Below are positions 1-32,003 of a stretch of 32,003 bases of DNA, in pieces. Both the position numbers and the translations under genes were made by a program. Positions within the stretch are counted from its first letter, which is position 1. Each line of letters starts with the position of its first letter. Origin of the DNA: a virus; the IMG/VR virus record IMGVR_UViG_3300021420_000097, positions 1 through 32,003 of that record, one strand, 5' to 3'. The notes below the pieces were generated by a model, which searched no databases, was not told where the DNA came from, and saw only the letters and a list, made by a program, of their open reading frames with translations.

Positions 1-1
1 C

Positions 2-994
2 GCAGCGGCCGTTGGAGCCGCTCAGCAACAGCAGCGCACTGCTGCGGTCCCTGCACAGGCTTCCCGGCCGCCTCCCGGCCAGCCCGGACCGGCTCCAACG
101 GCCGCTGCGCCCGCCGTTCCGCAGCCACAGGGGCCGCCCGGACCGGCTCCTACGGCTGCCGTTCCGCAGCCCAGTGCCAGCATACGGCCGAACTTCACGC
201 CTCAGGATATGGACCGGCTGAGTCAGCTCGGTACTGAAATGGGCGACCTTAACAAAAGCATAGACACGGTTGGGAAAAGGTCTGATATTGGTCTGGGCAG
301 CAAAAAAGCCTTAATCGCACCGCTTCAGAAGCAAATCGATGCCAAGCAAGGCGAAATCGATCGCATCCGTGACAATGTACGTCAAGCGCAAGCCACTTTC
401 GATTTGGCTGGGCAGCCGATCGGCGTTCGAAACCCGCCAGCGGTGGCAGTTGGGCGCGCTATTGGTCTTGGCGCTGGTCTTGCTACTGGTGCTATGAAGG
501 GACTCAGTGGCAAGGGGCAATTTGGCCGCGCTGTAGCGTACGGAGGGATGGAGGGCGCTGCCGGTGTTATGGTGCCCAATCTTTTCGATCTAGGAGCTGC
601 GCCAGGAACGCCGGCACGCGAGACGGCGGAACGCAATCTTGCTTTTATATCTGATCCTACAAAAATCGCGAATTGGGATTATGCTAGACGCGTCATTGCG
701 CCTGAAATGATAGGTGGTGGGGTGCTCGGAATTGCGGGTTATGGTTTTGGTAGCGGAGTTAACTCACTTTTGAACTGGCGGCGCCGACCGGCGCCATCTG
801 TTCCTGCCGCTCCTGCCGTTCCTGCCGCTTCTACTACCCCCAGTACGCCCAGTAGTAGTTATACGTGGCCGACTGATCCGGAAGCACTCAAGAGCTTGCA
901 ATCGGTTGCTTACAAAACGCCCAATGGGCAGTGGCGCGTTTATGTCGAAGGCAAGAATCGAAGGTTGCCGAAAGGATTGGAACCACGTCCGTAG
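2..994 (+). CDS. C-terminal part of a Pro/Ala-rich virion protein (5' end outside window)
   Basis: The frame is open from the window edge, so the ATG at 209 is probably internal and the gene is 5'-truncated (330 residues visible). The first ~70 residues are Gln/Pro/Ala-rich and contain a short tandem repeat. A Lys/Asp-rich, coiled-coil-like stretch (about residues 75-130) follows, then a Gly/Ala-rich hydrophobic region with possible membrane-active helices (about 145-260), then a second Pro/Ala/Ser linker and a basic C-terminus. This composition resembles internal or ejected virion proteins of podoviruses, but no family motif is recognisable. The role in DNA ejection is inferred from composition and phage context only. 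Confidence 0.6.
   Translation, partial: AAAVGAAQQQQRTAAVPAQASRPPPGQPGPAPTAAAPAVPQPQGPPGPAPTAAVPQPSASIRPNFTPQDMDRLSQLGTEMGDLNKSIDTVGKRSDIGLGSKKALIAPLQKQIDAKQGEIDRIRDNVRQAQATFDLAGQPIGVRNPPAVAVGRAIGLGAGLATGAMKGLSGKGQFGRAVAYGGMEGAAGVMVPNLFDLGAAPGTPARETAERNLAFISDPTKIANWDYARRVIAPEMIGGGVLGIAGYGFGSGVNSLLNWRRRPAPSVPAAPAVPAASTTPSTPSSSYTWPTDPEALKSLQSVAYKTPNGQWRVYVEGKNRRLPKGLEPRP
82..150 (+). repeat. Short in-frame tandem repeat (Pro/Ala linker)
   Basis: The 15-mer GCCCGGACCGGCTCC occurs at 82-96 and 136-150. Each copy is followed by closely related sequence ending in CCGTTCCGCAGCC. The period is 54 bp (18 codons), giving two copies of a GPAPTAA...AVPQP peptide. It is coding and expands the Pro-rich linker of the truncated protein. 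Confidence 0.75.
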
Positions 995-1003
995 GGATTA
1001 TAA

Positions 1004-1312
1004 ATGCTCTTGCCGTGGTTCGACTGGCCACAGAATGTCAAGACGCCGCGTGAACTGATGCTTACGCGGCTTCGTGATGGCGTGCCGCCGGAGCTTGCAG
1101 CGCGAGCGGCTGGCATTACCATGGACGAATTGAAAGACGATAAGGAAGTGGACATGGCGCTCGCGGAGGGCGAGATACTGCTTTTTGAGCGTGCACGCGA
1201 TAGCGGTGTGACCGGCGTTGTACGGGCGGCCATGCGTCGCGAAGCTAATTCGTGGATGCCAAAGGCCGAAGTTACGGTTGGGATGACTTTGGAGGACTAT
1301 TTGAGGGATTGA
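1004..1312 (+). CDS. Small HTH protein, possibly terminase small-subunit-like
   Basis: A 102-aa protein that starts 9 bp after the preceding stop, behind an AGGGA ribosome site. Residues ~25-45 (GVPPELAARAAGIT) look like a helix-turn-helix. An acidic and then basic helical region follows (AEGEILLFERARDSG, then AAMRREANSWMPK). This order, an HTH that skips to a helical segment and ends near a tryptophan, resembles short terminase small subunits. TerL lies 12 kb away, however, so the link is weak. A generic phage DNA-binding protein is an equal alternative. The 3' end overlaps the convergent minus gene by 41 bp. Confidence 0.6.
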   Translation: MLLPWFDWPQNVKTPRELMLTRLRDGVPPELAARAAGITMDELKDDKEVDMALAEGEILLFERARDSGVTGVVRAAMRREANSWMPKAEVTVGMTLEDYLRD

Positions 1313-1691
1313 ACGACGCGAGTGCGCAGCTAAGTGCGTACGCGCAACGCTTCGGGTCAATACGTGGCCCGGTCTGTCCGGCCCATTTGTTTGCAGTTGT
1401 TTTTATATCAGTGAAAAAAAGATGGGTGGCGAAAAACTTTTCTACAGGAGTCATCCATTTGCGTTCGCGTTCGTGTTTCCACAGCATTTGTCTGACGCGC
1501 TCTCGACTAGATAGATTGAAGTGATCAGCTATGCGTTGTAACGAAACGCCGTTTTTCTGCAAACGATACGCAAGGGCGCCGCGTTCATAAGCAGTTTGGG
1601 AACGGGCTACAGGTTCAGGTACGCGTTCCAGCCAATATGCTAGGATGCGTTTAGACCACGCGTCACGTGGTAAATGATTTGTTCTAATCAT
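1272..1691 (-). CDS. Sigma-70 region 4-like HTH protein
   Basis: A 139-aa protein. The central part (RLQKNGVSLQRIADHFNLSS followed by RERVRQML) matches the pattern of sigma factor region 4.2, an HTH that reads -35 elements (cf. 'I...F.VSRERVRQI'). No region 2 is present, so it cannot be a full sigma factor. A phage transcription regulator, anti-sigma partner or appropriator of RNA polymerase is more likely. I prefer the ATG at 1691, which overlaps the upstream stop as ATGATTAG and suggests coupled translation. A TTG at 1727 would add 12 residues. It is the last gene of the minus cluster and converges with the HTH gene at 1004. Confidence 0.7.
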   Translation of the reverse strand: MIRTNHLPRDAWSKRILAYWLERVPEPVARSQTAYERGALAYRLQKNGVSLQRIADHFNLSSRERVRQMLWKHERERKWMTPVEKFFATHLFFTDIKTTANKWAGQTGPRIDPKRCAYALSCALASFNPSNSPPKSSQP

Positions 1692-1890
1692 TTTGATGTA
1701 CGCGTCGTAAGAAGTCTGGAATATCAAGTGGATGATTTTGGCCAGGATATAATCCCGTCAGTGGGCTTTTACGTAGTTCTGGTCGTGCAGGAAAGAATTT
1801 CAGTTCGATTGGTTTGAGTCCTATCAAAGGATCTTGGGGTTCGACGATACCAAAGAACACGGCCGGGTGTGTTTCCCATGGCATTGTCAT
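1684..1890 (-). CDS. Hypothetical 68-aa protein
   Basis: The ATG at 1890 lies one base after the stop of the upstream gene, with AAAGG about 9 bases before it. The product is rich in Pro, aromatic residues and charge (MTMPWETHPAVFFGIVEPQD at the N-terminus, DIPDFLRRVHQND at the end). It has no recognised domain and no membrane segment. It is probably translated together with its neighbours. The function is unknown. Confidence 0.6.
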   Translation of the reverse strand: MTMPWETHPAVFFGIVEPQDPLIGLKPIELKFFPARPELRKSPLTGLYPGQNHPLDIPDFLRRVHQND

Positions 1891-1891
1891 T

Positions 1892-2374
1892 TTAATCTGC
1901 CTTTCCCAGGGCGCGGATAGCGGCGGGTAGCGAGGAGCCTGGCTTGCTGAGCTTTTCAGCTTCCTGCGCGCACTGCTCAATTGTCTTCGTCTCGATGGCG
2001 TTGCGTTCCTCGTGCAGTCTGTTACGGTGCGCACGACACGTTGCTGCGTTTTCTTCAAGCTTCTGCACGCGGTCCGCCAGCGCGGCGAGGCGGCCGGCAG
2101 CGACCATTCTCTCAACAATGGTGATAGGCCCGTTGCAAAGCAGGGCGATCAGGTCTGCGTCTGCGATGTCGGTTATTGACGGTGCTTTTGCCCAAGCAAG
2201 TAAGATGGTGGCCAAATCTAGCGCAGCTTCTTTGGATAGCGTCGTCATCCCTTCGTAACTGTTTATGTACAAGCCTCCGTTTTCTTCGTCAAATTGAACG
2301 AAGTCACCTTCTGAGTCGCATTGCGGCGATGCTTTAATTTCGTGCCTTCCGTATTCGTCAATTTTGTGTGTCAT
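1892..2374 (-). CDS. Hypothetical protein with C-terminal coiled coil
   Basis: A 160-aa protein. The ATG at 2374 is chosen because it overlaps the stop of the 36-aa peptide as ATGA and has AGGTG six bases upstream; a GTG at 2383 is possible. Residues ~25-65 (FDEENGGLYINSYEGMTTLS, then ALDLATILLAWAK) form a beta hairpin plus amphipathic helix typical of small phage proteins of unknown function. Residues ~95-150 are a Glu/Arg/Lys-rich coiled coil. No catalytic motif is visible. Confidence 0.75.
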   Translation of the reverse strand: MTHKIDEYGRHEIKASPQCDSEGDFVQFDEENGGLYINSYEGMTTLSKEAALDLATILLAWAKAPSITDIADADLIALLCNGPITIVERMVAAGRLAALADRVQKLEENAATCRAHRNRLHEERNAIETKTIEQCAQEAEKLSKPGSSLPAAIRALGKAD

Positions 2375-2481
2375 GGAACGCACCTATTCAGGAGTGGATC
2401 TACTAAATGCATTAATGATGCGCCAACAAGCAGTGTAAACCAAAGCAGCAAAAGCAGCCGCCAGCTTCCATCCTTAATCAT
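2371..2481 (-). CDS. 36-aa single-span membrane peptide
   Basis: A very short gene with ATG at 2481, preceded at 8 nt by AGGA. It encodes MIKDGSWRLL, then a hydrophobic helix of about 20 residues (LLLLWFTLLVGASLM), then a short tail ending NRCVP. The stop overlaps the next start as ATGA. This makes it the first gene of the four-gene minus cluster. The function is unknown; a membrane-active or inhibitory peptide is possible. Confidence 0.6.
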   Translation of the reverse strand: MIKDGSWRLLLLLWFTLLVGASLMHLVDPLLNRCVP

Positions 2482-2575
2482 GTCATTGTTCCTAGCTGTG
2501 CATGTATGTACATTATTCCGCAGCGAAGTGCAACCCCCTAGATGTATGACAGATTTGCTGCCGACACGCAAGCTA

Positions 2576-2605
2576 TTGACGTATGACAATTCGTACTGCT
2601 ACGCT
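2576..2605 (+). promoter_or_regulatory. Candidate sigma-70 promoter for the plus block
   Basis: TTGACG (2576-2581), an 18-bp spacer and TGC-TACGCT (extended -10, hexamer 2600-2605) lie 44 bp before the gene at 2649, in the 167-bp gap between divergent genes. The -35 is 5/6 and the -10 only 3/6, helped by the TGn. The same gap holds two copies of GTATGACA (2544-2551, 2581-2588). I see no strong minus-strand promoter for the divergent cluster. Confidence 0.4.
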
Positions 2606-2648
2606 TTAGGAGACTGCTGATTCGTTCCTCTAGGAGAAGGGCCGGCTT

Positions 2649-3386
2649 ATGGTCCAAATTGTCAATCAAACCATCCTTGGCGGCGGTTTTCGGCACTACT
2701 CGGGCCTCCTGCCCTCCGTACCGGCTGACGGCGATTCAGTGGCTCGGGCATCCGTGCGGCCCTTTCACCTTGCGCCGACAAACGCGCTTGCGATCTTTCG
2801 CGGTGACATTGTTGTTTTCAACTCTGCCACAATTGGCATACAGGGGGCTGGCGACCTTCCGGCCAACATTGGTGCTCCGTCCGTCACGAGCCTTGTAATT
2901 GGCAATGGCGGCGGTTCGTTGCTCGGCAACGCTTCGATGGCACCAAATGTTTCGCGATGGGTTCCGGGTGACACTACCAGCGTCATTACGGGCCTCGTAG
3001 TGGGCTTTGGCCCACTAACGCTTTACATGGCAAAAAACGGCTTTCAGTACATTCCTGCGTCCACTGAAGGGTGGGTTTTTGTCGAGACTGATCCGCAGGT
3101 CATGATGACTGCAACGATGCCTACCGTACCCGGTACTGCGTTCAATCTCGACTTGAACAGTGGTATTGATGTGAAGGCGAATGCCAGCTTCCAAAGTACG
3201 AGGTTCGGCATTTCAGGAATGTCGCTTGATCCGACTACGATCCAAACGACTTCGACATTGCCGTTGCGAATTATCAATTCGTCGGAGCAAATCGGAAACG
3301 ATCCGACAGCGGCCGGCTTTGTTGCACAGGTCATGTTCAACGGATCGCGTCATTATCGAGGCAGTGCTGCCTTCACTGCGGATTAA
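2649..3386 (+). CDS. Phage structural protein (hypothetical virion protein)
   Basis: A 245-aa protein with a strong ribosome site (AGGAGAAGG). The sequence is Gly/Ser/Thr-rich with alternating hydrophobic residues and is predicted to be all-beta, with few charges. There is no signal peptide. The beginning (QTILGGGFRHYSG) and the end (VMFNGSRHYRGSAAFTAD) share an 'HYxG' pattern. It heads the plus block of tail and virion genes, so a minor head or tail decoration role is likely. The exact family is not recognised. Confidence 0.75.
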   Translation: MVQIVNQTILGGGFRHYSGLLPSVPADGDSVARASVRPFHLAPTNALAIFRGDIVVFNSATIGIQGAGDLPANIGAPSVTSLVIGNGGGSLLGNASMAPNVSRWVPGDTTSVITGLVVGFGPLTLYMAKNGFQYIPASTEGWVFVETDPQVMMTATMPTVPGTAFNLDLNSGIDVKANASFQSTRFGISGMSLDPTTIQTTSTLPLRIINSSEQIGNDPTAAGFVAQVMFNGSRHYRGSAAFTAD

Positions 3387-3395
3387 GGAGCAAAC

Positions 3396-3971
3396 ATGTC
3401 ACGTCTTCTCGCGATTCTTCTCGCGGCAGCGTTGCCGATTAGTGACGCAATTGCGCAAACTGTCACTTCGCAGCCGACGTTTATTCAATCGCGGCAGTGG
3501 GCAGACTTGGGCAATGGCCCGCTTGATATTCAGCCGGTTGAAGGTAACGGCAGTCTTTACTCTTCGTCCGGAACCGGCATCGGCAGTACGTCGGGCTCGT
3601 CTACTAGTTTGACGCTGACTGCGGCTCCGGCAATTCAGCCGTGCGTCGGCTGCATCATTTCCGGATCGGGGATCACGTCGGGGACGACTGTTACTGCGTT
3701 TAACGGCGTTACGAACATCACACTTTCGGCGTCGATGACTGTGCCAGCTTCGTCCGCGATTGCGTGGGGGGCTGCGTGCCCTGCGGCAACGGCTGCAAAC
3801 GTTCCTGGCGTTGCACCAGGTACGATTACGCCACTGCAATTAAGCGCGCCGCTGCAGATACGTTCCGGTATGAACAACACATTTCCGCTGTACACACAGG
3901 CACGGCTTTGTGCATACGGCGCGCAACAGAACGGGTGGACGTTCCTGTACTTCGCGATTGGTGCCCACTAA
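3396..3971 (+). CDS. Secreted beta-rich tail-fibre-like protein
   Basis: A 191-aa protein behind AAGGAG. It begins with a classical Sec signal peptide (MSRLLAILLAAALPISDAIA, predicted cut before Q21). The mature part is Ser/Thr/Gly-rich. It contains a unit of the kind found in phage fibres (CIISGSGITSGTTVTAF, then NITLSASMTV), also seen in a related form in the tailspike at 15142. Three or more Cys residues could form disulphides in the periplasm. Fibre-like sequence with an export signal is unusual. The role may be virion-associated or host-surface; neither is proven. Confidence 0.75.
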   Translation: MSRLLAILLAAALPISDAIAQTVTSQPTFIQSRQWADLGNGPLDIQPVEGNGSLYSSSGTGIGSTSGSSTSLTLTAAPAIQPCVGCIISGSGITSGTTVTAFNGVTNITLSASMTVPASSAIAWGAACPAATAANVPGVAPGTITPLQLSAPLQIRSGMNNTFPLYTQARLCAYGAQQNGWTFLYFAIGAH

Positions 3972-3983
3972 GGATGTGAGTTG

Positions 3984-5072
3984 ATGCTGTGGATCGGGCT
4001 CGCCGTGTCGCTTTGTTACATTCCGGGCTTGACCGGAGCGTACATCGCGACGCAGTGGCCTTTGTTGGCCGTGATTTTGCCTTTTGGGCTGTTGCGGAGG
4101 GGACCGTTTACAGTTTTTCATTTGCTCGGGCTTCTCTTTTTTGATTATGCGGCAGTGCACATACTTTGGAGTCCTAATCCGTACGGTTCCGTCTATGGCG
4201 TGTGGTTGCTCGCCATTTCGGCGTTGGTTGTATGGTTTGGGACCACGTTGGAAGATCCGCGTGATTTATACAAAGGATTGGCTATCGGCGCCATTTTGTC
4301 GAGCTTCGTTGCCGTGCTGCAGTTTTTCGGTATTGGCGTCGTGCCCGTTACATCAACAATGCCCGCTGGCCTGTATGTCAATAGCGTCCAACAGGGTACT
4401 GTGCTTGCTCTTGTAGCGGTCGCGTTGATGACGGAGCGCATGTGGCCGTGGATTCCGCCATTGCTGCCCGGCATTTGGCTTTCGCACTCCCGCGGCGGTG
4501 CTATTGTTTTGCTGGTAGGATTGCTTTGCTGTTGTTCGCGTCGTTTGTGGATACCGGCAGGCGTTATTGCGATGGCAGCTTCGATTTACTTGTTTTATCC
4601 GCTTTCGCCGTCCGACAGTCAACGTCTGTACATATGGCACGTTGCATGGGATAACTTGACGCTGTTTGGCTTCGGTGCTGGGGCTTTCTTCAGTGTAGTT
4701 TTCATGCACGACGGCGTTACCTTGTTTCCGGAGTACGCTCATAATGATTTTCTGCAGTTTGCCTTCGAATTCGGCATCGGTGCGGTTCTTCCTGCGATTA
4801 TCATTGGTTATGCAGTATGGCGTACGGACGTTAAAGAATGGCCCGTCGTACTGGCGTTCTGTACAGCAGCGTGTTTTTCAATGCCGCTCTCCATGCCGAT
4901 CGCTGCGTTTCTTTCTTTGGTCGCTGTGGGGCGCGTTCTTCGTGCTCATGGTCTACATGGCAGTGAGCGCAATTATCGCGGATATGATTTCTTATCGTGG
5001 GATGACACGTGCCGACTGGCAACTCGCGGCCGAAATCTTTCCGTGGCATCGCAGTATTCAGCAAAAGGCTAG
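3984..5072 (+). CDS. O-antigen ligase/polymerase-like membrane protein (Wzy_C/WaaL type)
   Basis: A 362-aa polytopic inner-membrane protein with about 10 hydrophobic segments. Family signatures of the WaaL/Wzy O-antigen ligase fold are visible: LSHSRGG at ~166-172, the R-x-x-I-W pair at ~214-218, FGFGAGAF at ~229-236, and the periplasmic-loop motif EYAHNDFLQ at ~250-258 with the conserved His. In bacteria these enzymes join or polymerise undecaprenyl-linked sugar chains on the periplasmic face. A phage copy could alter lipopolysaccharide and block superinfection (inference). The ATG at 3984 with AAGGA at 9 nt is preferred over the TTG at 3981. The last ~40 residues look like out-of-frame sequence; see the overlapping ORF at 4948. 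Confidence 0.8.
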   Translation: MLWIGLAVSLCYIPGLTGAYIATQWPLLAVILPFGLLRRGPFTVFHLLGLLFFDYAAVHILWSPNPYGSVYGVWLLAISALVVWFGTTLEDPRDLYKGLAIGAILSSFVAVLQFFGIGVVPVTSTMPAGLYVNSVQQGTVLALVAVALMTERMWPWIPPLLPGIWLSHSRGGAIVLLVGLLCCCSRRLWIPAGVIAMAASIYLFYPLSPSDSQRLYIWHVAWDNLTLFGFGAGAFFSVVFMHDGVTLFPEYAHNDFLQFAFEFGIGAVLPAIIIGYAVWRTDVKEWPVVLAFCTAACFSMPLSMPIAAFLSLVAVGRVLRAHGLHGSERNYRGYDFLSWDDTCRLATRGRNLSVASQYSAKG

Positions 5073-5079
5073 GCAATGA
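4948..5079 (+). CDS. Overlapping small membrane ORF or frame-shifted tail of the O-antigen gene
   Basis: In the +1 frame over the 3' end of the O-antigen ligase-like gene there is an ORF that looks coding. It has a hydrophobic helix (GAFFVLMVYMAVSAIIADMI, which begins before the ATG) followed by DWQLAAEIFPWHRSIQQKAR. Its stop overlaps the next start as ATGA, the rule for this operon, whereas the ligase frame ends 3 bp before that start. It is either a separate gene from ATG 4948 (43 aa, weak ribosome site) or the true C-terminus of the ligase after a +1 shift near 4910-4930. Confidence 0.4.
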   Translation: MVYMAVSAIIADMISYRGMTRADWQLAAEIFPWHRSIQQKARQ

Positions 5080-5465
5080 GCGGCGTCGATAGTGCTAATC
5101 AATTTCCGAATAGCTTCATGGCTAAAGCCGTGAAGCTGGGCGTGTCTAGGTTTGTGTCTGACGATTATCCGAATCGAATTCAGCTTCTCGAACAGAACAA
5201 TGTCAGCATTGCCGTGGCGACTGGTTTGACCGTTCCGAGCGGTGCAACGTCGCCACCGGGGACGACCGTGAATAACATACCGACATATGCGGTTATTACA
5301 GCGATTGGCGGCCCGCTGTATGCCACTTATGACGGCTCGACGCCCAGTTCTGTAAATTATGCCGTGTTGCTTGCTATGGGTGCGTCATTGCCTGTACAGG
5401 GCGAGCAAGCGCTCGTGGCGATCAAAGTTCAGGGAACGACAATGTCCGTTAGTTATTGGAGCTGA
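5076..5465 (+). CDS. Small beta-rich structural protein
   Basis: A 129-aa protein with AAAGG seven bases before ATG. It is predicted all-beta, with TYAVITAIGGPLYATYDGST and a final MSVSYW strand. The style (YATYDGS, ALVAIKV, SVSYW) is that of small phage virion or decoration proteins. No enzymatic motif is present. It sits between the O-antigen gene and a coiled-coil membrane protein and is translationally coupled to the upstream frame. Confidence 0.65.
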   Translation: MSGVDSANQFPNSFMAKAVKLGVSRFVSDDYPNRIQLLEQNNVSIAVATGLTVPSGATSPPGTTVNNIPTYAVITAIGGPLYATYDGSTPSSVNYAVLLAMGASLPVQGEQALVAIKVQGTTMSVSYWS

Positions 5466-5469
5466 ATAG

Positions 5470-6018
5470 TTGGTAAGCCCTAAAAAATTAAACACGGCGA
5501 ACGTGACCAGTAAAAAACAACACTCGGGGTTAGTTAACGGCTGGACCTTTAATACGTTACAGGCTCACATAACGGCTCTGATTGATGCTAATATGCTCCT
5601 AAATGATCGCATTGATACGGAAAGACAACGATTCAACGATGAAAGGGATAGACGATATTCAGAAGTCAATACTGAACGTGAAAAAGCCCTAAAAATCAAG
5701 GAAGAAGCCGACAAAGCCGCGCTTGGTTTGGCGCGAGAAATACAGAGCTACAAAGACGAGAAGGCTAATCAATTGCGTGAGCAGATCAGCGGCGAGCGTG
5801 GCACCTACGCCAGCAAGGATGACTTGTCTGCTGCAACTCGCGAGATCGGCGCTATCATAGCTCCACTCACAGCGTTTGTATCTTCGCAGCGAGGTGAGCA
5901 GATCGGAGGAACGCAGGCGATCAGCAGGATGTTATCGATCATCGCCGTGCTTACAGGATTATCGACGATAATTTCCGCAGTGGTCGGCGTGACCGTTCTT
6001 ATTCGATCTGTACATTAA
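5470..6018 (+). CDS. Coiled-coil protein with C-terminal transmembrane anchor
   Basis: A 182-aa protein. It starts with TTG, supported by GGAG at eight bases and by the absence of a better start. Residues ~35-115 form a long charged coiled coil (DRIDTERQRFNDERDRRYSE). The last ~30 residues are a hydrophobic helix (IIAVLTGLSTIISAVVGVTV) ending RSVH. This layout (cytoplasmic coil plus tail anchor) is common in phage membrane proteins near tail or lysis genes, and the function is unknown. The DNA here is more A-rich than its neighbours, which hints at separate acquisition. Confidence 0.75.
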   Translation: MVSPKKLNTANVTSKKQHSGLVNGWTFNTLQAHITALIDANMLLNDRIDTERQRFNDERDRRYSEVNTEREKALKIKEEADKAALGLAREIQSYKDEKANQLREQISGERGTYASKDDLSAATREIGAIIAPLTAFVSSQRGEQIGGTQAISRMLSIIAVLTGLSTIISAVVGVTVLIRSVH

Positions 6019-6030
6019 CGGAAGATTAAA

Positions 6031-6111
6031 ATGACGCCGTTGTTGATCGTGCTCGCAATTTCAGTTTGTATCATTGTTTTGGGGATTTTGCTGGTTGTTT
6101 TCGACAAGTAA
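6031..6111 (+). CDS. 26-aa membrane peptide
   Basis: ATG at 6031 follows GGAAGA by 7 nt. The whole product is one hydrophobic helix (MTPLLIVLAISVCIIVLGIL and on) ending FDK. It sits directly after the tail-anchored coiled-coil gene. The function is unknown. The good ribosome site and the uninterrupted membrane helix are the only evidence. Confidence 0.5.
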   Translation: MTPLLIVLAISVCIIVLGILLVVFDK

Positions 6112-6159
6112 AGTGTTAAGGTAGATTCGTAGAGCGGCAAACGAAGGAGCAAAAGGACT

Positions 6160-6729
6160 ATGACCCTAAAAACAGATCTTGAGCGTACAATCGCCAATTT
6201 GACGGGACTGGAGAACGCGGCTCGAACGCTGAAAAATCAGAACTTTGCCGATATCGTGCTGTCGGCGCGTGGGCGACTGTCGCAACTTACTGAGCATCCG
6301 GATATCGATACGGTGCAGCGGCATTTGAGCGGCGAGCCCGAGCAAGGTGGCGGAACTCACCTGAAAGAGCTGCTTGATCGCGCTCACGACAGTCTGAAAG
6401 AGGCGCGGGAGGCTGTTGACAAAGTTCCCAAGGCCGAATCTGATACGGGGGCCGTAAATCCTAAGTTGTTTCCGCCGGTCAATGAGCTGCGTGAACTGCC
6501 GAAGGCTGAACCAGACAATCCGATCGGGCAGCTGTTTGAACCGCCGTCGCATCCCGCGAGCGGCTTGCCAAACGGACTTTTGCATCGCAATGCGGTTGGG
6601 AAACTGTTCGAAGTTCGTGACGGAACATGGATTCCCGCGAAGGCCGAAAAGCAGCCGTTTCCAAATCCGGATGCGGGTACGTCGGCACAATATCATGACC
6701 CGCGTTCAGGACAGGGCACGCCACAGTAA
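6160..6729 (+). CDS. Hypothetical helical protein with Pro-rich C-terminus
   Basis: A 189-aa protein with AAGGAG and a second AAGGA before ATG. Residues 1-85 are charged and helical (LERTIANLTGLENAARTLKN, then LLDRAHDSLKEAREAVDKV). Residues 90-189 are Pro/Gly/Asn-rich and look disordered. No transmembrane segment or signal is present. It lies within the accessory plus block and resembles no family I can name. Confidence 0.65.
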   Translation: MTLKTDLERTIANLTGLENAARTLKNQNFADIVLSARGRLSQLTEHPDIDTVQRHLSGEPEQGGGTHLKELLDRAHDSLKEAREAVDKVPKAESDTGAVNPKLFPPVNELRELPKAEPDNPIGQLFEPPSHPASGLPNGLLHRNAVGKLFEVRDGTWIPAKAEKQPFPNPDAGTSAQYHDPRSGQGTPQ

Positions 6730-6739
6730 GAGGTGAAAC

Positions 6740-7072
6740 ATGGGAACGCGATTTTGCGGTCATAAAACGGGGTTCAATCCTACCGGCGAGAACGACATTA
6801 CGCCGAACTTCATGGGGCCTCCCGCCACCAAGTTCGGCGGCCGGCCGGCGGTGCCCAAGGGGCCTCTCAAACGCTTCCCTGGAGCTACGGCCGACATTAG
6901 CTCGGGCAACAGGCGCCTGGCAAAGTCGAAGCACGGGGATGGTGGCGGCGATGGTGTCACGTACCGTGGCTCTACCGCGTTTGGCAATCGCGAGGGCGGC
7001 ATGCGCTCGGGACGCAAGCCTGGCGGTATGGACGGCAAGCGCTCGCGTAGCATGGCCGACAACAAAAAGTAG
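6740..7072 (+). CDS. Basic Gly/Arg-rich hypothetical protein
   Basis: A 110-aa protein behind AGAGGTG. It is very rich in Gly, Arg, Lys and Pro (for example GGMRSGRKPGGMDGKRSRSM) and probably disordered. Short basic proteins like this occur near phage structural genes and may bind DNA or capsid (inference). The long antisense ORF across it is Ala/Arg-rich shadow sequence. Confidence 0.6.
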   Translation: MGTRFCGHKTGFNPTGENDITPNFMGPPATKFGGRPAVPKGPLKRFPGATADISSGNRRLAKSKHGDGGGDGVTYRGSTAFGNREGGMRSGRKPGGMDGKRSRSMADNKK

Positions 7073-7078
7073 GTCGAC

Positions 7079-7513
7079 ATGACCTTCTATAGGCCTGGCG
7101 GCAATAACAAGGCGATCAACCGCCAATATGATTGTGTGTACGGCGATGCCATTGGCCTCGCTACGGGTTGGTTGCCCGTCAACAAAGGAGATACAATCGC
7201 CGTCAACATTGCTCGCGCGTCTATCGCTTTTAGTTCTGCGGCGTCGAGTGTCGTTACTATGTCGCCGGTTGCGCCTGAGGCGACAGTGTTGATGGAAATG
7301 CGCATGTTTGGCGTGGATCAGAACTCGCAAAGTCCGAACGCTGGCATGTGGCCCGCAGATCAGTGGCAGAACATGGTAGTTGCCACGTCACGGAGGGCGC
7401 ATCGTTCAGGGTGGATGCGACTGCGTATTTTGAATATCAACAACGGGGATGGAACTGGCGTTAACATGGCGATGCAGATTTCGCGTACGGGTGACGTAGG
7501 AGCGCAAACGTGA
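7079..7513 (+). CDS. Hypothetical beta-rich structural protein
   Basis: A 144-aa protein, with AGG 5 bases before ATG. It begins MTFYRPGGNNKAINRQYDCV and has many alternating hydrophobic residues and no Cys cluster, consistent with a beta-sandwich virion protein. Its stop overlaps the next start as GTGA. The function is not recognised; its position between virion-like genes suggests a structural role. Confidence 0.65.
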   Translation: MTFYRPGGNNKAINRQYDCVYGDAIGLATGWLPVNKGDTIAVNIARASIAFSSAASSVVTMSPVAPEATVLMEMRMFGVDQNSQSPNAGMWPADQWQNMVVATSRRAHRSGWMRLRILNINNGDGTGVNMAMQISRTGDVGAQT

Positions 7514-7839
7514 CGGTTTATGTGGACGACGTTCGGCATTGTTTCGGACGCATGATTATGTGCCACATGTGGGCAGATAACATTGCCGACTTGATGACGA
7601 TGGCGGATGCGATCGGCGTGCAGCGAAAATGGTTGCAACAACCGCCGAAAGCGTCATGGATGCATTTTGACATTAGTTTGGGAAAGAAGGTTCTGGCAAT
7701 AACAAAAGGTGCGATTCTTACTGACAAATACGGACCGGCCGAACATGTCGCGGGATTGCGGGGAGATTCGATGATGTTAGCGCAAATTGCGAATTGTCGT
7801 AAATTGTTGTTGCCTAATGTGATGCCATGGGCGGCATAG
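7510..7839 (+). CDS. DUF4031 family protein
   Basis: A 109-aa protein starting with GTG inside the upstream stop (GTGA). It matches the DUF4031 pattern closely: MTVYVDD at the start, R-x-x-x-C-H-M-x-A-D at ~15-25, then A-x-x-I-G-V-x-x-K-W-x-Q, a later H-x-D-I and K-x-x-A-I-x-x-G-A. This small family is frequent in phages and their hosts and has conserved His and Asp residues. A nuclease-like or metal-binding role has been guessed but its biochemistry is not known to me. It overlaps the next gene by 13 bp. Confidence 0.85.
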   Translation: MTVYVDDVRHCFGRMIMCHMWADNIADLMTMADAIGVQRKWLQQPPKASWMHFDISLGKKVLAITKGAILTDKYGPAEHVAGLRGDSMMLAQIANCRKLLLPNVMPWAA

Positions 7840-8459
7840 ACAACGGTTCGATCCAGAGCGGCGTCTTTTTTCAAGCCAAGCAATTTGGATCGCTTTTGCG
7901 TGGCAGTGGGCCGCCTGTGTCACAGGCTGGCGTTCTGGGTGATTTGTACGTAGATGTGCAGACGTGGAATTTGTATAGTAAGCGGTCGTCCGACACAGTA
8001 AGTGACGTAGATCCTTGGGGGCACTATATATTTGTCGTGCCGCCTACTTATCAATTACAATTGAAATGGTTCAGTACGTCGGCACCTGATGACAGCGTTG
8101 GCGTGACTGGCGATTATTGTTTGGCGTGGGCAGGTTTTGGAAACTATGGTTTGCAACCATTTATCTACGGACCGAAAGGCACCAACAATACATGGCCAGA
8201 AAACGGCAACGGCCCAAGCACGTTAATAGTCACAGGTGGCGTGTTTCCACTTGGGCTATCTGGCGAGGGTACGCAAGTCGCGTACAGCACATCAACTCAG
8301 TTGATTACTGCAGGGATTGTAGACGAGTACGTAGCGGCTACCCCAGTTGCGAATGTAATTGGCACGCCTGTCGGTCAGATTGGTTTGCGACAGCAGCCAA
8401 CGCCTGTTGCCGTTACGCTTAATACGCTGTACACGTTTGAGGATAGCCATGCCATATAA
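7827..8459 (+). CDS. Tail-fibre-like protein, long copy of a duplicated pair
   Basis: A 210-aa protein. The N-terminal ~135 residues are closely similar to the product at 8733 (NGxxQSGVxFQAKQFGSxLR, then GDLYVDVQTWNLYSKRS and VDPWGHYxF). The motif G-x-G-P-P...G-x-x-G-D-L-Y-x-D is a common phage fibre and tail module. This copy has an extra segment of about 65 residues after YGPK, then the shared ending VTLNxLYTxEDSH. No clear ribosome site is visible, so translation may depend on coupling to the DUF4031 gene. Confidence 0.75.
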   Translation: MGGIDNGSIQSGVFFQAKQFGSLLRGSGPPVSQAGVLGDLYVDVQTWNLYSKRSSDTVSDVDPWGHYIFVVPPTYQLQLKWFSTSAPDDSVGVTGDYCLAWAGFGNYGLQPFIYGPKGTNNTWPENGNGPSTLIVTGGVFPLGLSGEGTQVAYSTSTQLITAGIVDEYVAATPVANVIGTPVGQIGLRQQPTPVAVTLNTLYTFEDSHAI

Positions 8460-8736
8460 GTACAATCACATTGCGGACAATGTTGCAGCACAAACCATAT
8501 TTGAGCGTAACATGCCGGATCTTATTAGTTGTCTTTTATCGGGGGCGTCTAGCGAAGCTGGGTGCGGTTGTCATTCATTACAAAAGCATGACGATGGCAT
8601 CTTAATTTCGCGCGGGACTGCTGAATTTATAGTGCGAAGATTAAAAAGTCAGGCAGCGCTTGCCGAAGTTGAAGTTGCTTTAGCCATGGCAAATGCTAAA
8701 ATTTCGGCATTGCATCAACAGAATGGCGAATCATGA
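8449..8736 (+). CDS. Hypothetical 95-aa protein between the duplicated pair
   Basis: The ATG at 8449 follows GAGGA and overlaps the previous gene by 11 bp; the stop overlaps the next start as ATGA. The protein is helical with Cys and His residues in the middle (GAGCGCHS-type cluster near residue 39-42) and a C-terminal amphipathic helix (AALAEVEVALAMANAKISAL). It lies between two paralogous fibre-like genes, so it may have been inserted during or after the duplication. The function is unknown. Confidence 0.65.
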   Translation: MPYKYNHIADNVAAQTIFERNMPDLISCLLSGASSEAGCGCHSLQKHDDGILISRGTAEFIVRRLKSQAALAEVEVALAMANAKISALHQQNGES

Positions 8737-9173
8737 GCGGGTTTGATAACGGCACGATGCAGAGCGGCGTCTACTTTCAGGCGAAGCAGTTTGGCAGTAT
8801 TCTGCGCGGTAACGGGCCGCCCGTCCCGCAAGCCGGCGTTGTCGGTGATCTGTACATAGACGTTGCGGCGTGGAATCTGTACAGTAAGAGATCAACGGAC
8901 AGCGGTGGCGACGTTGATCCGTGGGGGCATTATTTGTTCGCCGTGCCGGCCACTTACCAGCCGGCTTTGAAATGGTTTGGCACTGCAGCGCCAACCAACG
9001 ATATCGGCGTGAACAACGATTACTATTTGTTATGGGCTGGGTTCGGGAATTACGGGCTTAATCCTGTGTCTATATATGGACCAAAAGCTGCAGGTGCGTG
9101 GCCAAGTACAGCAAACCCGATTACTGTCACGCTTAATTCGCTGTATACGGCTGAAGATAGCCATAGTGTATAA
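8733..9173 (+). CDS. Tail-fibre-like protein, short copy of a duplicated pair
   Basis: A 146-aa paralogue of the product at 7827, aligned over its full length except for the ~65-residue insertion in the longer copy. It contains the G-D-L-Y-I-D and VDPWGHY blocks and the ending VTLNSLYTAEDSHSV. The start is coupled to the preceding gene by ATGA. It is likely a virion tail or appendage component. Two diverged copies may recognise different partners (inference). Confidence 0.75.
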   Translation: MSGFDNGTMQSGVYFQAKQFGSILRGNGPPVPQAGVVGDLYIDVAAWNLYSKRSTDSGGDVDPWGHYLFAVPATYQPALKWFGTAAPTNDIGVNNDYYLLWAGFGNYGLNPVSIYGPKAAGAWPSTANPITVTLNSLYTAEDSHSV

Positions 9174-9185
9174 AGGAGGTTAATA

Positions 9186-9371
9186 ATGATTCCATGGCCC
9201 GATCCGACGCCTGAAATGCTGAGATCTGCTGAATTTGAAAAAGTTTGGCAATGTATCAAAAAGTGGGATATTAAGGTTCCTGATGCTTACAGTGGATACT
9301 GTGAGGCTACCGGGAACCATGTTCGCGCAATTCTCGATGCACTAGGCAGGCCATGTCCTACAATTCGCTGA
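9186..9371 (+). CDS. Hypothetical 61-aa protein
   Basis: It has a near-perfect ribosome site (AAAGGAGG, then TTAATA before ATG). The product is small, soluble and Trp/Pro-rich (MIPWPDPTPEMLRSAEFEKV, then W-x-x-I-K-K-W-D). The pattern resembles small conserved phage proteins carrying a predicted helix and a GNHVRAILDAL ending. The function is unknown. It overlaps the next gene by 19 bp. Confidence 0.7.
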   Translation: MIPWPDPTPEMLRSAEFEKVWQCIKKWDIKVPDAYSGYCEATGNHVRAILDALGRPCPTIR

Positions 9372-9979
9372 CTGACTTCGTGGCGTTGCTTCGCAGTACG
9401 GGCGGCGGCGTTCGTGAAGAACAAATGCCGGGCCTTGATTTTGTCGTGGCTGCTTTAGGTCGTGCTGGTTTCATAACTTTGGCAGTTCAGGCTACCGCAC
9501 CAATATCTAATCAAGCCGCAACGGCTTGGTTTCAACCCGCGTCGCCATCGTGGAGCGCCGAGGGCATTCTGTACCTGTGGAATGCAGCGCTTTCGGTTTA
9601 TCAGCCCGCCACGCCCGCTTTGTGGACGCAGTATTTTTTGCCAATTGCATCTGGTTATTTGTTTCAGAAGATAACCGGGACGGGGCAGTCTATCGTTGCT
9701 GGCACGTCACTGGCAGCTATACAGCGCGCCGCGCCGTCCACTACAGCGATCATACTCCCGACGCTTGCCAGTCAATTCGCCAGCGGGAAGAAGTTGCAGA
9801 TTGTGGATTTTTCCACGGCCGTCACGAATCACGTTATTACTCTAAGCGTGCCTGAGATAGTTTCGTCACCAACTATTATGGGGCAATCAACGCTACAAAT
9901 GCTTTCCACAGCTGTACAGCTTGGAGGAGTCATGTTACAGCCGTCCCCTGATCTCAATACATGGGTAATAGCGCCATGA
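9353..9979 (+). CDS. Tail-fibre or structural protein
   Basis: A 208-aa protein with AGG six bases before ATG. It is rich in Ala, Ser, Thr and beta-forming residues (AATAWFQPASPSWSAEGILY). The second half reads as a beta-strand repeat region, with a closing GGVMLQPSPDLNTWVIAP that resembles phage fibre C-termini. No export signal is present, unlike its downstream neighbour. Its position next to a fibre-like secreted protein supports a tail role. Confidence 0.65.
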   Translation: MSYNSLTDFVALLRSTGGGVREEQMPGLDFVVAALGRAGFITLAVQATAPISNQAATAWFQPASPSWSAEGILYLWNAALSVYQPATPALWTQYFLPIASGYLFQKITGTGQSIVAGTSLAAIQRAAPSTTAIILPTLASQFASGKKLQIVDFSTAVTNHVITLSVPEIVSSPTIMGQSTLQMLSTAVQLGGVMLQPSPDLNTWVIAP

Positions 9980-11244
9980 AAATGCTTCGTTTGATTCCCA
10001 TCGTTCTTGCATGCCTCATTGCGATTCCAGCACTCGCGCAGTGGCAAACGCCGAATCATTCTATTCCTGTCGGTCGTGATATCGGCGTCATCGGTTTTGG
10101 TAGTGTCGGACCGTGTAATTCCGGCGTGCCAATCATTGGGGCCGGGGCTTCTGCCGATCCGGCGTGCACTGCGCTTTCTTTAGGTGGTGCAGGTGTTACG
10201 GGGAACTTACCTCCTGCTAATCTTAATTCCGGCACCAACGCATCCGCCACGACGTTTTGGCGTGGCGATGGTGCATGGTCGAGCGTTCTGTCTTCTACGC
10301 TTGCCAATTCCGCCCTTAGTTTCAGCATGCCAGTCAACTTGCAGCTTAATGCTAGTGTAATAGCGAGCAATTTGACGATTGCTGTCTTAGGGAACAACGG
10401 TAGCGCTCCGTCGGCAGCCAATCCGGTGTTGATTCCGTTCCGCGACGCGACAGTTGCAAACGGCGATCCAGTAATTTTGTCGCTTCAAGCGCCGTTGAAT
10501 ATTTCGGCTACTTCGGGTTTTGCAGTAGGGTGCAACAATGCCCAAATGTGTCGATTGTGGGTCGCGGCAATTAATAATGCCGGTACTCCATCTTTGTGCG
10601 TATACAATGCGCGCTCCGCACCGGCAGGAGCGTTTGCCAGTCTGATTCCTCTCAATGAAAGTAGGGTCTATACGTCTTTTGCAGGATCGGGAGGCGGTGC
10701 TAACGCACAAGTGCTGTATTGTACGGCCGTATCTGTCACAAATTCGCCAATTAGAGTGCTTGGGTATGTAGACGTACAAGAAGCTACTGCAGGAGCTTGG
10801 CTTACAGGTCCGACTACTGTGCAATTGGCTGGTCCAGGCATTCCCATAGCCGGCCAAACGGTTCAAGAAATGTGGGCGAGTACTGCGGTCACTCAATCTA
10901 TTACTTCAGCTACTCCTGCCGCCAGTACTAATATGACGTTAAATTTGGTTCCTTTCAGTGCATCCGATATAGTTGCATGCTCAGCCTCAACATGGCAAAA
11001 TCCCGGGGCAGCGGCGAGTTTATTGATTGCCCAGATTTATCGCGGTGCCACGGCTTTAGGTCAACCGATACAGACGGGTGCATCTTCTGGCCTTCCTGCT
11101 GTGTCTGCTATTTCCGTGGGTCCGGTGTTTGATATACCAAATTCCGTTTCTTCGCAGACTTATGCGCTGTTTTTTGCCGGTAACGGCACCAACGCGAGTT
11201 TGGTCGAGAACGGCACTTTCACTTGTCGAGAGCTACAAGGATGA
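9976..11244 (+). CDS. Tail-fibre protein with a Sec signal peptide
   Basis: A 422-aa protein. The ATG at 9976 overlaps the previous stop (ATGA) and directly starts a signal peptide (MKMLRLIPIVLACLIAIPALA, predicted cut before Q); an ATG at 9961 would lengthen it. The mature part carries the widespread phage fibre motif TGNLPPANLNSGTNAS, then TTFWRGDGAWS, at ~75-105. The rest is Ser/Ala-rich beta sequence. The fibre motif marks it as a tail protein family member, yet it should be exported to the periplasm. It lies just upstream of the endolysin. Confidence 0.8.
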   Translation: MKMLRLIPIVLACLIAIPALAQWQTPNHSIPVGRDIGVIGFGSVGPCNSGVPIIGAGASADPACTALSLGGAGVTGNLPPANLNSGTNASATTFWRGDGAWSSVLSSTLANSALSFSMPVNLQLNASVIASNLTIAVLGNNGSAPSAANPVLIPFRDATVANGDPVILSLQAPLNISATSGFAVGCNNAQMCRLWVAAINNAGTPSLCVYNARSAPAGAFASLIPLNESRVYTSFAGSGGGANAQVLYCTAVSVTNSPIRVLGYVDVQEATAGAWLTGPTTVQLAGPGIPIAGQTVQEMWASTAVTQSITSATPAASTNMTLNLVPFSASDIVACSASTWQNPGAAASLLIAQIYRGATALGQPIQTGASSGLPAVSAISVGPVFDIPNSVSSQTYALFFAGNGTNASLVENGTFTCRELQG

Positions 11245-12266
11245 CCGTTCCGTCTTTTAGTTTGTTGGCACCACATTATGCCAAACTGTGGACGGAGCTT
11301 GTTCCGTCGCCGGCTCACATGCCGGAACTCATTAAAATCTGTAATGGCCTTATCGCACATAAAGCGACTTACCAGCAAGTCGCGCAAACTGTGTGGGGCG
11401 ATCCTGGTCTTTACTGGTACGTCGCCGTCAATGATCAGATGGAAGGCGGCGGCGGCGCGTGTACTTTTCTCGGGAATGGACAACCGCTTAATCGCGTCAC
11501 GACGGAAGTCCCGGCCGGACTCGGTCCGTTTGCCAGCTTCCTGGCCGGCGCCATTGTCGCGTTGCGAGGGGTTTCGGCGCCAACATCGATTGAGCGTGCG
11601 GCATTTGATTGGGAAGCGTTCAACGGTTGGGGCTATCTTAGTAAGCCGATCGAAAACCCTTATCTTGCATCGGACTCGAATGAGTATACCAAAGGCAAGT
11701 ATATCGCTGATCACGTCTACAGTGCGAGTGCGATTAGCGGGCAGCCTGGCGCGCTGACGATTTTGAAGGTTCTTGCGGGGCTCGACCCGACGATCAAGAT
11801 TTCATTGGAAACACAACCGGAGGTTCCCGTGGCTGAAACTTCAACTGCAGCTCCCCAGATCGATATGAACACTTTGGCTACGCTCGTCGCGGCTCAGCTT
11901 CGAGCTCAGCCCGCCTCAACGCTGCCGATGATTGTTCAAGGCGTGAACATGTCAGGCATCACGCTCGCTTCAACTGTCGCTCACGTGAACGCCTTCATGC
12001 CGATCGTCGGAACATTGCTCGGGTTCATGCCGCCGCCCTGGAATGCGGCCGGCCCAATTGTGTTGCTCGCGCAACGCGGCATCAGCGCCGCGGTGGATGT
12101 GACCAGTGCGATTCAGACCGACCCTTCTACGGTCGGAACCGTGCTCAACAGCCACATGGACGTGATTGGAGCTTTGGCAATTCAGCTCGAAAAGCAGTTT
12201 CCAAACATCAAGCCGTGGGTCGACGCCATCAGCGGCATCACTGCAGCAAAAGTTACAACCAATTGA
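11241..12266 (+). CDS. Endolysin, lysozyme-fold peptidoglycan hydrolase
   Basis: A 341-aa protein. The ATG at 11241 is inside the upstream stop (ATGA); TTG at 11223 is a weaker choice. Residues ~10-100 follow the phage lysozyme-like family seen in many proteobacterial and cyanobacterial phages: Y-x-x-L-W near the start, a V-N-D-x-M-E-G-G block with the likely catalytic Glu at 68, then GNGQPLNRVTTEVPAG. A second block, W-E-A-F-N-G-W-G-Y ... SNEYTKGKYIADHVY ... QPGALTILKVL, at ~125-190, is also typical. The last ~150 residues are extra, with hydrophobic helices of unknown role. It is followed by a holin. Confidence 0.85.
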   Translation: MTVPSFSLLAPHYAKLWTELVPSPAHMPELIKICNGLIAHKATYQQVAQTVWGDPGLYWYVAVNDQMEGGGGACTFLGNGQPLNRVTTEVPAGLGPFASFLAGAIVALRGVSAPTSIERAAFDWEAFNGWGYLSKPIENPYLASDSNEYTKGKYIADHVYSASAISGQPGALTILKVLAGLDPTIKISLETQPEVPVAETSTAAPQIDMNTLATLVAAQLRAQPASTLPMIVQGVNMSGITLASTVAHVNAFMPIVGTLLGFMPPPWNAAGPIVLLAQRGISAAVDVTSAIQTDPSTVGTVLNSHMDVIGALAIQLEKQFPNIKPWVDAISGITAAKVTTN

Positions 12267-12279
12267 AAGGATGCATCCT

Positions 12280-12654
12280 ATGGATAGCACTACCACAAGT
12301 TTTCTGGAAACCGTGATCGCCGGACAGGTTCGCCACGTTCTTACGGGCGTCGCTGGTGGCCTTGTCGCCCACGGCGCCCTCACAGCAGATCAAAGCAATT
12401 CGTTCGTTCAGATCGGCGCGGGCCTCGCGTTATACGGCGTTGGAGCCGGATGGTCGTGGTGGCAGAAAAATGGACAGGCGCTTGTCAAAGCGCGGCTCGA
12501 CAAACTCAGGCATCGCGTGCAAGCCATTCCGATCGTAACGGCGGCTACACCGACGATTGCGGTCAATTCAACCATCATCAGGGCGAAGGAAGAGGCAGCT
12601 GTTCCCATGGGGGCAGTTGCAGTTCTTCCCGTGACGGAGGACCAGCGATCATGA
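12280..12654 (+). CDS. Holin
   Basis: A 124-aa protein with AAAGGA eight bases before ATG 12280. Residues ~10-65 match the small phage holin pattern: R-H-V-L-T-G-V-A-G-G-L-V-A-H-G-A-L, a short loop, then a second hydrophobic segment ending GAGWSWWQKNG. The remaining C-terminus is basic and then Val/Ala/Ile-rich. It forms membrane lesions that release or activate the endolysin, whose gene is immediately upstream. Confidence 0.8.
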   Translation: MDSTTTSFLETVIAGQVRHVLTGVAGGLVAHGALTADQSNSFVQIGAGLALYGVGAGWSWWQKNGQALVKARLDKLRHRVQAIPIVTAATPTIAVNSTIIRAKEEAAVPMGAVAVLPVTEDQRS

Positions 12655-12896
12655 CCATGCCGGATCGCATGTTCCCTTGGATTTGGACCGTGTTTGCTCT
12701 CGTGTTCATTGTCGGTTTTGCGGCGATCGAAGGGTGGGCGCTTGCGACCGGCGGCACGACATTGTCGCGATACACTTATGAATTGTCGAAAGACTGGCCG
12801 GTTCTGCCGTGGTTGCTCGGCAATGTCACGGGAGGGTTGGCAGTGCATTTTTGGTGGCATTGGACCGTCCCCGGAGAAGCGGGCGATGGAGGTTAA
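12651..12896 (+). CDS. Small two-span membrane protein of the lysis cassette
   Basis: An 81-aa protein whose ATG overlaps the holin stop (ATGA). It has a first transmembrane segment (IWTVFALVFIVGFAAIEGWA) and a second hydrophobic stretch ending GGLAVHFWWHW. The pair W-P-x-L-P-W-L-L-G-N and G-G-L-A-V-H-F-W-W-H-W is typical of a small membrane protein often seen beside holins in phages of Gram-negative bacteria. It may be an accessory holin or a regulator of lysis timing (inference). No spanin pair was recognised. Confidence 0.7.
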   Translation: MTMPDRMFPWIWTVFALVFIVGFAAIEGWALATGGTTLSRYTYELSKDWPVLPWLLGNVTGGLAVHFWWHWTVPGEAGDGG

Positions 12897-12902
12897 ACAT
12901 TC

Positions 12903-14441
12903 GTGTCCGTTCCATGGGAGCGGCCTGTTCGATTGAGTAAAGAGAGCGTACGGAATGTTCTTCTTTTCAATTTCGATCGGTATCGTGAGACATTTCTGCG
13001 TGTTCGCCCTCCCATAGGTGGCGAACGCATTCCGTTTATTTTGAACAGCATGCAGCGCGTTTTGCATGCCAGCATTGAAAAAGAACACGCCAAGTTCGGC
13101 ATGGTGCGCGCTCTGGTCCCCAAAGCTCGGCGGATGGGCGTTAGTATGTACATAGGTGGCCGTTATTTCCATCGCACCGCAACGCAGGCCGGCCGACGTG
13201 CGCAAGTTGTTGCGCACCGATCTGATAGCGCCACGAACCTGCATCGGGAGATCAAAGAGTTTTACAATGGGCTTCCTGCATGCGCGCGTCCGCATTTGGG
13301 CGCATCCAATGCACGTGAGTTGATTTTTGACGTACTTAAATCACTGTACAAAGTCGCGTCGGCGGAAGGTGGCGACATTGGCCGTTCCGATGATTTTCAT
13401 TTGCTGCATCTGTCGGAAGCTGCATTTTTTGACAACACAGAAGACCTGTCATCCGGCTTGCTACAAACTGTACAGAACCTTGCAGATACAGAAATCATTA
13501 TCGAAAGTACGGGTAACGGACAATCAGGCATGTTCTACAGCATGTGCCAGGAAGCGCACGCCGCACGGAATGAAGGACCGTGGCGATTGTACTTCTTACC
13601 GTGGCCATTAATGCCTGAATACCGCATGACAGTTCCCGCCGGTTGGAAAGCTCCGAAAGAATTCGAAGACTACGCTAAATTTCATGCGCTTGATCAGGAG
13701 CAAACATATTGGTTTTGGCTGGAGAACTACACGATTGCCGCAATGAATGGCGGTCACCCCGGAAGCATTCATAGGCTGACGAGGCAGGAGTATCCGGCTA
13801 CGTACGATGAATGTTTCATGGCGGATAGCACGCTGGACTTTTTCTCAGCGTCTATTGTGCAGGCTGCCATGATGCGCAGGCCGAGTCCGTCGGCCGGTGC
13901 GCTTAAGCTTCTTTGCATCGATCCGGCCGGCGATGGACAGGACAAGCCTTTCGTGTGCGACCGGCAAGGTTCCGCGATTGGGGCTCGGGTCTGGGGAGAG
14001 CTAGCTAATAGGGACTACAATGTGCAAGCAGATTGGCTTGTACAGACTTTCGAGCGTTTCAGCATGGATGCGATTCTTGTGGACATTACCGGGACTGGCA
14101 AGGGGCTTGCGGATGCGTTGCGGCTTCGCATGCGGCGGTTTGGGGTGGAAAAAGTGGTAGCAGTGAATTTCGCTTGGGGTGCTCTTAACGGTACGCTGTA
14201 CGGCAATCGGCGTGCAGAGCTGCATGATAAATTTCAGCGATGGTTGCAAAACGACGTGTCGATGCCAAATGACAAGCAGTTGCAAGAGGAAGCGGCGGCG
14301 TACAAATGGGGTCAAGGCGGTTGCCGGCGTGATGAAAAAGCGCGACTGTTTATGACGCCGAAAGAGAAAATTCGTGCGGAGACTGGTCGATCACCCGATC
14401 GGCTTGATGCCTGCGTTGTTTCAATGGCCATGGAGGGCTAA
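12903..14441 (+). CDS. terL: Large terminase subunit (TerL)
   Basis: A 512-aa DNA-packaging motor. The ATPase N-domain has a divergent Walker A (K-A-R-R-M-G-V-S, ~74-81), a Walker B-like L-L-H-L-S-E-A-A (~167-174) and the coupling motif ESTGNG (~201-206). The RNase H-like nuclease C-domain shows Asp residues in LLCIDPAGDG (~337-344) and ILVDITGTGKG (~391-401) and in the final RSPDRLDACVVS. The start is GTG with GGAGGT nine bases upstream. It docks on the portal and cuts concatemers. It follows the lysis genes, and no clear small subunit is adjacent. Confidence 0.95.
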   Translation: MSVPWERPVRLSKESVRNVLLFNFDRYRETFLRVRPPIGGERIPFILNSMQRVLHASIEKEHAKFGMVRALVPKARRMGVSMYIGGRYFHRTATQAGRRAQVVAHRSDSATNLHREIKEFYNGLPACARPHLGASNARELIFDVLKSLYKVASAEGGDIGRSDDFHLLHLSEAAFFDNTEDLSSGLLQTVQNLADTEIIIESTGNGQSGMFYSMCQEAHAARNEGPWRLYFLPWPLMPEYRMTVPAGWKAPKEFEDYAKFHALDQEQTYWFWLENYTIAAMNGGHPGSIHRLTRQEYPATYDECFMADSTLDFFSASIVQAAMMRRPSPSAGALKLLCIDPAGDGQDKPFVCDRQGSAIGARVWGELANRDYNVQADWLVQTFERFSMDAILVDITGTGKGLADALRLRMRRFGVEKVVAVNFAWGALNGTLYGNRRAELHDKFQRWLQNDVSMPNDKQLQEEAAAYKWGQGGCRRDEKARLFMTPKEKIRAETGRSPDRLDACVVSMAMEG

Positions 14442-14445
14442 GATA

Positions 14446-14655
14446 ATGAGCACAGTGAAACTTGCGCGAATTCCAGATCGCGTACATACAAAAGCAGAGT
14501 TGCTTGGCATTCTCGCCCAAATTGATTTTCGAAGCATCGTTGTTCTAATTGAAGAAGGCGATGGTGTTATGTCTATGACTATAGATGGTACTACTGCAGA
14601 GCGTATGAATTGGATGCTGGATCGGGCGAAACTTCGTTTGCACTGTGCAGATTGA
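14446..14655 (+). CDS. Hypothetical 69-aa protein
   Basis: ATG at 14446 follows GGAGGG. It is a small alpha/beta protein (MSTVKLARIPDRVHTKAELL, then IDFRSIVVLIEEGDGVMSMT) ending with a helix, ERMNWMLDRAKLRLHCAD. A similar strand-helix pattern occurs in many small phage proteins of unknown function. No catalytic residues are apparent. It lies just after TerL, and its stop codon lies within the -35 box of a candidate promoter. Confidence 0.65.
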   Translation: MSTVKLARIPDRVHTKAELLGILAQIDFRSIVVLIEEGDGVMSMTIDGTTAERMNWMLDRAKLRLHCAD

Positions 14656-14680
14656 CATATAAGAGTGTACAGTGTAAGAC
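14652..14680 (+). promoter_or_regulatory. Candidate sigma-70 promoter for H1-like gene and tRNA
   Basis: A perfect TTGACA at 14652-14657, a 17-bp spacer and TAAGAC at 14675-14680 (3/6) lie 28 bp before the ATG at 14709. The small palindromes TGTACA and GTGCAC flank the -10. Transcription from here would cover the RHH protein and the tRNA and stop near the hairpin at 15093-15123. Confidence 0.4.
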
Positions 14681-14708
14681 GTGCACACCTTCATAGGAGC
14701 ACGTACGT

Positions 14709-14996
14709 ATGGAAACGGAGAGTTCTGAGAGCGCAATTCAAGTGCCTGTCAAGCCGAAACCGAAGAAGAAGGCGAAACCTGCCAAGCTGAAACCGAAGAA
14801 GGCTAAGGCGAAGCCTGCGACAAAACGTCGCACGCATAAAAACGGGGCTGCACGCAAGCCTTCTGTCGTACTGCGTGCCTGTCGCATGGATATTCGTTTG
14901 ACGGCCGCGGAGAGAGAAAAGCTCACGCGCAAGGCTGCAGCGATGCGGCGAACCGTGACGAGCATCGTTGCCGAGCTTATCGAGAAGATGAAATAG
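14709..14996 (+). CDS. Histone H1-like tail fused to a ribbon-helix-helix domain
   Basis: A 95-aa protein with AGGAG nine bases before ATG. Residues ~14-50 are almost only Lys, Pro, Ala and Arg (for example KPKPKKKAKPAKLKPKKAKA), like eukaryotic H1 or bacterial H1-like tails. Residues ~58-95 read as a ribbon-helix-helix: strand RMDIRLT, helix AAEREKLTRKAAAMR, turn, helix SIVAELIEKM. The likely role is DNA binding, either as a repressor or in genome compaction (inference). Its stop codon shares a base with the tRNA gene. Confidence 0.75.
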   Translation: METESSESAIQVPVKPKPKKKAKPAKLKPKKAKAKPATKRRTHKNGAARKPSVVLRACRMDIRLTAAEREKLTRKAAAMRRTVTSIVAELIEKMK

Positions 14997-15079
14997 CTCC
15001 CGTGGCGAAATGGGAAACGCGAGAGACTTAAAATCTCTTTGCATTAGCAGTGCAGGTTCGAATCCTGTCGGGAGCACCA
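14996..15079 (+). tRNA. tRNA-Leu (UAA)
   Basis: The acceptor stem GCTCCCG (14996-15002) pairs exactly with CGGGAGC (15069-15075). The D arm is GCG...CGC. The anticodon stem AGAGA/TCTCT holds the loop CTTAAAA with anticodon TAA. A long variable arm, as expected for tRNA-Leu, precedes the T arm (CAGG-TTCGAAT-CCTG). The CCA end is encoded (15077-15079). The first base is also the last base of the upstream TAG stop codon. It would read UUA and UUG, and TTG codons appear frequently in these genes. Confidence 0.93.
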
Positions 15080-15092
15080 CATTTAGATCAAA

Positions 15093-15123
15093 GAGCCCGC
15101 GGTCGTCCAGGTACCGCGGGCTC
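15093..15123 (-). terminator. Hairpin terminator between convergent blocks
   Basis: GAGCCCGCGGT (15093-15103) and ACCGCGGGCTC (15113-15123) form a perfect 11-bp stem with a 9-nt loop. On the minus strand it is followed by TTTGATCT, a short U-rich tail, and it lies 19 bp after the tailspike stop. On the plus strand, after the tRNA, the tail is C-rich. It may therefore serve mainly the minus transcript and only slow the plus one. Confidence 0.65.
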
Positions 15124-15141
15124 CTGCCCCCTTGCCCGTCT

Positions 15142-18100
15142 TTATTGTCCGTTCTGATGGTACTGAGCCGTCGCTGAGGCGTCAAGTGCTGTGCAGGTGC
15201 CGGCGGAAATTGCCCATGCCGTATAGTCACCTGCGGTGATTGCTGGATTGGTGACTGATCCTGCAACGGCAGCTCCGCTTGCCGTTAAGGTTACTGTTCC
15301 GATTGTGATCGGTGTTGCGGTGCAAGTTGTGCTCGTTCCGCATTCGTAAAAAGTGATCGTTGGGTTTCCTGTGCAGGTGAATGAACTAGCGGACCCTATT
15401 AAATTGTCTACAGTTGATGATTTTACCCATTTTTGGAATTGAGCAATAGTATTAACTATGCTTGCCTGCAATCCAGGGGCATATGACGTAGACAATTGCG
15501 GGCCTGGTCCTACGGTACGTCCGCTCAGTTCATAGGGAAAGATTGGATACAGACCGCTTGCTGTGGCGGCGGACCCTAGCGTTATTGAGCCTGGATTGGC
15601 GGCAATGACTGTCGCATATTGATTGCCGCCGGCATTGCTTGTCGGCCATGGTGAGCTACCAGTGCCGAACGTAAACGGCGCAAGTACTAGATCGCCGTTC
15701 TTGTAGAATGTTCCTAGATCGGTGCCGACTACGCCATTGCCATTGCTGACGTTGCTTACGGTCGTACTGCCATTAGCAAATTGACCATATTCCAGTTGTC
15801 CTGGAATCACTACGCCGGTTTTTATGAGCGCGGTATTGCCTGAGTTCAGGAGCGGCGTTGCATTGAGGTTGCTCGCCCACGTATTCGTTCCAGGCGCCAC
15901 CGTCATATTGTTTTGTTGAACGGCTGTGACGACCGATGACGTAGTTGGTGCGAACGTGCAGTTAGTCGCGTCGCTTGCTGGTGAGCCGACGGAAGTTACG
16001 ACAAATATCGTGTTACTGTTAAAATGGTACAGAATATCTCCGGGAGCTATTACGTAAACAATTCCGTTGGTTCCTCCTTGGTAAACACTGCAATAATTGA
16101 ATGTCATCGTATCGCCAGCGTAAGCCGGCAACACTGAAATTTGAGTACCGGGAGAGGACGGAAATACAAGCTGTGCCGGAGCTGGTACCGTCATTTGCCA
16201 AGAGCGGCCCTGTGAATCCACGTACGTCTTCATGTCTTGTGTCATCGGGAACCGATTGGTTAGGGTTCCGCGCGTGAGCACATCAGCATGTGGGTACGAA
16301 CTCAGGCTCGAACTGGCAGTCATTGCCTCCGCGCCGACTGATTGACTGTTGTTGACCGTATAGGTGCCATTGCCGCCGCCGCCAGTGCCGAAAGCAGTTA
16401 TGCACGTATTTGCGGTAACTCCTGCGCCAGTAAATATGCAGGACCCGATTGCCAGCGATCCATTAGTGACACCGCCGGTAACCGTCAGCGTAAGGCTGGA
16501 TATGGCTCCCGTAAAGCTCGCAGTTGAATAATATGAACCGAGATAGTATTGTGGCACAGACCAATTATTGATGGCGCTAGAATTGTAACGCGGCGCCCCG
16601 GCAAACATACCGCCAGAGTAATTGATCGCTTGCAACTGCATGGGAGTTACCGCTCCCGCTACAGCGCCCTGGATGCCGCCCCCATTTAAGACAGCAGTAG
16701 TTTGTGCTCCGCCACAAAACAGATTGCTGATGCGCTGGTTTCCATTGTAATTGACGCCGGTCATGCGAATTTCGGCGTTTGTGGCAGTTATGAAACACGC
16801 TGGAATTTGACCGTGCAACGTTTCAGTTAGATTAAACGTGCTGTTTTTCAAATCGACTAAATTATTGAAGGATGTATTGGAAACGAAATTACCAACTCGT
16901 ACGCATCCCTCACAATATATTTCCGAAATATCGAGAGGGCCGGATAGTCCAAGGTTTCCAAAGTTAAACATCTGGTAGGCCGGCGAGCAACCGATGTTGC
17001 TGATTGGGCCATTGAATTCACCCGATTGCATTCCGAGCGTAGTTTGGTCGATTACGGTGTAATTGAAGCCGCAAATGATGTTGCTGATATTGACGTTGCG
17101 GCTTTGTGAATTGGTTACGCTGAGCCCGTAGGGATTATATGCAATGTTGAGGTTTGTTATTTTAGCAAAATCCCCATTGTTTTGGGTGTTCAAACCAACG
17201 GCAAACGCAACTGCAAATCCGTCAATGTTTACGTTTCGCAGTTCAATATCCGACGTAACCGATTTGCCGTATTGGGCGCTTAGTCCTGTCCACGCCGGAA
17301 ACGTCAGATTTGGGTACGCAGGCGATGGCTGTGTGCCGGCATAGGCATCCACTGTTACCGCTGCCCATGGTGCATGCTGGGTAAATCCGCCAGATGTTCC
17401 GGACGGTGTGAATTCCGGCGGCAGCCAATCATTTACATTCGACGATAAATTAGAGCCGCTGCCCATTGTGAAAAACAGGTAGTTATACAGTCGGCCCCAA
17501 ATTGCAACGCCATACAGACCGACCTGCCGTCCGGATGTGAAATCGATTGCCGGTCTATCTGTTTGGGTTGGGTAGAGAGTACATCCGGGCAGTTGATTGT
17601 ATCCGGCACGATACCCACCGGATAGACGCAATCCATAAAGGCCTCCGTTCGCTCCTTGCGCTCCCCAGCCGACGTGAAGAGTATCTGTGATTTTGAAATT
17701 TCCGAGGCAATAGAAATCAGCGACTCCCGACTGCATTCCGTAATCAAACATGGCTTGGAAGGCGGCCGTGTTGTTGGTACCGACAACGGCGTCTCCCCAC
17801 GCAACCGAAGGAATCGTCAACATCGTCGGTACGGTTTGCGACGTGACAACGTTTCCTGAACCGACGCTGACGACAGTTGTGCCGCTTGGTATGATAGCTA
17901 GAGAGGTGGCTTGGCGTGTCGCCCAGCCAATGGTTGAAATGTGCTGTCCGGCAGCCATCCCGTTTGTGCTTGAAACAGTAAGCAGCGTCGTGCCGTTCGC
18001 AGTTGCCGTCCAGCCATACGCCCCGGCAATTGGCGATCCGCCATCGGAAAGGGCGCCCCACTGTTTTACGTCTACGGCGCCGGAGGGAAATGCAGCGATC

Positions 18101-18423
18101 CAGCACTTGCCGTCCGCGCTCGGAACTTGTGCGCCGCCGTCACCGGCTCCTGCGTTGAACGTGCAAGCGCTTGCACTCGGATTGTAGAATAGCGGCGGCG
18201 CACCGTTGCCGTTGCCGTAGGTCGTGCGCCAAACGCCAGTGGGATAGGCCGCTGTAGAAGCCAATGTGAGGGCTGTTAAGTTGGCAACCCCTCCTGCACC
18301 ACCGGTACCGCCGCCCCCTCCTGGATTGTTGGGGAGTTGGCTGCCACCAAAATTAGGGAGTCCCTGTGCTAGAGCGGCGACGCAAAACAGCAGTAACAGA
18401 ATAAATGGAACTATCCGTTTCAT
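15142..18423 (-). CDS. Tailspike (pectate-lyase-type beta-helix) with a Sec signal peptide
   Basis: A 1093-aa protein. The ATG at 18423 follows AGGTGA and begins a signal peptide ([19 protein letters not shown], predicted cut before Q), then a Gly-rich linker. At ~105-220 is the tailspike head motif [13 protein letters not shown] ... [11 protein letters not shown], which opens a right-handed beta-helix such as those of capsule- or O-antigen-degrading spikes. Asn/Ser-rich helix coils fill ~220-620. Around 660-720 is a fibre repeat with [20 protein letters not shown]. The C-terminus is small and Thr/Ala-rich. It probably binds or cleaves surface polysaccharide. The export signal is unusual for a virion spike. 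It is the last gene of the minus block. Confidence 0.85.
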
Positions 18424-18427
18424 TGCG

Positions 18428-18517
18428 TCACCTCGTTCTGCCTGCAGCCCAGATAATAGTCGCCCACCCAAACAGAAGAGCGAGTATCATCAATGGACCG
18501 CCCAGTTCTGAACACAT
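18428..18517 (-). CDS. 29-aa membrane peptide before the tailspike
   Basis: ATG at 18517 is preceded by AAGGG at 10 nt. The product is [10 protein letters not shown], then a hydrophobic helix ([15 protein letters not shown]), then GRTR. The stop is 4 bp before the tailspike ATG, and the tailspike ribosome site (AGGTGA) includes this gene's stop. It may be a coupling leader or a true small membrane protein. The function is unknown. Confidence 0.5.
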
Positions 18518-18531
18518 TCTGTGTTATCCCT

Positions 18532-19071
18532 TCACGCCCGGATACGGAAACCCCAGCCTGAAAATTGGCCGAACGTGCCGTCTTTTTTATCCACTTTATA
18601 CGTGTACTTGCCGGAGAACTCTTTGTTGGCAGGGTCCATGCCGGCGTACAGACTTTGCAACTTTAGACAATTTTGTTTTCGTACGTAGTCGCCGACTTTC
18701 ACTGATCGTGCGCATAGAATTGGCCGGAATGCTTTGCCTTCTTTGTCGGTGCCAGCTACCAAGTTATCGAACAATCTCACTAGTTTTTCATGGGTTACTT
18801 GTTCGAAGCCCTTATTATGGGCATCCGCAATTTCATGCGCCACGCTGTTGATGATGCGGAATTCCCACTGTGGATAGAGGTGCCGATCCGGTATGTACAG
18901 TTTGAGTGGCCGATCGAGATTGAGTTGTTTGATAATACTTTCTACATCTTGAGGTTCGGAAAATGGCGAGAGCCCCGCAACGGCATCGCTTGCGCCGGGC
19001 ACTTCCGGCATGCCGGGCGGCGGGTTGGGAATGAGATTTGGAGACATTCCAAAACCGGGAAACGGCGTCAT
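18532..19071 (-). CDS. Hypothetical protein with Pro-rich N-terminus
   Basis: A 179-aa protein behind AAAGGAAG. The first ~40 residues are Pro/Gly/Met-rich (MTPFPGFGMSPNLIPNPPPG). The remainder is a folded alpha/beta region with Lys/Asp-rich segments and a closing GTFGQFSGWGFRIRA. It lies between the scaffold-like gene and the spike, so it could be a minor head or assembly protein, but no family is recognised. Confidence 0.65.
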   Translation of the reverse strand: MTPFPGFGMSPNLIPNPPPGMPEVPGASDAVAGLSPFSEPQDVESIIKQLNLDRPLKLYIPDRHLYPQWEFRIINSVAHEIADAHNKGFEQVTHEKLVRLFDNLVAGTDKEGKAFRPILCARSVKVGDYVRKQNCLKLQSLYAGMDPANKEFSGKYTYKVDKKDGTFGQFSGWGFRIRA

Positions 19072-19074
19072 GCT

Positions 19075-19740
19075 CTACTTCCTTTTACTTCGTTGGTGCG
19101 CGGCGTAGTGACTTTCAAGAGCCTTAGCCTCGAAAGTCGTCCGCTGTTCTTTCGTGGCTTTGGACGACAGGAGCTTATTGGCAGAGCGCTTTATTTCAGC
19201 CTGAATAGCAGGTGGCGCGTCGCTAAGTTTGGCCCAAGGTCCTGCACGACGATGCGTGTTGCCGTCACCCTCCTTAGGGCCATCTGTGCGGCGGCGTTTG
19301 CTCTTGCTTTTGTTCCTAATTTCTTCGTCGTCTTCATCCTCATTCTCTGTGCCGTCTTCATTTTCGGTTTCTTCATTACCTCCGTCCTCGTCATCTGTTC
19401 TGGCAGGCTTGGGCGGTTTGAATTCATCTTCCACGGCTTTCACGATGGCCGCAGTAAAGTCGGCTGCGGTAGCGAACTTGTTTGGGTCCAAATCTTTTCC
19501 GAATTGAATTGCTTTCGCTGATCGTTTCGGATCGGTACCGAACCATTCTTGCTTGTTCAATTCCGCGCGTATTTCGGCGTCACCGTATGGCAGCGGTTTT
19601 GGAGCCGTACTGATTTCTAGCTGTGCCAGTTGTGTTGCGGCTTTGCGGGCGCCCTCTTGATCGCCTTCGAGTACGGCTTTATCGAGGGCGGCTCGCAAAC
19701 CACTAAGGGCTTGTTCCCTCACCATTGTGTTCAAGTCCAC
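19075..19740 (-). CDS. Probable scaffolding protein
   Basis: A 221-aa protein. Translation starts at GTG 19740, seven bases after AAGGAG. The N-terminal ~50 residues are helical, then comes a block resembling phage scaffolds (GTDPKRSAKAIQFGKDLDPN). The centre (~115-145) is extremely acidic (DDEDGGNEETENEDGTENED), and the C-terminus is basic and helical (~180-221). An acidic middle with a basic, capsid-binding tail and a location in the portal/head operon fit a capsid scaffold. There is no sequence motif that proves it. The capsid gene itself is on the opposite strand. Confidence 0.6.
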   Translation of the reverse strand: MDLNTMVREQALSGLRAALDKAVLEGDQEGARKAATQLAQLEISTAPKPLPYGDAEIRAELNKQEWFGTDPKRSAKAIQFGKDLDPNKFATAADFTAAIVKAVEDEFKPPKPARTDDEDGGNEETENEDGTENEDEDDEEIRNKSKSKRRRTDGPKEGDGNTHRRAGPWAKLSDAPPAIQAEIKRSANKLLSSKATKEQRTTFEAKALESHYAAHQRSKRK

Positions 19741-19743
19741 GGA

Positions 19744-20229
19744 TCAACTCCTTAGGTACGGTCCTTCAGAGGCTCTGCTGTTGCTGAAATCAAAGTCTGG
19801 CGCCGTTTCCATCTGTGCGTCCGGCGTTTCCCATTCAAGTGTGGAAGGGTCTGGCATGTGTTCTGCTTTTATGATGCCGATCACATCATTGAAACTGGAC
19901 ATGTACCGCCAGCCGTTTGTTGCGGTCAATTTTCCGCCTTGAATCATCGTTCCGGCGAATGGACGGAACAGTACCCAATCGCCGATTTTTACGTCCTGTT
20001 TTGCCAAAACGTCTCCGAGCTTGCCGCTTTTGTAACTGAATGCGAGCGGCCCCATTCCCGCGACGCGTCCGGCCATGACGTTGTGCTGCATCATGTCGCG
20101 CGTGATATCCGGCGTCAGGATGCTGCCGATTTTCGATGGCGGCAGTGGAATGCGTACAATGACCATGTCACGGATCGGTTGTACGTGTTCGTGCGGGATT
20201 TGGAATGAATGAACTCCTACACTGCTCAT
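19744..20229 (-). CDS. GroES-like (cpn10) co-chaperonin
   Basis: A 161-aa protein (bacterial GroES is ~95-100). The core, ~15-120, follows the cpn10 order: IRDMVIVRIPLPPSKIGSIL (start strand and 'sIllP' region), then VMAGRVAGMGP, then DVKIGDWVLFRPFAG (the 'vk.GD.Vlf..yaG' motif), and closes with DVIGII. The segment TRDMMQH sits where the mobile loop would bind GroEL. The extra C-terminal ~40 residues are acidic. It may help host GroEL fold the capsid protein, like T4 gp31 (inference). The start overlaps the upstream stop (ATGA). Confidence 0.8.
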   Translation of the reverse strand: MSSVGVHSFQIPHEHVQPIRDMVIVRIPLPPSKIGSILTPDITRDMMQHNVMAGRVAGMGPLAFSYKSGKLGDVLAKQDVKIGDWVLFRPFAGTMIQGGKLTATNGWRYMSSFNDVIGIIKAEHMPDPSTLEWETPDAQMETAPDFDFSNSRASEGPYLRS

Positions 20230-20405
20230 GATGCTTGTTTTTCCTTTTCGATAACGTCAAATAGTTTTTCCGCAAGCTTGCGAAGCTCGTGAGCTTCTAT
20301 GATAAGTTCATGAGCCCGTTGCTCCAAACGCGCAGCGCCCGCCAGTAATGCCGTACGACGTGACACGCGTTCCCGATGGAGTTCGATATCTTGTGGATTA
20401 CTCAT
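20226..20405 (-). CDS. Hypothetical 59-aa helical protein
   Basis: ATG at 20405 follows AAGGG and overlaps the previous stop as ATGA; its own stop overlaps the cpn10 start as ATGA. The product is a single charged amphipathic helix or coiled coil (MSNPQDIELHRERVSRRTAL, then LEQRAHELIIEAHELRKLAE). The coupling on both sides makes it a credible gene. The function is unknown. Confidence 0.7.
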   Translation of the reverse strand: MSNPQDIELHRERVSRRTALLAGAARLEQRAHELIIEAHELRKLAEKLFDVIEKEKQAS

Positions 20406-20680
20406 GCTCGACTGCCCTTCTCATGCTGCGGAGCTGATCTTTCGATCATATCCGGCGTCTGACCGAACAATTCTTTGATCGTTCTTGCCATGGCGTCGGA
20501 CATGACGGCTTTCCATCGCTCCCAAAGATCCGCGTCGTATTCAACAATGCTGTGCATGATAGAACCAAGCAGCTTGGCACTCGCCATATCGCCTTCCTTG
20601 GCAAGGTAGGCATTGACGAAGTTGCCTTCGTGACGAATTGCGAGTCGCACGCCGATGGATTGCTTGGCTTCAGTGTTCAT
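20402..20680 (-). CDS. Hypothetical 92-aa protein
   Basis: ATG 20680 lies in an ATGA overlap with the upstream gene, with TGGAGA four bases before. It is an alpha/beta protein (IGVRLAIRHEGNFVNAYLAK, then SAKLLGSIMHSIVEYDADLW) resembling small phage proteins of unknown function found near portal genes. No catalytic residues are evident. Confidence 0.7.
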   Translation of the reverse strand: MNTEAKQSIGVRLAIRHEGNFVNAYLAKEGDMASAKLLGSIMHSIVEYDADLWERWKAVMSDAMARTIKELFGQTPDMIERSAPQHEKGSRA

Positions 20681-20892
20681 GCTGTCTCCATTATGTCGCG
20701 TACTTTGTCTTGCGGCAATTCTAAAAGTACGCAGATTTCATTGAGCGCCGCCGCCCGGCCCTGCGATACTGGGTCCACCGGGACTCCCGCCAGGAATGCC
20801 GTTGTTACCACTTTGGTCCGACGGCGAAGGTAGCTGAGGAGCGCCTTGGTTTCCGGGCTGCTGAGCCATTCCGTCAATGCCAGTTCCCGCAC
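20677..20892 (-). CDS. Hypothetical 71-aa protein overlapping the portal gene
   Basis: The GTG start at 20892 has a perfect AGGAGG six bases upstream, so translation here is well supported although the first 155 bp lie inside the portal gene in another frame. The product is helical (LTEWLSSPETKALLSYLRRR, then GRAAALNEICVLLELPQDKV), like small podovirus proteins encoded just after the portal. The function is unknown. Confidence 0.75.
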   Translation of the reverse strand: MRELALTEWLSSPETKALLSYLRRRTKVVTTAFLAGVPVDPVSQGRAAALNEICVLLELPQDKVRDIMETA

Positions 20893-22675
20893 TACCTGCC
20901 TCCTGCATCATTGTTTGCACGGCTTGCTCAAGCTGCGCCATTTGTAGCATGGCAATTTGACTATTGATCATGCCGCCGCCGGCTTCAACCAAATTCTTGA
21001 GCGCTTGCGTGAGCTGCACAGCGACGGCACCCGTGACTTTGATATTTTCGGTTTTCTGCTTCATCAATTTTATTGCGGCTTCGGCCTTCTCTTTGGGAGT
21101 GGCTTGCGGTGTTGGTGGCTGTCCGATTAGCTTTTCCGGATTCGGAAGCCTTAGAGTTTTATACAGGCGCATGCGTACTTCGCGCCAGTCTGTCAACTGA
21201 TCCTTCATCAATTCCATATAAATGCCGGCAAGTGCGCTGCGCTGCATTTCGGTTGCAAGCTGTGGATCTGCCGTCACTGCTATGTTGTCAGCGCCAGAAG
21301 CTTGTATGTTTTTGGGCAGAACGCCATAAGCGCTAGCCATTTCAACGAATGATCGGAATTCCTGCGTCATCGACGCGACGAGACGACGGTGTACTGCGGA
21401 TTGAACCTGCGCACCGTTATCGATCACGCCGCGGGCCATAGTCGCAGTCATTGATGCGGGCGCGTTTTCAAGTAGATTGATCGTACCGGCGAGGCGGTCA
21501 CCCAGCGTCATGATCTTGTCGAGAACTTGCACGGAACCCGCAGAAACCGATTTCATCGGAAATGGCGAGAACACCTTTTCGAGCGGCATCCCGTCTGTGG
21601 GTATCACCGTTATCCGGTTGCCTTTTAATTCGATTTTATCCGGCAAGCCAAATGAGCTGCCAGCGCCGATGCCGCCGTTCTCGCTCTCGCTCTTAGCAGT
21701 GTCGGAAATGGATGCAAGCAACCGGTTGGCTGTGTTCTCGACGCGGGCAAGTAGCTTGCCGAATCCCATGGGCAGAAATCCGCCTTTGGGATCGGGAAGA
21801 AATTTGTACGGATGGAACCGGATAACCGGATTGAAATATAATGAATCGTCGGTATTTACTACTGTTTTCGCTGACCATCGTGGTTCGATCTTAACGACTT
21901 CCGGAAAGTCGTCACGCGACATTATAATCGTCCACGGTTCTTCAATGCCGTCGCCGTCCAGGTCTAGCCACGCATCGCAGTCATAAAACTGTTTCGGCTC
22001 TTGTGGGTCGTTGTCGTGAAAATCGGGTTCGTAATCAACCCAGCGCTTGCGCTCAATCGATCGATTGATTTCGTACGGATACCGTTCGAATTGGTCCGTA
22101 ATTCGCGGTGCCCGGTCGATGATACGTAGGTACTTTACATTTACAATTACGTCCTTACACGTACGGAAAGCCGTGTGAAATATCTCGTCTTCGCGATCAA
22201 ATGACCGTTTGCGCCATGCCAGTCCAGTGACGGACATGTGCACAACAAGCGGATCGGTATCCGTTACCCAATTAGGGTCGTTTGTACGGAGCTGACTGGA
22301 TACCCACGCCGCAACAGCTTCGCTTCCCGGCTCGGTCGCTCTTGCCAAGTCGGGTTCGCCGAGCAAAGCGTCCGTGGCGCGCGCTGAAAATTGCACGACT
22401 GCCGTCAGTGTCATTTCCGTGGATGGCGGCCCTTCTTCGTTCGAGCCTTCTTGCTCGCGGTCCTGCGGTTTTGCGTCATTTTCTTGTGCGGTGACAGCGT
22501 CCAAGTAGCCTTCTGCCTCGCCGAGCCAGTCACTCATGGATTGCTCGTCTATGCCAATCAACATGATCAATTCGTCGGCAAGTAACCGGCGTTCGTCTTT
22601 TGACAATTTTTCGGCCAAATTGCCAAATTTCTCAGGCTTATCAACATCAAATTTGATGGTCGGAAGGTCACGCAT
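20738..22675 (-). CDS. Portal protein (P22-like)
   Basis: A 645-aa dodecameric connector at the head vertex through which DNA enters and leaves. P22/Bcep22-type features are an N-terminal ELIMLIGIDEQSMSDWL region, RWVDYEPDFHD, and the block QFYDCDAWLDLDGDGIEEPW (~230-250). A wing and clip region then runs to ~440, with long C-terminal helices (TPKEKAEAAIKLMKQKTENI). The last ~50 residues are Gly/Pro/Gln-rich and are encoded in the overlap with the next gene. ATG 22675 has only a weak ribosome site. It is the first gene of the minus block. Confidence 0.9.
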   Translation of the reverse strand: MRDLPTIKFDVDKPEKFGNLAEKLSKDERRLLADELIMLIGIDEQSMSDWLGEAEGYLDAVTAQENDAKPQDREQEGSNEEGPPSTEMTLTAVVQFSARATDALLGEPDLARATEPGSEAVAAWVSSQLRTNDPNWVTDTDPLVVHMSVTGLAWRKRSFDREDEIFHTAFRTCKDVIVNVKYLRIIDRAPRITDQFERYPYEINRSIERKRWVDYEPDFHDNDPQEPKQFYDCDAWLDLDGDGIEEPWTIIMSRDDFPEVVKIEPRWSAKTVVNTDDSLYFNPVIRFHPYKFLPDPKGGFLPMGFGKLLARVENTANRLLASISDTAKSESENGGIGAGSSFGLPDKIELKGNRITVIPTDGMPLEKVFSPFPMKSVSAGSVQVLDKIMTLGDRLAGTINLLENAPASMTATMARGVIDNGAQVQSAVHRRLVASMTQEFRSFVEMASAYGVLPKNIQASGADNIAVTADPQLATEMQRSALAGIYMELMKDQLTDWREVRMRLYKTLRLPNPEKLIGQPPTPQATPKEKAEAAIKLMKQKTENIKVTGAVAVQLTQALKNLVEAGGGMINSQIAMLQMAQLEQAVQTMMQEAGSAGTGIDGMAQQPGNQGAPQLPSPSDQSGNNGIPGGSPGGPSIAGPGGGAQ

Positions 22676-22789
22676 AGGCTGCTGTCATACACCCCTTAAG
22701 TTGTATTACTTTGGGAGTTCTAATAATTCCTGCTAATCTGCACAAGTGATTCGCGGTGGCTAGTCAAGGCCATCATAGAGGAGAGCGAC
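22676..22789 (+). promoter_or_regulatory. Divergent intergenic region between portal and capsid
   Basis: This 114-bp AT-rich gap separates the portal (minus) and capsid (plus) starts and should hold promoters in both directions. I see several weak hexamers (TTGTAT, TAATAA, TTGACT on minus) but no convincing pair. It includes TGTCATAC (22683-22690), the reverse of a motif seen at other gene fronts. Confidence 0.35.
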
Positions 22790-23722
22790 GTGCAAGTCAT
22801 CGATCGAAGTTTGCAGCCCTCGCAGTATTGGCCCGGCCTCTATGCGTTGTTCGGCCTGGATTATGAGAGGCTGATGCCGATCTATCCGCAATTTTTTGAT
22901 TCGAAGCCCAGTGAAAAAGCCTTTGAGGAATTTATGACGGAGCGCGCCGGCCTTGGGCTGGCCGTGCAGCAACCGGAATTGGAGCCCGTTCAGTTCGACG
23001 TGCCGAACGAGGGCTATCGGACGCAGGTCACGCACGCAAGCTACGGTCTTGCCGTGGCAATTTCACGTGAGGCGAAGGACGACGATCTATACGAAGACGT
23101 TGGTTCCCGCATGATGAAGGAGTTGGCGTTTTCGGCCCGGCAGACTGAGGAGTACATTGCCCATGCGCCATTGCAAGTTTCAGTGGACGCGGTGAACGGC
23201 GTTCGAGCTGATGGCGTTCCACTTGGATCTGCGGCGCATCCGACCGCCGTTGGCGCGCAATCGAATTTGCTGGTGGCTGCGAACGTTTCCGAACTGGCCT
23301 TCGAGAACGCGGTCATCCAAATCTCGTACACGCGCAACGGCCGTGGTTTTGTGATCAATACCCTGCCTAAGCGTGTCATCCTCTCTCCAGAAAGCGGTCC
23401 GGAAACGCGGCGCATCCTCGGATCGCCGCTGCAGTGGAACGCTCAGACCAACAACATCAACGTTTTGCGCGCCACCAATGCACTGCCGGAAGTAGTCGAA
23501 ACGCCGTATCTCGTGGACAAAGACAACTATTTTATCCAGACTTCCGAGCAAGACAAAGACAACGGCCAGGGCTTCACGTTTTGGGAGCGCTCGCAGCTCG
23601 AAACCCGCGAAGACAGCAATTGGTCAAATCAAGCGTCGCTCATCGCATTGTGGTTCCGCTGCGCCGCATCTGTCATTGATTGGCGCACCGTGTTCGTAAG
23701 CCCGGGTGCTGATAACGCCTAG
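22790..23722 (+). CDS. Major capsid protein
   Basis: A 310-aa protein starting with GTG, with a strong ribosome site (AGAGGAG). The pattern fits Mu-T/HK97-like phage capsids: an N-terminal ALFGLDYERLMPIYPQFFDS, a long loop-and-strand region with GYRTQVTHASYGLAVAISRE, a spine-helix-like DLYEDVGSRMMKELAFSARQ and later NTLPKRVILSPESGPETRRI. The end is W-x-x-Q-A-S-L-I-A-L-W-F-R-C, then DWRTVFVSPGADNA. No decoration domain is fused. The gene lies on the opposite strand from portal and scaffold. Confidence 0.85.
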   Translation: MQVIDRSLQPSQYWPGLYALFGLDYERLMPIYPQFFDSKPSEKAFEEFMTERAGLGLAVQQPELEPVQFDVPNEGYRTQVTHASYGLAVAISREAKDDDLYEDVGSRMMKELAFSARQTEEYIAHAPLQVSVDAVNGVRADGVPLGSAAHPTAVGAQSNLLVAANVSELAFENAVIQISYTRNGRGFVINTLPKRVILSPESGPETRRILGSPLQWNAQTNNINVLRATNALPEVVETPYLVDKDNYFIQTSEQDKDNGQGFTFWERSQLETREDSNWSNQASLIALWFRCAASVIDWRTVFVSPGADNA

Positions 23723-23738
23723 TGTTTCACGTGAAACA
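23723..23738. promoter_or_regulatory. Perfect chromosomal-type parS (ParB-binding) palindrome
   Basis: TGTTTCACGTGAAACA, an exact 16-bp inverted repeat, fits the consensus TGTTNCACGTGAAACA of bacterial chromosomal parS sites, the loading site for the ParB CTP-dependent clamp. It begins on the base after the capsid stop and ends 8 bp before the next ATG. No parA or parB gene is in this window, so host ParB or a phage ParB elsewhere would have to bind it. Confidence 0.75.
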
Positions 23739-23746
23739 TTCGCCCC

Positions 23747-24370
23747 ATGGGTGAACCGGTTCACACTACAAAGCCTAAGTTGCGCCCCTACGAGACGTGG
23801 GGTGCGTGCTCCCGTTGCAATGCTCGAGTCCCCTACAGAACTCTTGCGCGTGAACGGTTGACGGGCTTCCTCGTTTGCACGCGGTCGTCAGGGCGTGCCG
23901 TGCGGTCATGCTTCGATCCTTGGCCGCCTGTATACGATTTTCAGGTATCGCCTGATAAGTCGATTGACCCGCCGCCAGAGCCCCTTCCGCTGCGCTACAA
24001 TCTTGACGACATATGGGGGAGCGGACCGCCGTCCGGAGCGCCCAGTGCCTTCGCTGCGGGGCCTAAGGCGGCTCCGGATGACGCCACGCGGCTTGCTGTT
24101 CTTCTTTCGGCGCCACCCTATTACTCAACGTTGGGCAAGACAGCATCGTTCACCGGTATTCAGGCGCTCGCCCAGCCCGTCGCAACCGAAGTGGTGAACT
24201 TGCAAACATTCGTGCCTTCGGATTATGATGGCACGTTCATCCCGTCCAGTTCCGTGCGGACCGTTGTTCCTCCTTCGGAAAGTGCGGAGCTGGCCGGCGT
24301 GAACACGACAGACAAGGATGTTAGCGATCCGATCTTGTCGCCTCCGTGGGCTACGCGCGTAGGAGTGTAG
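23747..24370 (+). CDS. Zinc-finger-like phage protein downstream of the capsid
   Basis: A 207-aa protein. The N-terminal region (WGACSRCNARVPYRTLARER, then VCTRSSGRAVRSCFDPWPP, about residues 18-60) has four Cys in a C-x2-C ... C ... C layout like a zinc ribbon. It resembles a small phage family often encoded after the capsid, and the following DKSIDPPPEPLPLR is also typical. The rest is Pro/Ser/Thr-rich and probably disordered. No ribosome site is visible because the parS palindrome occupies the usual place, so initiation may rely on coupling. Confidence 0.7.
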   Translation: MGEPVHTTKPKLRPYETWGACSRCNARVPYRTLARERLTGFLVCTRSSGRAVRSCFDPWPPVYDFQVSPDKSIDPPPEPLPLRYNLDDIWGSGPPSGAPSAFAAGPKAAPDDATRLAVLLSAPPYYSTLGKTASFTGIQALAQPVATEVVNLQTFVPSDYDGTFIPSSSVRTVVPPSESAELAGVNTTDKDVSDPILSPPWATRVGV

Positions 24371-24373
24371 TTA

Positions 24374-24625
24374 GTGATCTACCCAACTGAACGAAGTCGC
24401 GCATTGCGGTATGGGCAATCTGAGGCATTTTGGCGTGGCGTGGCTGAGGGATTTGCTTCTGAGCGAAATCTGTTGCGACGCTGGAACCTGCACGGACTGG
24501 CGCAGTCTGATACTATCGCGTATTCCTGGTACACAGTTGGAAGGTATGTCAGCGAAGCGCTCGCTGACGTGGGGTGCACCTATGAGCGAGAAACAGACGG
24601 AATTGACGACGCGACCCCGTCATAG
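24374..24625 (+). CDS. Hypothetical 83-aa protein
   Basis: It starts at GTG 24374, supported by TAGGAG eight bases upstream. The product is helical with aromatic residues (YGQSEAFWRGVAEGFASERN, then YSWYTVGRYVSEALADV) and an acidic end. There is no recognised family. It lies between the zinc-finger-like gene and other small genes of the head block. Confidence 0.6.
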   Translation: MIYPTERSRALRYGQSEAFWRGVAEGFASERNLLRRWNLHGLAQSDTIAYSWYTVGRYVSEALADVGCTYERETDGIDDATPS

Positions 24626-24668
24626 GATGGCGAGGTTTTGACTCTGCGATGCTGCGGGAGAGGCTTCG

Positions 24669-24875
24669 ATGCCGACCACCAAAATCGAGCGGACGCTCGA
24701 CCACATCCGGATCGTTGGTCCGGGTGTCGACGAGTTGGAACATCGTAAGGAACGTAACAACAATCAACAGGTAACGGCCGACACGCTGCGGGCAAGCATA
24801 GCGAAGGTCAAATACGGCCTTTTTGCCGGCCTGAAAATGCTTCAGTCGAGTGCTCGCGAACGTTTGCAAAAGTAA
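24669..24875 (+). CDS. Hypothetical 68-aa protein
   Basis: GGGAGAGG precedes ATG. It is a basic helical protein (MPTTKIERTLDHIRIVGPGV, then KYGLFAGLKMLQSSARERLQ). No membrane segment or catalytic pattern is visible. The preceding 43 bp hold no recognised site. The function is unknown. Confidence 0.6.
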   Translation: MPTTKIERTLDHIRIVGPGVDELEHRKERNNNQQVTADTLRASIAKVKYGLFAGLKMLQSSARERLQK

Positions 24876-24889
24876 GGTTTAAATGTAGC

Positions 24890-25102
24890 ATGGCTGAATA
24901 TTTGATTTCCGAACGGGGTCGCGCGCTGATTATTGCTGCCGCGGTTCTAGACCGGTCAAATGCGGACCCTGATGATGACATTGCAGTTCTTGCCAGACAG
25001 TTGATAGTAGCCAATGAAGAAATTGAACGGCGTAAGGAACAACAGCGTTATTTGGTCCAAAACGCGGCTGGGAGCGGTCTGTGGAGCAACCTGTTCGGTT
25101 GA
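24890..25102 (+). CDS. Hypothetical 70-aa protein
   Basis: ATG 24890 has only a distant AAGG. The product has a predicted helix rich in Ala/Asp/Glu (MAEYLISERGRALIIAAAVL, then VANEEIERRKEQQRYLVQNA) and ends GLWSNLFG. No family is recognised; it may be a small coiled-coil partner in the head block. Confidence 0.55.
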   Translation: MAEYLISERGRALIIAAAVLDRSNADPDDDIAVLARQLIVANEEIERRKEQQRYLVQNAAGSGLWSNLFG

Positions 25103-25111
25103 GTAAAGATA

Positions 25112-25318
25112 ATGACTGATCAAAATCAGGAAGTTCTCATAGACTACACAAATCATCGAGGCATTCGAAGGGTTCGCGGAATTCACCCGCTTCGGATTAT
25201 ATTTGAGAGCAACGAATGGCATCCAGAGTCGCAGTGGCTTTTGGAAGCTTTTGATTTAGGTCGCCATGAAATCCGTACGTTCGCAATGAAAAACATTCAT
25301 TCGTGGCGAACGCCATGA
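25112..25318 (+). CDS. Small WYL-like protein
   Basis: A 68-aa protein (DYTNHRGIRRVRGIHPLRII, then HPESQWLLEAFDLGRHEIRT). The order, I-D-Y-T-N, R-R-x-R-x-I-x-P, W-L-L-E-A-x-D and R-x-F-A-M-x-x-I, resembles the C-terminal part of WYL domains and small phage proteins with that fold. A ligand-binding or regulatory role is suggested by that similarity only. It overlaps the next gene at its end. Confidence 0.6.
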   Translation: MTDQNQEVLIDYTNHRGIRRVRGIHPLRIIFESNEWHPESQWLLEAFDLGRHEIRTFAMKNIHSWRTP

Positions 25319-26001
25319 CCGTTACTGCGGCCTACGTCATTACTCAGGCGATGCATCTATTTCGCATTCTCGATCAGACTGAACAACCGACCGCTACGGA
25401 TCTTGCGAATAACGTTCCAGTTCTCAATGACATTCTGCGCAGTGAACAAGCAGACGGCGCGTGCCAGTACCTAATTTCTCGCGTAAAAGTCACGCTGCCG
25501 GCGGGTGTTACGGGTTCGATTTACAGCTTTTCGATCGGCACTGGAAGTGCATCATACTTGGTTCAGGTGGATGCCGTCGCCATGCGTGCATTGTGGCTGA
25601 ACGACATAAACAACCTTGTCAACCGCGAAACGCGCCCGGTACCATCTGCGGATGTTGTACGTACAACGCAAGTCGGGATCATTACCAAATGGCACCAAGA
25701 ACGTCAAACGGACGGTTCCGTACTGGTGACCGCGTGGCAGCCACCGCGTGCCGCTGCGCAAGCTCTTATAGAGTACGGCGGCCGAGTGCCACTCATCAGC
25801 AACCCAGCCGGGACTGACGCCGTTACGCTGCCCCCAGAGGGTATTCACGACGCTGTGCTGCTATTAGGCCGGCGTATCATGGGCTCGTACGGCAGCGTCC
25901 TGTCCCCGACGGATCCGATTATTATGGATGCGAATGATGCACATGTGCGGTGGAAAAATTGGGCACGAGGCCAACAATGGCTCCGTGCGGTGCGTTCATG
26001 A
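25315..26001 (+). CDS. Head-to-tail adaptor (P22 gp4-like)
   Basis: A 228-aa protein. The ATG at 25315 is inside the previous stop (ATGA), preferred over GTG 25303. The start VTAAYVITQAMHLFRILDQT and the Asp/Leu pattern LNDILRSEQADGA fit P22 gp4-like adaptors, which bind beneath the portal. The later ALIEYGGRVPLIS, a basic YGSVLSPTDP region and a C-terminal WKNWARGQQWLR support an assembly protein. Its place just before the gp10-like gene matches the P22 order. Confidence 0.75.
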   Translation: MTVTAAYVITQAMHLFRILDQTEQPTATDLANNVPVLNDILRSEQADGACQYLISRVKVTLPAGVTGSIYSFSIGTGSASYLVQVDAVAMRALWLNDINNLVNRETRPVPSADVVRTTQVGIITKWHQERQTDGSVLVTAWQPPRAAAQALIEYGGRVPLISNPAGTDAVTLPPEGIHDAVLLLGRRIMGSYGSVLSPTDPIIMDANDAHVRWKNWARGQQWLRAVRS

Positions 26002-26294
26002 GCGACGCTAAAGTTACGTTTTTAACATTTGATGGCGAACCAGCTGAATTCGGTAAAGAAGTGTATTTTGAGTTTAAGTGTCCAAAACATCCTGTTAACA
26101 GGTGCGGGGGGCTAATTATACGCGGTAGGGGGCGCGACATTCCACAGCGTACGTGGATGTGGGATGGTAACCGAAAAGCGCCAACTTTTTCGCCGTCAAT
26201 TAATTGTCGAAGCTGCCCCGGAAAATGGCACGGTTATATTGAAAGCGGGCGCTGTGTAAATGCCCAAAAACAAGACGAGCCGGAATCCGAGTAA
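25998..26294 (+). CDS. Cys-rich phage protein (DUF6527-like)
   Basis: A 98-aa protein with ATG 25998 in an ATGA overlap. It contains FEFKCPKHPVNRCGGLIIRG, TWMWDGNRKAPTFSPSINC and CPGKWHGYIESGRC. The five Cys with nearby His residues suggest metal binding. The T-F-S-P-S-I pattern followed by C-x2-x-W-H-G-Y-I-x-x-G resembles the DUF6527 family of phages and proteobacteria. The function is unknown. It lies between the connector genes but is probably an accessory insert. Confidence 0.65.
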   Translation: MSDAKVTFLTFDGEPAEFGKEVYFEFKCPKHPVNRCGGLIIRGRGRDIPQRTWMWDGNRKAPTFSPSINCRSCPGKWHGYIESGRCVNAQKQDEPESE

Positions 26295-27730
26295 TGTCCG
26301 TTATCAATATTCTAGGCTCTTTTCTCGATCCAAACAGTCTTGATCAGGGCAGCGGGAAGCTAGTCAACGTGCGCGTCGTGGCGCGTGCGCAGGAAGAGGG
26401 CCGGGAGGCGCAAGTGCGCTTCATTGGCGCCCCAGGCCTTGATACTGTTTGTCGCCCTACTGCTTCGCCGTGTTTAGCACTGTGCCATGCTTTGGAAACT
26501 GTATGGAGCGGACATGCAGACGGTTCGATATGGTCCGGCGTAGAGACTGGTATACCTACGCTACAGGGTTTCGTTACACTTAATCCAATATTGCCCATTC
26601 TGCGCCTGGCAGAAGATCGTACAGCGCTCGTGATCGCTACAAACGCCAACGCTATAAATCCGACGCTGGCCGGCACGGGGTACACCGCAACTCTGGCAGG
26701 CGTCGTGAATGCGGGCTTAGATGCGTCAATCAATTTTGATCCGTCCGCAGTTGCAATCTTGGAAAACTTCACAGTTTGGGGCGGCGCTAGTAACTTTTAC
26801 GCCAACCAAGATAGCAAAATGTTCAGTTCGGTTGCATTGCAGCCGGCGAACGTGCCGGGCAATAATTTTGCGACGAAGGAAGCGCGAGCCGACAAACTTG
26901 TGGATTTGGCAGTATCCGGTCGAGTCCTGTGGCCGCTTGGCGCCCGATCACTCGAACAATGGTATAATCCCGGCGGCGCTACGGATTTTGCTTTCAGCTC
27001 TTATCCGAACTCGCTCATATCCGTAGGACTTGCTGCGCGTCTATCGCTCGCTATAATACGCGATGCCATTATGTTCGTCGGAACTGACCGCCGGATTTGG
27101 CTATGTACGGGACAGACCGGACAGGCAGTATCGCCAGCGTGGGTTGATTTGCTTCTTCAGCAGCTATCATTACCACAGTTATCAACGCTGACTGCTTACG
27201 CGTACGGACAAGGCGGAAGTGATTTTTACGTACTTACATTGCCTGGCCAATGGTCCCTTGAGCTGGCGGCTTCGTCCGGTGTTTGGTCATATCGCCAGTC
27301 GCCCTTCCGTGCGGACCATGCTGGACGGTGCGCCACTGAACATGATGGTGGTATTACCTATGTTGGACTCGATACCGGTTACGTCTGTACATTGGACTTG
27401 AACAGTGCGTTAGAGCCCGCGGGGACGATGACGCGTCTTATCCAATCGCCATGGGTAGGCAGTCAAGAAATGCGGCAAGCGTTTGATGCTATCGACGTAG
27501 CGTCGCCCATGGGTCCTGCGGCGGGAACATTTCAGTTTGATTGGTCTGAACAATTTCCGGCCGTGTGGCGTGGCATGCGTCTGATTAACATGCCTGCAAC
27601 TGGTCAACAGCGTGCAATTGCGCGCGTCATGGGTACAGGGCGGCGACGCATATTCCGTTTGCAATACAATGGTACGCATGCGCCGTTTACGATCGATGAA
27701 ATGTATGCACGTACGTCACCGGGTACGTAA
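26294..27730 (+). CDS. Packaged DNA stabilisation protein (P22 gp10-like)
   Basis: A 478-aa protein. The start overlaps the upstream TAA (TAATG). The family pattern is visible: N-terminal GAPGLDTVCRPTASPCL, then the central LVDLAVSGRVLWPLGARSLE, QWYNPGGATDFAFSS and the I-x-V-G-L-A-A-R-L-S block (~215-250), followed by beta repeats (RDAIMFVGTDRRIWLCTGQT). P22 gp10 plugs the head after packaging and binds the adaptor. The neighbouring gp4-like gene supports this. Confidence 0.85.
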   Translation: MSVINILGSFLDPNSLDQGSGKLVNVRVVARAQEEGREAQVRFIGAPGLDTVCRPTASPCLALCHALETVWSGHADGSIWSGVETGIPTLQGFVTLNPILPILRLAEDRTALVIATNANAINPTLAGTGYTATLAGVVNAGLDASINFDPSAVAILENFTVWGGASNFYANQDSKMFSSVALQPANVPGNNFATKEARADKLVDLAVSGRVLWPLGARSLEQWYNPGGATDFAFSSYPNSLISVGLAARLSLAIIRDAIMFVGTDRRIWLCTGQTGQAVSPAWVDLLLQQLSLPQLSTLTAYAYGQGGSDFYVLTLPGQWSLELAASSGVWSYRQSPFRADHAGRCATEHDGGITYVGLDTGYVCTLDLNSALEPAGTMTRLIQSPWVGSQEMRQAFDAIDVASPMGPAAGTFQFDWSEQFPAVWRGMRLINMPATGQQRAIARVMGTGRRRIFRLQYNGTHAPFTIDEMYARTSPGT

Positions 27731-28431
27731 TGGTACAGAAACTCCCGCCGCCGCCCAAGATTGCTAAGATCGATCCAGCATTGAACCGCTGGTTTCTTGA
27801 ATTGACAGGCCTCTTGAATGGTCAAGGCGATGCCACGCTTACGGGCGTACCGACCGCGCCTACCGCACCGCTTCTTACGAATACCAATCAGATCGCGACT
27901 ACCGCATTCGTGATCCAGAATACCGCCAGTAGCCCGGCAACTGTCATACCGTTGATGGACGGCGTGGGAGCTGTCGGCGTTTCGACTAAGTATGCTCGTC
28001 AGGATCATGTCCATCCGACCGACACGTCACGAGCCCCTTTGGCATCGCCGATACTCACGGGCACTCCCAAAGCTCCGACGGCAGTACCGCTTACGGACAA
28101 CACGCAGATAGCGACTACCGCCTACGCGGATACTGCCGTGGCTGTGGAAACCACGCGAGCGGAGGCCGCGGAGACGCTGTTGGCTCCGCTCGCATCGCCA
28201 GTGCTCACGGGCGCCCCTACTGCGCCTACCGCGGCCGCGGGGACCAATACAACTCAGCTTGCGACTACTGCCTTCGTACAGGCACGTGGGGGCGCTTTGC
28301 ACAACGGTACGGGAGCGCCTGCAGCCGGGCTGGGTGCGGTAGGAGATTGGTACGGAGACGTGGCTGGTGGCGTTGGTGCTCGTGTTTGGATCAAGACTGG
28401 AGTGTCTGCGTGGACAGCGTTCCCGTTCTAA
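27730..28431 (+). CDS. Tail fibre protein with three sequence repeats
   Basis: A 233-aa protein. The start overlaps the upstream stop (TAATG). An N-terminal ~35 residues (KIDPALNRWFLELTGLLN) may bind the tail. Three fibre repeats then follow, each T/V/I-L-T-G-x-P-x-A-P-T-A ... T-Q-I-A-T-T-A-F/Y, joined by helical or loop segments such as KYARQDHVHPTDTSRAPLAS. The C-terminus (HNGTGAPAAGLGAVGDWYGD ... AWTAFPF) has the G-x-x-G-D-x-Y motif shared with the pair at 7827/8733. The role is a tail fibre or collar component. Confidence 0.85.
   Translation: MVQKLPPPPKIAKIDPALNRWFLELTGLLNGQGDATLTGVPTAPTAPLLTNTNQIATTAFVIQNTASSPATVIPLMDGVGAVGVSTKYARQDHVHPTDTSRAPLASPILTGTPKAPTAVPLTDNTQIATTAYADTAVAVETTRAEAAETLLAPLASPVLTGAPTAPTAAAGTNTTQLATTAFVQARGGALHNGTGAPAAGLGAVGDWYGDVAGGVGARVWIKTGVSAWTAFPF
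27835..28278 (+). repeat. Three degenerate repeats in the tail fibre gene
   Basis: Copies of about 78 bp lie at 27835-27912, 28050-28127 and 28201-28278. Each encodes the motif LTG-P-APTA...TQIATTAF. The first two are 215 bp apart and the last two 151 bp. The DNA is similar but diverged. These are in-frame fibre repeats, not a replication or recombination site. Confidence 0.8.
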
Positions 28432-28760
28432 AAGAAAGACATATTCACAATTGCTTGGAACTGCAGTAACGAACGCACAATAAAATATCGGTTGCCTGCG
28501 GCTTCCCACTGTTTTTGAAACTCTTTTTGATTCTCGTTTTGCGTGCCTTTTTCATCTTTCAGTTCGATGGCGATTCTGTGACCGCTCGTGAACATGAGAT
28601 AGTCTGCTACGCCGGGACGTACACCAAGGCGCTTGAAATACGTGATAGCGCCTACGCCGCCAAATCGTTCATTCGGAACATGGAAGATCAAGATCTTCTT
28701 CCACAAACCTGACTTTTCAAGCCACTGCTGTGCTTTCATGTGCAGCTCTTTTTCGCTCAT
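28428..28760 (-). CDS. VRR-NUC domain nuclease
   Basis: A 110-aa protein: an N-terminal helix, then FHVPNERFGGVGAITYFKRL, GVRPGVADYL, HRIAIELKDEKGTQNENQKE. This matches the compact VRR-NUC fold with its PD-(D/E)xK type active site: Asp in GVADYL, Glu and Lys in IELK, Gln further on. It would cut branched or damaged DNA, perhaps resolving replication or packaging intermediates (inference). The start is in an ATGA overlap with the RHH gene. Its 3' end overlaps the convergent fibre gene by 4 bp. Confidence 0.85.
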   Translation of the reverse strand: MSEKELHMKAQQWLEKSGLWKKILIFHVPNERFGGVGAITYFKRLGVRPGVADYLMFTSGHRIAIELKDEKGTQNENQKEFQKQWEAAGNRYFIVRSLLQFQAIVNMSFF

Positions 28761-28987
28761 GTCGGTGGTTCCAAACCTAATTCACGCATGCGACGTTCGC
28801 GATTGTCGAGCCATGACTCGATAGCTGCCTGAATTTCGGACGATCGGGTTGCTGCGTTGGCTTCGTCATTCCGAACGATGAAATCAAGCCGCTCGACGAG
28901 ACTAGTAGGTAAACGCATGGAGATCATGATTTTTTGACTGGGGACGATCCTCTTGTAATAAATCAAAAGCTTTCGGCGGCGAACCAT
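28757..28987 (-). CDS. Ribbon-helix-helix DNA-binding protein
   Basis: A 76-aa protein. Residues ~18-65 (KIMISMRLPTSLVERLDFIV, then ATRSSEIQAAIESWLDNRER) read as an RHH fold: strand ISMRLP, helix SLVERLDFIVR, turn, helix SSEIQAAIESWLD. The RHH side binds DNA as a dimer and commonly autoregulates an operon. It is coupled to the nuclease gene downstream. ATG 28987 lacks a strong ribosome site; ATG 28927 would still retain the RHH core. Confidence 0.8.
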   Translation of the reverse strand: MVRRRKLLIYYKRIVPSQKIMISMRLPTSLVERLDFIVRNDEANAATRSSEIQAAIESWLDNRERRMRELGLEPPT

Positions 28988-29016
28988 GGTTTTCTCGCGC
29001 GAATCGTGGTAACGTG

Positions 29017-29045
29017 CTCATAGCAAGTTTTGTCATACATTGCAA
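29017..29045 (-). promoter_or_regulatory. Candidate promoter for the RHH-nuclease pair
   Basis: On the minus strand TTGCAA (29045-29040), a 17-bp spacer and TATGAG (29022-29017) lie 30 bp before ATG 28987. Each hexamer scores 4/6. The spacer contains GTATGACA (29038-29031), also seen before other genes here. Confidence 0.4.
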
Positions 29046-29057
29046 GGAATGATTACG

Positions 29058-29696
29058 ATGGCAGCGGCGACGCTGGGTGGCTTCGGTTCCGGTCTTGGAA
29101 CCATCATCGGATCGGAAATTGCCAATTCCCAATTAAATTCGGGAATGAATAACATCAACCAAATTGCCCAAGGGTTTACCGGACAGACACAGCCGTACAA
29201 CAGCTTTGGTCAATCGTTTCTCAGTCCCGCATCCGGTGCGATCAGCAATATTGGCAAGGTCGCGGGTGCCGATCCGAACCTGAACTACAACACTTTCATG
29301 AGCAACTATCAAACCTCGCCGGCTGCAAAGTATGAAATGGGCATTGCCGATACTGCACAGAACAGCAGTGCGGCAGCAACCGGCGGTTTGCTTTCAGGAG
29401 CGAATGAGCGCGCACTTGCTGGCGTCAATACCGGCATCGCCAACACGTATGCGAATAACGCCTACACAAATTATCTTGCTGGCAACCAACAAATGTTCGG
29501 GCAGCTTCAGGGCTCTCTTCAAAACATGTTCAATGCGATCGGCGTCGGCACCACGGCGACCAGTCAGCAAGCCGGCGTAGACGTGTCACAAATGGCGGGC
29601 CAATCTCAAATCGCGCAGGCAGAAGCTAAAAACGATACTAACTTAGGTACGGGCATCGGTCAGATGCTTAGTGGACTTCCTTTTCCTAATTTCTAA
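29058..29696 (+). CDS. Probable DNA-ejection/internal virion protein (P22 gp7-like)
   Basis: A 212-aa protein. ATG 29058 is chosen for AAGGA nine bases upstream; ATG 29049 or TTG 29040 are weaker. The sequence is Gly/Asn/Gln/Ala-rich with a hydrophobic start (TLGGFGSGLGTIIGSEIANS). It contains the pattern of phage ejection proteins: NLNYNTFMSNYQTSPAAKYE, then SAAATGGLLSGANERALAGV, with long Asn/Gln helices after it. P22 gp7-type proteins are injected with the DNA to form an envelope channel. Its 3' end overlaps a convergent minus gene by 54 bp. Confidence 0.7.
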   Translation: MAAATLGGFGSGLGTIIGSEIANSQLNSGMNNINQIAQGFTGQTQPYNSFGQSFLSPASGAISNIGKVAGADPNLNYNTFMSNYQTSPAAKYEMGIADTAQNSSAAATGGLLSGANERALAGVNTGIANTYANNAYTNYLAGNQQMFGQLQGSLQNMFNAIGVGTTATSQQAGVDVSQMAGQSQIAQAEAKNDTNLGTGIGQMLSGLPFPNF

Positions 29697-29858
29697 ATCT
29701 GTGGTTCTCAGCGCGCTACTCAAGAAAATACATGCCAATCGTAAATCTTCGGCTGCGTCTTGACAGTGTGCGCTCAGCGTGACTTGTTCTTGATCCAATT
29801 CTTCTAAAATGCGTCTCATTTTGGCTTGTCTGTGTGTCAAGTTGAAAATCGAACTCAT
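29643..29858 (-). CDS. Small helical protein after the DNA polymerase
   Basis: A 71-aa protein. ATG 29858 overlaps the polymerase stop (ATGA), preferred over a longer version from 29891. It is highly charged and helical (NLTHRQAKMRRILEELDQEQ), with Cys residues in HCQDAAEDLRLACIF. No family is recognised. It is the last gene of the minus replication block, and its end is inside the convergent gene at 29058. Confidence 0.6.
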   Translation of the reverse strand: MSSIFNLTHRQAKMRRILEELDQEQVTLSAHCQDAAEDLRLACIFLSSALRTTDLEIRKRKSTKHLTDART

Positions 29859-31810
29859 TTGCGCATCCTTTCTGACTCGTACCCGTCGCAACTAAGGGAC
29901 AGCCCGGCGGTCCAATACCGAGATCTTTTCATGATTTTTCGTATTTGCGCAGAACGCTCTTTCGCCACGTGTGCGGGAGCAAGAGCGAGAATACTGTCGT
30001 ACACGTCCAGCAAAAGTACAACATCTGGCAGTTCCTTCTCAATATCAACTTCTGCGGCCGTTACTAAATCGCGCGTCATAGATTGACCAGAAATTTCCAA
30101 TAAGGAGCCGCCAAACGCCTTTTGGCGATACATGGCGCCAAATTTAGCGCGGAAGAAAGCCATCTCGCCAGTATGCGTCACGTGTGCTGAGTAGTGCGGT
30201 ACGGCACGTCCGGATGGAAGTAGCATCCATACGGTTCCGTGCGTGTCCTTTTGAAATGCGATTTTACCGGCAGGGAATGTACGACCGGGAGCTCCATAAA
30301 TTGCAGATTTGAAAGCGTCGGCTAAATCATACCAAAGCCGCACTAACAATGGATTCCCCTTTCTGTAGTTATCTACATCCGTACGTGCTTTTGTTTCAGT
30401 CAATTCGTGTTTTTTCAGTCCATTTTCGGCCGCAGTTTTGATTAAGTACGCTAAATATGTTTTCCATCCCAGTTGGTAAATTCCGCCGAGCGTTACGCTC
30501 TTGAACGTTTGGCGCTCTTTAGGATGTGTTAATTTCGTTGCGCTTTGCGGCAATCCTAAGCAGTTTATTGCATTGTACATGTACAGATCTTTGCCGGCGG
30601 CCAGAATGTTGAGGCGATCGGTATCGCCGGCCTGCCACAAAGCGAGACGTAATTCAGCTTGTTCTTCATCGTTATCCGTTACTAACCAACCTGAGGGTGC
30701 TACGATGCATCCTCGAAGACAGTCTTTCAAAGCTGTATTGTCGTACTGGAAACCTTGTTTCAATCCGGCGATCACGCTATCGATCGTTGGGCGGCCCTCT
30801 TTGCCATCATACCTGCCCGAAGGTCGGGCAATGTTAAACATGTTAGTGCCTTCTGACGTGCCGCGACCGGATCGTGCACCAAAGTAGCGCGTTGCATCTT
30901 TATACCATCCACCGACATGCCGGTTCAAAAGTGATTGCGCTTTGAGCGGCGCCGAACCGCCTTCTACCTGTAAAAGCTCAAGTACGAGCCGTACGTCTGG
31001 GTGTAAGTCTTCGTCCGTCAACTTTTCAGCTACTATGTGTTTTTGTGTGCTTTCTAGCCCGGCAGCGCGATTACCGCCATTGCACCATTCAATGATTCTC
31101 TGCCGCTGCGACAATTTGGTTACGGCATTGTTTGTCAATTCCATTAGTTTAAGCGTGGTTTCTTGCTCAATTGCCTGACGACGTAGCGCAATTGCGGTCG
31201 CTAGCTGAATATCTATCGGCAACCCGATTTCATTTTTGCGCCATGTGCGCTCGAATATTAATCGCTCGTGTGGTGAAAGTGGCGGCAACCGTTTGTCTAA
31301 TTCTTCTAAACAATACGTATCTTGAACGTTGTACTCCAGTAATTTAGCGAATATGTGTGCGTCTTCATTAAACGTGCCGTTTCTTTGCGGTCTGCATGTT
31401 GCATTTACTAACGCTCGTCCACGTGGATCTTTTCCACTAATACCCAACGTCGTACATATTGCGTCCAAGCCTCCCGGTAGCGCAAGGCTTTGCGCTCTCG
31501 CCATTGTACAATCGATCTTGTGCAGTGGAATTTCGACAAACGGATTTTGATGCCGCAGCACGTTTACATCAAAATTAGCGTTATGCGCTACAAATCGCGT
31601 ACAAACCCGAATATCGTCATAAAGCGTATGAATTGGATGCGTACCGAAGAAGGGGTGTACCGTGCACGCGGTTTTCAGTTGGCCTCGAAAACGCCATACG
31701 GCTGTTGTGATCTGTGTCGAAGCGTCCGCTGCATAGCGCCTTGCACCAGCTGCTTTAAGATCAATACGGCTTCGCGTTTCAACATCAACTAGTAGGCTGT
31801 CCACGATCAC
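29855..31810 (-). CDS. Family A DNA polymerase with 3'-5' exonuclease domain
   Basis: A 651-aa protein. Exonuclease motifs: D-V-E (residues 9-11), FVAHNANFD (73-81) and Y-x3-D (160-164). Polymerase motif A: D-E-E-Q-A-E-L-R at 381-388. Motif B: R433-x3-K437-x4-G442-x2-Y445. Motif C: L-D-V-Y-D-S (601-606), where family A normally has H-D-E. The catalytic Asp is kept, but the His is Tyr and the Glu is Ser. The F762-equivalent in motif B is Leu. It is the likely replicase. The start is GTG 31810, placed directly behind a hairpin terminator. Confidence 0.93.
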   Translation of the reverse strand: MIVDSLLVDVETRSRIDLKAAGARRYAADASTQITTAVWRFRGQLKTACTVHPFFGTHPIHTLYDDIRVCTRFVAHNANFDVNVLRHQNPFVEIPLHKIDCTMARAQSLALPGGLDAICTTLGISGKDPRGRALVNATCRPQRNGTFNEDAHIFAKLLEYNVQDTYCLEELDKRLPPLSPHERLIFERTWRKNEIGLPIDIQLATAIALRRQAIEQETTLKLMELTNNAVTKLSQRQRIIEWCNGGNRAAGLESTQKHIVAEKLTDEDLHPDVRLVLELLQVEGGSAPLKAQSLLNRHVGGWYKDATRYFGARSGRGTSEGTNMFNIARPSGRYDGKEGRPTIDSVIAGLKQGFQYDNTALKDCLRGCIVAPSGWLVTDNDEEQAELRLALWQAGDTDRLNILAAGKDLYMYNAINCLGLPQSATKLTHPKERQTFKSVTLGGIYQLGWKTYLAYLIKTAAENGLKKHELTETKARTDVDNYRKGNPLLVRLWYDLADAFKSAIYGAPGRTFPAGKIAFQKDTHGTVWMLLPSGRAVPHYSAHVTHTGEMAFFRAKFGAMYRQKAFGGSLLEISGQSMTRDLVTAAEVDIEKELPDVVLLLDVYDSILALAPAHVAKERSAQIRKIMKRSRYWTAGLSLSCDGYESERMRK

Positions 31811-31817
31811 CCCTACT

Positions 31818-31851
31818 CGAAAAAGAGCCCGGAAGCCGAAGCCTCCGGGCT
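31818..31851 (-). terminator. UUCG-loop terminator just before the DNA polymerase
   Basis: On the minus strand AGCCCGGAGGC, loop TTCG and GCTTCCGGGCT form an 11-bp stem (one G-U pair), 31851-31826, followed by CTTTTTC. This is a textbook Rho-independent terminator. It lies between the end of the upstream partial gene and the polymerase start, with only eight bases between it and GTG 31810. Confidence 0.85.
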
Positions 31852-31870
31852 TAGTTGGGGAGGCTCTATT

Positions 31871-32002
31871 TTACCGTGGTGGCCAAGAAGGCGGCTGAAA
31901 CTGGCCAGGACTAGAAGGGAATGCCGGTGCATTCTCGGCGCCCGGTACCTGCGCTTTAAAAGGAGGAAAGCCCGGTGACCCTCCGGGACCGTTTGCAGGG
32001 CC
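31871..32002 (-). CDS. C-terminus of a Pro/Gly-rich protein (partial)
   Basis: An open frame on the minus strand from the window edge to a TAA at 31873-31871. It gives 43 residues rich in Pro, Gly, Ala and Gln (GPANGPGGSPGFPPFKAQVP, then PAFPSSPGQFQPPSWPPR). It probably belongs to a replication-block protein. Disordered, Pro/Gly-rich tails are common in single-strand-binding proteins, but no core domain is visible. Confidence 0.5.
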   Translation of the reverse strand, partial: GPANGPGGSPGFPPFKAQVPGAENAPAFPSSPGQFQPPSWPPR

Positions 32003-32003
32003 A

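Follow-up and report, generated by a model that had tools for sequence, protein, structure and literature searches.

Signal peptides and even cysteine counts suggest export of fibre- and spike-type proteins in a tailed phage

In the usual view, tailed phages assemble their virions entirely in the cytoplasm, a reducing compartment that is unsuited to disulfide-rich receptor-binding proteins. Why, then, would three fibre- or spike-type genes of one soil phage begin with signal peptides? We addressed this question in the window, by which we mean the whole 32,003-base stretch of viral DNA analysed here. The genes in question start at 3396 (+), 9976 (+) and 18423 (-) and are called genes 1, 2 and 3 below (Table 1). 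The initial annotation had placed classical signal peptides at these starts, had argued against chance, and had proposed that the products could be exported as decoys or free depolymerases or may join virions after lysis.

The window belongs to the genome of a tailed phage, about 52 kb in size (a near-identical record has 52,374 bases), and its gene content includes a terminase, a head closure protein, a DNA-ejection protein, a capsid protein and a holin. Thirty-three related loci were found. The terminases of named phages are distant from that of the window, all below 60% identity and 27-30% at best among the matches listed. No integrase was matched in 11 of 12 relatives of about 52 kb, the twelfth (G010) giving one weak match, and a temperate lifestyle was rejected on the basis of this absence. 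As clues to the host, scans of genome contigs detected no prophage that shares the window's terminase, a plasmid search with the outer-membrane-like protein of one relative gave no match, and a plasmid search with gene 3 gave short Rhizobium matches to its N-terminal domain only. A possible host in the Hyphomicrobiales is a lead only.

Table 1. Positions in the window of the three leader-bearing genes and of the features discussed with them.
Feature	Position	Strand	Details
Leaderless cysteine-free protein (cluster 19), directly 5' of gene 1	2649..3386	+	
Signal peptide, gene 1 (MSRLLAILLAAALPISDAIA)	3396..3455	+	Score 5.37; cleavage expected before Q21; mature start QTV
Mature gene 1, 171 aa, fibre-like	3456..3971	+	Exactly four Cys in 8/8 family members
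Polytopic membrane protein, O-antigen ligase/polymerase (Wzy_C) kind, adjoins gene 1	3984..5072	+	Family matches PF04932
c7s, short leaderless fibre protein	9353..9979	+	~95-residue anchor-like N-terminal domain, ~110-residue C-terminal domain, no Cys
Signal peptide, gene 2 (MKMLRLIPIVLACLIAIPALA)	9976..10038	+	Score 5.78; mature start QWQ
Mature gene 2	10039..11244	+	Adapter QWQTPNHSxPxGRG, TFWRGDGAW linker, variable beta-rich tip; 8 Cys
Holin, Pam3 gp28 family	12283..12654	+	PF23987, 37.1 bits against a cut-off of 27; lysis region 3' of gene 2
Mature gene 3, 1074 aa	15142..18366	-	18 Cys; N-domain known from leader-bearing pectate-lyase-like spikes elsewhere
Signal peptide, gene 3	18367..18423	-	Score 5.98

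Leaders were scored with a rule-based sum of n-region charge, a 10-residue hydrophobic core and the -3/-1 rule, which is not a trained predictor. The threshold of 4.6 was calibrated on 61 E. coli proteins: yaaX, yaaI and cpoB were flagged, NhaA was flagged wrongly, and ModA and YbgS were narrowly missed. Because these last two lie just below 4.6, the rule is conservative. Three of the 51 window genes reach the threshold, and the scores of genes 1-3 are the highest in the window; the next-best start in any other reading frame scores 4.94. When N-termini were shuffled (200 trials), a mean of 0.06 window genes and a maximum of 1 reached 4.6, so that three leaders never arose by chance. Of the 984 genes predicted in 13 records, 37 reach the threshold against 1.6 expected, although starts in relatives were picked by best leader score, which inflates these counts.

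All three leaders are of the classical Sec/signal-peptidase-I type, with a positive n-region, a hydrophobic core and an A-x-A motif followed by Q, and the initial annotation was correct to this extent. Its description of them as near-identical was too strong: the genes have the type of leader in common, not the sequence. Between the window and L001 the leaders diverge fast, mostly at the protein level, and remain leaders, as signal peptides do. They recur in 8 of 8 members of the gene-1 family and in all gene-2 relatives found. Beyond the leader we detected no further membrane segment in genes 1-3 (19-residue hydropathy maximum, 1.43). Tat export was rejected for want of a twin-arginine motif, and lipoprotein export, including superinfection-exclusion lipoproteins of the Llp/Cor type, was rejected as the +1 residue is Q in all three proteins and not Cys. 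An outer-membrane barrel of the Lom/Omp type was also dismissed for these genes, which have no terminal F/Y and match no barrel family.

The starts themselves are supported as had been claimed, by a Shine-Dalgarno sequence AAGGAG at 3385-3390 for gene 1, by an ATGA shared with the c7s stop codon for gene 2, and by GAGGTGA at 18428-18434 for gene 3. True starts lying after the hydrophobic segment had been named as one of the findings that would overturn the proposal. Within the first 133 codons of genes 1-3, in-frame starts past the leaders have no ribosome-site match except a 3-base one at residue 133 of gene 2, and downstream true starts were rejected on inspection of these sites as none was plausible.

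A second line of evidence comes from cysteines. In bacteria that possess DsbA, exported proteins are known to have characteristically even cysteine counts. The idea of examining parity was suggested by the gene-2 family alignment, where the mature cysteine columns fall into pairs with the same presence pattern, gained and lost together (the lone unpaired cysteine, in L087, is the single exception), and was then tested across all genes. Among mature leader-bearing proteins with cysteine, 27 of 29 have an even count, compared to 238 of 507 other genes (p = 1.7e-7); at the family level (43 leader-bearing families, all loci), the count is even in 32 of the 37 families with cysteine (p = 6.7e-7), and since the relatives share ancestry and their counts are not independent, both p-values overstate independence. 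Cysteine density is the same in leader-bearing and other genes of the same genomes (1.61 versus 1.58 per 100 residues), so that in this comparison the signal lies in parity and not in density. As a control, 47 distinct leaderless phage proteins with the TFWRGDG linker have 0.25 cysteines per 100 aa and no tendency towards even counts (12 of 31 are even). The mature products of genes 1-3 have 4, 8 and 18 cysteines, as disulfide-bonded exported proteins would, and those of the gene-2 family are also paired. Taken together, the even counts indicate that the leader-bearing fibre and spike proteins probably fold outside the cytoplasm. There are counter-cases: 4 of the 27 cysteine-bearing exported partners of short c7 proteins (see below) have odd counts, and one long leaderless c7 protein (G009:28570-30549, 659 aa, with a pectate-lyase-like tip) has 16 cysteines, an exception to the association of cysteines with leaders. 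The tip of this protein may originate from an exported protein.

The arrangement around gene 2 suggests what an exported fibre protein could be. The hallmark of its family is a leader, which is kept across the family, followed by the adapter QWQTPNHSxPxGRG, after which the C-terminal part varies. Behind the adapter we found Peptidase_S74, endosialidase, beta-helix and Tail Collar domains as well as a weak carbohydrate-binding match. A constant N-terminal part with an exchangeable tip drawn from known fibre-tip domains is characteristic of tail fibres and tailspikes. Gene 2 itself had no match in a direct Pfam search and no recognised enzymatic domain. Its fold model is of moderate quality (pLDDT 60.7 overall, 70-85 over much of the tip); resemblances to Chlamydia Pgp3, the lambda central fibre and the phage KP1 baseplate were weak, and nothing was drawn from them.

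Immediately 5' of gene 2 lies c7s. Its first 95 residues are found again in each genome, in one to three proteins. After deduplication, all 29 short versions of this c7 family (~200 residues) have a leader-bearing gene directly 3', usually across a start-stop overlap, compared to 0 of 18 long versions. These overlaps and the long-version control argue against start choice as the cause of the leader counts. The long versions carry distal parts of their own, including pectate-lyase-like (659 aa) and Tail Collar (368 aa) ones, and the loci without a QWQTPNHS gene (G009, G010, L021 and L028) have long versions; those examined at such loci end in one or other of these two tips. The Tail Collar tip is exported in L006/L007 and leaderless in G010/L029 (40% identity over 202 aa). 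All 29 short c7 proteins together contain one cysteine, while their exported neighbours have up to 18. The C-terminus of c7s and the N-terminus of the exported protein each fall into three classes that go together, a match that is consistent with docking of the two but could also stem from adjacency of the DNA. This gene pattern supports gene 2 as the probable detached distal part of a split fibre. We found no relatives of the c7 family in named phages. Another leaderless family of the fibre region (cluster 0) has copies at 5076-5465, 7827-8459 and 8733-9173 of the window, with one to three copies per record.

Gene 1 matched no Pfam family, and no enzymatic domain was recognised in it; it has weak similarity to phrog_21413, a PHROGs family without known function that gene 3 also matches. 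The cluster 19 protein is immediately 5' of it in 5 of the 8 gene-1 records, one of which (G001) is near-identical to the window. On its other side, the Wzy_C-like family matches PF04932 in 6 of 6 members (best E 5e-8; the window copy, at 25.5 bits, is under the 31.7 cut-off) and has the conserved motif YxHNDxLQ. The Wzy_C-like gene is present in 7 of 13 records. A role of this protein in surface-glycan conversion is possible.

Gene 3 stands alone on the opposite strand, and its counterpart in L001 also has 18 cysteines. It had been called a pectate-lyase spike. This label derives from relatives of its N-terminal domain: in other phages, proteins that share this domain have leaders and the pectate-lyase-like domain PF12708; gene 3 itself has no Pfam match, and its fold model was discarded as unusable (pLDDT 27.8). 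About the place of gene 3, most relatives encode a leader-bearing protein of 220-265 aa that is mostly F/Y-terminated and resembles an outer-membrane barrel. At L003:2096-2890 and 14 other loci such a protein lies just 3' of the terminase and has AD after the leader. Profile searches of these proteins gave no convincing match; because of their F/Y ending, size and leader, they are probable outer-membrane barrels with a Lom-like placement.

Known phages offer partial parallels. Bcep781 gp49 and BcepC6B gp19 (annotated tail fibres of Burkholderia phages) and orf035 of Xanthomonas phage PBR31 have, like the genes here, a leader followed by fibre-type sequence, and their mature cysteine counts are also even (14, 4 and 2, respectively). 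BcepC6B gp19 and PBR31 orf035 lie just 5' of holin and endolysin genes. Their leader scores are lower by our rule (4.44 and 4.03), and all three phages belong to other groups than the window phage. The Bcep781 gp49 record reads 'possible tail fiber; possible signal peptide domain'. The only signal peptide mentioned in the PBR31 paper is that of the nearby esterase gp40. For Shewanella phage vB_Sb_QDWS, gene 23 (OK094664.1 14004-15260) is annotated from a start about 800 bases 3' of a leader start in the same frame, and the record lacks the leader; the full-length frame begins with the leader MIKKILLTALLVPAMALA, shares its N-terminal domain with gene 3, has a pectate-lyase-like match just under the Pfam cut-off and has 8 mature cysteines. 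OK094664.1 and OP650936.1 (Hujiaoplasma phage zrk29-1) are both 47,902 long and 100% identical in the searched stretch, and their stated hosts are a Gram-negative bacterium and a Tenericutes bacterium; one of the two host labels is likely wrong.

The usual tailspikes and fibres of tailed phages, such as the Peptidase_S74, endosialidase, beta-helix and Tail Collar types and the fibres of Lessievirus, likewise join a constant N-terminal part to exchangeable known tips, but they have no leader and few cysteines. Virion proteomics of Lessievirus JC1 detects one fibre, gp56 (PMC9144972); because the fibres of the related BcepIL02 have no strong leaders, this serves as a control and not as a test of export. 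Lambda Lom-type proteins (PMC12309495) are, as here, encoded by the phage and equipped with a leader, and their genes lie between or next to structural genes. Unlike genes 1-3, which lack barrel features, Lom is a membrane barrel, and it is the proteins at the gene 3 position in relatives that resemble Lom.

The core of the initial proposal, that fibre- and spike-type proteins of this phage are exported and not by chance, is well supported by conservation of the leaders in relatives and by the cysteines, and we consider export of genes 1-3, taken alone, very probable. Their products would leave via Sec, be cut by signal peptidase I after A-x-A, and form disulfides and fold in the periplasm. 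Because Sec export alone provides no exit through the outer membrane, they would stay there until lysis. On our reading, c7s would be the leaderless proximal part of the fibre, which remains cytoplasmic and is presumably attached to the virion. Gene 2 would be the detached distal part, in which a constant adapter carries an interchangeable tip that binds a receptor or a glycan. Assembly could then end with the docking of periplasmic tips on completed particles, once the holin has opened the inner membrane at lysis; genes 1 and 3 would be exported like gene 2. P22 tailspikes and T4 fibres add to finished particles in vitro, and late docking is thus not unreasonable. The suggestion that the products join virions after lysis gains support in this way for gene 2, from the fixed pairing with a leaderless partner and from the leaderless long versions. 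We found no tested precedent in the open-access literature for Sec-exported tips that dock on tailed phages. The whole statement, with genes 1-3 exported and disulfide-folded and gene 2 docking at lysis as the tip of a split fibre, falls a little short of an even chance in our estimate. A two-compartment receptor-binding apparatus, in which cytoplasmic stub particles and Sec-exported, disulfide-bonded tips are joined at lysis, is put forward more tentatively still.

Could the exported proteins act without joining a virion? One possibility is that they act within the infected cell's periplasm or on its surface, where they would cut or mask O-antigen-type glycans or receptors and so keep new phages from being wasted on debris or on cells that are infected already. 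Their partners would be the adjacent Wzy_C-like enzyme and, among relatives, outer-membrane proteins encoded by the phage. The conserved Wzy_C-like gene beside gene 1 speaks for this, as do the mostly F/Y-ending, barrel-like proteins that most relatives have about the gene 3 place. Lambda Lom is a known leader-bearing barrel encoded between tail genes (PMC12309495), and close to the leader-bearing fibre the Shewanella phage and PBR31 encode an O-acyltransferase or a putative O-antigen deacetylase. However, glycan remodelling explains neither the lock of gene-2-type genes to a leaderless fibre gene nor the long leaderless versions in place of the pair, and genes 1 and 2 have no recognised enzymatic domain; we regard it as rather unlikely. 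It could also be speculated that the products are free depolymerases or adhesins that build up in the periplasm and, released at lysis, clear capsule or exopolysaccharide for the progeny. Endosialidase and beta-helix tips, the weak carbohydrate-binding match and the pectate-lyase-like folds of gene-3-like proteins elsewhere are in keeping with this, but it gives no role to the constant adapter and the fixed leaderless partner, and we think it improbable.

The alternative to export itself is that the leaders are artefacts, either because the true starts lie downstream or because the hydrophobic ends have a different function, for example insertion into the membrane while the DNA enters. The leader calls do rest on a rule-based score and not on a SignalP-class predictor. 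This explanation is nevertheless very improbable, as genes 1-3 have no plausible downstream start, start and upstream stop are coupled at the leader, the leaders are conserved in relatives, and the cysteines are even and paired.

As Bcep781 gp49 illustrates, the presence of a leader on a phage fibre gene is in itself already known. For the systematic pattern, the evidence from cysteines and the arrangement as a split pair, we found no description in the open-access literature. If exported tips join virions, they are an exception to the rule on where tailed phages are assembled; if they stay off virions, they form a variable phage secretome of fibre parts acting on the envelope of the infected cell. 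A leader is easily lost by a downstream start call, as in one isolated phage, and such proteins may therefore be under-recorded. The combination of leader and cysteine parity provides a simple sequence test for exported fibre proteins.

Two further observations were made in these genomes. The product of 19744-20229 (-) of the window has weak similarity to the GroES co-chaperonin (Pfam Cpn10, 18 bits, below cut-off), and the gene is kept in 10 of 13 records. At G010:12640-15051 (L067), amid leader-bearing genes of the fibre region, a protein of 803 residues starts with MMKRRDFLTGAS, a twin-arginine-like signal.

Follow-up and report, generated by a model that had tools for sequence, protein, structure and literature searches.

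Why should a phage without a visible integrase carry, among its virion genes, a gene for a membrane protein with the signatures of the O-antigen ligase WaaL? The window, i.e., the whole stretch of DNA that was analysed, corresponded in full to the 32,003 bases of the IMG/VR record IMGVR_UViG_3300021420_000097. A second record, IMGVR_UViG_3300050821_007552 (52,374 bases), matched the window at 99.99% over all but the window's first 15 bases. The window spanned the cut point of this longer record (window 14095–14116), and the match across its ends indicates a phage genome of about 52 kb. Since 22 bases are common to both ends, the 52,374-base record probably represents a complete genome that was assembled as a circle. 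Relatives of the terminase were present at 33 loci, including 12 contigs of at least 50 kb (about 50–55 kb) which were picked by terminase without regard to the gene under study. Eleven of these 12 near-complete relatives were fetched whole (G009 was left out), and seven of the 11 records had matching ends of 17–127 bases. The original prediction had located the gene in a virion gene block. Terminase, capsid, tail-fibre and head-closure genes were indeed found in the window (Table 1), whereas the nearest neighbours encode secreted fibre-like proteins with a putative virion role.

Table 1. Positions of the features of the 32,003-base window that are discussed in the text.
Feature	Position	Strand	Remarks
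Conserved gene upstream of the partner/enzyme pair	2649..3386	+	Homologues in 11/11 fetched records
Directly upstream gene, class 1 partner	3396..3971	+	191 aa; N-terminal Sec signal peptide; secreted fibre-like
Putative WaaL-fold (Wzy_C) membrane glycan transferase	3984..5072	+	362 aa from ATG; alternative TTG start at 3981
Arg170 codon (SRG motif)	4491..4493	+	Aligned with WaaL Arg191; R in 14/15, H in L048
Arg214 codon (RLYIW)	4623..4625	+	Aligned with WaaL Arg265; invariant, 15/15
His253 codon (AHND)	4740..4742	+	Aligned with WaaL His313; invariant, 15/15
Next downstream gene	5076..5465	+	Start 3 bases past the enzyme stop
Neighbour genes	7827-8459 and 8733-9173	+	N-terminal halves closely similar; apparently a tandem duplication
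Fibre/tailspike-like gene	9961-11244		Signal peptide
Terminase	at 12903
tRNA-Leu (anticodon TAA)	14996-15079	+	Between terminase and tailspike-like gene
Tailspike-like ORF	15142-18471	-	Signal peptide
Capsid gene	at 22790

The three signatures noticed at the outset, LSHSRGG, R-x-x-I-W (in the form RLYIW) and AHNDFLQ, were all present in the product of the ORF. The Pfam Wzy_C model (PF04932), which had been suggested as a check, matched this product with an E-value of 1.2e-5 and a score of 25.5 bits, below the curated cut-off of 31.7. It also matched 14 of the 15 aligned family members, with a best E-value of 2.2e-9. Judged from the sequences, the Wzy_C match is beyond chance. Relatives of the enzyme were absent from PHROGs, from BFVD at E ≤ 0.001 and from INPHARED in tblastn searches with the window enzyme (best E 3) or the L057 enzyme as the query. 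No NCBIfam model was matched by the window enzyme (P0001) at E ≤ 10. PDB sequence searches with P0001, A1 and A2 gave nothing credible, and hhalign found no match between A2 and one E. coli WaaL sequence.

The structural comparison was more informative. Folding from the single sequence gave a useless model (pLDDT 44.8), whereas the model built from 15 aligned sequences reached a pLDDT of 80.8 and a pTM of 0.81, with residues 325–362 at low confidence. A structure failing to align with the WaaL/Wzy_C fold had been named beforehand as a refutation. In Foldseek, WaaL (7tpg) was the sole PDB match at E ≤ 0.001 (E 4.5e-6, probability 1.00), and VIA-align superposed the model on 7tpg with a Z-score of 19.4 over 298 residues (rmsd 4.2). 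The next rows were FtsW and RodA, far weaker at Z-scores of 8.0–9.8; these SEDS proteins share the GT-C_B fold class and have an Asp where the enzyme family has the His. The VIA structure list is without Wzy or PglL entries and says nothing about those. WaaL is described as having two phosphate-binding arginines and a catalytic histidine. The three residues R191, R265 and H313 of WaaL aligned with R170, R214 and H253 of the phage protein, and the AHND motif is common to both. The WaaL/Wzy_C fold and the GT-C_B superfamily class of the enzyme are thus well supported. Differences from WaaL (CAZy GT121) were the identity of approximately 16%, the length of 362 residues compared to 403 in 7tpg and 419 in E. 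coli WaaL, and a gene neighbourhood devoid of LPS-core genes. One family member, L048 (2481-3563), showed SHAG instead of SRGG, which places a His at the first catalytic Arg, with the other motifs kept.

The protein had been described as having 10 membrane spans. We assigned 12 membrane helices on the predicted model, the same number as in WaaL, with R170, R214 and H253 all on the periplasmic side and H253, like the catalytic His of WaaL, in the long periplasmic loop. Lys and Arg made up 135 of 611 residues (22%) in the assigned cytoplasmic loops versus 48 of 1360 (3.5%) in the periplasmic loops, and 29 of these 48 were located in the two catalytic columns. The modelled topology would therefore follow the positive-inside rule, with a periplasmic active site. 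The donor side of the enzyme, a periplasmic lipid-diphosphate-linked glycan, is well supported.

The enzyme family was defined by scanning viral contigs repeatedly with alignments of its relatives. The gene was found in 36 viral loci (35 and L047) with identities of 25–100%. Cellular relatives were remote only: a genome scan returned three remote matches, and in one phylum remote matches (E ≤ 1e-6) occurred in seven of 299 genomes. As far as searched, the family is virus-specific. Among the 12 terminase-picked relatives, seven carried the enzyme, by the family alignment and by PF04932 alike (five of the seven whole-record Pfam matches were above the curated cut-off); the absence from the other five means that the enzyme is dispensable. 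In three pairs of close relatives, the dN/dS ratio was 0.10 for the window and L003, 0.12 for L039 and L040, and 0.20 for L057 and L058. The enzyme gene is under purifying selection, and its product is apparently a maintained, competent enzyme.

These observations bear on two readings in which the phage would draw no benefit from catalysis. The gene might be a recent acquisition from a host, useless to the phage. Its site is optional, and in the enzyme-less genome G003 the flanking genes are adjacent, the homologue of the next downstream gene directly following that of the class 1 partner. Nevertheless, a virus-specific family kept across relatives of 25–92% identity at such dN/dS values, recurrent beside exported-protein genes and with remote cellular relatives only, makes a useless passenger scarcely credible. 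Alternatively, the protein could be a decoy which, by non-catalytic binding of the Und-PP glycan or of the host ligase or polymerase, blocks the assembly of the surface glycan. Small phage proteins, for instance Iap of phage D3, are described as blocking the host polymerase, but a mere binder would need neither the catalytic residues kept in nearly all members nor purifying selection, and we regard a decoy as very improbable.

We propose that the enzyme is a transferase that acts on host-made lipid-linked glycans in the periplasm and remodels the glycan on the surface of infected cells, as either a ligase or a polymerase; we consider this proposal about equally likely to be right or wrong. GT2 glycosyltransferases were found in none of the 12 genomes, so that the enzyme must rely on host-made donors. 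The fold, residues, topology, conservation and gene neighbourhood of the enzyme are computational results; for its activity, donor, acceptor, timing and benefit, we infer the following course. The host undecaprenyl-diphosphate carrier would supply the glycan on the periplasmic side, where R170 and R214 would hold the diphosphate and H253 would activate the acceptor. The enzyme would probably be produced along with the secreted fibre-like protein encoded next to it. Ligation or polymerisation of host-made units would then change the glycan on the cell surface during infection, the likely gain being fewer competing adsorptions and less progeny loss on receptor-bearing debris. Virulent phages such as T5, with its Llp protein, block receptors and thereby protect their progeny.

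Precedents for envelope remodelling exist. The Wzy-beta protein of phage D3 (AF165214) is reported to act in seroconversion. For Acinetobacter, excerpts of PMC13228068 describe prophage Wzy proteins that alter the capsule, the candidates being one EpsG-family and one Wzy_C protein. These proteins, Wzy1Ph and Wzy2Ph, resemble the present enzyme, by their description in that source, as surface-glycan enzymes encoded by phages, near a tailspike depolymerase gene; they differ in belonging to integrase-bearing prophages with an altered capsule as the outcome. Further published background was taken from excerpts of PMC10920833, PMC10134795 and PMC12373910.

The enzyme could specifically be an O-antigen or exopolysaccharide polymerase like D3 Wzy-beta, which would create a new linkage between host repeat units and hence a true serotype conversion. 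This is a sub-case of the remodelling of the surface glycan. D3 Wzy-beta and its relatives in phi297, PP9W and VarioGold are likewise phage-encoded Wzy_C membrane proteins, and D3 Wzy-beta aligned its Arg/Arg/His with those of the enzyme; the residues cannot, as a consequence, separate a ligase from a polymerase. The excerpts of PMC13228068 also attribute a change of capsule linkage to the Acinetobacter prophage proteins, and the donor side is common to both activities. Against this, D3 Wzy-beta showed no detectable sequence kinship with the family (7.1 bits for the best domain and no tblastn match), the similarity to the whole D3 group being non-significant, and its HND motif is without the Asp present in the enzyme family, in WaaL and in most cellular relatives. 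A published rule assigns Asp or Glu to the polymerases of the clan and His to the ligases, which would speak against a polymerase here, but Wzy-beta itself contradicts this rule; having a His, it led us to drop His versus Asp/Glu as a criterion. We view the polymerase as possible but rather improbable. Of the O-antigen ligase-like character originally predicted, the WaaL fold and the three catalytic residues stand, whereas a ligase in particular is partly supported only, next to a polymerase or a protein oligosaccharyltransferase, and the receptor change suggested along with it is hypothetical.

The remodelling reading, in either form, has several points against it. The precedents for conversion are mostly temperate, yet a Phage_integrase match was found in one of the 12 genomes only (G010, 51079-51468 on the minus strand, E 6.8e-5, 35 bits summed in frame), and G010 has no WaaL-fold gene. 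The 11 others had none visible, Resolvase was matched in none of the 12, and 23 proteins encoded in the part of the 52,374-base record outside the window yielded matches to replication and methylase families but none to an integrase; the early remark that no integrase was visible thus holds for the whole record of this phage. A missing integrase match would in itself be no proof of a virulent lifestyle. D3, VarioGold and FBPa19, in contrast, carry an annotated integrase, and D3 carries iap and an acetylase in addition. The five relatives without the enzyme, the His of L048 at the first Arg and the reliance on host donors also count against this reading. Finally, a simple receptor conversion does not predict a strong tie to exported proteins.

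This tie is a new finding of the present analysis. The partner gene in the window ends 12 bases before the enzyme ATG; its product matched phrog_21413 weakly (E 0.094), and the same stretch of phrog_21413 was matched by the tailspike-like ORF with an E-value of 3.6e-12. A signal-peptide gene was located immediately upstream of the enzyme in 29 of 35 testable loci. By the same test, a heuristic of our own, the surrounding 12.5 kb had 42 exported-looking genes among 123, compared with 54 among 522 elsewhere; these counts include clear false positives. Genes for exported proteins are common throughout the block and the slot before the enzyme appears richer still, a contrast that is indicative as the upstream gene was chosen between at most two ORFs. 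Because the loci are mutually related, Fisher values for the pairing are not taken as proof. Among the pairs, we counted L068 and L070, whose upstream signal-peptide ORF adjoins or overlaps that of the enzyme, as well as L050, L039 and L067 despite gaps of approximately 60–80 bases; L055, L056, L060, L061, L062 and L066 were not counted, and L046 was left out with its enzyme locus cut off at the contig end. The phage of the window entered the count once, as L002, and the window was not added to it a second time. The partners fell into seven unrelated kinds, namely families of 13 and 11 members and five singletons. They are rich in Ser and Thr (20–33%), and in eight of the 10 class 2 pairs inspected the stop and start codons overlapped (TAATG or TGATG).

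Such a pairing suggests another acceptor. The enzyme could be a dedicated O-linked oligosaccharyltransferase, similar to TfpO/PilO or TfpM, transferring the host Und-PP glycan to the exported fibre-like protein encoded upstream, which would yield a secreted or virion-associated protein with a sugar coat. In addition to the position, diversity, overlaps and composition of the partners, this would agree with the known specific O-oligosaccharyltransferases, whose genes adjoin that of the substrate according to excerpts of PMC12645811. TfpO/PilO, TfpM and PglS have a WaaL-like domain and a gene beside that of an exported protein, as is the case here. PglL_A and Wzy_C_2, missing from TfpO and TfpM in the same excerpts, were absent among the families listed for the 15 members at E ≤ 10. 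However, the partners of these enzymes are pilins, whereas the phage partners are fibre-like proteins with signal peptides, with no sequon found and sometimes without an enzyme. The family of the window's partner was present in 11 of the 11 fetched genomes, five of which are without the enzyme, and the enzyme was missing from eight of 20 close loci of the class 2 family with room to tell. No C-terminal sequon was supported in the partners: a terminal Ser was rejected as such since class 1 partners end with His (12 of 13) or Trp (one) and the Ser ends of class 2 partners are also seen without the enzyme. Moreover, exported proteins are frequent in the cassette in any case. We consider this oligosaccharyltransferase possible, though rather improbable. 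The broader proposal, that a family of uncultured phages uses its own O-oligosaccharyltransferase to coat many unrelated exported fibre-like phage proteins with the host's lipid-linked surface glycan, is similarly speculative. If it were true, this would be, to our knowledge, the first case of a virus encoding a system for en bloc glycosylation of proteins in the bacterial periplasm.

Gene order differs among the known phage cases. In D3, the upstream gene orf30.5 had no signal peptide by eye, unlike the partners described here. In the temperate phage VarioGold (PMC9658991), which has a different Wzy_C protein, an upstream signal-peptide gene ends 14 bases before the Wzy_C gene. The locus had been called unusual. 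This does not hold for a phage Wzy_C protein as such, given D3, phi297, PP9W and VarioGold, but it does for a distinct family that is kept in many phages lacking a visible integrase, beside exported-protein genes. By sequence comparison, this family appears distinct from D3 Wzy-beta, belonging to phages without visible integrase and tied to exported proteins. The phage Wzy_C enzymes that we found in print are from a few temperate phages, whereas the present family is kept across many uncultured phages of approximately 50 kb and had no member in the phage reference sets that we searched. In titles and opening abstracts of the open-licence literature on phage-encoded ligases or oligosaccharyltransferases, viral contigs and exported tail proteins, the family was undescribed. 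The enzyme and its exported partner together suggest that the phage alters the sugars on the host surface or on the proteins that it exports itself. Both the editing of the envelope by a phage during infection and the viral glycosylation of periplasmic proteins become directly testable.

Sec signal peptides were also seen at the start of large fibre- or tailspike-like proteins, often several in tandem; examples are the class 1 partner and the two fibre/tailspike-like genes of the window listed in Table 1, as well as genes in G006, G007, G008, G010 and L133–L146. Some of the fibre-like starts looked Tat-type, with twin arginines in G008 and G010. Export signals on virion-like proteins would be odd. 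A phage-encoded outer-membrane porin near the terminase was considered and found unsupported: PF13505 was matched in none of the 12 genomes, and the four proteins tested gave no Pfam match at E ≤ 0.01. Signal-peptide proteins starting with AAD(M/L) were observed near the terminase in G002 (26959-27753), G003 (33285-34013), G005 (17705-18376) and G012 (26194-26892). These starts resemble what we take to be the leaders of rhizobial outer-membrane proteins, possibly a hint at the host and nothing more.
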